Part shown: positions 1 to 46,781 of the stretch, piece after piece
Layout: every line of letters begins with the position of its first letter
How positions within the stretch are numbered: position 1 is the first letter of the stretch
DNA from: an uncultured Bacteroidales bacterium
Lineage (GTDB): Bacteria > Bacteroidota > Bacteroidia > Bacteroidales > Muribaculaceae
NCBI GenBank assembly: GCA_947175575.1
Contig: CAMWNG010000010.1
Coordinates: 1-46,781, forward strand
Reading direction: 5' to 3'
DNA length: 46,781 nucleotides
The notes under the pieces: model-generated
What the model saw: only the letters and a program-made list of their open reading frames with translations
Told to the model about the DNA's origin: nothing
Database searches by the model: none
Made by a program: the position numbers and the translations under genes

Positions 1-1
1 A

Positions 2-232
2 TTATCAAGTTATTATGCTGATAGTAACGGTTGGTTTTTCAGAAGTAATGACGATCTGAGAGTGCAAACTAAATTGAGCGAGAATTTGGTAAGGGCAACC
101 CTAAGTACATTATATAAAATAGGAGTAGTTGAGATTAGGACAGTCGGAAAGGGAAAAAGCAAAACACCAAATCAATTCAAATTAAATCTCGATAAATTCT
201 TGGAGTGGGAAGATTATAACATTAATACCTGA
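2..232 (+). CDS. C-terminal fragment of a winged-helix/HTH protein (partial, 5' end outside window)
   Basis: An open frame enters from the left edge and ends at TGA 230-232, giving 76 residues. The visible part reads like a winged helix: a segment beginning NGWFFRSNDDL, a recognition-helix-like stretch SENLVRATLSTLYKIGVVEI, then a basic wing with KGKSKTPNQFKL. Such domains occur in replication and accessory proteins of Bacteroidales mobile elements (family knowledge; the exact family is not identified). The stretch is much more AT-rich than the following genes, which hints at acquired DNA. Function of the complete protein cannot be judged from this fragment. Confidence 0.6.
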   Translation, partial: LSSYYADSNGWFFRSNDDLRVQTKLSENLVRATLSTLYKIGVVEIRTVGKGKSKTPNQFKLNLDKFLEWEDYNINT

Positions 233-266
233 AGTAAGGAATATTTTCTGAAATAATCTACAGAAA

Positions 267-306
267 AAGCGATTGACAAGTTTATGTCTTTACTTGTCAA
301 TCGCTT
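267..306. terminator. 14-bp perfect inverted repeat, likely terminator
   Basis: Arms 267-280 and 293-306 are exact reverse complements around a 12-base loop. It lies 35 bases after the stop of the partial winged-helix gene and just past the end of the opposing DUF2795 gene, so it may serve both. The T-rich tail is short, so termination is inferred. Confidence 0.55.
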
Positions 307-348
307 GTGCTTTAGATATTTAAGGCGATAATTGCGCCTAATTTCTGA

Positions 349-570
349 TTAATATTCGTCTTCGTTGAAGAGGAAGTCTTCTTTGGAGGGGTAGTCGGGC
401 CAGATGTCTTCGATTGATTCGTAGGTGTCGCCTTCGTCTTCGATTTCCTGAAGGTTTTCGATCACTTCGAGTGGTGCGCCGGAGCGCATGGCGTAGTCTA
501 TGAGTTCATCCTTGGTTGCAGGCCAGGGAGCGTCTTCGAGTTTTGATGCAAGTTCAAGTGTCCAATACAT
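349..570 (-). CDS. DUF2795 family small protein
   Basis: 73 residues, acidic, beginning MYWTLELASKLEDAPWPATK and ending in a run of Asp/Glu. The central part (KDELIDYAMRSGAPLEVIENL) matches the DUF2795 pattern, a small family very well conserved in Bacteroidales; its biochemical role is unknown. No signal peptide or membrane segment, so cytoplasmic. It lies downstream of the cobalamin adenosyltransferase on the same strand, 59 bases away, and has its own promoter-like TAACTTTG at 607-614, so it can be transcribed alone. Confidence 0.85.
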   Translation of the reverse strand: MYWTLELASKLEDAPWPATKDELIDYAMRSGAPLEVIENLQEIEDEGDTYESIEDIWPDYPSKEDFLFNEDEY

Positions 571-606
571 GGCTATGAATTTTTGTGGTTACTTTTTTTG
601 GGTTGG

Positions 607-636
607 CAAAGTTAGTTATTTTTTCTTATCTAACAA
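607..636 (-). promoter_or_regulatory. Bacteroidetes-type promoter for the DUF2795 gene
   Basis: On the minus strand TAACTTTG (607-614) is preceded by TTG (634-636) with a 19-base spacer. It overlaps the last codons of the upstream adenosyltransferase gene and leaves about 35 bases to the DUF2795 start. Confidence 0.6.
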
Positions 637-1193
637 TTATTTTGCCAAACTTTCTCTGCATCGGGTGCATTTTGAGCGTTCACGGCGCGAGCGAGCACGA
701 ACAGATAGTCGCTGATACGGTTCACGAGACTTATGACCACCGGAGGGAGCGGAGTTTCGAGGGTGTCCTGAAGCGCGATGATGCGACGTTCGGCGCGACG
801 GGCCACTGTGCGGGCTATGTGGGCGCGGGCTGCCAGCGGAGTGCCACCCGGCAGAATAAACTGTCTCAGTGGGGCGAGACGGCTCTGAAGTGTGTCGATA
901 TCGGCTTCGAGGGCTGTGACGGCTGTCTCCGACAAAGGCGCAGGTTGCCATGCCGACGAGGGCTCTGTGGACAGGATGGTACCGACATGAAACAATTGAT
1001 CCTGAAGGCGCAGCAAGGTCGCCGGAGCCTCGGGAGGGAGTTCAGCCGGATATGCCGCCACAAGGCCGAGCCAACTGTTGAGTTCGTCAAGTGTTCCGTA
1101 CGCTTCGAGGCGCGGATGAGTCTTGGCGACACGTGTGCCGCCTACGAGGGTGGTGGAGCCTTTGTCGCCTGTTCGTGTATAAACTTTAGCCAT
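630..1193 (-). CDS. Cob(I)yrinic acid a,c-diamide adenosyltransferase, PduO type
   Basis: 187 residues. Transfers the adenosyl group of ATP to the cobalt of reduced corrinoids to make coenzyme B12; cytosolic. The N-terminus MAKVYTRTGDKGSTTLVGG is the ATP-binding signature of the PduO/MMAB family, followed by the usual helical-bundle motifs (YGTLDELNSWLG; then RAHIARTVARRAERRI near residues 120-140). Length is normal for the family. Its 3' end holds the promoter of the DUF2795 gene. Upstream lies a hairpin terminator that separates it from hppA, so it is probably its own transcription unit. Confidence 0.92.
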   Translation of the reverse strand: MAKVYTRTGDKGSTTLVGGTRVAKTHPRLEAYGTLDELNSWLGLVAAYPAELPPEAPATLLRLQDQLFHVGTILSTEPSSAWQPAPLSETAVTALEADIDTLQSRLAPLRQFILPGGTPLAARAHIARTVARRAERRIIALQDTLETPLPPVVISLVNRISDYLFVLARAVNAQNAPDAEKVWQNNC

Positions 1194-1225
1194 AAAGCAG
1201 AGTGGTAACTATAGTAGGTGTGAAT

Positions 1226-1265
1226 AAAGCCTCCGCCTTTCCGTATGGATTATGGCGGAGGCTTT
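1226..1265. terminator. Hairpin terminator between hppA and the adenosyltransferase gene
   Basis: Arms 1226-1237 and 1254-1265 pair perfectly over 12 bp with a 16-base loop; the arms are G/C-rich inside and end in A/T runs. It follows the hppA stop by about 20 bases and can end that minus-strand transcript. Confidence 0.75.
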
Positions 1266-1284
1266 TTATGTCAGACGGAATTGA

Positions 1285-3480
1285 TCAGAAGAGACTCCAT
1301 GCCACGGTGAGGCCGGCCATCACGATGGCCACCATCGACATGAGTTTGATGAGGATGTTGAGCGAAGGACCGGATGTGTCCTTGAACGGATCGCCCACGG
1401 TGTCGCCTACCACCGTAGCCTTATGCACCTCGGAGCCCTTGCCGCCGAAGTTACCTTCCTCTACATATTTCTTTGCGTTATCCCATGCACCGCCGGCGTT
1501 GGCCATGAAGATGGCGAGAACGAAGCCGGCCGAAAGACCGCCGACCAGCAGACCGATGACGCCGGGCACGCCGAAGATAAGACCTGTGGCAATCGGGGCG
1601 ATGATAGCCAGAACGGAGGGGAAGACCATCTCGCGCTGAGCGCCCTTGGTGGATATCTGCACACAACGCGCATAATCCGGTTCTGCCTTGCCTTCGAGGA
1701 TACCCTTGATTTCGCGGAACTGGCGGCGCACTTCGTCAACCATGTGGGCGGCTGCGCGGCCTACGGCATTCATCGTAAGGCCACAGAACAGGAAGGCCAT
1801 CATGGCGCCGATGAACATGCCTGACAGCACCTTCGGACTCATGAGGTTCACATCATAATATGCCATGAAGTCGGTAAACGAAGCCTCGTGGATGTGCACC
1901 ACACGGTCGCCCAGAGTGATGGTAGTCTGACCGAGACGTTCGAGGCCGATACGGATTTCTTCGATATATGAGGCAAGCAGTGCCAGACCAGTGAGGGCGG
2001 CGGAGCCGATAGCGAAGCCCTTGCCTGTGGCGGCGGTGGTGTTGCCCAGTGAGTCGAGGGCGTCGGTGCGGCGACGTACTTCCGCGCCCAGACCGCTCAT
2101 TTCGGCATTACCGCCGGCATTGTCGGCGATAGGACCGTATGCGTCAGTAGCAAGAGTGATACCAAGAGTCGACAGCATGCCTACAGCGGCGATACCGATG
2201 CCGTAGAGACCCATGGCCACATTGGAGAAATCAAATCCTGAAGCCAGCCAGTAACTCAGGATAATACCCACAACTACGGCTATGACAGGGATGGCTGTGG
2301 AAACCATTCCGAGACCTACGCCCGAGATGATTACGGTGGCAGGGCCGGTGGTGCCGCTCTCAGCCAGACGCTTGGTCGGAGTATAGCTCTGTGAGGTGTA
2401 ATATTCAGTGCTTCGTCCGATGATTATACCCACGAGCAGACCGATAACCACAGCACACGAAATCAGCGCCCAGTTTTCAAGGCCGAGAAGCCAGAGAATC
2501 AGGAATGTCGCGCCTACGATTAACGCCGAACTCAGATTGGTGCCGAGGGCGAGCGAACCGAGAAGATTCTTCATTGTGGCATTTTCTTTGGTACGCACCG
2601 AGAAAATACCGATAATTGAAAGAATAATACCGACAGCGGCTATGAGCATCGGGGCCACGACAGCGCGATACTGCATGTCCACATCGCCCTTGAGCAGATA
2701 AGCGGCCGCACCCAGAGCCGAGGTGGCCAGAATCGAACCGCAGTATGACTCATAGAGGTCGGCGCCCATGCCGGCCACATCGCCCACATTGTCGCCCACA
2801 TTGTCGGCGATTGTAGCCGGATTGCGGGGATCATCTTCAGGGATGCCGGCCTCTACCTTGCCCACAAGGTCGGCGCCTACGTCGGCTGCCTTGGTGTAGA
2901 TACCGCCGCCCACACGCGCAAAGAGAGCCTGTGTCGACGCACCCATGCCGAAGGTGAGCATCGTGGTGGTGATCATGGCAAGTTTGGCCGTGCTTTCAAG
3001 GCCGGTTACAAGCCAGTCGAGAAGCAGGAACCAGAAAGAGATATCCAGCAATCCGAGACCTACCACCACAAGACCCATCACGGCTCCCGAACGGAAAGCC
3101 ACGCGCAGACCCTGATTGAGCGAGTTGCGCGCCGCGTTGGCTGTACGCGCCGAGGCATAAGTGGCTGTCTTCATGCCCAGGAATCCTGAAAGACCCGAGA
3201 AGAAACCACCCGTGAGGAATGCGACAGGAACCCAGGGATTCTGGAGTTGGAAACCATAAGCCATTACGGCAAAGAGCACTACAAGGCAGGCGAACACTAT
3301 GCCCACGATCTTGTATTGCTGGCGGAGGTAAGACATAGCCCCCTTGCGCACATGTGATGCGATGCGTTGCATGGTTTCAGTGCCTTCGCTTTGCTGCATC
3401 ATCTGGCGATAGAAGTACCATGCCAGCAGCAGAGCTATCACAGCTGCGGCGGGCACAATCCAGAAGATTGAAGTAATCAT
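1285..3480 (-). CDS. hppA: K+-stimulated membrane-bound ion-pumping pyrophosphatase
   Basis: 731 residues, full length. Couples hydrolysis of pyrophosphate in the cytosol to export of Na+ and/or H+ across the inner membrane; about 16 membrane segments are expected and many are visible. The substrate-binding core is intact: KAADVGADLVGKVEAG, then PEDDPRNPATIADNVGDN and GDVAGMGADLYES. At residues 479-487 it reads GNTTAATGK; Ala (483) instead of Lys at this place marks the K+-dependent class in the literature. Bacteroides homologues include dual Na+/H+ pumps, but the ion cannot be settled by eye. Single gene with its own promoter at 3557-3586 and a terminator at 1226-1265. Confidence 0.95.
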   Translation of the reverse strand: MITSIFWIVPAAAVIALLLAWYFYRQMMQQSEGTETMQRIASHVRKGAMSYLRQQYKIVGIVFACLVVLFAVMAYGFQLQNPWVPVAFLTGGFFSGLSGFLGMKTATYASARTANAARNSLNQGLRVAFRSGAVMGLVVVGLGLLDISFWFLLLDWLVTGLESTAKLAMITTTMLTFGMGASTQALFARVGGGIYTKAADVGADLVGKVEAGIPEDDPRNPATIADNVGDNVGDVAGMGADLYESYCGSILATSALGAAAYLLKGDVDMQYRAVVAPMLIAAVGIILSIIGIFSVRTKENATMKNLLGSLALGTNLSSALIVGATFLILWLLGLENWALISCAVVIGLLVGIIIGRSTEYYTSQSYTPTKRLAESGTTGPATVIISGVGLGMVSTAIPVIAVVVGIILSYWLASGFDFSNVAMGLYGIGIAAVGMLSTLGITLATDAYGPIADNAGGNAEMSGLGAEVRRRTDALDSLGNTTAATGKGFAIGSAALTGLALLASYIEEIRIGLERLGQTTITLGDRVVHIHEASFTDFMAYYDVNLMSPKVLSGMFIGAMMAFLFCGLTMNAVGRAAAHMVDEVRRQFREIKGILEGKAEPDYARCVQISTKGAQREMVFPSVLAIIAPIATGLIFGVPGVIGLLVGGLSAGFVLAIFMANAGGAWDNAKKYVEEGNFGGKGSEVHKATVVGDTVGDPFKDTSGPSLNILIKLMSMVAIVMAGLTVAWSLF

Positions 3481-3556
3481 TTGATTATAAAAAGTTTTTG
3501 ATTGGTTAGGGATTAGATTATACTAAGGTATGAATCCGTGAGGTACAAATTCGGTG

Positions 3557-3586
3557 TAAAGTTAGCAAAAAAAATCCACCTGCCAA
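3557..3586 (-). promoter_or_regulatory. Promoter of hppA
   Basis: On the minus strand TTG (3584-3586), a 19-base spacer and TAACTTTA (3557-3564), one base off the TAnnTTTG consensus, about 75 bases upstream of the start codon. Confidence 0.55.
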
Positions 3587-3603
3587 AATCAAAAAAACAC
3601 GGT

Positions 3604-4245
3604 TCACCGTAAGCCAGTAGCTTCCCAGGTATTATACCTTATGTTTTCGGGGTTCCATTTGTCCTTAGGGGTCTGTTGTCCGGCCGGATAGCCTATACAA
3701 ATGCAGGCCATCGGCACAATGCTGTCCGGCAGCCCGAGCATTTCCGAAAACTTATCCACACGTTCCGTCTGGGGATAAATTCCGCACCATACGGCTCCGA
3801 GGCCGAGCGCATGAGCCGCCAGCAACAGATTTTCGGAGGCTGCGGACACATCCTGTACCCAATATTCGCGGCCTTCGCCCGGGAATGTAGCGTTGACATC
3901 GCCGCACATCACCACAGCAGTTGCTGCACCTGTGGCCATTTTCATGGTGCGAAAATTCTCGCCGATGTATTTCAACCGCGATTTATCAGTTATAACTACA
4001 AAACGCCACGGTTGCTTGTTACCGGCCGACGGGGCAGCCATCGCCGCGTGCAGAAGCGTATCGATCGTCATGCTGTCGACGCTCCGGTCTGAATAGGCGC
4101 GCACACTGGTCCGGGTCATTATATCCTCGATCGTGGCGTTACTTACCGCCGCTGCCGGATCGGCCTGCGAAGAACTTCTCCATTTATAAGAGACGAACAC
4201 CAGTCCCAACGCGAGCAACAGAATGAGATAACCTGAATTTTTCAT
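3604..4245 (-). CDS. Membrane-anchored nitroreductase family protein
   Basis: 213 residues. Residues 5-19 form one hydrophobic segment (YLILLLALGLVFVSY) followed by a short linker and a nitroreductase domain (about residues 40-205), the FMN-dependent NAD(P)H oxidoreductase fold. Family marks are RTSVRAYSDRSV, the AAPSAGNKQPWRFVV substrate/FMN motif, and GLGAVWCGIYP. The anchor is unusual because most nitroreductases are soluble. Charges on both sides of the helix leave topology open; a periplasmic catalytic domain is possible. Last gene of a four-gene operon, 13 bases behind the FMN-binding/4Fe-4S protein, which suggests that it draws electrons from that protein (inference). The substrate is unknown. 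Confidence 0.85.
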   Translation of the reverse strand: MKNSGYLILLLALGLVFVSYKWRSSSQADPAAAVSNATIEDIMTRTSVRAYSDRSVDSMTIDTLLHAAMAAPSAGNKQPWRFVVITDKSRLKYIGENFRTMKMATGAATAVVMCGDVNATFPGEGREYWVQDVSAASENLLLAAHALGLGAVWCGIYPQTERVDKFSEMLGLPDSIVPMACICIGYPAGQQTPKDKWNPENIRYNTWEATGLR

Positions 4246-4258
4246 AATATGCTATTTT

Positions 4259-5317
4259 TTATCCGATATTTTCAGCACGTTTGAATAATGAACCCGTCGG
4301 GCACACGAACCTACAATATGGTCGCGAGACCACGACGGACAATGCCAAAAACACACATGCCGCTCCTATAATCCACCACGAGGCGGAGCGGAACTGGAAC
4401 GCCTGGAATAATTCGAGGTCCATCCACCCTGTCAGGCAATCGGTCCAGAGCAAAAGCATAAGCACGGCCCAAAGAATCCGGCGGAACCATTCAAGTCCCT
4501 TGACCATTTTAGCCGAAATGTGAAACTTAAATCCGCAAATCCGGCCCGCAAGCTGTTGCGCGGCTCCGAGAGGACAGATATGCGTGCAGTAATGCTGAGG
4601 CTGACCGATCAGCGGATATACAAACGCCGCAATCAGCATAGCAATCGCCACAAGACCGGCAGGAAACACGAATCCGCCGGAAAGATATTTAAGCATAAGC
4701 GAGTAATCGAGGAATTGTCCGCACCAGAATCCCAGCACCACTACATTGGCCCATAGCTGAACCGTATGATATGCCTTGCTGCGGACGAACAGCGGCACTA
4801 TACAGGCACACAGCGTAACGGCCAGCGCCAACCATATTTTCCAAGGTGCGGAAGCTTCCGGCTTCTCCTCGAGCCCTTCGTAGAAGGCCAGGCCGGCATC
4901 GACATTATTTATTATGGCCATCGAGGAATATGTCGCTCCGCTTACGGCGTCCACTTCGGTTCCAAGAGCTTCGTACGGGGTCTTGCCGGTCCATGATCCG
5001 AGCACTTTGGAAGCCCTCTTGAAAAACGAGGGCGTCTCCACATTCGGCAGTGCCCTTATCTCGGATATACGGCCCTCCGACACATATATATCCAAAGGCA
5101 CAGGTCCGGCATAGCCGTTTATAACGCCGGGGACATCCGCGGTATGAATTACGAAATCGCCACCGGAAAGCAATGTGACAGCGTCTGTCACCGTTTCGGT
5201 ATTCTTACTCCCGGATGCAATGAATTCGTGTCCGAACAATGCCTTGTTAACCGTCACTGCCGCCGTCGCAAGCATGAGTAGCACCACGCACAGACTCAGT
5301 ATCTTATTCTTTATCAT
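4259..5317 (-). CDS. FMN-binding and 4Fe-4S membrane protein (NosR/NapH/RnfG-like)
   Basis: 352 residues. Residues 6-24 form an N-terminal membrane anchor; a periplasmic FMN-binding domain follows, with the flavinylation site DAVSGATYSS (Thr129 is the expected covalent FMN acceptor, loaded by ApbE in known systems). About five further membrane segments follow (about 160-178, 188-208, 216-237, 278-294, 312-330). Two CxxxCP motifs, C244/C248 and C335/C339, resemble the polyferredoxin cysteines of NapH/NosR, but eight cysteines for two complete clusters in the usual CxxCxxCxxxCP arrangement are not seen. The likely role is electron transfer across the membrane to a flavin on the periplasmic side. 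It sits between two nitroreductase genes in one operon. Confidence 0.85.
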   Translation of the reverse strand: MIKNKILSLCVVLLMLATAAVTVNKALFGHEFIASGSKNTETVTDAVTLLSGGDFVIHTADVPGVINGYAGPVPLDIYVSEGRISEIRALPNVETPSFFKRASKVLGSWTGKTPYEALGTEVDAVSGATYSSMAIINNVDAGLAFYEGLEEKPEASAPWKIWLALAVTLCACIVPLFVRSKAYHTVQLWANVVVLGFWCGQFLDYSLMLKYLSGGFVFPAGLVAIAMLIAAFVYPLIGQPQHYCTHICPLGAAQQLAGRICGFKFHISAKMVKGLEWFRRILWAVLMLLLWTDCLTGWMDLELFQAFQFRSASWWIIGAACVFLALSVVVSRPYCRFVCPTGSLFKRAENIG

Positions 5318-5354
5318 GCCTCAAAGATACAAAAATATTCGGAGTTGTCCTCCG

Positions 5355-5951
5355 TCAGCGCATATCTTTAAGAATCAGTTCGGCTACGGGACGTTTAGGA
5401 ACATGATGCACTCTGTCCGGAGTACGGAAATATTTGAAATCTGCATCTTCCGTGCCGTCCATATCCTCGATGCGCACCGTTTCGGCAGGATAACCCAAAG
5501 CAAGCACATAACGCGGCACATATCTTTCACCCACTCCAAGCACCTCAGAGAGAGCCGGCACATTGAAGGCCTTGATTATGCATCCTCGCAGACCCATCGT
5601 ACACATGCCCAGCGTTATGGCCTCGAGTTGCAGGCCGTCGTCGCAAAGACAATTGGCACCATAATGCGTGTCGAGACATTGCACCATGTAGGCAGCGGGG
5701 CGTTCACCCTCGGCCGGACCGTCCCAATCCTTGAAATAACCCGCCCATTTCAGCAGCGGATACACTCGCGCGCGCGTGTCTTCTGAGGTTATCAGCACAT
5801 ATTTCAGCGGCTGTGCGTTACGGCCGGATGCACAGAATCGCGCGAGTCCGACGAGTTTTTCCAAAGTTTCAGTCGCCACCGGTTCATTTTCTATGAAACG
5901 TCGCACGGTGCGGTTTTCCGTAATCAGTTGGCTGAGGCTGTCAAAGTCCAT
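5355..5951 (-). CDS. Nitroreductase family protein (soluble)
   Basis: 198 residues from the start MDFDSLSQLI; longer readings begin inside the preceding MFS gene, and this start leaves a sensible 22-base gap. Nitroreductase fold with RTVRRFIENEPV, ARFCASGRNAQPLKYVLI (FMN/substrate motif) and GMCTMGLRGCIIKAF. It has no signal or membrane helix, so it is cytosolic. It has several Cys in the middle (CLCDDG, CTMGLRGC), like a clade of Bacteroidales and clostridial nitroreductases. Second gene of the operon after the MFS exporter and 37 bases before the FMN/4Fe-4S gene. Confidence 0.88.
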   Translation of the reverse strand: MDFDSLSQLITENRTVRRFIENEPVATETLEKLVGLARFCASGRNAQPLKYVLITSEDTRARVYPLLKWAGYFKDWDGPAEGERPAAYMVQCLDTHYGANCLCDDGLQLEAITLGMCTMGLRGCIIKAFNVPALSEVLGVGERYVPRYVLALGYPAETVRIEDMDGTEDADFKYFRTPDRVHHVPKRPVAELILKDMR

Positions 5952-5973
5952 GTCGTATAATATTTGTAGGGTT

Positions 5974-7347
5974 TTACATATGCAGTTCTTTCTTATGTCC
6001 GAGGGTACGGGTATAGCTGAATATTCCGGCAAACAGCGCGAATATGGCACTGATAACCAGACAACTCTCCACAGCCTTGAAATCAGACGCCACTATGGCG
6101 AACACTGTGCTCACCGCCGTGGCGCCCAATGTCTGGCCAACCAGTCGTGCGGTGCTCTGCATGCCGCCGGCACCCCCGCTCCGATGCACCGGAGTAGCCA
6201 TGACCATAACGATGTTGTTCGGTGTCTGGAACATTCCGAAACCGATGCCGCACACCGCCATGCGCCACGCTATATTCCATTCCGACGGCGATGCTCCGGG
6301 AAACAGCAGCAACAGTACACCCGCTATGAAAACTGCCATGCCTGCCGCAGCCGTCGCTCCGGGATTATGCCGTTCCACATACCGTGCCGCTAAGGGTGAT
6401 ACTATCATGGTGGCCAACGGCCAGGGAGTCATAAGTAACCCGGCCGTAATTTCGGAAAAATGATAGCTTTTCAGATACAGGAACGGCAAGGCTATCATTG
6501 TGACATTCTGTGCTATGAACGAGCACACCGAGGTGGCTATGCTCATCGTGTACATCGAGTTGCGGAACAGGTCGACAGGCAAAAGCGGTTGCTCATGCCG
6601 GAACTGCCGCCGGACATAAAACACGCCCACCGTGAGACCCACGGCAAGCATCAGGCCGCTCGTAAGCACATCGCCCTTGCGGGTGAAATTCCCCAAAGCA
6701 TAGAAAATCAGTCCGAACACCACCATATTCTCTACGGCGCTCAGGCTGTCGAAACGCGTTTTATGCTCCCGTGCCGGATTATTGGGCAGCAGTCGCCAGC
6801 CTATCAAGAACGCTATGATGCCGAGAGGCAGATTGATCAGAAAAAGCCAGTGCCAGGAGGCTATCGAGAGTATCGCCCCGGCGATGGTCGGACCCGCTGC
6901 CGTGGCTATGGCAATGCACATGGCGTTCAGGGCCATTCCCCGTCCGAGAATCTCGCGCGGATAGATCAGACGTACAAGCGCGATATTCACCCCCATCACG
7001 CAGGCTGCCCCGACACCCTGAATCCCACGGGCCAACACCAGCATCCCGAAACCCGGCGATGCCGCGCACAATCCCGAACCCACTGTAAAGACCACCACTC
7101 CCGTAAGAAAGGTCCTTTTGTAGCTGTATATATCCCCGACCGAACTCACCGGCAGCAGCAACATTGTGATAATCAACTGATATACCGTTACAATCCATAC
7201 AGCGGCCGAACTGCTTATGCCAAACTCTCCTGACAAAACAGGAAGTGCCACATTGACAACAGTGACATCAAGCACTGTCATCACAAGCACTATCTGTAAA
7301 GCCAGTACAGCTATATATTTACGATATGTGAATCCTATTCCCGGCAT
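5974..7347 (-). CDS. MFS drug-export transporter, DHA2 (EmrB/QacA) family
   Basis: 457 residues with about 14 hydrophobic segments, the topology of the DHA2 drug:H+ antiporters. Motif D1 is visible near the start (VLDVTVVNVALPVLS), the loop 2-3 motif region as GDIYSYKRTFLTG, and motif C/antiporter glycines around GIQGVGAACVMG and GPTIAGAILS. Inner membrane; expected to export hydrophobic toxic compounds by proton antiport. First gene of an operon with two nitroreductases and a flavin/4Fe-4S protein, which suggests that the substrates include redox-active or nitroaromatic compounds (inference). No clear TAnnTTTG promoter was found upstream on this strand. Confidence 0.9.
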   Translation of the reverse strand: MPGIGFTYRKYIAVLALQIVLVMTVLDVTVVNVALPVLSGEFGISSSAAVWIVTVYQLIITMLLLPVSSVGDIYSYKRTFLTGVVVFTVGSGLCAASPGFGMLVLARGIQGVGAACVMGVNIALVRLIYPREILGRGMALNAMCIAIATAAGPTIAGAILSIASWHWLFLINLPLGIIAFLIGWRLLPNNPAREHKTRFDSLSAVENMVVFGLIFYALGNFTRKGDVLTSGLMLAVGLTVGVFYVRRQFRHEQPLLPVDLFRNSMYTMSIATSVCSFIAQNVTMIALPFLYLKSYHFSEITAGLLMTPWPLATMIVSPLAARYVERHNPGATAAAGMAVFIAGVLLLLFPGASPSEWNIAWRMAVCGIGFGMFQTPNNIVMVMATPVHRSGGAGGMQSTARLVGQTLGATAVSTVFAIVASDFKAVESCLVISAIFALFAGIFSYTRTLGHKKELHM

Positions 7348-7411
7348 ATCTACTTTAACAGTTTATATAAAAACGGCCATATTCCCCGGAAAATTGTATC
7401 GAAGTCGGATT

Positions 7412-7442
7412 TTGGTGCTTCAGTAAAAAATGCGTACCTTTG
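7412..7442 (+). promoter_or_regulatory. Promoter of the MATE gene leader
   Basis: TTG (7412-7414), a 20-base spacer and TACCTTTG (7435-7442) match the Bacteroidetes consensus. Transcription would start near 7448, giving a leader of about 120 nt. Confidence 0.7.
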
Positions 7443-7447
7443 CACAG

Positions 7448-7545
7448 CCGTTAGAACGCAGCGTTTTGTAATCCTCATCGGAGGGCAAGATATTGCCGGA
7501 TAAGATGACCGGGTAAAACCCTGAATCATTATCCGGCTCTTTTTT
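7448..7545 (+). promoter_or_regulatory. Structured attenuator-like leader of the MATE gene (possible riboswitch)
   Basis: The leader contains two small hairpins, 7473-7476/7481-7484 (loop ATCG) and 7484-7488/7493-7497 (loop GATA), then a strong hairpin with arms 7495-7503 and 7529-7537, an inner GGGTAAAACCC hairpin, and six T (7540-7545). The last is a textbook intrinsic terminator, and it ends only 24 bases before the MATE start. The second hairpin shares 7495-7497 with the terminator arm, so the two cannot form together. This is the layout of a transcription attenuator or riboswitch; I do not recognise a known riboswitch class in it. Confidence 0.6.
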
Positions 7546-7569
7546 ATCTACTAATTTTATGTGCTGATT

Positions 7570-8922
7570 ATGCAACGCGATGCTATCGATCTCGGGAGTG
7601 TGAAAATTTCTCATCTTTTCAGAATCTACTTCGTCCCTACACTTCTGGGCATGCTGGCTCTCTGTGCCGTAACGGCCACCGACGGCATTTTCGTCGGTCG
7701 GGGTGTAGGCAGCGACGCGCTCGCGGCCGTCAACATCTGTATTTCTCCCACTATGGTCATAATGGGCATAAGCCTGATGCTCGGTGTCGGTGCGTCAGTC
7801 GTGTCATCCATTCACCTTGCAAACGGTAACGTAAAGGCTGCCCGAATCAACATCACACAGGCTTTGGCGGTGGCCACTGCCATAGTAGCACTGTTTCTCG
7901 CCGTCACTCTCGCCTCGCCCTCGACTACGGGAAAATTGCTCGGCAGTTCGGAATCCCTAATGCCCCTTGTTACGGATTATATGCCGTGGATATTCCTTGC
8001 ATGTATGTTTCAGGCCTGGTGCGGCATAGGATTATTTGTCGTGCGACTTGACGGCTCCCCGAAATATGCCATGTGGTGCAACGTATTGCCGGGTCTGCTG
8101 AATGTCCTGCTTGATTATGTCTGCATTTTCCCACTCGGCATGGGGGTGAAGGGCGCCGCTGTGGCCACATGTGTCAGCTGCGCGGTAGGCGGCCTGATGG
8201 TCATGGTCTATCTGTTCCGCTTCGCTTCCTCCCTGCGCATCATCCGGCTCAAATTCTCACGCAAAAGTCTGGCGTTGACTCTGCGCAACATCGGCTACCA
8301 ATGCAAGATCGGAATCTCGGCTCTGCTTGGCGAAGCCACGATGGGCATGCTCATGCTTATGGGTAATCTCATGTTCATGCGCTATCTGGGCAATGACGGC
8401 GTGGGGGCTTTCAGCATCGCCTGCTACTACTGCCCGTTCGCTTTCATGATCGGCAACGCTATAGCGCAGTCCGCGCAGCCCATAATCAGCTATAATTACG
8501 GTCTGAATGACACACGCAGGGTTGTGGCTACCGAAAAACTCGCCATCATCTCCGCCATAGCATGCGGACTCACCGTCACGGCCGCTTTCGTTCTCATCCC
8601 CAAGGCTATGGTGCACCTGTTTCTTGACGGAGATATGCCTTCGGTCGGCATCGCCATAGAGGGCTTTCCGATATTCTCGGCCGCCTTCGTGTTCTTCATC
8701 TTCAACCTCACTGCCATCGGATATTTTCAGAGTGTGGAGAAAGTGGTGCCCTCCATCATATTCGCGCTCCTGCGCGGCCTTGTTTTCCTTATTCCGTCAT
8801 TTCTTCTTCTGCCCCTCGCCATCGGTACGGCCGGAATTTGGCTGGCCTTGTTCATGTCCGAATTTCTGACCACAGTCTGCATCGCCGCATATTATTTTTA
8901 TCATCGCACAAAAAAATTATGA
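7570..8922 (+). CDS. MATE family multidrug efflux transporter
   Basis: 450 residues from ATG 7570 (an in-frame GTG at 7561 would add three). About 12 hydrophobic segments in two halves. Family marks are the N-terminal TATDGIFVGRGVGSDALAAV and PTMVIMGISLMLGVGASVVS, and the second-half counterpart MRYLGNDGVGAFSIACYYCP with AIAQSAQPIISYNYG. Inner-membrane Na+- or H+-driven exporter of cationic compounds, close to the MepA/DinF-like group. Transcribed divergently from the MFS operon, through a leader ending in a terminator hairpin, so expression is probably controlled by read-through. Confidence 0.9.
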   Translation: MQRDAIDLGSVKISHLFRIYFVPTLLGMLALCAVTATDGIFVGRGVGSDALAAVNICISPTMVIMGISLMLGVGASVVSSIHLANGNVKAARINITQALAVATAIVALFLAVTLASPSTTGKLLGSSESLMPLVTDYMPWIFLACMFQAWCGIGLFVVRLDGSPKYAMWCNVLPGLLNVLLDYVCIFPLGMGVKGAAVATCVSCAVGGLMVMVYLFRFASSLRIIRLKFSRKSLALTLRNIGYQCKIGISALLGEATMGMLMLMGNLMFMRYLGNDGVGAFSIACYYCPFAFMIGNAIAQSAQPIISYNYGLNDTRRVVATEKLAIISAIACGLTVTAAFVLIPKAMVHLFLDGDMPSVGIAIEGFPIFSAAFVFFIFNLTAIGYFQSVEKVVPSIIFALLRGLVFLIPSFLLLPLAIGTAGIWLALFMSEFLTTVCIAAYYFYHRTKKL

Positions 8923-8988
8923 CGGAGGTGAACCATTTGCTGATGCCACATGTTATAATACCGTAAGAAATGTGATAATGATTGGTTT

Positions 8989-9033
8989 AACTGACGAGGC
9001 GGCGCCGTGAGGCAGTCGCCTCGCCGGTTTTTT
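8989..9033 (+). terminator. Intrinsic terminator after the MATE gene
   Basis: A 7-bp perfect core stem (8995-9001 with 9017-9023), extended outward with one mismatch, followed by six T (9028-9033). Confidence 0.8.
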
Positions 9034-9094
9034 ATATCGCGAGTTTCATCCCGCGCAGATTAGAAAATTCAAGAAAATTTTTATGTGCTAATTA

Positions 9095-9126
9095 TTTGCC
9101 AATCGTATAAAAAAATATTAATTTTG
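9095..9126 (+). promoter_or_regulatory. Promoter of the three-gene exported-protein operon
   Basis: TTTG (9095-9098), a 20-base spacer and TAATTTTG (9119-9126), a full consensus match. The next start codon is at 9176. Confidence 0.75.
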
Positions 9127-9175
9127 CGAACTGTATATTATTAAAGATTCTAACATTCGCTTTCATTATCTCCCG

Positions 9176-9670
9176 ATGAAAAAAACAATTCTTGCACTCC
9201 TCGCCCTGGTGGCGTGTGTCTTTGCATCGTCAGCAGCGCTGACGGCTCTGCATATTCGCACCTCCTCACAGGGCGTGATCACCCTGCTTCTCGAAGATGA
9301 GCCGGTGTTGAATTTCAATGAAGACCGGTCAATCACTATTGATGTGGCCAACGACCCCGAATACGAACCCGTAAGCATCACCTTCGATGAAGTGGAAGGC
9401 TGTGAATACGGCGACGTCGACGATTACGAGGAAATGTCCGTAACCTCTGTTGCGGCTCCTGTTTCAAACATCACCGTCAGCTTCGAGCGTGGCGGAGTGA
9501 AGTTCTCAAACATCACGGATGCCTCGACGGTTGAAGTTTATGCCCTGAACGGCACCAAGGTGCTGACCGCCCCCGTGGCCGACGGTGAATATTACCTGCT
9601 TCGTGGCGCGCTGCCCGGCGGTGTCTACATCGTCCGCATCGGCACATTCTCCCTCAAGCTCTCACTCTAA
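9176..9670 (+). CDS. Small exported protein with type IX-like C-terminal module
   Basis: 164 residues. An N-terminal signal peptide (MKKTILALLALVACVFASSA) is followed by a short beta-rich, acidic part and a C-terminal module from about residue 100: VEVYALNGTKVL, then LPGGVYIVRIG and a final SLKLSL. That pattern (bulky-Y-x-LxG ... GxYivri ... K) is that of the type A sorting domain of the type IX secretion system, though whether this organism has that system cannot be seen here. First gene of an operon with a SusD homologue 14 bases downstream. No enzymatic motif; function unknown. Confidence 0.75.
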   Translation: MKKTILALLALVACVFASSAALTALHIRTSSQGVITLLLEDEPVLNFNEDRSITIDVANDPEYEPVSITFDEVEGCEYGDVDDYEEMSVTSVAAPVSNITVSFERGGVKFSNITDASTVEVYALNGTKVLTAPVADGEYYLLRGALPGGVYIVRIGTFSLKLSL

Positions 9671-9684
9671 TCTTTACTGATGCT

Positions 9685-11307
9685 ATGAACATTTTCAAAA
9701 CCTTGATGACAGCAGCCGCAGCGGCGGTTGCCCTTTCCGGATATGCTCAGTCGGTTGAAGTGGTTCAGGTAAAATACTCGGACGGTGTGATCGACTATAT
9801 TCCCGCAGAAGAAGTGGCCCGTATCTCCATCTCGAAGAGTCTGGATTCCGAAAGCCCGGCTTTCAATAAAGTGATAACGATGTTCGGTCGTCTCAAAGAG
9901 ATTTTCCTTGTCAGCTCCAATCATTTCGACTTCGGATATCCCGCTATCATGATCGGTCTTGACTCGCAGACCGAGGATATGGCCGCGCCTGAATCGGGTT
10001 ACAACTGGTTCAGCGCATGGTCATCGTTCTCAAAAGGCAATGTGTGGAACAACGCCCTCATGTGGCGCTATATGTACAATGCGATTGCTTCGGCCAACGA
10101 CGTCATCGCTAATACGGACACCGACAACGACGAAAACAAGCTCCTTGTGGCACAGGCCCGGGGTCTCCGTTCGTGGGCTTACTGGAATCTGGTCCAGACT
10201 TATGCCCCCAATCCCGCCTTTGTCCCTGACGCCAAGGGCATCGTGATTCTTCCCGGCACAACCACCGAGGGCACTTATCCCGAAGCCTCCGTGCGCGATG
10301 TCTACGCCCTCATCACCGAGGACATCGACCAGGCTATCGAGTTGCTTGGAAATAACGAACTTGCGCCTGCCAACCTTGACGTGCCCGACGCCAAACGCTA
10401 CATCGACCTCGGTGTGGCTTACGGCCTCCGCGCCCGCTACAATCTCACGCAGCACAAGTATGCCGAGGCTGCTGCAGACGCCCGACATGCCATCGAGACG
10501 ACCTCTGCACGACTTTTACAGCGTGCCGCGGCTGCATACCCCGGTTTCAACGATTCCAAGCTCGGCAACTGGATGTGGTCGATTATCGTAAGGCCGACTG
10601 ACGCTGCCGCCATCTCAGGCATAGCAAACTTCAGCTCGATGGTCTCAAGCCTCTCGTACGGATATACGGCTGTAGGCATATCCCGCTGCTGCGGCACCGA
10701 CCTCCACAATTATCTTGAACAGAATCCCGACGATGTACGCCGCAACTGGTTCGTCGATGATTCATGGGAGAGCCATGTGCTCACAGAAAGTCAGAACCGA
10801 TATGTCAACTCGAATTTCAATGGCTCCGCTTGCAAATGGCCCAACATCAAGTTCGATGCATATCTGAGCAAGGTGGGAACCAATGACAATGCCGCCGATG
10901 TGCCCCTGATGCGTGTCGAGGAGATGTATCTCATCGAAGCCGAGGGGCTGGCCATGTCGGGCCGCATCGCAGAGGCTCTCGATGTGCTCAACTCTTTCGT
11001 GCATGATTACCGTAACGCTTCTTACGATTTCACATCCATCGATCCTGCCGAGATTCAGAACGAGATTATCTGGCAGCGCCGTGCCGAATTCTGGGGCGAA
11101 GGTCTCGCGTTCTTCGACAAACTCCGCCTGCAGCTCGATGTCAACCGTCTCGAAGATGAGAACTGGCCCGAAAACGTGCGCTACGGCATCCGCGGCGGCT
11201 CTGACTGGATGCGTTACAACTATGTGCAACTGCAACCGTTCGTCGAAGGCGTCGATTATGAAGCCATCTCTACCGTCACCCCGGCACCGGGTGAATGGAA
11301 CGACTGA
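9685..11307 (+). CDS. SusD/RagB family protein without SusC partner
   Basis: 540 residues. SusD proteins are outer-membrane glycan- or peptide-binding partners of SusC TonB-dependent transporters. Family marks are clear: MYNAIASANDVIAN, QARGLRSWAYWNLVQTYA (TPR helix), LMRVEEMYLIEAEGLAMSG and IIWQRRAEFWGEGLAFFD. Two oddities: the signal peptide ends in SGYAQSVE with no lipobox Cys, although SusD proteins are normally lipoproteins, and residues 23-52 carry a short extra strand module (VKYSDGVIDYIPAEEV) before the SusD fold. There is no SusC gene on either side. It sits in an operon of three exported proteins. Confidence 0.85.
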   Translation: MNIFKTLMTAAAAAVALSGYAQSVEVVQVKYSDGVIDYIPAEEVARISISKSLDSESPAFNKVITMFGRLKEIFLVSSNHFDFGYPAIMIGLDSQTEDMAAPESGYNWFSAWSSFSKGNVWNNALMWRYMYNAIASANDVIANTDTDNDENKLLVAQARGLRSWAYWNLVQTYAPNPAFVPDAKGIVILPGTTTEGTYPEASVRDVYALITEDIDQAIELLGNNELAPANLDVPDAKRYIDLGVAYGLRARYNLTQHKYAEAAADARHAIETTSARLLQRAAAAYPGFNDSKLGNWMWSIIVRPTDAAAISGIANFSSMVSSLSYGYTAVGISRCCGTDLHNYLEQNPDDVRRNWFVDDSWESHVLTESQNRYVNSNFNGSACKWPNIKFDAYLSKVGTNDNAADVPLMRVEEMYLIEAEGLAMSGRIAEALDVLNSFVHDYRNASYDFTSIDPAEIQNEIIWQRRAEFWGEGLAFFDKLRLQLDVNRLEDENWPENVRYGIRGGSDWMRYNYVQLQPFVEGVDYEAISTVTPAPGEWND

Positions 11308-11340
11308 TAATTCTCACACTTATTCAACATGCAACAGATT

Positions 11341-12834
11341 ATGAAAAAATCAATATTGGTTTCACTGTTCCTTTTTACAGTGTTGATGGTGTGCGGACGT
11401 AGCATCATCATGAAAATCGAAATGAAGGACGGCACAGTCCGTTATCTTGACACAGAGCAGATCGATGAATTCAACTTCCTCATGCTCGATTCTGTTCCCA
11501 CAAAACCCGTCGACCGTTATCTCACCGAAGATATGTGGACCGGTGCGGTTTGGTATCACGATAGCACCTCAGTTTTCTCTGCCTCTGACCGTCAGGTACG
11601 CGTAACCGACCGTTACATACCCAACGAACCTGTCGACCATCAGTACGCCGTCTACGGCTGGGGCAAGGATTGCCGCTCAGCGAAGTTCTACCTTGATGCC
11701 GCCAACAACCTCACCGTTCCCTGCCAGCGTACAGGATACGTGCATCCCGAATACGGCGAAATCTGGCTTGCCGACCGTCAGTCATACTGCAGCGACGTCG
11801 ATTCTACCGCCACATTCGAAATCAAACCGTGCAAGTGGACCGGCGTCAATTTCAACCTTGAACTGGTCTACTACACTCCCGGAACCGATTTCGCAAAACC
11901 CGCCTCCGAGCTGCTGATGACTCCCGGCATGTATTGCATGAATATCAATCCCGCGCTGCCTCAGAAGGTTGGCGATGAGTTTGTATGGAAAGTCACATTG
12001 GAAGATCAGTTCGGAATTCTGAAACAGGTTGCGATAGATTATGCTTGTAACGACACCGACAATTTCTACAGCTCCGACAAATACCGGAATCTGTATGACA
12101 ATTTCGACACAAATGCCAAGACCCTGGTATTCAAGGACGGAAAAGCCGAGCTGACTGTCAAATCCGCCCGTATCGACTGTCCGATTGTCTTTGTCGCAGC
12201 TCTGGTTGACCGCGACGGTGTTCGCCTCTCCGACCGCCCCTATGAATACTACGTCAATATGCCCATGGGTCTTGAATTTGCTCCGTCACACACCATTACC
12301 TATGGCAATATGTCCTTGCAGAACTTGTTCTCGGGAATTACATCCAGTCAGCTCGACTTCGTGGCAGCAGATGAAGCCTCCGCCACAGCCCCCAAGCTCC
12401 GGCTTAACATCTATGAGCTTTACTGTACACTGGATATCACCTTCCCGCAGGGTATTACTCCTGACAAAAACGGCAGAATTCCCGTAGCCATGGCTCCGCA
12501 GAGCATAAACTATCCTTATACTTACGGAGAAGAGCAAGCTCAGATCATGACTGCGACTATTGATGAATGGAAGAAACATATAAAAGAAGCTACCGGACAA
12601 GATGTAGATGTGGAATACACCCAATCCTACTACGACCCCGAACGGATGGAATTGGTTCTTTATAATATTTACTTCCTTGATATTGAGCCGGACGCGTTTT
12701 TCACTGTGAAAGGACCTGAATTCTTCTCACCCACGCGGACATTGGAAGATCTGGACCTTCCGCAAGCCGTGCGCAGCCTCGCCAAACCCGCTGACGGCTT
12801 CAAGATCTTGGAACATCTCCAGTTGAATCATTAA
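11341..12834 (+). CDS. Exported protein of unknown function
   Basis: 497 residues from MKKSILVSLFLFTVLMVCG; an ATG at 11329 would add four residues. A signal peptide is present; a Cys near its end is not in a good lipobox. Residues about 25-50 form a strand module (MKIEMKDGTVRYLDTEQIDE) of the sort found at the start of many exported Bacteroidales proteins, and it parallels the one in the SusD homologue just upstream. The rest is rich in aromatic residues and beta strands with no catalytic motif I recognise. As the third gene of the operon it may act with the SusD homologue at the cell surface (inference). Confidence 0.7.
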   Translation: MKKSILVSLFLFTVLMVCGRSIIMKIEMKDGTVRYLDTEQIDEFNFLMLDSVPTKPVDRYLTEDMWTGAVWYHDSTSVFSASDRQVRVTDRYIPNEPVDHQYAVYGWGKDCRSAKFYLDAANNLTVPCQRTGYVHPEYGEIWLADRQSYCSDVDSTATFEIKPCKWTGVNFNLELVYYTPGTDFAKPASELLMTPGMYCMNINPALPQKVGDEFVWKVTLEDQFGILKQVAIDYACNDTDNFYSSDKYRNLYDNFDTNAKTLVFKDGKAELTVKSARIDCPIVFVAALVDRDGVRLSDRPYEYYVNMPMGLEFAPSHTITYGNMSLQNLFSGITSSQLDFVAADEASATAPKLRLNIYELYCTLDITFPQGITPDKNGRIPVAMAPQSINYPYTYGEEQAQIMTATIDEWKKHIKEATGQDVDVEYTQSYYDPERMELVLYNIYFLDIEPDAFFTVKGPEFFSPTRTLEDLDLPQAVRSLAKPADGFKILEHLQLNH

Positions 12835-12873
12835 CCCGCAACCCACGCGTCCGCAAGACGCGCGCCCATAACT

Positions 12874-12910
12874 AAACCCCACACGCCACCACCCCGAGCG
12901 TGTGGGGTTT
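12874..12910 (+). terminator. Intrinsic terminator after the SusD operon
   Basis: 13-bp perfect stem (12874-12886 with 12898-12910), 11-base loop, right arm ending in TTT. The rest of the 317-base gap holds only the promoter for the next gene. Confidence 0.8.
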
Positions 12911-13098
12911 ACCATACTCCTACGCCCCCAACCTATCGAACCCAGAGAGGAACGGACGTCAGACGCGCAAGTCAACCCGTAAAAACCGCACATGTGGTGG
13001 AAGCGGGCACTTGCCTGCTGAGGTTTTAACTTGGTGATAACGCGGGATGACGAGTCTTAAAATAAGTTAAAGTGGTTCTGTGTAAGATTATTTTTCAC

Positions 13099-13106
13099 TA
13101 AGTTTG
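13099..13106 (+). promoter_or_regulatory. Likely -7 element for the branching enzyme gene
   Basis: TAAGTTTG, 45 bases before the start codon; the -33 region is poor (TTCTG instead of TTTG). Confidence 0.5.
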
Positions 13107-13151
13107 TGTCCTAAATCAAGTACATAAAACGCTTCATTCCGAATTCAAGTC

Positions 13152-15224
13152 ATGGCTACTCAAAAGAAAGCTCCCGCAAGACGCAAATCGCAACCGAAAG
13201 TTCTACCGATAATCAAAAACGATCCGTGGCTGGAACCGTATGCAGATGCTATCACCGGTCGACATCAGGATGCTATCAACACGGAGAAACGACTGACTTC
13301 AGCCGCCGGCTCTCTGGCTGAATTCGCCAACGCGCACCAATATTTCGGACTGCACCACACCGAGGACGGCCGATGGGTATTCCGCGAATGGGCGCCGAAC
13401 GCCTCGGCCATCTATCTCATAGGAGATTTCAACAACTGGGAACCGACGGAGAAATACGCGCTGCGGCGTGGCGAAAACGGCGTGTGGGAAGGCGAATGGG
13501 GTCCACGCGGCATGAAACACGGTCAGCTTTACAAGATGCTTGTAAAATGGCCCGGCGGCGAGGGCGAACGCATCCCCGCCTATGCCAACCGTGTTCTGCA
13601 GGATGAAGCCACAAAAATATTTTCGGCGCAGGTATGGGCTCCGAAGACGCCGTATGAATGGGAAGTAACCGACTTTGTCCCGGACACAAAACCCCTGCTC
13701 ATTTATGAATGTCACATAGGCATGGCCCAGCTGCGCGAAGGCGTGGGAACCTACGATGAATTCCGCACCGAAGTTCTGCCCCGCATCGCCAAAGACGGCT
13801 ACAACGCCATACAGATAATGGCAATTCAGGAACATCCCTATTACGGGTCGTTCGGATATCATGTGTCGAACTTCTTCGCGCCGTCGAGCCGCTTCGGCAC
13901 TCCGGAAGAGCTAAAAGCCCTCATCGACGCGGCTCATGCTCACGGAATAGCGGTGATAATGGACATCGTGCACTCGCACGCGGTAAAGAATGAGAACGAG
14001 GGCCTCGGACGCCTGGACGGTTCGGCCGACCTTTATTTCTACGGCGACGCACGCCGCGAGCATCCCGCCTGGGATTCGCTGTGCTTCGATTACGGCAAGG
14101 ATGAAGTGATGCATTTCCTGCTGTCAAACTGCAAATACTGGCTGGAGGAGTTCCGTTTCGACGGCTTCCGTTTCGACGGCGTCACATCGATGCTCTACTA
14201 TAACCACGGCCTTGGGCAAGCTTTCGGAGGCTACGGCGACTATTACAACGGCGGTCAGGACACAAACGCAATAACATATCTGACACTGGCCAACAAACTT
14301 ATCCACGAAATAAATCCGAAAGCCATCACCATCGCCGAAGAAATGAGCGGAATGCCCGGGCTCGCCCTACCCATCTCCGACGGTGGCATCGGTTTCGATT
14401 ACCGCATGGCGATGGGTATCCCCGACTACTGGATCAAGACCCTCAAGGAGAAAAAAGACGAAGACTGGCATCCGACATCGATTTTCTGGGAACTCACCAA
14501 CCGTCGCGCCGATGAGAAGACAATCTCCTATGTCGAAAGCCACGACCAGGCACTCGTGGGCGACAAGACAGTGATTTTCCGCCTCATCGACAAGGAGATG
14601 TACTGGCACATGACCGTCGGTGACAACAATATGACCGTGGCCCGCGGCATGGCTCTGCACAAGATGATACGCCTCGTGACCCTCGCAAGCATAAACGGAG
14701 GCTACCTGAACTTCATGGGCAACGAGTTCGGACATCCTGAATGGATCGACTTTCCGCGCGAGGGTAACGGCTGGAGCTACAAATACGCCCGCCGGCAGTG
14801 GGATCTGGTCGACCGCGAGGATCTGCAATACAAGTTCCTCAACGCGTTCGACAACGCAATGATCGAGACCGTAAGCCGATGCTACAACTTCCAGGCCCTG
14901 CCCATCCGCAAACTGTGGGAAAAGGACGATGACCAGGTGCTCGCCTTCATGCGCGGCGACCTCGTGTTCGTGTTCAATTTCAATCCATCGAAGTCGTTCA
15001 CAGGATACGGCATACTGACTCCCGGCGGAGTGTACAGCACGGTCCTTTCCACAGACAATCCCGCCTTCGGCGGCTACGGAAACGTGGACGAGAGTGTGGA
15101 ACATTTCACCATTCCCGACGCGCTTTACTCCCCCGCCGGAGTCGAATGGCTGAAACTCTACCTGCCCGCCCGGTCGGCAATGGTTCTCCGCAAACACGGC
15201 CCGACAAAGAAAACGAAAAAATAA
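13152..15224 (+). CDS. glgB: 1,4-alpha-glucan (glycogen) branching enzyme, GH13
   Basis: 690 residues; cytosolic. Cuts alpha-1,4 chains and re-attaches them by alpha-1,6 links in glycogen. A CBM48 domain (about 65-165; FREWAPNASAIYLIGDFNNW) precedes the catalytic barrel and a C-terminal beta domain. Catalytic residues are in place: nucleophile Asp342 in FRFDGVTSM, acid/base Glu396 in TIAEEMSG, and Asp465 in VESHDQALVGD. The sequence is of the eukaryote-like type (GH13_8) common in Bacteroidetes rather than the Escherichia GlgB type. The basic N-terminal tail (MATQKKAPARRKSQPK) is an extension. Confidence 0.95.
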   Translation: MATQKKAPARRKSQPKVLPIIKNDPWLEPYADAITGRHQDAINTEKRLTSAAGSLAEFANAHQYFGLHHTEDGRWVFREWAPNASAIYLIGDFNNWEPTEKYALRRGENGVWEGEWGPRGMKHGQLYKMLVKWPGGEGERIPAYANRVLQDEATKIFSAQVWAPKTPYEWEVTDFVPDTKPLLIYECHIGMAQLREGVGTYDEFRTEVLPRIAKDGYNAIQIMAIQEHPYYGSFGYHVSNFFAPSSRFGTPEELKALIDAAHAHGIAVIMDIVHSHAVKNENEGLGRLDGSADLYFYGDARREHPAWDSLCFDYGKDEVMHFLLSNCKYWLEEFRFDGFRFDGVTSMLYYNHGLGQAFGGYGDYYNGGQDTNAITYLTLANKLIHEINPKAITIAEEMSGMPGLALPISDGGIGFDYRMAMGIPDYWIKTLKEKKDEDWHPTSIFWELTNRRADEKTISYVESHDQALVGDKTVIFRLIDKEMYWHMTVGDNNMTVARGMALHKMIRLVTLASINGGYLNFMGNEFGHPEWIDFPREGNGWSYKYARRQWDLVDREDLQYKFLNAFDNAMIETVSRCYNFQALPIRKLWEKDDDQVLAFMRGDLVFVFNFNPSKSFTGYGILTPGGVYSTVLSTDNPAFGGYGNVDESVEHFTIPDALYSPAGVEWLKLYLPARSAMVLRKHGPTKKTKK

Positions 15225-15275
15225 ACATCGCGCCCGATTTTTCATGCGCAGGGAGGAGGTTTCGTTTTTTTTGAT

Positions 15276-15283
15276 TAACTTTG
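15276..15283 (+). promoter_or_regulatory. -7 element four bases from a start codon
   Basis: TAACTTTG ends at 15283 and the ATG begins at 15288. With the usual start site about 5-7 bases after this element the transcript would have almost no leader. No good -33 TTG was found; a T8 run (15265-15272) from the region after the branching enzyme lies just upstream. Confidence 0.5.
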
Positions 15284-15287
15284 CCGT

Positions 15288-16286
15288 ATGAAGTTCCGGC
15301 ACATTATATTATTGGTTATTGGGACTGTAGCGGCTGCCTGCGGTCATCCCGATTCGTTCCGCGTGGAAGGAAAACTGGACGACGGCGCGACCATCAATCT
15401 GCGCGTGGTGTACCATACCGACCGCGGTGTGATGACGGGTATCACTTCGTCAAACTCCGGGGTGTTCGCGTTCGAAGGCTACGGTTCCGACGGCACTATG
15501 GTGGAGCTTTATGACAACGACTACCGCCTGCAGGCCCGTTTCCCGGCACGAAACGGAACGGACATCAAACTCGATGTGGCTCGCGCCAACCGCTATGCGT
15601 CCCGCGCCACGGGCTATCCTGACGCTGAACAATATACGGAATTTCTGGCCACCAACGCCGAAAAGTTAAAGAACGGAACTTCAGAAGAGCGAAACGCGAT
15701 TCTGGCAGACTATATCGCCGGAAATACCGGCTCCATGGTGAGCCTGATGCTGCTGTGGGGCGAGTTTGACGCCTCTGACCAGGTGGCGCTCGCCGACTCG
15801 CTCGCCGGACTTCTTGATCAGGAGCTGCGCACTTTCGCCCCTGCGCGCCGGTTCTTCGAAACAGTGTCACAGGTCCCGGCGGCCAAAGCGGATTCTATCC
15901 AATACCGCGCACACAGAGGACGCGTACACACATTCACTGCCGGGGAAGACGGTCCGGCCCTCCTCGTTTTCTCAGACAGCCGCACATCCGACCACCGCAA
16001 ACTGGCCGACTCGCTCCACCGCATCGTACGTCTCGCCAAGTCAACTCCGGTCAAGATTTTCGATTTCAACTGCGATTCAGACACATCGACATGGCGACGC
16101 ACCACCTTGACCGACTCGGCTACATGGACTCAGGGATGGCTCGAAGGCGGCCCCGCCGCACCGGGCGTGGAACGGTTACGGCTTCCCACCCTGCCCTATT
16201 ATATAGTGGTGGACTCCGCGGGAAACACTGTGGAACGCACCACCTCCTCGCAGACCGCGCTCAACTCCATTCTCAAAACCTTCTGA
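15288..16286 (+). CDS. Lipoprotein with DUF4369-like and thioredoxin-like domains
   Basis: 332 residues. The signal peptide ends in a lipobox, VAAAC with Cys18, so it should be lipid-anchored. Residues about 25-90 resemble DUF4369, a beta domain that often precedes thioredoxin-fold TlpA/ResA-like domains in Bacteroidales. The C-terminal part (about 215-330; GPALLVFSDSR, then LPTLPYYIVVDSAGN) has thioredoxin-fold strands and a cis-Pro-like LP, but the CxxC active site is absent, so disulfide exchange is unlikely. Followed 16 bases later by comM, probably co-transcribed. Confidence 0.8.
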   Translation: MKFRHIILLVIGTVAAACGHPDSFRVEGKLDDGATINLRVVYHTDRGVMTGITSSNSGVFAFEGYGSDGTMVELYDNDYRLQARFPARNGTDIKLDVARANRYASRATGYPDAEQYTEFLATNAEKLKNGTSEERNAILADYIAGNTGSMVSLMLLWGEFDASDQVALADSLAGLLDQELRTFAPARRFFETVSQVPAAKADSIQYRAHRGRVHTFTAGEDGPALLVFSDSRTSDHRKLADSLHRIVRLAKSTPVKIFDFNCDSDTSTWRRTTLTDSATWTQGWLEGGPAAPGVERLRLPTLPYYIVVDSAGNTVERTTSSQTALNSILKTF

Positions 16287-16302
16287 ACCAACAGTCCCGC
16301 AA

Positions 16303-17865
16303 ATGCTTGTAAAGACCTACGGCGCAGCCGTCCAAGGCATCGACGCTCTCATAGTCACCATCGAAGTAGCCGTGGAACCCGGCATCCAGTTCTGCATCGT
16401 GGGACTTCCGGACACCGCGGTCAAGGAGAGCCATCAGCGCGTGATCTCAGCCCTGCGCCAGAGCGGATTCGACTTCCCGCGACGCAATGTGGTGGTGAAC
16501 ATGTCTCCGGCGGATGTCAAGAAAGAAGGAGCTGCCTACGACCTCCCGATAGCAGTAGCCATATTGGTGGGTTCGCAGCAGACCGAGGCGCCCGAACTTC
16601 ACCGCTACGTGATCATGGGCGAACTGAGCCTCGACGGCAGCGTGCTGCCCATCCGCGGCGCACTTCCGATGGCCATCGAGGCGCGTCGTCTGGGCTATAA
16701 AGGCATAATAGTACCCACGGCCAACGCCACCGAAGCCGCAGTGGTCAATAACCTCGAAGTGTATGGCGTGGACAATCTCGTGCAGGTAGTCGACTTTCTT
16801 CGCGGTGCCGTGCAGCTGCAACCCGTATATTTCGACACCCGTGCCGAATTTGCCCGCTCACAGACCGATTCAGAACTCGATTTCAGCGATGTCAAGGGTC
16901 AGGAGAGTGTGAAACGGGCCTTCGAGGTGGCGTGTGCCGGCGGCCACAACATCCTGCTCGTAGGTCCTCCGGGATCCGGCAAATCCATGCTGGCCAAACG
17001 CCTCAGCGGCATCATGCCCCCGCTGTCGCTGCCCGAGGCTCTTGAAACTACCAAGATTCACTCCGTGGCCGGCAAACTCAAAAGCGGATCCAAGCTTATG
17101 ACCGTGCGGCCGTTCCGTTCGCCTCATCACACCATATCGCCTGTGGCTCTCGTGGGAGGCGGCTCGAACCCGTGTCCGGGCGAGATTTCCCTGGCCCACA
17201 ACGGAATACTTTTCATGGATGAATTTCCGGAATTTCCGCGTCAGGTGCTCGAGGTGCTCCGTCAGCCGCTGGAAGATCGTCACATAAGCATCTCGCGGGC
17301 CCGTTATGCGGTGGACTATCCCGCAGGCTTCATGCTCGTGGCATCCATGAACCCGTGTCCATGCGGATATTACAATCATCCACACAAGGCATGTACATGC
17401 GCGCCGGGAGCCGTAACCAAATATCTCGGCAAGATATCGGGACCGCTGCTCGACCGCATCGACCTTCAGGTGGAAGTGCAGCCCGTGGACTTCGACGAAC
17501 TGTCAGCGCTGCCCGCCGGCGAGACCAGTGCGGACATCAGACGCAGGGTAATCGATGCGAGGGAGATTCAAACCAGACGGTTCGCGGGCGAACCCGGAGT
17601 GCACACCAATGCCCAGATGACATCGCGGCTCATCCAGCAGCACTGCGCGCTGGACGAGGACACAAAGGCCCTGCTGCGCAACGCCATGACCCGTTACGAC
17701 ATGAGCGCCCGCGCTTACGACCGCATCCTCAAGGTGGCCCGGACAATAGCCGACCTTGACCACAGCGACAACATCCGGCCCCAACACATGGCCGAAGCCA
17801 TCACCTACCGCAACCTCGACCGCAGCAGCTGGGGTGCCGCGAAGCATTCTCCGATGCCTTTCTGA
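16303..17865 (+). CDS. comM: YifB/ComM family Mg-chelatase-like AAA ATPase
   Basis: 520 residues, full length. ComM is a hexameric helicase that drives branch migration during natural transformation in Vibrio and Haemophilus; in non-transforming bacteria its role is less clear. An N-terminal Lon-substrate-like ChlI domain (about 20-145; IVGLPDTAVKESHQRV) precedes the AAA module with Walker A GPPGSGKSMLAKR (about residues 221-233) and Walker B ILFMDEFPEF; the Cys motif NPCPCGYYNHPHKACTC is also present. A C-terminal helical domain ends the protein. Second gene after the thioredoxin-like lipoprotein; the element in the next gap begins 31 bases after its stop. Confidence 0.93.
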   Translation: MLVKTYGAAVQGIDALIVTIEVAVEPGIQFCIVGLPDTAVKESHQRVISALRQSGFDFPRRNVVVNMSPADVKKEGAAYDLPIAVAILVGSQQTEAPELHRYVIMGELSLDGSVLPIRGALPMAIEARRLGYKGIIVPTANATEAAVVNNLEVYGVDNLVQVVDFLRGAVQLQPVYFDTRAEFARSQTDSELDFSDVKGQESVKRAFEVACAGGHNILLVGPPGSGKSMLAKRLSGIMPPLSLPEALETTKIHSVAGKLKSGSKLMTVRPFRSPHHTISPVALVGGGSNPCPGEISLAHNGILFMDEFPEFPRQVLEVLRQPLEDRHISISRARYAVDYPAGFMLVASMNPCPCGYYNHPHKACTCAPGAVTKYLGKISGPLLDRIDLQVEVQPVDFDELSALPAGETSADIRRRVIDAREIQTRRFAGEPGVHTNAQMTSRLIQQHCALDEDTKALLRNAMTRYDMSARAYDRILKVARTIADLDHSDNIRPQHMAEAITYRNLDRSSWGAAKHSPMPF

Positions 17866-17896
17866 GCCTTGTTCCCACAACTTGGTCAGGCTATAA

Positions 17897-17929
17897 GAGC
17901 CGGTTCGACAATAAATGTTAACAGCAGGG
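17897..17929 (+). repeat. Left terminal inverted repeat of the IS5-like remnant
   Basis: 33 bases, paired with 18470-18502; two mismatches, at positions 11 and 19 of the repeat. Confidence 0.88.
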
Positions 17930-18093
17930 CGGTCAATCGTCGAGCGAATTCCTTCAGAATTTGAGGGAGCGATGGGGGTCCATCGTGACCGAAAAGTCCG
18001 AAGGAAGGCGCCGACGAGTGGCCGAGGCGAATGTAACTTTCGTTCCGGAACTAAACGCCGCCATGTTGCCCATAATGTAATGGGCAGAAATAC

Positions 18094-18309
18094 TCAAAAG
18101 TATCTGAGCATAAACATGATAGAGGCTAAATATGTCATTTTGCGAGCGGTTGTTAGGTAGCGCTCATAGTTTCGACAAAGCCTGCGGAAATTTTCGAGCC
18201 ACGCATTTGTACGCTCAACAACCCATCGCCCCGATATGGGGATAAACATTTGCGACCCGAAGTTGGACTTAACACATTCAATAAAAGCAGAGTCCGCAGT
18301 AAAATTATG
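18094..18309 (-). pseudogene. C-terminal remnant of an IS5-family DDE transposase
   Basis: The minus strand reads about 71 residues up to TGA (18094-18096), including RWVVERTNAWLENFRRL, then CRNYERY. The RWVVERT..W(L)..RR block contains the catalytic Glu region (third acidic residue) of IS5-type DDE transposases. An in-frame stop (18310-18312) lies upstream, and the first two catalytic Asp regions are missing. Confidence 0.85.
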
Positions 18310-18469
18310 TTATACAAGCATAACGCATCTGTCTGTATTATGACAATGATTTTACAAAAAAAGTTACCTCCGCCTCGCATCTCATGGGCGCTTTTTGTGC
18401 TGTCGCTCAGTCACAATGCCACCGCATTGCTCCTTCACGCCATCCCAAAAATCACTCCATGATATGCGA

Positions 18470-18502
18470 CCCTGCTGTTAACAGTTATTGTTGAACCGGC
18501 TC
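18470..18502 (-). repeat. Right terminal inverted repeat of the IS5-like remnant
   Basis: 33 bases, paired with 17897-17929; adjoins the TAA target duplication at 18503-18505. Confidence 0.88.
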
Positions 18503-18579
18503 TAAGGTCAAAGCGCGGACAAAAGTTCCGTAATTGTCTATCATCTTACGTTTTCGGCAAATTTTCCGAGCCGATAATT

Positions 18580-18609
18580 TTGTCGTTTTTGCACAAAACG
18601 CTATCTTTG
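18580..18609 (+). promoter_or_regulatory. Promoter of the InlB-repeat/C10 protease operon
   Basis: TTG (18580-18582), a 19-base spacer and TATCTTTG (18602-18609). The predicted leader is about 97 nt and AT-rich just before the start. Confidence 0.7.
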
Positions 18610-18712
18610 CGCAAAAATTGTGCAGACCCCTGTCTCTTTGATACACATCTCTCCCTGTACGCCGTCAGGAACAAATTAATTATCTATAAATTTAAACGTA
18701 TTGTTTATTGCA

Positions 18713-19870
18713 ATGTTAAAAAGAAGTTTTGATGTGAGGACGCTCGGAACTCTTTTGCTGATGTTATTGTCAGCGTGCATTTCAGCGTCAGCACAGTCCA
18801 GCGCAGAACAATGGACTGTGAATCCCTTTGACTACCGGTACGACATGAGCCTGTATTTCTCGATGAGCTCGGCAGAACTGGAAAATACGGATGTATATGA
18901 GTTCGGAGCCTTCGTGAACGATGAATGTCGCGGTGTGGCCGAGAAACTCGAAATGCCTGAAGGAGCGAGCTGTCTCTACATGCGTATCCGCAGTAATTCA
19001 GCCGCCGGCGAGGAACTTGGCTTTCTGATGCGCGACCGCAAGTCGGGAGAGACCGTAGTGCTTAAAGCGGCCGACGGCGAGCCTTTCATGTTCAAGGCTG
19101 ACGAAATGGTAGGAATGCCTTCGGCACCATTCGCACTCAAACGCTATTTCAATGTGTCCGTATCGGCCGGCGAACACGGCACTATCGAATTTGAAGACGG
19201 ACTGTTTGCCGAAGGAACCGAACTCCACGCCGTAGCCGTGCCTGATGAAGGCTACCGGTTCGAGGCATGGTCGGACGGCTCGGAAGAGGCCGAAATCAAT
19301 TTCACCGTAAGCGGTGACATGGAACTCACCGCCGCCTTCGCCGTAAATACATACAAGGCCGTGTTCATGATAGGCGAGGAAGAAATCGCCACCGTAGAGG
19401 TGGACTTCGGCGCCGCCGTAAGCGCTCCGGTAGCACCCGAACGCGAGGGTTACACCTTTGCCGGCTGGGCCGACCTTCCGGAAACTATGCCCGCACAGGA
19501 CATTGTGATCAACGGTAGCTATACCATAAACTCATATCTGCTCACGGTGTTCCTCAACAATGAGATCTACATGGAGAAAGAACTGGAGTTCGGCGCCGAA
19601 ATCACAATTCCCGATCCTGAACTTCCCGAACAATACGAATTCAACGGCTGGAAAGAAGACATCCCGGCCACAATGCCCGCGCACGATGTCGTGATCCACG
19701 GAACATTCACAGATATCAACTCTGTGGCGGATGTGGTGAGCGATGCCGACAGCAGCGTAACCGTCTACACCCTCGGCGGTGTCTTGTTATATAAGGATGT
19801 AAAATCGGCCGAGGCCGTAACGACTCCCGGGGTGTACATCGTCAACGGAAAAAAAGTGGCTGTGAAATAA
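18713..19870 (+). CDS. Exported protein with InlB-type B-repeats and a C-terminal sorting-like module
   Basis: 385 residues from ATG 18713; an in-frame TTG at 18701 would add four, but the signal peptide fits the ATG. Signal peptide about 1-27 (LLSACISASAQS). Then a domain with FGAFVNDECRGV that recurs near the C-terminus of the next protein; a divergent InlB B-repeat (about 145-210; GYRFEAWSDGS); and two Listeria-Bacteroides repeats (REGYTFAGWADLPETMPA and EQYEFNGWKEDIPATMPA). The end, VTVYTLGGVLLY ... PGVYIVNGKKVAVK, is a type IX-like sorting module. Surface or secreted, probably adhesive or binding. Lies 65 bases before the C10 protease gene. Confidence 0.8.
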   Translation: MLKRSFDVRTLGTLLLMLLSACISASAQSSAEQWTVNPFDYRYDMSLYFSMSSAELENTDVYEFGAFVNDECRGVAEKLEMPEGASCLYMRIRSNSAAGEELGFLMRDRKSGETVVLKAADGEPFMFKADEMVGMPSAPFALKRYFNVSVSAGEHGTIEFEDGLFAEGTELHAVAVPDEGYRFEAWSDGSEEAEINFTVSGDMELTAAFAVNTYKAVFMIGEEEIATVEVDFGAAVSAPVAPEREGYTFAGWADLPETMPAQDIVINGSYTINSYLLTVFLNNEIYMEKELEFGAEITIPDPELPEQYEFNGWKEDIPATMPAHDVVIHGTFTDINSVADVVSDADSSVTVYTLGGVLLYKDVKSAEAVTTPGVYIVNGKKVAVK

Positions 19871-19935
19871 CTCCGGCCGGATCAAGAAACTGAAATCTAA
19901 AAGCAAAACCTTCATTACTTACTGTTTAAACCTTT

Positions 19936-22900
19936 ATGCACAAATCAATTCAGCAGATGATTCTTGCATTGGGACTCGCGGTGCCGGCCGTAGCCGGAGC
20001 ATCGGTCCTCAGTGCGGATGACGCAAAAATCGTTGCCGCTGAATTCTTTCAGTATGGCAAGACACACAGGTTGGCCGACAAGGACGCACTCTCGCTTGTC
20101 CATGTAGCCACCGATGCCACCTCCAAGCCTGTCAGCTATGTGTTCAATGCGACAGACGGACAAGGCTTCGTCATCGTCTCGGCCGATGACACTTCGATGC
20201 CGGTGATAGCTTATTCCACCACATCGACCTGGTGCGAAGACATGATTCCACAGGCAGCCGAACAGATGTTGTCAGTTCCGGTTTCCGCTCTGAGCTACGG
20301 CACTGACCGCCAGCGCTCGGCCCGGCTGTCCGAGGGAGAGAGCCGTGTGCTCGAAACACCCTCGTGGAGTCAGGAAGCTCCGTTCAACAACAATATTCCC
20401 AACCGCCGCCTCACAGGTTGTGTGGGCGTTGCACTGGCAGAAATCCTGAAATATCACTCCTACCCGGCCACACGTCCGGCTTCTTTGGTGAAGGAAGGAG
20501 AGGACGACAAATACGCATGGGAAACCATGCGCTCCGACAACTACCGCAGCGGCTACTCGATGGAAGAGGCCGAGGCTGTGGCCGCACTCGTGGCCGACGC
20601 CGCCATAGCCATCGGAACCGACTTCGGAATGTCGAGTTCGAGCGCGTTCGAGGTCAAGGTGCCTTACGCTCTGACATCAATGTTCGGATACGACTCCGGA
20701 GTGTCATACAAGAAGCGCGCCGAGATGGACAAGGCATCCTGGGAAGATCTCATCGTGAACGAAATCAACGAAGGACGTCCCGTGCTTTATTGCGGCCAGG
20801 ATGTCTCGTCGGGTCACGCATTTGTCTGCGACGGCTATGAATTCCGCGGCGGGAAAGTGTACCTGCGCATCAACTGGGGCTGGGGCGGCTCGGCCAACGG
20901 CTACTATGCCTCCGACGCCCTTAATCCTGTGGTAAGCCGCGCGCACAGCTACAATGACCTCATGACCGTGGTCTACAACATCAAGCCTGCAGCCGATGTG
21001 ACTATGGCATGGTCACCCGTGCATATCACCAGCGACGAGCGCCAGCCCGGTCTGACACTTGATGTCGAGGAAGTTGCGCCCGGGGTGGCCTTCAACGTAC
21101 GTGCAGGCGCCCTGAAGAACATTTCAGACCGTGACTTCAACGGACAGCTCGCCGTAGCTCTCTACGGAGCCGACGGAAAACTCAAGGCACTCCTCAACGA
21201 CGGGCGCAACTTCAAGCTCCTGTCGCTCCAGACACTGAAATATGCCGACTTCTCATGCAAACTCCCTGCCGGCGTGTCCGTAGCCGAAGGCGATGTGGTG
21301 CGTATGGCCACCAAGGCGTCCGACAGCGATTCATGGCTCCCCGTGGCAGGCGATCTGCTCGCCCGCGGCGATGTGCCTGCTCTGGGCGCACAGATTCCCT
21401 ACTTCAATGTGTCCATTCCTTCATCGACAGAAGACGTAGAGATTGTAGCCGATGACAACAAAGTGATCAAGGGCCGCGACTTCGCGTTCAAGGTGACCCC
21501 CAAATCCACCGATAAAGTGATAACAGTCAAAGCCAACGGCTTCATCCTCTCGCCCGATGCCTCTAACGGCTATAAGATCACGAACGTAGTGGAAGACCAG
21601 AACATCGACATTCTGGTGCAGAACGCTGCGGACGTACTGTCCAAGAGTGTACTTTGGGTGGAGGCAGGAACTCTTCAGGATCTCCTCACCGAAAACGAGG
21701 CTGCCACAGTGGTCGATCTGACACTTTTCGGCTCCATGAACGCCAACGACTTCGCGTTCATCCGCGACCGCATGAAGCTCAACCGACTCGACATCTCGCA
21801 GGTTTACATTGCTGCAGTAGGCTCCAATCCGGCCAACGCCATCCCGGCCAAGGCTTTCAGTGGCTACCGCTCCCTTAAGACTATCATACTTCCCTCAAAC
21901 ATAACCACTTTCAAGAGCGGCTGCTTCAACAACACCGGACTCACATCAATTGAAATTCCCGCATCGGTAGCGACATACGAGTACAACATCTTCGTAGGCT
22001 GCTCGGCTCTGCGTGAGGTGATCGTACGCCGTCCTCAGGTTGCATGGGTCAACTGGTGTGTCTTCGAGGGCACGCCCAAGGCGCGTCTTGTTGTGCCTGT
22101 AGGAGCTTCCGGAGCCTATAAAGCGAAGGAATATTGGCAGGATTTCAAGGAAATCGTTGAAGAAAATCCCGTGCCCGCCAGCACCTACCGTCTCAGTGTC
22201 AAGGAAGAAAAAGGCCTGAAATTCACAGCACTCACTGAAGGGACTGAATTCGCACTCGGCAGCGAATATTCTTTCACACTTGAAACAGATGATTCGTTCG
22301 GCGATGCAGGTGTTGAAGTTTATGCCAACAACACACGCCTTTATCCCGCCGCTGACGGCACCTACAACACACGCATCAACACAAATACCCTGATCCACGT
22401 AAAACTTCGTCAGCCTGAGTCCACAACTCCGGATACCACATGGAAGATTACCGGTGATGCAGGCGGTATAGGTCTGGTAACCGATGTAGTCAATGTGCCT
22501 GTAGGAAAATCGTTCACAGTGCGTGCCAATGCCATCAAGGTGCCCGCCGGCAACGATGCATCCAAATTCTTCTGCATGGTTCTGACAGACAAGGACGGCG
22601 GCATCAAGGAATTCATCTCGCCCATCACCCCCAACTCTGTGGTGACCACAGGCAACCTGACTTACAATTTCAGCTGTCAGGTCAACGAATCCATCGTGAA
22701 AGAGGGTAATGAGCTCCGTCTGGCCACCTCTTACAACAAAAAGAACTGGAATCTTGTAAACGCTGATGCCGAAGGTGTAACCGACCGCATCAGCGCTATA
22801 GGCAACAAGGTTATCTACCACTCTATCTCGATGCCGCAGACCATGACAGGCGCGAAGATCGAAGGAGCCGCCACCCAGATCGTGCGCGGCATGCCTCTGA

Positions 22901-25900
22901 ACTTCAAGGTTACGCCCGTAATGCCCTCTAACCGCGTGACACTGGCTGTCAACGGCGTGTACAAAGCGTTGTCTGCGGCCGTGGCCAATATATCCATTCC
23001 GGCTGTGACCGAAGATATCGAAGTAACAATACTGATACACCCGGCCGGTGAGTCGGATTACGTGGTGGTGAATGTGCAGGAAGGCGAGCTCGCCGCAAAA
23101 ATCGCGGAGTGCCCGGATCGCCTGAAAGTCATCGGCACCATACTTGACAGCGAATTCTCCGCTTTCCGCGCCCATGCAGGCAATATCATCGACCTTGACC
23201 TGGCCGACTTGACCATCAAGGGCTCGGCCATGAACCGCAACGCCATTCCCTCGAATGCATTCGCGCCGACCACCCCCGGAGGCTCGTCGGCTCTGCGCTC
23301 GATCATTCTGCCCCAGAATCTGGAACGCATAAGCGACAACGCTTTCGCACGCTGCTCACAGCTCAAGGAAGTGACTATACCCGCCTCTGTGACCTATGTA
23401 GGCAGCGGAGCATTCTCGTCCTGCACCGCATTGACCAAGATCGTGATGGTCGGCTCGACTCCGCCGCTTACAGGCACGATGTCTCCCTTCCCCTCTGACG
23501 CCTCCAAAATCACTCTGGAAGTTCCCAGAGGGTCTGAGTCGGCTTATGGCGCGGCGACATTCTGGAGCACGATCGGCCCCAAGGCTGCCAAGGTAAGCTA
23601 CTGGCTCAAATACGATCCTACCCGTGCTTTCGTCTACACATCATATTATGGTGACGGCAGCAATATCGAGGTTTCGAATTCCAAGGTACAGGTCAGCCTG
23701 GGTCTGCCCAACTGTCCATACGAAATGAAGTCGGCCGGGGTATATCGCAGCGGCGTGATATTCAAGCTGTATGACAATGGCAAGGACGTATTCACCTACT
23801 CGGATGCAAACTCCATCAAGAATAACTTCGCACCGAACGAATACGGCTACGGCGGCCAGTACAACGTAATCTTTGACCCGTCGCTCGGCAGCAGCTCATA
23901 CAAGTATCCTCAGAATCATACGTTCGACGTAGTGTTCTTCTATCCTGTCACATTCCAGAATCTTGACGGAGCCAACGATGTCAAGGCTGAAATCGTAAAT
24001 CTTCAGGGCGATGACCGGTATGATGCACAGCTGTCTCTCTACACCTATGGCGCAAAGGGCAATCGTGTAGTGTATAAGGAAGGCAAGGACTACAAGTTCC
24101 GTCTGACACCTCCGTCACCCAACGTGGCTCTGACCGTACAGATCGAAAACAAGATCATGACGCGTGCAGGCACCAGCGCACGTCCCGCAGAGTATGAATG
24201 GAAGCGCTTCGACGCTATGCCCGATCAGGACGGACTGTACACTATACCCGCGCTTCCCGGCGATACATGGGTGAAGATCACAGGCTATCTGCACGTGGAG
24301 GAAGGTGAACCGATTCCCTCGGAGGATCTGACCGCCGTACGCAAGGAAGATGTTGAAGACTTCTCCGAACTGGCTGTAACAGGTAATATGGACGAGGCTG
24401 CCTTCCAGGCCGTACGCGACAAGTTTGAATCCATCGAAACCCTTGACCTTTCGGAGATTGAAAATGAGACCTTACCCGACAATGCATTCGAGGGTATGGA
24501 AAACCTCCACACTGTCATCCTGCCCGATAACGTCACTGAAATCGGCGCCGAGACATTCAAGGATTGTGAGAACCTTGAATCGATTATCGTTCCGGGCGTA
24601 AGTTCGATCGGTGATGGTGCGTTCGAGGGCTGCACCAGCCTCACGAGCATCATTCTGCCTGCCACCACAGCATCCGCTCCCGAAGGCGCACCGGCCCGCT
24701 CTCCCCGCGCGTCGGCAGGAATCACGGCCGAATCGTTCCGCGGCATCAACCCCAACTGTATAATTTATGTGGGCGATACCGAAATTCCCGATTCAGACCA
24801 CCTCAACATCATTCTCAACGTCAACGGCCACCGTGTGGCAGCGTCAGACATCATCCTCGACGCAGCCCATCCGTTTAACGCCCCGGCAAGCTTCAGCCTC
24901 GGCGACCACCGCATCTCCTTCGCCACCGAAATCCCCGGCTCGAACGGCAACGACGTGGACGGCGGATGGAAAGGCATCATGCTGCCCTTCACACCCACCG
25001 ACATGGAGTATGGCGTAGAATTCGACAAACGCAACGGCAGCGGTCTCGCCCTCATATCATTCGACGATGAAAATTCCGAGGCTATGACCCACCAGACCTC
25101 CCTTAAAGCCAACCGCCCCTATATGGCTCATGTATGCGCTCCGTTCGAATCCGTTCCCGTGACCTTCTTCGCCGACGGTCAGTCCGAGGGTGACAACTTC
25201 GTGTATGACGTAGCCTTCACTCCGGTGCCCGAAGAAAACGTAGCCATCGGCAAGAATTTCTCGCTCTACGGCTCGTACGACGGCGACTCGCGTCTGGGCG
25301 ACTGTCTAACCCTTGACGAAACCGCAGGCAAGTTCGTGATGGCCGACAGCACGGTGATCCGTCCCTTCGACGCTTACCTCTGCGCGAATGAAGGCGTCAG
25401 CGCCGCCGAATTCACTGTAGGATCTCATCCCCTCTGGATCCACAATCCCGAATCTGCAGGCGTGAGCGGCACCTATCTCTACCGCTCCGGTAAGATCGAA
25501 CTTGTTTCAGCCACCGCTGGTGCGTCCATCTACTACACCCTCGACGGCTCCGACCCGGCCGACGCCGAAGGCTCACGCATCCTCTACACCGGCCCCTTCC
25601 CGATGACAGACGAAGCGCTCACCGTAATGGCTATGGCTGAATACAAGGGGTATGTATCCGACAACGTGACACTTGAATTCCAACTCAAGAAAGCGGCACT
25701 CGACTACGCTCTGGCCGCCAACTGGAACTGGATTTCGCACAATGTCGAGAAAGACATCGATGTAGCCGAATTCGCCGGCGAAGGCATCAGCCGCATCCTC
25801 TCGCAGACTCAGGAAGTGGTGCGCGATCCCAAAGCCGGACTCGTAGGCAACCTCAAGACTCTCGCGCCCGTCGTGACATACAAAGTGTGCGTCGACGGCG

Positions 25901-26799
25901 ACGAATGGAACACCCGTCTCGAAGGCGTGGCCTTCGACCCCTCCGCTTCTGTAGCACTCCACCGCGGCTGGAACTGGATCGGCTGCCCTGTGGATGCTGA
26001 CGCAAGCCTCCGCATCGAAGACCTCTTCGCCGACCTGGCAGTTGAGGAAGGCGACATGATCGTAGGCCTTGAAGGCTATTCGCAGGCCGACGCCGAAGGC
26101 GAATGGAAAGGCACCCTGAGCGCCCTCGCTCCCGGCTCGGGATACATGTATTTCAGCAACTCCGACAAAGAGTTCACATACACCCTGACTCCCGCTGCTG
26201 AAGAACCCGTCCACGCGCAGGCTCCGGCAATGACGGCCGGCGAATGGGTGGCCGACATCCACCGCTATCCCTCGGTGATGCCCGTGACAGCCATGCTCGT
26301 CGACGGCGAAGGCACCCCCGCTACGTCCGACGATTATGAACTCGCAGCATTCTGCGGTGATGAATGTCGCGGCACCGGCGTCAACATCGACGGTGTATTC
26401 ATGATCAATGTTCACGGTAATACCGGCGACAAGATCGAATTCCGCTTCATCACTCCCGAAGGCGTCAAGATGATTTCTTCCACCAAGGTGAATTTCGACG
26501 AGAATCCTGCCGGCACACTGGCCGAACCTTGCGCTGTAAGCCTCTCCGGAACCACAGCCGCAGACGTCGTGGCCGCTGATTCCTTCGTGATCATCACTGA
26601 AAACGGAAGCGTAGTGCTGAAAGGCGACCTTTCCGAGGTGCTTGCCGTAGAAATCTACGACATCGCAGGCAATAAGGTGGCAGCCGCAGATGCAGCCAAC
26701 GGCCACCAGCTCAGCGTCGACCACATCGAAACCGGCGTTCACATCCTCGTGATCCGCACCACCGAAGGCAACCTCTACGACAAAGTCATGATCAAATAA
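19936..26799 (+). CDS. Giant multidomain C10 (streptopain-like) cysteine protease with leucine-rich repeats
   Basis: 2287 residues. A signal peptide (1-22) is followed by a propeptide-like domain (about 24-115; GFVIVSADDTSMPVIAYS) and a C10 peptidase domain (about 140-355) with catalytic Cys162 (LTGCVGVALAEI), His294 (SSGHAFVCDGYEF) and the INWGWGGSANGYY motif. C-terminal to it are beta domains and three LRR_5 blocks (about 585-740, 1050-1205, 1475-1600), a chitobiase-type C-terminal domain (about 1850-1917; YYTLDGSDP), paired motifs NWNWISHN and GWNWIGCP (about 1929 and 2012), a DECRG domain shared with the upstream protein (about 2140), and a type IX-like end (EIYDIAGNKV ... KVMIK). Known C10 enzymes (SpeB, interpain, PrtT) are far shorter. 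The likely role is a cell-surface or secreted protease with large binding modules. Confidence 0.88.
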   Translation: MHKSIQQMILALGLAVPAVAGASVLSADDAKIVAAEFFQYGKTHRLADKDALSLVHVATDATSKPVSYVFNATDGQGFVIVSADDTSMPVIAYSTTSTWCEDMIPQAAEQMLSVPVSALSYGTDRQRSARLSEGESRVLETPSWSQEAPFNNNIPNRRLTGCVGVALAEILKYHSYPATRPASLVKEGEDDKYAWETMRSDNYRSGYSMEEAEAVAALVADAAIAIGTDFGMSSSSAFEVKVPYALTSMFGYDSGVSYKKRAEMDKASWEDLIVNEINEGRPVLYCGQDVSSGHAFVCDGYEFRGGKVYLRINWGWGGSANGYYASDALNPVVSRAHSYNDLMTVVYNIKPAADVTMAWSPVHITSDERQPGLTLDVEEVAPGVAFNVRAGALKNISDRDFNGQLAVALYGADGKLKALLNDGRNFKLLSLQTLKYADFSCKLPAGVSVAEGDVVRMATKASDSDSWLPVAGDLLARGDVPALGAQIPYFNVSIPSSTEDVEIVADDNKVIKGRDFAFKVTPKSTDKVITVKANGFILSPDASNGYKITNVVEDQNIDILVQNAADVLSKSVLWVEAGTLQDLLTENEAATVVDLTLFGSMNANDFAFIRDRMKLNRLDISQVYIAAVGSNPANAIPAKAFSGYRSLKTIILPSNITTFKSGCFNNTGLTSIEIPASVATYEYNIFVGCSALREVIVRRPQVAWVNWCVFEGTPKARLVVPVGASGAYKAKEYWQDFKEIVEENPVPASTYRLSVKEEKGLKFTALTEGTEFALGSEYSFTLETDDSFGDAGVEVYANNTRLYPAADGTYNTRINTNTLIHVKLRQPESTTPDTTWKITGDAGGIGLVTDVVNVPVGKSFTVRANAIKVPAGNDASKFFCMVLTDKDGGIKEFISPITPNSVVTTGNLTYNFSCQVNESIVKEGNELRLATSYNKKNWNLVNADAEGVTDRISAIGNKVIYHSISMPQTMTGAKIEGAATQIVRGMPLNFKVTPVMPSNRVTLAVNGVYKALSAAVANISIPAVTEDIEVTILIHPAGESDYVVVNVQEGELAAKIAECPDRLKVIGTILDSEFSAFRAHAGNIIDLDLADLTIKGSAMNRNAIPSNAFAPTTPGGSSALRSIILPQNLERISDNAFARCSQLKEVTIPASVTYVGSGAFSSCTALTKIVMVGSTPPLTGTMSPFPSDASKITLEVPRGSESAYGAATFWSTIGPKAAKVSYWLKYDPTRAFVYTSYYGDGSNIEVSNSKVQVSLGLPNCPYEMKSAGVYRSGVIFKLYDNGKDVFTYSDANSIKNNFAPNEYGYGGQYNVIFDPSLGSSSYKYPQNHTFDVVFFYPVTFQNLDGANDVKAEIVNLQGDDRYDAQLSLYTYGAKGNRVVYKEGKDYKFRLTPPSPNVALTVQIENKIMTRAGTSARPAEYEWKRFDAMPDQDGLYTIPALPGDTWVKITGYLHVEEGEPIPSEDLTAVRKEDVEDFSELAVTGNMDEAAFQAVRDKFESIETLDLSEIENETLPDNAFEGMENLHTVILPDNVTEIGAETFKDCENLESIIVPGVSSIGDGAFEGCTSLTSIILPATTASAPEGAPARSPRASAGITAESFRGINPNCIIYVGDTEIPDSDHLNIILNVNGHRVAASDIILDAAHPFNAPASFSLGDHRISFATEIPGSNGNDVDGGWKGIMLPFTPTDMEYGVEFDKRNGSGLALISFDDENSEAMTHQTSLKANRPYMAHVCAPFESVPVTFFADGQSEGDNFVYDVAFTPVPEENVAIGKNFSLYGSYDGDSRLGDCLTLDETAGKFVMADSTVIRPFDAYLCANEGVSAAEFTVGSHPLWIHNPESAGVSGTYLYRSGKIELVSATAGASIYYTLDGSDPADAEGSRILYTGPFPMTDEALTVMAMAEYKGYVSDNVTLEFQLKKAALDYALAANWNWISHNVEKDIDVAEFAGEGISRILSQTQEVVRDPKAGLVGNLKTLAPVVTYKVCVDGDEWNTRLEGVAFDPSASVALHRGWNWIGCPVDADASLRIEDLFADLAVEEGDMIVGLEGYSQADAEGEWKGTLSALAPGSGYMYFSNSDKEFTYTLTPAAEEPVHAQAPAMTAGEWVADIHRYPSVMPVTAMLVDGEGTPATSDDYELAAFCGDECRGTGVNIDGVFMINVHGNTGDKIEFRFITPEGVKMISSTKVNFDENPAGTLAEPCAVSLSGTTAADVVAADSFVIITENGSVVLKGDLSEVLAVEIYDIAGNKVAAADAANGHQLSVDHIETGVHILVIRTTEGNLYDKVMIK

Positions 26800-26821
26800 G
26801 CTCCCCCCGATACCTCAACCC

Positions 26822-26855
26822 GACAGGCTGCGCCGACGGTGCAGCCTGTCTTTTA
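26822..26855 (+). terminator. Intrinsic terminator after the C10 protease gene
   Basis: 10-bp perfect stem (26822-26831 with 26841-26850), 9-base loop, then TTTTATTTT. Confidence 0.85.
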
Positions 26856-26922
26856 TTTTATCGGTTCATATTTTATAAGCTAAGACTTTTTGAGAAAGAA
26901 TTTTAAAATGAAAGGGCCATAG

Positions 26923-26954
26923 TTTGTAAAATTCAAAATTTATTTGTAATTTTG
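26923..26954 (+). promoter_or_regulatory. Promoter of the structured RNA
   Basis: TTTG (26923-26926), a 20-base spacer and TAATTTTG (26947-26954), a full consensus match. The predicted start near 26961 falls right at the first paired base of the RNA. Confidence 0.75.
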
Positions 26955-26960
26955 CAGAGC

Positions 26961-27306
26961 AGACCGCCTGCAGAAGCCCCGGTCTTGGGGCAGAGGGTGG
27001 GACCTGTAAACGACGGGCATGCCTGAGGGCGTGCCGAGACATAATGAAAAGCGTTTACTCGACGCTCTTTCTTGACCATCAGAAACTTCGCAACTTTCTC
27101 AGGTTAGTCAGGATTGCAGCAAACGGTAGATGGCTTATGTGGATATGTAATCATTCACCGACAGCGTGCGCGAGAGCGTATGCCATCGGTGTATCTATAC
27201 ATATTCTGCGTGAGGCTTCTGCAAGTTTGCTCGTTCAACTAACCGGGCAATGCGAAGGCCTCTGATGGTGGAACGAGCAACAAGTAAGGTTCTCGCGCTT
27301 TTTTTT
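26961..27306 (+). ncRNA. Structured noncoding RNA of about 345 nt, family not recognised
   Basis: The 5' arm 26964-26978 pairs with 27257-27271 (12 of 15 positions, including one G-U), closing the molecule into one domain. Inside are an 8-bp hairpin at about 27016-27035 (GGCATGCC/GGCGTGCC), a 9-bp hairpin around 27047-27071 with one bulge, a stem near 27073-27112, and a CACCGA/TCGGTG helix enclosing an 8-bp stem capped by a GAGA tetraloop (about 27157-27192). It ends near eight T (27299-27306). I see no RNase P, tmRNA, SRP or 6S hallmarks. A 73-codon open frame (27044-27265) lies inside but looks accidental. Confidence 0.65.
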
Positions 27307-27401
27307 GCACCACCAATCATAACCGCCTGACAGGGAGCCTAAGGCAAAATGATTCCGCCATGGCGGCAGATTGCCCAAAGCAACATAACGCAACAAGATG
27401 T

Positions 27402-27460
27402 AACAAAATACGCGCAGCGCGGTCCGTATTACGCGGACTGAGCGCTGCGCGTATTTTGTT
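27402..27460. terminator. Very long hairpin, possibly a bidirectional terminator
   Basis: 19-bp perfect stem (27402-27420 with 27442-27460), continued in the loop by a 6-bp stem (27421-27426 with 27434-27439, one G-U). The stem base is A/T-rich on both strands, as in bidirectional terminators. It lies 96 bases after the T8 tract of the structured RNA. The 27307-27401 stretch otherwise shows only a CCGCCATGGCGG palindrome. Confidence 0.6.
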
Positions 27461-27484
27461 GTGAGCATCCGTCATTGCACTTAC

Positions 27485-27629
27485 GAAAGCAACTTATCAA
27501 ATAAAATAATTATTAATCTTCAAAAACCATTAAATCAATCGAGAAAAAGAAAAACAAATCAAACCCAACAATCAATTATCAAATCAAAATCAACTAAACA
27601 CAATTAATTAAACCAATTATCAAAGCATT
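27485..27629 (+). promoter_or_regulatory. G-depleted, unstructured leader of the giant LRR gene
   Basis: About 145 bases made almost only of A, T and C, with about five or six G, directly before the ATG at 27630. It cannot fold well. AT-rich unstructured leaders favour translation in Bacteroides; no TAnnTTTG promoter was found in it, so the start of this transcript is unresolved. Confidence 0.5.
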
Positions 27630-30600
27630 ATGAAAACTAAATTACTCCTGATGCTCCTGTTTTTGGTGACTATTGTACCTATCTCAGTCAATGCCAGGCA
27701 GTTTGAGCCTTGGGAATATGATCATAGCGAGACTTGTTCAATAGAAGGTGAGACTGACTACAATGGAATGCCTTTATCCGGAGCGGATGTTTATTTCGCC
27801 ATTACCGGAGAAAATACCGCAAAGGTAATCGGTGTCTACTCAGGTTCAGGATACTATATGAGCAATTATGGTGTAGAGATTCCTTCTGAAATTTCTTTTT
27901 ACGACGATTCATCTTGGACCTATAAAGAATACACTGTAACTGAGATCGGTGACGGAGCCTTTAAGGATGAGAGCTATCTTCGCATGATTAGGCTGCCGTC
28001 AACCATCACCAAAATAGGCGACGAAGCCTTTATGGGATGTCAGGAGATCCAGAAGTTCGTAAACTCTCCTAATCTTGAGTCGATCGGTGACCGAGCCTTC
28101 CAATTTTCAACAGTTCGCAACATCACGTTCTATAGGAACTTTACTTTGGGAACAGATGCGTTCAAGAGCACATATTTATACACGCTCATTTGTCCTGAGG
28201 CAATGAAGGATGTTATAATCGCTTCAGCAAAAGCATCAGATAACAGCCCATATAACCCAATCAACAGCACTCATTTCTTTACATTTGGCCCAAATTCTAA
28301 ATTTGAGGATGATGTTCTGTATGGAATGACCGGTAATGTAAAGACCTCGATTATCTACGGAGGTAATTATAAGGGCGACTATACGGTTCCGAGTACTGTT
28401 ACAGAGATCTGTGACCAGGCGTTTGAGCAGGCGATGAATGTAACAAGTGTAACCATTCCGAGCAATGTCAAGAAGATTGGCTCGTACGCTTTTGCATTTT
28501 CTATGGGTCTGCGGCAAATTAATATGCCCTCGACGGAAGTAGAACTTGCCGTATCTGCTTTCAGCCGTGCGACATTCATTACATCGATTGATCTCTCGCA
28601 CGCCAAGCTCCCGCTGCCGGACAGTGTGTGCATGGAAAGCATGGTGCTTCAGGAAGTAAAACTTCCCGCCGCCACTAAGATAATTCCCACGTCAGCTTTT
28701 GAGCAATGTCACCAGCTCAATAGCATCAATATTCCTGAAGGATTGACTACGATTAAGGACAGAGCCTTCGTATATTGCCAGTACGCGAATCTGGAGCTAC
28801 CCTCATCCTTAACAAGCGTTGGTAAGGATGCCTTTGCAAATTGTGGTATCAAGAAGATGGTGGTTCCTGATGGCGTAGTCTTCTCCGGATCTTTCTATGA
28901 ATGTAATTTTGAAACGCTGGAATTTAAATCAAATAAAGCAATTGAAGACAACCTTGCTGTATTTGACGGTGCAATTGTTCAAACGCTTGTTATTCCGTCA
29001 AACGCAGTTCTCTTGCCTACAGTTAATGTTCAGGGGATGTCGACGTTCAATGTTCCATCAGGCGTAACAACCATTCCCAACGGATTCTTTTACGACTCGA
29101 ACCTTTCATCGATAACATTGCCATCCAAGTTAACGACTATTGAGGATTACGCATTCTGCAACAGTAAATTAACTACAATCACAATTCCGAGCACGGTAAA
29201 TTCAATCGGTAAAAATGCGTTTGCAAATTGTAAGAATCTGACATCCGCTTCAATCTCATCGGCAGTTTCAACTATTGAAGAATCAACCTTTAGCGGATGT
29301 ACTAAGCTCAGTCAGGTCATCATTCCCTCGGTCACTCAGATTAAGGGGAATGCGTTCAAGAGCTGTACGAGTCTGGCTTCGATTTCTCTCCCTAACACAT
29401 TGACCCAAATCGGTGCTAATGCGTTTGAGGGTTGTACGGCTTTAACCTCCGTAACTGTTCCTATTAAAGTGACAGCAATCGACACGTACGCTTTCCGCGG
29501 ATGTACGTCATTGACAACTGTCACGATACCGGCAAGTGTCAAGACCCTCGGAACATACTGTTTTTCGGGATGTACAAAACTGGCCAATATAACAATGGCA
29601 GAGGGCGCCACCACGATTGGAGCGTATGCATTCCAGAGCTGTTCAGCCCTCGTGAATATCTCCTTGCCCTCAACATTGACGTCCCTTGGCGGCAGCGTCT
29701 TCGCCGGCACAGGCATCAATGAGATCATAATACCGCCCAAGGTGCCTGCACCGTCTTCAACAACAGCAAACTATGATCCGCTCTTCAGCAAGACGACAAT
29801 CAGAGCCTTACTCCCGAACACCTGGAGCAGTAAGACCTCCACGTATTCCAACGCTGTATTATATACCGGTTCCACAAAGCCGGAAAAAACTGACGACGGA
29901 TTCTATTATGAGAATAGCAAGGCGCGTCTGCTTATGGCTCCATTGACTCTCAGCGGCGCTTATACTATCCCAAGCACAGTAACTCAGATTGCGGACAGGG
30001 CTTTCAAGAATTGTACCGAACTGACAGGCGTTACCGTGCCTGCAAGTATCCAGAGCATCGGAACATACTGTTTTTCAGGATGTACAAAACTGGCCAATGT
30101 ACAGTTTAACGAAGGTCTGACAAGTGTCAACAGTTACGCTTTTGATGGTTGTACGGCACTTAAGAGTGTCTCATTCCCCGCAACTTTGAAAACTGTGGGT
30201 ACATACGCTTTCAAAGGTTGTACAGGCATTACAAGCTTAGACTTTAAGGAAGGTCTGACCACTATCAATAATTACGCATTCAATTCAACCAAAGTTACCG
30301 ATATCATCGTTCCCTCCACGGTGACCACGATAGGCACTTCGGCGTTCCCGACTACAATCGCGCGTGTAGTCTACAGATCCGGTCTGTCGTATTCATGGCC
30401 AACGGCGGCTGTCAAGATCACTTACCCTGCGGGTATGACAGTGGCCAAGCAAGCCGACGGTTGTGTAGCCGGAACATCCGGAACGTCAAAGACCCTTGTG
30501 GCTCTGCCTGTCACAGCCACACTTACAGATGGTAAGTACATAGTTCCCGCCGAATACTCCGCTATTGGTTCGGGCGTCTATAAGTTCAACACCAACGTGA

Positions 30601-33600
30601 CCAAGCTGGTGATTCCCGGAACAGTCAAGACGGTTTCCGACGCCGCATTTGACGGATGCACCCGCCTGATCTCGGTAGAGTTCGGTGATGGTGTCCAGAC
30701 TCTGGGCGCAACATCTTTCCAGGGCACAAACATCACTTCGGTATTCCTTCCCAACAGTGTGACAAGCGTAGGCAAAAACGCATTCAACAACTGTTCGAAG
30801 CTCCTCACAGCCGTATATCCTGAAGGTCTTGATGTCACATTCCCGGCAGCCACACTTAAGGGCGCAGTTCCCGAAGGCTACGAAATGGAATTTGCTTCTG
30901 ACGGTTCGATGCTGGCAGTGAAGGGCACGGATAAGATCCTGCTCAGCGTACCCGCATCAGCTATCGGCGCCGACGGCACATATTGCTGGCCCAACGGCAT
31001 CACCAAGATTGGCAAAAACGCCTTCTCAGCTTGCAGCACCCTTACTGAAATCGTCATTCCCGATGATGTAATGACAATCGGCGAAGGCGCATTTAAAGGA
31101 CTTACCCAACTCAACACCATCGTGTTTGAGGATGGCGACAAGGGTCTGAACACCATTGAAGCCAACGCTTTCGCAGGCTGTACCGGTGTCACAACACTGA
31201 TTCTCCCCACTTCTGTCGAGACAATTGCAGAAGGCGCATTCAGCGGCTGCGACAATCTGACCAAGGTGGTGTGCCCCGCCAAGTTTGAAGAACGTGCTAA
31301 AGCAGCCTTCGCCAACGCCACAATCATCGACTATCCCGATGATTGCAAGCGCGCTTACTTCACCCCGGACGGAATGCTCGTGGCCGAAACCCCGGAAGAC
31401 AATCCTACGGTTTATCTGCTCGCCGTGCCCACCGACATCACACTTAATGAAAAAGGTGAGTTTGTAATTCCCGAATATGTAAATGTGATTTACGACGGAG
31501 CTATCGCCGGCGTAGAGAGCATCAAGTCGGTAATCGTGCCCAAAGATGTTGAGATAGGCTCAGGCGCTTTCCGCGGTTGCGAGCATCTGACCACTGTGGC
31601 CATTGCCGAGGGCGTAACCACTATCGGTGCGGAAGCCTTCGTTGGTTGCTCCAACCTCACCACTCTGATCCTTCCCTCCACTATAGATAATCTGGGAGAG
31701 AAAGCCTTTGACGGGTGCGACAATCTGTCCAAGCTTGTATATCCCGATTCCGAAAACCTTCAGGCCGCCGTGGCCGGCATCAATGTGCCGGAAACATGTC
31801 GCGTGATCGCTTATCCGGCTAATGCCCTGGCAGAGATTCAGCCTGACGGCCGAGTAATCGCCTACGATAAAAGCGGTCAATATGTATATCTGGTTGCCGT
31901 GCCCAATGATATGCCCCTGGAAGACGGCAAATACTATGTAGTAAATGATGATGTAAACTATATCTACGAAGGTGCGCTGGCAGGCTGTTCAAACATCACT
32001 TCGGTGTATATCCGTGAGGGTGTGACAGTAGGTAAAAACGCCTTTAAGGGTTGCGAACACCTCCAGACTGTCGAACTTGACGAAGGCGTTACAACCGTTA
32101 TGGATGGTGCGTTTGCAAATTGCGATGGCCTCACCACAATCGTGCTGCCCTCGACCCTGACCAACGTAGGCAACGACATCTTCGCAGAATGTGACAATCT
32201 TCAGAAGGTAGTTTATCCCTCCTCGCTGCAGGAAGAGGTAAACAATGCCGGTCTGCTTGAAGGCACTGTCGCCATCGAGTATGATCCCACCAAGATGAGC
32301 ATTTCAATTGATGAACTCGGGTATGTGATCGGCACACCCAAGGGCGAAGAAGGCCGTATCCTGGTGGCTGTCCCCAACAAGGTGGAATTAGACGAAAACG
32401 GCAACTTCAACATTCCCGATGGCATCACCGAGATCAACGGTGGCGCTTTGGCCGGTTGTGATATCACCTCTGTGATCATTCCCGAATCTGTCAAAACAAT
32501 CGGAGCACACGCCTTCGAGGGCTGTGCAAATCTGCAGACAGTAGCTATCGGCAACAATGTAGAGACCATCGGAGAGAGCGCCTTCGCTAACTGCGACGCG
32601 CTCAACACCCTGATTCTGCCCAAGAGTGTGACCTCGCTTGACGAAACTGCGTTCGACGGCTGCGACAATATTACCAAGCTGGTATATCCCGCAACCGATG
32701 AGCTCCACGCCGCTGTAGCAGCCCTGAATCTCCCCGAAAACTGCAAGCAGATTGACTATCCCGCTACAGCTACACCTGTGATCGACCCCGAAACCGGTGT
32801 TGTCACAGCAACTGACGGCAACAAAGTTTATCTGGTTGCCGTACCTGAAGATCTGGCCCTTGAAGATGGTAAGTTCGTCGTGCCCGCCAATGTTACCGAT
32901 ATTTACGAAGGCGCGTTTGAAAACTGCCGCAACATCACTGAAATCGAACTTCCTGCGACTGTCAAGACCATCGGTGCCGGAGCATTCGCAGGATGTGAGA
33001 AACTCGAAGTTGTTGAAATCAACGAAGGCGTGACCACAATCGGCGAAAAAGCCTTTGAAGGCTGCAACAATATCGCTGTAGTGGTGCTTCCCTCCACCAT
33101 CGATGAAGAGTCAATCCCTGCTAATGTGTTCGAGGGTGCTGAAGCCCTGACCAAAGTAGTAATACCCGATAATCTCGAACAGAAGATAACCGTAGGACAA
33201 AATGTAGCTACGGTCACCTATCCCGAAGGCGCAACAGTCAGCGTTGACGAAGCCACCGGCTGCGTTATCGCTGAAGTGAAAGGCGAAGGTGACGTGACCA
33301 CAGAGAAGATCCTGGTGACCACCACTCCCGCTACCGCCGCTGTTGAAGGTACATTCACCGTACCCGAAGGCGTGACCACCATAGGCAAGGGTGCTCTCAC
33401 CGACCTGACGGACGTCAAGGAAGTTGTTATCCCCGGCACCGTAACAGCAATTGGCGATGGCGCGTTCGAAGGCATGACAAACCTCACCTCAGTTGAACTT
33501 GGCGAAGGTATCAAAACCATCGGAGACAATGCCTTTGCCGGCACCGGAATCACAGAAGTGACACTTCCCGAAGGCCTCACCGAAATCGGCAGTGGTGCGT

Positions 33601-36600
33601 TCAGCGGCACTGCTATAACCGAAGTGACCGTGCCCTCAACAGTTGAAACCATCGGTGCCGGAGCATTCCAAGATTGTAAGGATCTGGCAGAAGTCAAGAT
33701 TGAAAAACCCGCTGAAGGAGCTGAAGGGGGGCTGACCTCAATCGGCGACAACGCGTTCAGCGGTTCTGCAATCACCTCTGTTGAAATCCCCTCGACCGTT
33801 ACCGAAATCGGCGATGGAGCATTCAAGGACTGTAAGGATCTCACAGAAGTCAAGATTGAAAAACCGGCTGAAGGAACTGAAGGAGGTCTGACCTCAATCG
33901 GTAATGATGCCTTCAACGGTGCCGCAATCACCTCGGTTGACATACCTTCTACAGTGACAACCATTGGCAACGGTGCTTTTGCAGGCACTCAGCTGACCGA
34001 AGTTGTGATTCCCTCAACTGTAGAGAATCTGGGCGAAGGCGTACTGGCAGGCTGTGACGACCTTGTTAAGGTAGTGGCTCCAGAAGGTGCCGAACTCGGT
34101 ATCTCCGCACCCGCCGAAGGTGAGAAACCAGTGGCTGTGGTTACCTATCCCGCAGGAACTTCTATCGAAGTGACTGAAAACGGACTCGTAATCGGAACAG
34201 ATGCCGACGGTAATAAGTCGCTTGTCTCCGTATCGGCCACTACCGAACACGAAGTTGTAATTCCTGAAGATGTGACCTCGGTAGGCGCAGGCGCCTTCGC
34301 AGGCTGCGGTCAGATCACCACCGTGGTTATTCCCGACAATGTGACCAGCGTGGGCGACGGTGTCTTCGAAGGTTGTGAAAACCTGACCTCTGTAGTTCTG
34401 CCTTCTGATATCACCGATGTTCCCTCAGACATTTTCGATGGCCTCGACAATCTCACCAAGGTCGTGGTGCCTGACAATGGCAGCGTTACCATCCCGGATG
34501 AAATCGCCGAGAACATCACAGTGGTAGAAGTACCCGGTGGCACCACCATTACCGTAAACGAAGAAACCGGTGCCGTGACCACCACCGCAAATGACGGCAA
34601 GACAGAACTGACCCTTGTTCCCACCGACGTAGAGAACTTTGAAATTCCCGCTGACGTCACATCCATCGGTCAGGGCGCATTCTCCGGCTGCGATCAGCTC
34701 ACAGAAATCAAGATTCCGGAAACTGTAACCGAAATCGGCGACGACGCGTTCAAAGGCTGCACCTCGCTGGAAAATGTTGTTATCCCCGATCAGGTTACCG
34801 AAATCGGCAACGGCACCTTCGAAGGTTGCACCGGTCTGACCAACGTGGTCATCCCCTCAAATGTTGAATCTATCGGCGATAACACCTTTGCAGGTTGTGA
34901 AAACCTCACTTATGTGTACCTTCCCGCAAGCGTTACCACAATCGGTGACGGCGTATTCAACGGATGTACCTCGCTCGAAACAGTCAATATCCCCGAAACA
35001 GTGACCGCTATCGGCGACAACACGTTCAGCGGCTGTAGCTCGCTGACTGAAGTGACTCTGCCTGAAAATGTAGAGACTATCGGTGACGGCGCGTTCAACG
35101 GCTGTACTTCTCTGACCACAGTGGAAATCCCCGCTAACGTAACTGAAATCGGAGCTGAAGCGTTCAAGGATTGCGAAAACCTGAGCTCAGTGATCCTGCC
35201 GCCGACTGTCACCACCGTAGGTGAAGGCGCATTCTCAGGTTGCACCAACATGACCAAGCCCGCTTATCCCTCGACAATCGAGAATAATCCTTTCGAAAGC
35301 GGATACGCCGTGGTTTATAATCCCGAGACCGACGTGATCACTCCCGACGGATGGATCAAGGGCTCTGACTCAAATTCGATTATCTACGCTCCTGAATCTC
35401 TTGAAGGCAAATTTACCGTTGATAATTCAGTGTCTGAAATCGGAGCTAACGCTTTCGCCGGCTGCGAGCAGCTTAAAGGTGTCACAATCGCAGGTAGCGA
35501 AACCGAGGAGACGGACACCCCCGTTCACATCGGTGCCAATGCATTCGCTGCCAGCGGCGTGGAGACTCTCGATATCAACCGCAACTGGACTATCGAAGGT
35601 GAAAAGACTCCGTTCCCGGAACTCACCGAAGTCTCTATCGGCGAGAAAGTGACCGAAATCCCGGCCAACTCGTTCAATGGTTCTCAGCTCACCGAAGCCA
35701 ATATCCCGGCTAATGTGGAAGTAATCGGTGCCGGTGCGTTCAACTGCGAGACTCTCACTGCAGTGAATCTTTCGGACGGTATCTCCACCGTAGAAGTGGC
35801 TGACGGAGCCTTCGGCAACGCGTTCACTGAGGTTTATATGGGTCGCCCGGTGGCAGGCACACCTTTCGCAGGCTCTTCTGTTGAAAATGTTGTGATCGGG
35901 AACGCCGTGAGCGACATCGAAAAGAGCGCGTTCGAGAATTGCGCCAATCTGACCGAACTGCACATCAGCTCGACTGTAACCGTCATAAGCGAAAAGGCGT
36001 TCTGCAACACCGGTCTCGTCAACGTAGTTCTGCCTCCGTCGGTACAGGAAATCGGAGCATCGGCATTCGCCAACAGTTCCGACCTCGATGAAATCGTCAT
36101 CGGACCGAAAGTGACCAAGATCGGAGAAAAGGCTTTCGCAGGCACATCGGGTACAAAGGTTCATATCACAGCTCTCGTACCTCCTGCCGTAAGCGCCAAC
36201 TCGTTCAACACCACCGACCGACTGCTCGTTCAAGGCGATGCCTCCGTAACCGCCTATAAAGCCGCCGACGTATGGAAAGGCTTCAACAATGTTTCCAAAC
36301 TTCAGGAAGCCAACACCATAAACGTCACCGGTGCCAAGGCCTTCACGGGCAAAGCCGGCGATACCTTCCAACTCACCGCCGAGCTCTCTTATGTCCCCGG
36401 TGAAAATGAAACTGCTCCTGCAGACGAGGTTACTCTGAAGCATGTATTCTGGCGCTCAACTAATCCTGAGGTTGCCACAGTGGATCACACCGGTCTGGTA
36501 ACGCTTCGTCAGGATCTCGACGCTCCCGCACAGACAAAGGCCATGCGTGCTCCCGCCGCTCCGGTCAAGATTGTCGCTGAATCGCTCTATGCCAATGGCC

Positions 36601-36803
36601 CGTCAGCCGAACTGGATGCTCAGACCGGCGACATGTCAGGAGTCTCCGACGTGATTTTCAACGGCACTCTGATCAACAGCAAGGACATAGAGGAAATCTA
36701 TGATGTCAAAGGTATGCGCATCGATTCTACTTATGAAGATCTCGTACCCGGCGTCTACATGATCCGCCATAACAACGAAGTCAAGAAAGTGGTAAAACAC
36801 TGA
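27630..36803 (+). CDS. Giant BspA-like leucine-rich repeat (LRR_5) surface protein
   Basis: 3057 residues. A signal peptide (about 1-22, ending SVNA) is followed by a long run of Treponema/BspA-type LRR_5 repeats of about 23 residues (I-P-x-x-V-x-x-I-G-x-x-A-F-x-G-C-x-x-L-x-x-V). The run is divided into blocks, each opened by a short strand such as YLVAVP followed by a DGKFVVP-like element; about a dozen openers are visible, and six from residue 1103 to 1894 are spaced 157-160 residues apart. Near the C-terminus are a Big_2-like domain (about 2890-2950; WRSTNPEVATVDHTGLVTL) and a type IX-like end (EEIYDVKGMRI ... PGVYMIRHNNEVKKVVKH). Such proteins bind host matrix or other bacteria in Tannerella and Treponema; here adhesion is inferred. 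Long frames on the opposite strand are artefacts of the repeats. Confidence 0.9.
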   Translation: MKTKLLLMLLFLVTIVPISVNARQFEPWEYDHSETCSIEGETDYNGMPLSGADVYFAITGENTAKVIGVYSGSGYYMSNYGVEIPSEISFYDDSSWTYKEYTVTEIGDGAFKDESYLRMIRLPSTITKIGDEAFMGCQEIQKFVNSPNLESIGDRAFQFSTVRNITFYRNFTLGTDAFKSTYLYTLICPEAMKDVIIASAKASDNSPYNPINSTHFFTFGPNSKFEDDVLYGMTGNVKTSIIYGGNYKGDYTVPSTVTEICDQAFEQAMNVTSVTIPSNVKKIGSYAFAFSMGLRQINMPSTEVELAVSAFSRATFITSIDLSHAKLPLPDSVCMESMVLQEVKLPAATKIIPTSAFEQCHQLNSINIPEGLTTIKDRAFVYCQYANLELPSSLTSVGKDAFANCGIKKMVVPDGVVFSGSFYECNFETLEFKSNKAIEDNLAVFDGAIVQTLVIPSNAVLLPTVNVQGMSTFNVPSGVTTIPNGFFYDSNLSSITLPSKLTTIEDYAFCNSKLTTITIPSTVNSIGKNAFANCKNLTSASISSAVSTIEESTFSGCTKLSQVIIPSVTQIKGNAFKSCTSLASISLPNTLTQIGANAFEGCTALTSVTVPIKVTAIDTYAFRGCTSLTTVTIPASVKTLGTYCFSGCTKLANITMAEGATTIGAYAFQSCSALVNISLPSTLTSLGGSVFAGTGINEIIIPPKVPAPSSTTANYDPLFSKTTIRALLPNTWSSKTSTYSNAVLYTGSTKPEKTDDGFYYENSKARLLMAPLTLSGAYTIPSTVTQIADRAFKNCTELTGVTVPASIQSIGTYCFSGCTKLANVQFNEGLTSVNSYAFDGCTALKSVSFPATLKTVGTYAFKGCTGITSLDFKEGLTTINNYAFNSTKVTDIIVPSTVTTIGTSAFPTTIARVVYRSGLSYSWPTAAVKITYPAGMTVAKQADGCVAGTSGTSKTLVALPVTATLTDGKYIVPAEYSAIGSGVYKFNTNVTKLVIPGTVKTVSDAAFDGCTRLISVEFGDGVQTLGATSFQGTNITSVFLPNSVTSVGKNAFNNCSKLLTAVYPEGLDVTFPAATLKGAVPEGYEMEFASDGSMLAVKGTDKILLSVPASAIGADGTYCWPNGITKIGKNAFSACSTLTEIVIPDDVMTIGEGAFKGLTQLNTIVFEDGDKGLNTIEANAFAGCTGVTTLILPTSVETIAEGAFSGCDNLTKVVCPAKFEERAKAAFANATIIDYPDDCKRAYFTPDGMLVAETPEDNPTVYLLAVPTDITLNEKGEFVIPEYVNVIYDGAIAGVESIKSVIVPKDVEIGSGAFRGCEHLTTVAIAEGVTTIGAEAFVGCSNLTTLILPSTIDNLGEKAFDGCDNLSKLVYPDSENLQAAVAGINVPETCRVIAYPANALAEIQPDGRVIAYDKSGQYVYLVAVPNDMPLEDGKYYVVNDDVNYIYEGALAGCSNITSVYIREGVTVGKNAFKGCEHLQTVELDEGVTTVMDGAFANCDGLTTIVLPSTLTNVGNDIFAECDNLQKVVYPSSLQEEVNNAGLLEGTVAIEYDPTKMSISIDELGYVIGTPKGEEGRILVAVPNKVELDENGNFNIPDGITEINGGALAGCDITSVIIPESVKTIGAHAFEGCANLQTVAIGNNVETIGESAFANCDALNTLILPKSVTSLDETAFDGCDNITKLVYPATDELHAAVAALNLPENCKQIDYPATATPVIDPETGVVTATDGNKVYLVAVPEDLALEDGKFVVPANVTDIYEGAFENCRNITEIELPATVKTIGAGAFAGCEKLEVVEINEGVTTIGEKAFEGCNNIAVVVLPSTIDEESIPANVFEGAEALTKVVIPDNLEQKITVGQNVATVTYPEGATVSVDEATGCVIAEVKGEGDVTTEKILVTTTPATAAVEGTFTVPEGVTTIGKGALTDLTDVKEVVIPGTVTAIGDGAFEGMTNLTSVELGEGIKTIGDNAFAGTGITEVTLPEGLTEIGSGAFSGTAITEVTVPSTVETIGAGAFQDCKDLAEVKIEKPAEGAEGGLTSIGDNAFSGSAITSVEIPSTVTEIGDGAFKDCKDLTEVKIEKPAEGTEGGLTSIGNDAFNGAAITSVDIPSTVTTIGNGAFAGTQLTEVVIPSTVENLGEGVLAGCDDLVKVVAPEGAELGISAPAEGEKPVAVVTYPAGTSIEVTENGLVIGTDADGNKSLVSVSATTEHEVVIPEDVTSVGAGAFAGCGQITTVVIPDNVTSVGDGVFEGCENLTSVVLPSDITDVPSDIFDGLDNLTKVVVPDNGSVTIPDEIAENITVVEVPGGTTITVNEETGAVTTTANDGKTELTLVPTDVENFEIPADVTSIGQGAFSGCDQLTEIKIPETVTEIGDDAFKGCTSLENVVIPDQVTEIGNGTFEGCTGLTNVVIPSNVESIGDNTFAGCENLTYVYLPASVTTIGDGVFNGCTSLETVNIPETVTAIGDNTFSGCSSLTEVTLPENVETIGDGAFNGCTSLTTVEIPANVTEIGAEAFKDCENLSSVILPPTVTTVGEGAFSGCTNMTKPAYPSTIENNPFESGYAVVYNPETDVITPDGWIKGSDSNSIIYAPESLEGKFTVDNSVSEIGANAFAGCEQLKGVTIAGSETEETDTPVHIGANAFAASGVETLDINRNWTIEGEKTPFPELTEVSIGEKVTEIPANSFNGSQLTEANIPANVEVIGAGAFNCETLTAVNLSDGISTVEVADGAFGNAFTEVYMGRPVAGTPFAGSSVENVVIGNAVSDIEKSAFENCANLTELHISSTVTVISEKAFCNTGLVNVVLPPSVQEIGASAFANSSDLDEIVIGPKVTKIGEKAFAGTSGTKVHITALVPPAVSANSFNTTDRLLVQGDASVTAYKAADVWKGFNNVSKLQEANTINVTGAKAFTGKAGDTFQLTAELSYVPGENETAPADEVTLKHVFWRSTNPEVATVDHTGLVTLRQDLDAPAQTKAMRAPAAPVKIVAESLYANGPSAELDAQTGDMSGVSDVIFNGTLINSKDIEEIYDVKGMRIDSTYEDLVPGVYMIRHNNEVKKVVKH
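30936..33308 (+). repeat. Five tandem super-repeats of about 158 codons inside the LRR gene
   Basis: Equivalent codons of the block opener (ILLSVP, YLLAVP, YLVAVP, ILVAVP, YLVAVP, ILVTTT) lie at 30936, 31413, 31887, 32358, 32829 and 33309. The spacings are 477, 474, 471, 471 and 480 bases. Confidence 0.8.
33672..33983 (+). repeat. Two nearly identical tandem 156-bp units in the LRR gene
   Basis: Units 33672-33827 and 33828-33983 each encode 52 residues including the non-LRR insert VKIEKPAEG and then GGLTSIG. DNA identity is high, which points to a recent in-frame duplication. Confidence 0.8.
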
Positions 36804-36827
36804 TGCTTCTGATGTAATGTAATTCCA

Positions 36828-36858
36828 AGACACCCGTCGCCTCAGGCGGCGGGTGTCT
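36828..36858 (+). terminator. Intrinsic terminator after the giant LRR gene
   Basis: 14-bp stem (36828-36841 with 36845-36858) with one G-U pair, a 3-base loop and a pyrimidine-rich tail. Confidence 0.85.
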
Positions 36859-36895
36859 TTCTTCTTTTCAATATAGTGACTCAAAGTCAACTTAA

Positions 36896-38086
36896 ATGAA
36901 AAAGCTACTTCAGATAAACACAAATGTGGGGTGGAATGCCACCGGTCATCTCGCCGAGGCCTTAGGCTGCGCGGCAATGGATGCGGGTTGGCGTAGTTTC
37001 ATAGCATACGGGCGCGACATGGACGGCACGCCGCTCAGCGCCTCCTCGCTCCTGAAAATCGGTTCGCGGGCCGACGTCTACCGTCATGGTCTGCTGACCC
37101 GTCTGAGGGACCGTCACGGGCTTGGCTCACTCGACGCCACCGCCGACCTCGTGCGACGCATCGACATGATTGAGCCCGATGTCATTCATCTCCACAACCT
37201 CCACGGTTATTATCTCAACTATCCGGAACTGTTCGGCTATCTTGCAAGGATAGACAGGCCGGTGGTCTGGACCCTCCATGACTGCTGGGCTTTCACCGGA
37301 CATTGTGCCTACTTCTCGCTCGCCGGATGCGACAGATGGAAGTCGGGCTGCCATTCGTGTCCGCTCAAGAAAACCTATCCGGCCTCGCTGCTGGCCGACA
37401 ATTCCGCAGTAAATCATGAACTGAAAAAACATACGTTCAGTACGGTAGCCCGTCTGCACCTCGTAGCCGTGTCCGATCGTCTCAGGGAAGTTATCGGCGA
37501 ATCATTCCTGAACCGTTATCCTGTACAGACAATCTACAACAGCGTAAGTGTGCCGCGCCTGAACAAACCGAAGGCTTTAAAACCCACAGTGCTCGCTGTA
37601 GCCTCCAACTGGGACTTTCGCAAAGGTCTGCAATATATAATAGCCCTTAGAAAACATCTGCCGGAAAACATACATATACGAATCATCGGTCTGAGCCCCG
37701 GACAGATAGCATCCCTCCCGGCCGGTTGCACCGGATTACCGCGTATAAACGAACGCGAGAAGCTGTTCGGTGAATTCACCGCCGCGACCGTATTCATCAA
37801 TCCATCGCTGGCGGAAACACTCTCGATGGTTAATCTCGAGGCATTGTCGTGCGGCACACCGGTGGTGGCATTCGACAGCGGAGGCATGCACGAGACCGTC
37901 ACACCGGAGACCGGTATCATCGTACCGACCGGAGATGTCGAGGCTCTGGCGCAAGGGATCCTCGAAATTCTCGAACATCCGCAACGATTTCCGGCTGATG
38001 CATGCCGTAATCTGATTAATGAAAAATTTTCGCCCGAACATACTCTCGCCCGGTATTTACAGTTATACGAATCGATCCTGAACTGA
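36896..38086 (+). CDS. Glycosyltransferase, GT4 family
   Basis: 396 residues, GT-B fold, cytosolic face of the inner membrane. It transfers a sugar from a nucleotide donor onto a growing glycan; the sugar is unknown. N-terminal domain with PDVIHLHNLHGYYLNYPEL and WTLHDCWAFTGHCAYF, and a Cys-rich insert (AGCDRWKSGCHSCP) typical of colanic-acid-type WcaC relatives. The C-terminal domain has the E-x7-E donor motif in PSLAETLSMVNLEALSCGTP. It stands alone between a terminator and the promoter of the next gene, so its role (capsule, LPS or glycoprotein glycan) cannot be read from neighbours. No clear promoter was found in the short gap upstream. Confidence 0.9.
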   Translation: MKKLLQINTNVGWNATGHLAEALGCAAMDAGWRSFIAYGRDMDGTPLSASSLLKIGSRADVYRHGLLTRLRDRHGLGSLDATADLVRRIDMIEPDVIHLHNLHGYYLNYPELFGYLARIDRPVVWTLHDCWAFTGHCAYFSLAGCDRWKSGCHSCPLKKTYPASLLADNSAVNHELKKHTFSTVARLHLVAVSDRLREVIGESFLNRYPVQTIYNSVSVPRLNKPKALKPTVLAVASNWDFRKGLQYIIALRKHLPENIHIRIIGLSPGQIASLPAGCTGLPRINEREKLFGEFTAATVFINPSLAETLSMVNLEALSCGTPVVAFDSGGMHETVTPETGIIVPTGDVEALAQGILEILEHPQRFPADACRNLINEKFSPEHTLARYLQLYESILN

Positions 38087-38116
38087 ATTCCATTGAATTC
38101 CATTAGCATAAAGCTA

Positions 38117-38147
38117 TTGCATATTGTCTGAAAAGATTTTATCTTTG
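38117..38147 (+). promoter_or_regulatory. Promoter of the SusA-like gene
   Basis: TTG (38117-38119), a 20-base spacer and TATCTTTG (38140-38147), 32 bases before the start codon. Confidence 0.7.
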
Positions 38148-38179
38148 CAGTCAGACAATTATTATCTTGCACAACATAT

Positions 38180-40057
38180 ATGAAACACATCCTTCCTAAA
38201 CTCGCAATAGCTGTTACTTCGCTCGCCGGTGCTTTCACACCTTTTTCCGCCGAGGCAAAGACGGCACCGATTGAAATAGACCGAGTGGAGCCGCCCCACT
38301 GGTGGACAGGCATGCGCCAGGACACCCTTCAGCTGATGCTCCACGGCAAGGACATCGCGGCAGCGACAGCATCGCTCGATTATCCGGATGTGAGCATCGT
38401 GGAGCAGGTGACAACAGATAATCCGAACTACCTGTTCCTGTATCTGAAAATCGGCCGGGAGGCCGCACCCGGCACTCTGGACATACACTTCAGGGAGGCG
38501 AAGAGGGAGACCACTCTTCCTTATGAGCTTAAGGCCCGCACCACCGACCCCGCAAACAAGAAAAGTTTCGACGCCTCGGACGTACTTTATCTGGTGATGC
38601 CCGACCGCTTCGCGTCGGACGGCCGCACGGAAAGCGAAGGTCTGGCGGATCTGGAGTTTGCGATCGGCGCCGACCGCTCCAAGCCAAACGCACGCCACGG
38701 CGGCAATATCGGGGGACTACGTCAACATCTCGACTACATCGACTCGCTGGGCGTGACGGCCGTATGGGTGTGTCCGGTGCTTGAGAACGACATGCCCGGG
38801 GGATCATATCACGGCTATGCCACCACTGATTATTACCGTATCGACCCACGATTCGGCACTAACGAGGAATGGAAAGAATTCATATCCGAAGCTCATGACC
38901 GCGGAATAAAGGTGGTAATGGACATGATTTTCAATCATTCGGGAAGCAATCACCCGTGGATGAAGGACAAACCGACTGCTGACTGGTATAACTTCCCCGA
39001 CAAATTCGTGCAGACAAACTATCGTCTGTCAACCGTATATGATCCATACGCGAGCGACTACGATTACAAACGCACCGTGGACGGCTGGTTCGTGAAATCG
39101 ATGCCTGATCTCAACCAGCGTAACCGCCATCTGATGAAATATCTAACACAGAACTCGATCTGGTGGATAGAAGAAGCGGGAATCGACGGCATCCGCATGG
39201 ACACCCATCCCTACGCCGACTTCGATGGCATGGCCGGGTGGCTCCGGGATGTGCGCAAGGAATATCCCGGATTCAATATCGTGGGCGAATGTTGGTACGG
39301 CAACGAGGGCGGCGAAGCGTTCTGGCAGAAAGGGGCGTTCACCAACCGCAAGGGCGACCCGGAACTCGAGACGGTCATGGATTTCGTGCTGTCGATCAAG
39401 GCACGCGATGCGTTTTCTGGACAGACTGACCCGTGGCACGGCCTGAACGAGATGTACGACCACCTCGCGCTTGACTATCTGTTCCCTGACCCGAGTAAAA
39501 TACTGACGTTCCTTGACAATCATGATACAGACCGCTTCTTGCTTGAAGAACCGGAAGATCTTGGATGGTGGAAACAGGCGATAGCCTTCCTGCTCACCAC
39601 CCGCGGAATTCCGCAACTCTATTACGGCACCGAAATACTGATGAACGGTTCGAAGGAGGGCAGCGACGGCTACGTGCGCCGCGACATGCCGGGCGGTTTC
39701 CCCGACGATGGGACTGTGAACGCTTTCACCGGCAAAGGACTGACTCCAAAACAGCTCGAAGCGCAGGATTTCATGAAAAAGGTGCTGAACTGGCGCAAGG
39801 GTAACGATGTGATCGCCAAGGGCTCGCTGAAACACTTCATGCCCTATCAGGGCGTGTATGTCTATGAACGCCGGCTCGGCGACCGGCAGGTAGTGGTAAT
39901 GATGAACGGCAACGACACACCCGTGAAAATGGATATGGAGCAGACTCTCGAGATTCTGCCATTCGGAACAGTGAAGCGCGACATGCTTTCAGGCGAGGAT
40001 ATAACCATTGAGAACGAAATGACCTTCGGTCCGCGCGCGCTTTACATACTGGAATGA
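38180..40057 (+). CDS. Periplasmic GH13 alpha-glucan hydrolase (SusA-like neopullulanase/cyclomaltodextrinase)
   Basis: 625 residues. A signal peptide (about 1-26, FSAEA|KT) places it in the periplasm. An N-terminal cyclomaltodextrinase-type beta domain (about 30-125; VEPPHWWTGM) precedes the alpha-amylase barrel. The catalytic set is complete: nucleophile Asp341 (GIRMDTHPY), acid/base Glu370 (VGECWYG) and Asp449 (LDNHDTDR). The family cleaves maltodextrins, cyclodextrins and pullulan imported through Sus systems; SusA of Bacteroides thetaiotaomicron is the model. It has its own promoter and no susC/susD partner next to it. Confidence 0.92.
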   Translation: MKHILPKLAIAVTSLAGAFTPFSAEAKTAPIEIDRVEPPHWWTGMRQDTLQLMLHGKDIAAATASLDYPDVSIVEQVTTDNPNYLFLYLKIGREAAPGTLDIHFREAKRETTLPYELKARTTDPANKKSFDASDVLYLVMPDRFASDGRTESEGLADLEFAIGADRSKPNARHGGNIGGLRQHLDYIDSLGVTAVWVCPVLENDMPGGSYHGYATTDYYRIDPRFGTNEEWKEFISEAHDRGIKVVMDMIFNHSGSNHPWMKDKPTADWYNFPDKFVQTNYRLSTVYDPYASDYDYKRTVDGWFVKSMPDLNQRNRHLMKYLTQNSIWWIEEAGIDGIRMDTHPYADFDGMAGWLRDVRKEYPGFNIVGECWYGNEGGEAFWQKGAFTNRKGDPELETVMDFVLSIKARDAFSGQTDPWHGLNEMYDHLALDYLFPDPSKILTFLDNHDTDRFLLEEPEDLGWWKQAIAFLLTTRGIPQLYYGTEILMNGSKEGSDGYVRRDMPGGFPDDGTVNAFTGKGLTPKQLEAQDFMKKVLNWRKGNDVIAKGSLKHFMPYQGVYVYERRLGDRQVVVMMNGNDTPVKMDMEQTLEILPFGTVKRDMLSGEDITIENEMTFGPRALYILE

Positions 40058-40087
40058 CAAGGATCTGTGAAAATACTCCGGAAAAGG

Positions 40088-40116
40088 TTGGTTATCAGAA
40101 AAAATAACTATCTTTG
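40088..40116 (+). promoter_or_regulatory. Promoter of the MscS-like gene
   Basis: TTG (40088-40090), an 18-base spacer and TATCTTTG (40109-40116), 21 bases before ATG 40138. It argues against upstream non-ATG starts that overlap it. Confidence 0.6.
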
Positions 40117-40137
40117 CGACATCAATCCGACTCTGCC

Positions 40138-41976
40138 ATGAAACGATCCACCATCCTTATCCTGATATTGCTCCTTACGGCGAGCTCCGGCATACGGCTG
40201 CACGCACAGCTGATCCAGAAAGCTGAAGAACTGGTCCAGAAGGCACTCCACGATGGCCGAACCGATTCGGTGAACTCTGCAGACCCGCGAACCCTTGAAG
40301 AGCGGATGCGCGACGACTCAGTGCGTCTACAGGAACTCACCCTGCAGTTGCAGGATATGAAGCTGAACGAGATAATGTTGCGGTCGGAGCTTGACAACGC
40401 GCTTTCAATGAATCAAAGCGCGGATTCGGCCCGTCTGGCCCGGCAACGCCACAGCATCGACTCGCTGCGTGCCATCACTCAGGGCGTGCCGGTGGCTGTG
40501 GACGAGGACACGCTGTTCATGCTCTATGCCGAACGCGGCGGTTACTCAGCCCTCGACCGTGCGGAGATGCTTACGGAGGCTCTGACGAAAATCGGAAGTT
40601 CCCGAAGCGTGCGGCAGGACACCATCCACACCCTCGAAAACGATAACTACATCGATATAATGTACGGAAACCGGGTGCTCCTGAGCGTGACGGATCAGGA
40701 TGCGCTCTGGCAGGGAGTGACGCGCCGGGAGCTGGCAGATGAGTATTCATTGATTCTGGATAACAAAATCCGACAGCTGAAGGATGGACACAGCACCATG
40801 CAGATAGTGAAACGCGCGGCTCTGTTCCTGCTGGTGCTGATCGTACAGTATCTCCTGTTCAGGCTCACCAACTATCTGTTCCGCAAACTGCGCCGACACA
40901 TCATCCGTTTCAAGCAGCAGCGTCTCAAGCCGGTGATAATCCGCGATTACGAATTGCTGAACACCAAACGGCTGGGACGGATACTTATATTTTTCAGTAA
41001 CGTGGTGCGCTACATCGTGCTGCTGATACAGCTGACGTTCAGTGTGCCCATCATGTTCGCCATCTTCCCGCAGACAGAAAAACTTGCAGTCAGGATATTC
41101 ATGTATATCCTCGACCCGATAAAGATGGTGCTGAAAGCCATAGGCGAATACATTCCGAATCTGTTCATCATTCTGGTGATATGGTTCTGCATCAGATATC
41201 TGATAAAGGGAATACATTACATCGCCAAGGAAATCGAAAGCGAAAAACTGAAAATCAACGGTTTCTACCCCGACTGGGCGCGCCCGACATTCAACATCAT
41301 CCGCTTTCTGCTCTACGCTTTCATGATAGCGATGATCTACCCCTATCTGCCAGGAGCTGATTCAGGTGTGTTTCAGGGAATATCGGTGTTCGTCGGACTT
41401 ATCGTGTCGCTGGGATCAAGCACAGTTATCGGCAATATAATAGCCGGACTGGTAATCACGTACATGCGACCGTTCAAGATCGGTGACCGTATCAAGCTGA
41501 ACGACACCACGGGCAATGTGATAGAAAAGACTCCGTTCGTGACACGCCTGCGTACTCCCAAAAATGAGGTGGTTACGATTCCTAACTCGTTCATAATGTC
41601 TTCGCATACGGTGAACTACAGCGCGTCGGCGCGCCAATACGGACTGATAATTCACACCACCGTGACAATCGGATATGACGCTCCGTGGCGCCAGGTGCAT
41701 CAGCTGCTCATCAATGCGGCGCGTCTCACGCCCGGCGTGCTGAGCCATCCGAAGCCCTTCGTGCTCGAGACAGAACTGTCGGACTATTACCCCTGTTACC
41801 AGCTCAACGCATACATCAAGGATGCCGATCGTCTGGGCGAGATCTATTCCGCACTTCACCAGAACATTCAGGATGTGTTCAATGAGGCCGGAGTGGAAAT
41901 CATGTCGCCACACTACTTCGCCTCGCGCGACGGAAGCGCATCCACCATCCCGGAAGATTATCTTAAAGGCAAATAG
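40138..41976 (+). CDS. Mechanosensitive channel of the MscS family
   Basis: 612 residues from ATG 40138. A signal peptide (about 1-24, RLHAQ) is followed by a periplasmic, partly coiled-coil region (about 25-215), then five hydrophobic segments and the MscS core. The pore helix and beta-domain entry read VSLGSSTVIGNIIAGL and MRPFKIGDRIKL, followed by TPKNEVVTIPNSFIMSS, all typical. Opens under membrane tension and releases solutes on osmotic downshift. Larger than Escherichia MscS (286 residues), like the YbdG/YnaI-type or MscM-like relatives. Its stop faces that of the next, minus-strand gene with a gap of only 15 bases. Confidence 0.92.
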   Translation: MKRSTILILILLLTASSGIRLHAQLIQKAEELVQKALHDGRTDSVNSADPRTLEERMRDDSVRLQELTLQLQDMKLNEIMLRSELDNALSMNQSADSARLARQRHSIDSLRAITQGVPVAVDEDTLFMLYAERGGYSALDRAEMLTEALTKIGSSRSVRQDTIHTLENDNYIDIMYGNRVLLSVTDQDALWQGVTRRELADEYSLILDNKIRQLKDGHSTMQIVKRAALFLLVLIVQYLLFRLTNYLFRKLRRHIIRFKQQRLKPVIIRDYELLNTKRLGRILIFFSNVVRYIVLLIQLTFSVPIMFAIFPQTEKLAVRIFMYILDPIKMVLKAIGEYIPNLFIILVIWFCIRYLIKGIHYIAKEIESEKLKINGFYPDWARPTFNIIRFLLYAFMIAMIYPYLPGADSGVFQGISVFVGLIVSLGSSTVIGNIIAGLVITYMRPFKIGDRIKLNDTTGNVIEKTPFVTRLRTPKNEVVTIPNSFIMSSHTVNYSASARQYGLIIHTTVTIGYDAPWRQVHQLLINAARLTPGVLSHPKPFVLETELSDYYPCYQLNAYIKDADRLGEIYSALHQNIQDVFNEAGVEIMSPHYFASRDGSASTIPEDYLKGK

Positions 41977-41991
41977 AGTCGGGGGGCATCC

Positions 41992-42417
41992 TCATCTTTG
42001 ACGGGCAAGGAAAAAACGGAATCTTTTAATGATATGCCCCAAGGCGAAGGCAAGCATGAGAAATCCGATCTTGCCGTGAACTCCCCCGATAGGCGCATGT
42101 ACGCCGGAGGCAAGCCAATGCGCAAAGGCTACAAGTCCGCTTAGCGCCACGATCACCGTGAGCCACCAGAGGATGCGCGTAACCACACTTTTCTGCTTGC
42201 GGAATTTCGCAAACCAGTCGCTACGGCCGAAATGAAGATAAATGTGCACTGCGATAACTGCCATAAAGAGACACCCTAAGCCTATATGCACCCACACCGG
42301 CCACACGCCGGAACTATGCGTGAATTCCAATTGCACCGCTGATAGAAGCATGACCACCACCAGCAGAAGCAGGATACGGTTGCAGAGACGGAGTTTTTCG
42401 GATTTTTTCATAGTCAA
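41992..42417 (-). CDS. Small membrane protein, DUF4405/b-type-cytochrome-like
   Basis: 141 residues with about four membrane segments. Histidines sit in and next to the helices: His44 (WVHIGLG), His58 and His62 (AVHIYLHFGR), His114 (GVHGKIGF) and His128 (LGHIIKRF), the arrangement of a bis-histidine heme b protein such as cytochrome b561. The match to DUF4405 is by eye. It would carry electrons in the inner membrane; the partner is unknown. The gene follows the aminotransferase by 9 bases, so it is co-transcribed, though no functional link is obvious. Confidence 0.7.
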   Translation of the reverse strand: MTMKKSEKLRLCNRILLLLVVVMLLSAVQLEFTHSSGVWPVWVHIGLGCLFMAVIAVHIYLHFGRSDWFAKFRKQKSVVTRILWWLTVIVALSGLVAFAHWLASGVHAPIGGVHGKIGFLMLAFALGHIIKRFRFFLARQR

Positions 42418-42426
42418 TGCTTAGAT

Positions 42427-43632
42427 TCAGTCCTGAACAATGCGGCCGGGATAGGCCTCGAGGGCATGACGCAGCACATCCATAGCCTTGCCGAGTTCCT
42501 CTTTATTGAGTACATAGGCCATACGCACTTCGTTGCGCCCCATGCCGGGGGTAGTATAGAAACCGGATGCCGGCGCCATGAAGATGGTCTGGCCTTCGTA
42601 CTCGAACTCTCGCAGGCACCACTGACAGAACTTGTCGGCGTCATCAACCGGCAGACTCACCACAGTGTAAAACGCACCCATAGGGATGGGACTGTAACAG
42701 CCGGGAATTTTGTTGAGGCGATCTATAAGGAACTTTCGCCGTTCCACATATTCATTATATGTGGCAAGCATGTAATCGGAAGATGTGTCAATGGAGGCCT
42801 CGGCCACGAGCTGGCCGAGCAAAGGCGGACTCAGGCGTGCCTGACAGAATTTCATGACGTTTTTCTTGAGTTCCTTGTGCTTCGTGATGAGCGCGCCGAT
42901 ACGAATACCACACTCGTTGTAACGCTTTGACACGGAGTCGATAAGCACGACATTGTGCTCGATGCCGGGAAGATGAAAAGCGGAGATGTACGGAGCGCCG
43001 GTGTAGCAGAACTCTCGATAGACCTCGTCGGAAAACAGGAATAGGTCGTGTTTGAGCACCAGATCGCGTATCTGCAACATTTCCTTCATCGTGTATAGAT
43101 ATCCGGTGGGATTGTTCGGGTTACAGATCAGGATGCCTTTTGTTCGAGGCGTTATGAGTTTTTCAAACTCCTCGAGAGGCGGTAGTTCGAATCCGTCATC
43201 GATGCTCGACGGTATGGTGACGATCTTCGCTCCGGCTGATATGGCGAATGCCATATAGTTGGCATACGCGGGTTCGGGCACTATTATCTCATCGCCGGGG
43301 TCAAGACAGGCCATGAAAGCGAACAGCACGGCTTCCGAACCGCCGGTGGTGACGATAATGTCGTCAACATTCACGTCGATATTGAAGCGATGATAATATT
43401 CGCGCAGCTTCTCGCGCAGAGACAACAATCCTTCCGAGGGGCTGTATTCGAGCACCTTACGATCAATCTTACGAAGAGCTTCCAGGGCTTCGGGCGGAGT
43501 GGGGACATCAGGCTGTCCGATGTTGAGCCGGTAGACCTTAAGGCCGCGGGCTACGGCCTCGTTAGCCAGAGGGACAAGCCGGCGTATGGGGGATGCGGGC
43601 ATTATCTCGCCGCGTTTTGATACTTCAGGCAT
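42427..43632 (-). CDS. PLP-dependent class I/II aminotransferase (AspC-like)
   Basis: 401 residues, full length, cytosolic. Fold type I marks: NIGQPDVPTPPEALEAL at the N-terminus, TTGGSEAVLFAF (phosphate binding), CNPNNPTGYLYT, FLFSDEVYREFCY and the Schiff-base lysine in DSVSKRYNECGIRIG. The C-terminal Arg for the substrate carboxylate is in GRNEVRMAYV. Probably an aspartate- or aromatic-type transaminase; the exact substrate cannot be read from the sequence. First gene of a two-gene operon with the small membrane protein. Confidence 0.92.
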   Translation of the reverse strand: MPEVSKRGEIMPASPIRRLVPLANEAVARGLKVYRLNIGQPDVPTPPEALEALRKIDRKVLEYSPSEGLLSLREKLREYYHRFNIDVNVDDIIVTTGGSEAVLFAFMACLDPGDEIIVPEPAYANYMAFAISAGAKIVTIPSSIDDGFELPPLEEFEKLITPRTKGILICNPNNPTGYLYTMKEMLQIRDLVLKHDLFLFSDEVYREFCYTGAPYISAFHLPGIEHNVVLIDSVSKRYNECGIRIGALITKHKELKKNVMKFCQARLSPPLLGQLVAEASIDTSSDYMLATYNEYVERRKFLIDRLNKIPGCYSPIPMGAFYTVVSLPVDDADKFCQWCLREFEYEGQTIFMAPASGFYTTPGMGRNEVRMAYVLNKEELGKAMDVLRHALEAYPGRIVQD

Positions 43633-43661
43633 TTAAGTAAATTCATATTAACTTAAGGCAA

Positions 43662-43669
43662 CAAATTTA
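43662..43669 (-). promoter_or_regulatory. -7 element of the aminotransferase operon
   Basis: TAAATTTG on the minus strand, 29 bases before the start codon; the -33 region has TTT rather than TTG at a 20-base spacing. Confidence 0.55.
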
Positions 43670-43795
43670 CTATATTTTTTCCACTCCCGAAACTTACCGG
43701 CCAAAAATCGGCCGATAAATCTATTCTGGGAAGAGAAACGATGATGAGCGGTGTTATTTCACGTTAAGTAATGTAAGATCCCTAAACCAAAAGCC

Positions 43796-45031
43796 ATGAC
43801 ATCTATAAAAACAAAATTTCGCCCGTCGGCCATCGATGACCGTGAGGGTACGGTCTACTATCAGATTATCCGTCACCGGAAGATCAGGCAGATCCTTTCA
43901 GAATACAAATTGAAACCTTCGGAATGGGATGAGCGCCGCTCCTCGGTGTGTGTGTCAGGAACCCCGGAACGTCGAAGATTCCTCAGCGCGGTACGCGAGC
44001 GCATCCGACGCGATATCGAGCGTCTGGGGAAAATAGACCGACAATTCGAATCGTCCGGACTCGCTTATACGACTGATGATATAATTGACGAATTCCAACG
44101 CTATGCCTCCGAAAGCCGGCTGTTCACCTTTATGCAGACCCTGATCGTGCGCTTCAGGCAAAACGGCAATCTGCGGACATCGGAAACATATACGGCCGCA
44201 CTCAATAGTTTCAAGAAATTCCTGTCGAGTCTGAATTCCTCCGAAGAATTTCCCTCGGCCGAAAATATAAGGCTCGACAGCCTTACTGCCGATCTGATGG
44301 AGTCATACGAGGCATGGCACCGCAAACGCGGGGTCTCGTACAACACCATATCCTTCTACACACGGATTCTGCGGGCTGTGTACAACCGTGCTGTCGAACT
44401 TGACCTGACCGATAACAGAAATCCTTTTCGCCATGTCTACACCGGAGTGGATAAGACCGTGAAACGCGCAGTGTCTCTCTCCACCCTCAAAAAGATATGC
44501 TCTCTTGATCTATCGGCCACTCCCCGCCTCGACTTCGCACGCGATATGTTCATGTTGAGTTTTTATCTGCGAGGAATGAGTTTCGTAGACATGGCATTCC
44601 TCAAAAAGACAGATCTGTGCCACGGATATGTCACATACCGACGCCGCAAGACGGGGCAACGACTCACCATCAGCTGGACCAAAGAGATGCAAGCCATAAT
44701 CGAAAAATATCCCGTGAACACCTCGGTGTACCTCCTCCCGATAATCCGCTGTCCGGACACTAACGAACGTAAAGTCTACCGTAACACAGCTTATGCCATA
44801 AACCGGAACCTAAAACGCATAGCTGAACTGACAGATATTTCCATTCCGCTCACACTCTATGTGGCGCGCCACAGCTGGGCTTCGACAGCAAAGTCGATAG
44901 GTATTCCGATATCCGTAATCAGCGAAGGAATGGGTCATGATTCTGAAACCACGACTCAGATTTATCTCGCCAGTCTTGACACCTCTGTAATCGACCGCGC
45001 CAATAACCGCATATTGGCTTCTCTCAAATAA
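43796..45031 (+). CDS. Tyrosine recombinase, probable DNA invertase of the adjacent switch
   Basis: 411 residues. A Bacteroidetes-type integrase with an N-terminal arm, a SAM-like core-binding domain (about 105-205) and a catalytic domain (about 220-405). Active-site residues: Arg259 (FYLRGMSFVDM), Arg358-His359 in YVARHSWAS, a GMGHDSETTT motif, and nucleophile Tyr390 (QIYLASL). Position one of the HxxR box is Tyr, as commonly seen in this family. The absence of phage or conjugation genes nearby, and the inverted repeats 64 bases after its stop, suggest that it inverts the neighbouring promoter segment like the Tsr recombinases of Bacteroides (inference). No clear promoter was found in the 160 bases upstream. 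Confidence 0.9.
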   Translation: MTSIKTKFRPSAIDDREGTVYYQIIRHRKIRQILSEYKLKPSEWDERRSSVCVSGTPERRRFLSAVRERIRRDIERLGKIDRQFESSGLAYTTDDIIDEFQRYASESRLFTFMQTLIVRFRQNGNLRTSETYTAALNSFKKFLSSLNSSEEFPSAENIRLDSLTADLMESYEAWHRKRGVSYNTISFYTRILRAVYNRAVELDLTDNRNPFRHVYTGVDKTVKRAVSLSTLKKICSLDLSATPRLDFARDMFMLSFYLRGMSFVDMAFLKKTDLCHGYVTYRRRKTGQRLTISWTKEMQAIIEKYPVNTSVYLLPIIRCPDTNERKVYRNTAYAINRNLKRIAELTDISIPLTLYVARHSWASTAKSIGIPISVISEGMGHDSETTTQIYLASLDTSVIDRANNRILASLK

Positions 45032-45045
45032 TCTCCATTCACACA

Positions 45046-45089
45046 ACAATGAGCGCCCCCGACCGGCTCCGGTCGGGGGCGCTCATTGT
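45046..45089 (+). terminator. Strong terminator between the recombinase and the invertible segment
   Basis: 20-bp perfect stem (45046-45065 with 45070-45089) and a 4-base loop GCTC. The core is very G/C-rich. It would stop recombinase transcripts from entering the switch and the upxY-like gene. Confidence 0.85.
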
Positions 45090-45095
45090 CATTGA

Positions 45096-45113
45096 CTCTT
45101 AAACAGAGTGTAG
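45096..45113 (+). repeat. Left inverted repeat of the switch (IRL)
   Basis: CTCTTAAACAGAGTGTAG; exact reverse complement of 45298-45315. Confidence 0.9.
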
Positions 45114-45257
45114 GTCTGATTACAATACACTGTCTATCAGGGCTCTATTGCGCCTTAGCTGACGTTTTGCTAAACATTTGGCTATTTAAGAGCCTCATCC
45201 GGAAAACCGATTACCATTTTTTTGAATGGATATTCAATCATTTTCAGAAATAATTCG

Positions 45258-45265
45258 TAACTTTG
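45258..45265 (+). promoter_or_regulatory. Promoter -7 element inside the invertible segment, ON orientation
   Basis: TAACTTTG; the upstream -33 region is T-rich but lacks an exact TTG at 19-20 bases. Transcription would start near 45271, cross the right repeat and run through a leader of about 220 nt to ATG 45491. Confidence 0.65.
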
Positions 45266-45297
45266 CCGTTGATTAGCAATTCTCCGCGATTGAGTGT

Positions 45298-45315
45298 CTA
45301 CACTCTGTTTAAGAG
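45298..45315 (-). repeat. Right inverted repeat of the switch (IRR)
   Basis: CTACACTCTGTTTAAGAG; exact reverse complement of 45096-45113. Homology stops at once on both sides. Confidence 0.9.
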
Positions 45316-45490
45316 ATTGTAAACAGGATTGTCGCCCCTGAATCATACAAAATGCGGCACAACCACCGGGAAAGTACCTGTACAGGCTAATCCCTGAGAT
45401 CCGAAACGAATGCAGCCGGACGGTTGGATTATAATGCGCGACAAAGTCGTCAGGACCCACCTCGCACTATAGGATAAAATGTAGGCTAAA
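45316..45490 (+). promoter_or_regulatory. Long untranslated leader of the upxY-like gene
   Basis: 175 bases without a convincing gene between the right repeat and ATG 45491. It holds a CCTGTACAGG palindrome and a GCGACAAAGTCGT hairpin-like stretch. In Bacteroides fragilis, UpxY proteins act through the 5' leader of their own operon, so this is the expected target region (established for the family; inferred here). Confidence 0.5.
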
Positions 45491-46045
45491 ATGAATGAAA
45501 ATATAAAGGAAAACGACAACCACTCACAATGGTTCGCCATTAAAACGCCACAGGATTTCAAAGCTGAAGGGGTACTGAAAGACAAATGCGATGAAATATT
45601 CTTTCCAAAAGAAACCGTTATCGGTCCCGGCAAACGCCCCAGGCAAAAAGCCGTAATTCCACACGTGCTTTTCATCAAGACTACACACGACAACGCCCTC
45701 GCGCTTGAAGACCTGGGCCGAAAACATCCGGAACAGAATATCCCGTTCTGGATTTACCGTTACCCCGCCGACAAACGAATCCAGATAATACCGCAAAGCT
45801 CAATCGAGCTATTACGGCTGCTCACCGCCGACGACTCTACGCAATGCCGGATATACACCGGACATGAATTTAAAGAAAAAGAGCTCGTCAGAGTAACAGA
45901 CGGCATATACAAAGGATACCAGGGATATGTACAACGCGTGAAGAAGAACAAGCACGTCATCGTAAAAATCGAAGGCGTATGCATGGTTATCCTTCCTTAT
46001 ATACATCCCGATCTTCTACAACCGATCACGGCGGAGACAAACTAA
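45491..46045 (+). CDS. upxY: UpxY-type transcription antiterminator (NusG paralogue)
   Basis: 184 residues. Residues about 12-115 form a NusG N-terminal domain (SQWFAIKTPQDFK ... FFPKETV ... RQKAVIPHVLFIKTT); about 137-172 is a KOW domain (VRVTDGIYKGYQGYVQRVKK). This is the build of the NusG-like UpxY/RfaH proteins, which let RNA polymerase read through long surface polysaccharide operons. The gene is first behind the invertible promoter, as in Bacteroides capsule loci, so it probably opens a polysaccharide operon lying beyond the window. The next frame begins 9 bases after its stop. Confidence 0.88.
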   Translation: MNENIKENDNHSQWFAIKTPQDFKAEGVLKDKCDEIFFPKETVIGPGKRPRQKAVIPHVLFIKTTHDNALALEDLGRKHPEQNIPFWIYRYPADKRIQIIPQSSIELLRLLTADDSTQCRIYTGHEFKEKELVRVTDGIYKGYQGYVQRVKKNKHVIVKIEGVCMVILPYIHPDLLQPITAETN

Positions 46046-46054
46046 ACCAATTCA

Positions 46055-46781
46055 TTGATCCCCGAGACCATACATACCGAGGCAACCACGGTTGATGCAC
46101 TCACCGACCACGGCACCCGGATAGCCCGCGCGGCCATCCGGGCCGGGATGTTTAATGTCGGCCACCTCCCCACACCTACCGACAAGAGCCTCCGGCAGGA
46201 AGCCCGCCAATGGCTTCATGGCACATCTGCCCTGCTGCCGCGACTCACGGCCGCGGAGATCCTACCCCTCATTACCGTATACGACCTCGTTCACCGCGTG
46301 GCGTTCCGCTGTCCGGCTGATACCGTTATGATCAACCGGCATGTCTTCCGCGCGTTCGATGCCCTCGTACACGGCGACTCAGCCGTAGACCAATACGACA
46401 TGTACCGCGCCATAAAAGCCGGGCTTGACCGCCGCGACAGCGCCTACTTCGACCGCACCATGCAGTGGAACACCATAACCCTCGGCCGCTGGCACCGGCA
46501 ATTCCGCCGCGGCACACCCGACGCCCCCCTGAGCGACTACGACACCCTCAACCGCGTAGCCATCCTTCTGAGCGATGACCTGTGGGCTTACGAGGCCTCC
46601 AACCAGGCAGCCTTCAAACACCGCCTCTTCATGGCCCACCGTCACTATCTCGACGCCCCCGAAGTCCTCGACCAACGCACCCTCCGCGCCCTCGACCACT
46701 TCCTCACCGCCTCCCGCCCCTTCCTCACCGAAGCCGACCACACCCGCCACCGGTCAGAGTTGGATATGTACCTCATCTCCA
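46055..46781 (+). CDS. Unknown protein encoded directly after upxY (partial, 3' end outside window)
   Basis: An open frame in phase with upxY continues from its stop to the window edge without interruption: 242 residues from a possible TTG start at 46055, or 211 from the first ATG at 46148. It is rich in Arg, His, Asp, Leu and aromatic residues and looks all-helical; recognisable stretches are AAEILPLITVYDLVHRVAF, RAFDALVHGDSAVDQYDMYR and MQWNTITLGRWHRQFRRG. GC content is high, like a normal local gene, and no frame on the other strand is more convincing. It holds the place of upxZ (an UpxY antagonist) in Bacteroides loci, but it is longer and I see no clear UpxZ similarity. Confidence 0.65.
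   Translation, partial: MIPETIHTEATTVDALTDHGTRIARAAIRAGMFNVGHLPTPTDKSLRQEARQWLHGTSALLPRLTAAEILPLITVYDLVHRVAFRCPADTVMINRHVFRAFDALVHGDSAVDQYDMYRAIKAGLDRRDSAYFDRTMQWNTITLGRWHRQFRRGTPDAPLSDYDTLNRVAILLSDDLWAYEASNQAAFKHRLFMAHRHYLDAPEVLDQRTLRALDHFLTASRPFLTEADHTRHRSELDMYLIS

Follow-up and report, generated by a model that had tools for sequence, protein, structure and literature searches.

A predicted invertible promoter before an UpxY-like gene in Muribaculaceae, with a covarying leader RNA and an unnamed second gene

Layout of the locus and its inverted repeats

The window, i.e. the whole stretch of DNA analysed here (46,781 nucleotides), is one entire contig of a draft genome (2.36 Mb in 107 contigs, 91.8% complete) from a member of the Muribaculaceae, a family that is abundant in the mouse gut. 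The features at issue lie close to its right-hand end, which falls at 46781 inside the last gene:

43796-45031, + strand: tyrosine recombinase, 411 aa, with a Pfam match and a complete catalytic set
45046-45089, no strand: perfect hairpin of 21 bp with a 2-nt loop, between the recombinase stop and the left repeat
45096-45113, + strand: left inverted repeat, 18 nt, with the core CTCT-TAAAC-AGAG at 45096-45108
45114-45297, no strand: predicted invertible segment, the 184 nt between the arms
45258-45265, + strand: TAACTTTG, a Bacteroidales -7 promoter element that points to 45491 (ON orientation)
45298-45315, - strand: right inverted repeat, 18 nt, with its core at 45303-45315 and the same 5-nt spacer inverted
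45358-45429, + strand: three-way-junction leader RNA, with P1 CAACC/GGTTG, P2 with the CCTGTACAGG hairpin and P3 TCCG/CGGA
45491-46045, + strand: UpxY-like NusG paralog of 184 aa, with a predicted role as processive antiterminator of the operon it opens
46055-46781, + strand: G3, of an unnamed family, second operon gene, cut by the contig end

Elsewhere the window holds a 2287-aa ORF with a C10 peptidase, its Spi inhibitor and BspA-type leucine-rich repeats (19936-26799), a 3057-aa ORF with 20 BspA-type repeat stretches (27630-36803), and starch-type genes for a SusD-like protein, a CBM48 alpha-amylase and a cyclomaltodextrinase (9685-15224 and 38180-40057).

As an earlier note on this DNA had pointed out, the two 18-nt arms are 100% complementary and lie 184 nt apart, and one TAACTTTG box sits between them on the + strand, directed at the UpxY-type gene. 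Each arm, moreover, itself holds a dyad, CTCT-TAAAC-AGAG, with a 5-nt centre. When the promoters of 34 sister cassettes are aligned, the box proves similar to them, and it follows the TAnnTTTG promoter consensus as given in the available text of PMC4747536. A chance origin of the repeat is ruled out, both because none of 100 dinucleotide shuffles of the window yielded two matches to the 18-mer and because the control stretches of related loci (see below) contained no promoter-bearing inverted repeat away from recombinase genes. With up to three mismatches allowed, the search for further copies that the earlier note had proposed returned none beyond the two arms, either in the window or in the whole 2.36-Mb draft genome; the 18-mer read backwards gave one match in that genome. 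At up to two mismatches the 18-mer is present in six of 61 relatives' genomes, the present one included, and occurs once each in the other five, at places (L106-L110) where neither a recombinase match nor a promoter-bearing inverted repeat was found. Since these copies come without a switch, the arm is locus-specific and the core CTCT-N5-AGAG is what the loci share. No exact match of the 18-mer was found in viral contigs, and the arm differs from the repeats printed in the accessible part of PMC12118408 for B. intestinalis and P. distasonis, the sole repeats with which it was compared; within that comparison, nothing contradicts the earlier note's remark that the repeat is not one recognised from B. 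fragilis.

The stretch from the recombinase stop to the left repeat has an MFE of -44.1 kcal/mol. A long hairpin comparable to that at 45046-45089 was seen, by eye, only at L061 among the other 21 cassettes, and it is possible that the hairpin acts as an insulator or terminator.

The UpxY-like gene, its leader RNA and its probable target

That the gene at 45491-46045 is of the UpxY type, as the earlier note had it, agrees with profile similarity, although the match to NCBIfam NF033644 (E=2.5e-19, 69.9 bits) does not reach the cut-off of 100, for which reason the name UpxY-like is used here. An hhalign comparison with an UpxY adjoining UpxZ gave a probability of 97.5% and E=5e-12 over 149 columns. 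The protein is predicted to be the antiterminator of its own operon, and its genome has no other close homolog of UpxY.

In the stretch from the right arm to the start of UpxY, homologous loci have a block in common that folds on paper as a three-way junction, in which P2 consists of an outer helix and an invariant CCU...AGG hairpin, and P3 (UCCG/CGGA) bears a terminal loop of very variable length. The alignment on which this structure rests comprises 24 of 33 leaders, a duplicate (L137, the same record as L050) and eight leaders of weak or no likeness (L141-L144, L146-L149) having been left out. Pairing is found in 91.7% of 504 cells and both sides have changed in 13 of the 21 pairs. RNAalifold gave 15 of these pairs unaided and six were added by hand before counting, a step that tilts the counts toward the structure; the weakest of the six fail, columns 12-42 in 13 and columns 53-75 in nine of the 24 sequences. 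None of 500 shuffles equalled the RNA on any of five measures, and sliding the partner strand lowers the pairing to 26-45%. Fold energies, expressed as mean z over the 24 leaders, are -0.87 for the core, -1.93 for the stretch before it and -1.70 for the stretch behind it, with values below -1 in 17 and 19 of the 24 leaders for the stretches before and behind, respectively; flanking hairpins are thus common in the leaders of relatives. The window's own leader is unremarkable in this respect (core about -0.6 to -0.73, before 0.51, behind -0.59), and the case for the RNA therefore rests on covariation across relatives. Membership of a known Rfam family was rejected: the window leader (45316-45490) had no covariance-model match up to E=10, the leaders of L047, L048, L051 and L132-L135 had none at gathering scores, and the hits that the window did produce, on the 45046-45089 hairpin or otherwise outside the leader, are ascribed to chance.

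How closely does this RNA follow the protein? Searching 297 genomes of the family with the leader RNA model returned 21 places in 20 genomes, of which 20 lie within about 300 nt before an UpxY homolog on the same strand, the exception being G323 with 25.5 bits; since 19 of the 21 places had been used to train the model, the search speaks to absence elsewhere and not to sensitivity, and large covariance searches apply stricter filters. When 27 UpxY places are ranked by score, the top 19 (at least 171 bits) all have the leader RNA, and among the eight lower-scoring ones G313 has it and G306, identical with L142, shows a weak trace of 22.3 bits. Among 295 genomes drawn from the order, the RNA was found only in the window, apart from two 25-bit matches; the weak matches G323, G501 and G522 (25 bits) were put down to chance, the fetched stretches containing no NusG-like gene by profile. 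Applied to more distant NusG types (29 sources), model R1 gave, besides the window and L047, only matches of 30.4 bits at L141, 22.3 bits at L142 and 18.2 bits at L144, and it found no match in the 29 readable newly fetched G3 loci. The RNA occurs at UpxY loci both with and without a switch, which implies that it belongs to UpxY and not to the inversion.

Its position in the window is that of the 5' leader, within which, according to the available text of PMC7819879, the UpxY proteins of B. fragilis act, and we consider it somewhat probable that the RNA takes part in the action of UpxY. Could it be, rather than an antitermination element, a riboswitch-like regulator of the UpxY gene that responds to a ligand or controls translation? 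A three-way junction with nearly invariant loops would suit such a role; however, the RNA tracks the protein, its matches across the 297 genomes preceding, with the one exception named, UpxY homologs of a single clade, and this tracking, together with the behaviour of the B. fragilis proteins in their leaders, makes a riboswitch-like function rather unlikely.

What, then, would the UpxY-like protein serve? The earlier note had thought of a surface polysaccharide locus. Sugar-nucleotide dehydrogenases, an epimerase, a flippase or glycosyltransferases follow the UpxY homologs of L047, L048, L053 and L133, and a reductase-cytidylyltransferase that of L052, so that this part of the claim finds support at homologous loci; the operon genes of the window itself lie beyond the contig end, and the attribution here is accordingly by comparison. 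A surface-polysaccharide operon is the probable target. That the target is some other surface system seems improbable given these neighbours, even if polysaccharide genes and a switch occur together only at L047 and L133 among the scanned loci; pointing the other way, one sister cassette (L064) precedes an outer-membrane-efflux-like protein and a SPOR-domain protein, and the genes seen after UpxY at L051 and L058 are not polysaccharide genes. The cassettes of L059 and L060 precede a SusC-like protein and that of L062 a kinase-like gene, as judged by the look of the first residues.

The recombinase and its probable switch

The earlier note had placed a tyrosine recombinase next to the repeats, an identification borne out by the matches of 43796-45031 to Phage_integrase (36.2 bits; Pfam cut-off 27.1) and Phage_int_SAM_5 (60.8 bits) and by the residues in the catalytic columns of its product, R259, K285, Y355, R358, H381 and Y390. 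A Tyr replaces the first catalytic His, as it does in the other active-looking relatives aligned. We propose that this protein is the invertase of the adjoining segment. Homologs of it (E<=1e-40) occur in 37 of 49 genomes of the genus, its own included. Among 45 homolog loci that extend 450 nt or more downstream, the window excluded, 21 show in the 450 nt behind the recombinase an inverted repeat of 13 bp or longer together with a TAnnTTTG box. None of 324 stretches behind other ORFs had such an element, nor had any of 1167 stretches picked at random from these loci; the criterion was fixed once the loci had been inspected a first time. Of the 21, L104, with an AT-rich arm, is doubtful, and L059/L060 are near-identical, though from two species. 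The remaining 24 of the 45 homologs have no such switch behind them. When the window is included, the box faces the next gene in eight of 22 cassettes, the recombinase in 12 and both ways in two. A second promoter-bearing inverted repeat, with 22-bp arms and another core, lies at L047 6164-6360, some 1.2 kb ahead of that locus's UpxY switch.

Strand exchange by tyrosine recombinases requires that the spacer, which may vary between loci, match within a pair. A scan of the genus for two CTCT-N5-AGAG cores 150-180 or 181-211 nt apart, in which a matching centre was not required, gave 37 + 10 = 47 places in 32 of 49 genomes, as against 2 + 1 = 3 for the reversed pattern. In 35 of the 36 places for which DNA was fetched, the same 5-nt spacer is present in inverted form, with 27 different spacers among them (the exception is G006, L244), and at the remaining 11 the reads of both strands begin, by eye, with the same core. 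In all 35 matched pairs just one of the two cores has a TAnnTTTG box within 45 nt, and the promoter points outward at that end (one box in 33 pairs, two at the same end in two), an arrangement that segment shuffles of preserved base composition (n=200) produced in 2.2 pairs on average and in 9 of 35 at most.

One genome of the genus (G035) contains seven CTCT-N5-AGAG switch pairs, so that a recombinase probably acts in trans there. Might the window segment likewise be flipped by a recombinase encoded elsewhere, its neighbour being an unrelated integrase? Trans action of the kind presumed for G035 probably does occur in relatives, and some switches, those of L047, L133, L134, L136, L208, L209 and L211 among them, have no active-looking recombinase homolog in the fetched stretch; the window's own genome, however, contains a single core pair and a single homolog (E<=1e-40), side by side, and the same order of recombinase and switch recurs in 21 of 45 loci, which leaves a foreign recombinase quite unlikely. 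Least credible is a relic, a segment that once flipped and is now locked ON in this lineage: TAACTTTG does sit 37 nt ahead of the right core, as compared with 14-17 nt in most sister cassettes, but a relic would be expected to drift, and here the arms are perfect over 18 bp, the spacers match and all six catalytic positions of the recombinase are kept.

Inversion itself can be seen between related loci. L233 and L235 are orthologous loci from two genomes that belong to a different genus of the family, with collinear flanks and an inverted inner segment: read in the same direction, the left and right flanks share 249/302 and 219/315 identical columns, and the inner segment shares 137/185 when inverted (with a run of about 64 identical bases) and 97/202 when read directly. 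Besides the inversion, the central base of the spacer differs between the two (TACTA in L233 at 3145, TAGTA in L235 at 3095). Among 65 distinct core pairs, eight pairs of segments are alike at a score of at least 40, of which L059/L060 are collinear, L233/L235 inverted and six have flanks too unlike to judge. The best inverted cases among the 231 pairs of the 22 cassettes are L093/L094 (44.5 vs 5.5) and L099/L100 (31.5 vs -0.5), the highest score in 300 shuffles being 21. A forward TAnnTTTG box is found within 260 nt upstream of 20 of the 24 aligned leaders; in the other four (L049, L058, L134 and L138, the last with arms of only 12 bp) the promoter of the repeat-flanked segment faces away, and they provide examples of the OFF state.

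On these comparisons, 45096-45315 is very likely a functional switch of an UpxY-type operon. The earlier reading of it as a phase-variable switch in the ON orientation is thereby supported by comparison with related loci.

G3, recombinase-NusG fusions and a possible module

As a switch, the segment is a regular, well-formed example of a type already known, represented by Tsr19 and by the capsule loci of Parabacteroides. In B. fragilis the tyrosine recombinase Tsr19 (BF2766) adjoins the invertible promoter of an extracellular polysaccharide operon, an arrangement resembled by the window, where a tyrosine recombinase adjoins the predicted invertible promoter of a probable operon of that sort; according to the available text Tsr19 also flips a distant promoter (PMC4747536), and the window genome has one site pair of the type found here. 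Unlike in the Tsr19 system as described there, the window switch is directly followed by an UpxY-like gene and a structured leader. Mpi of B. fragilis acts on invertible promoters of capsule loci, but is a serine recombinase with many sites (PMC4747536, available text), whereas the window has a tyrosine recombinase beside one site pair; of the two models named in the earlier note, the local, Tsr19-like one is therefore apt and Mpi is not. The capsule promoters of Parabacteroides distasonis and Bacteroides xylanisolvens also resemble the window, combining an integrase/tyrosine-type invertase, a promoter between inverted repeats and an UpxY or NusG gene as the first of the capsule operon, and the P. 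distasonis repeat GCTACTYRGNRAGTAGC can, in our own reading, be seen as a dyad with a 5-nt centre (PMC12118408, available text). They differ from it in their half-sites (GCTACT/AGTAGC vs CTCT/AGAG), in segment length (314-345 bp vs about 200 bp) and, as far as the accessible part of that source goes, in that the window has the three-way-junction leader and G3.

LoaP offers a parallel for the leader, being a NusG paralog that depends on a leader RNA hairpin, although its dfn element is a small UNCG hairpin and the window leader a 72-nt three-way junction for which co-occurrence and covariation speak (PMC12691694, available text). In 2020 it was described as unknown how a NusG paralog reaches the operon that encodes it (PMC7593976, accessible part). 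A search of PMC full text, judged by titles, found no paper on such switches in Muribaculaceae. For Bacteroides UpxY, operon finding was reportedly addressed by Saba et al. in 2024, with UpxY said to recognise paused polymerase through DNA and nascent RNA hairpins said to help; because of that work, hairpins in UpxY leaders are less novel as such. What is new here is a covarying three-way-junction leader RNA that occurs almost only before this UpxY clade, the G3 family, which follows a NusG-like gene, mostly under switches, where UpxZ is mostly missing, and 13 related proteins in which a catalytically dead recombinase is fused to NusG. Leader RNA and G3 make the operon behind the switch a new variant, and these parts weigh more than the switch itself: the switch extends to Muribaculaceae a phase-variable surface control that is well studied in Bacteroides, the RNA that tracks one UpxY clade offers a direct, testable candidate address in a group other than Bacteroides, and G3 and the fusions suggest a regulatory layer rebuilt from other parts.

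G3 has no match of note in Pfam or NCBIfam, and hints of a methylase (E 0.14-0.21) were taken as noise. In Bacteroides, too, the NusG paralog comes first and a second regulatory gene, UpxZ, next (PMC7315117 and PMC12632263, available text), but G3 is not detectably related to UpxZ, and the idea that it is an UpxZ was rejected (the Pfam UpxZ model gave nothing up to E=10, and hhalign with one UpxZ put the probability at 0.05%). UpxZ (PF06603) itself was found in one of 99 genomes of the family, a count without a separate positive control, since the 14 control genomes also lacked it. A search of 297 genomes gave 35 matches to the G3 family, spread over 30 of them. Of 30 places fetched, one (L234, at a contig end) is unreadable, and at all 29 others the gene immediately before G3 on its strand is NusG-like according to our own profile, the gap between the two ranging from -412 nt (an over-long frame at L219) to 332 nt; as the other five places (the window, L085, L134, L136 and L138) have the same order, together with a switch, a NusG-like gene precedes G3 at all 34 readable places. 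Where at least 500 bp precede the NusG-like gene, a repeat-flanked promoter is present in 22 of 24 G3 loci (seven toward the gene, 11 away from it and four with boxes both ways), L210 and L224 having none within 900 bp; of five loci with less than 500 bp, L215 and L220 have one as well. Most other UpxY loci, in contrast, have no switch. This position makes G3 a candidate stand-in for UpxZ; that it works like UpxZ is put forward tentatively, at a little under even chances, and a cross-locus inhibitor role is weakened here by the lack of a second close UpxY homolog in the same genome.

The 13 fusion proteins (450-541 aa) join an N-terminal tyrosine-recombinase-related part to a NusG-like part and are encoded next to invertible promoters, three in the genus (L063, L066, L085) and ten among the newly fetched G3 loci. 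Besides six more, they comprise:

L063, 6776-8251
L066, 10072-11430
L085, 1137-2552
L208, 1961-3376
L211, 2864-4297
L233, 1541-3166
L235, 1491-3113

In one alignment of these divergent sequences, Gly stands in place of the first catalytic Arg in 12 proteins and Cys in one; all 13 lack the Lys and the nucleophile Tyr, and seven keep the second Arg. Pfam supports the recombinase part in L063, L066, L208, L209, L212 and L233, and not above cut-off in L085 and L227; the NusG part exceeds the Pfam cut-off only in L227 among six fusions scanned and in the others is recognised by our own profile (E 1e-20 to 1e-37). Scanned with model R1, the fusion loci gave no leader RNA, and a narrow search of PMC full text found no paper on a NusG-recombinase fusion.

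How might these parts work together? The recombinase (43796-45031) would bind each arm at its CTCT and AGAG half-sites, and strand exchange within the 5-nt spacer TAAAC would invert 45096-45315, both steps being deduced from the comparison of loci. In the ON orientation, transcription would, to judge by the consensus, start a few bases past TAACTTTG and cross the right arm; the leader core would then fold as the three-way junction that covariation supports, and the UpxY-like protein would be made. By analogy with the UpxY proteins of B. fragilis in their leaders, this protein would act on RNA polymerase in or just after the leader, such that the long operon is read through. In the OFF orientation the promoter would face the 3' end of the recombinase gene and the 21-bp hairpin. 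G3 would be a regulator tied to its NusG-like partner, perhaps as UpxZ is in Bacteroides. A joint reading, which we regard as possible though doubtful, is that Muribaculaceae have a phase-variable antitermination module of their own, composed of a CTCT-N5-AGAG invertible promoter, a three-way-junction RNA on which a dedicated NusG paralog would load, G3, which would take the place of UpxZ without being related to it, and, in sister loci where the RNA was not found, a fusion of dead recombinase and NusG that possibly reads the recombination site. At the fusion loci this site, now in the transcribed leader, may serve as the loading signal; if true, a former recombinase would now read the address on behalf of an elongation factor. 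At L224 a dead recombinase-like gene (2584-3801) and a short NusG-like gene (3798-4283), followed by a G3 gene, are separate neighbours, perhaps a split form of the fusion.
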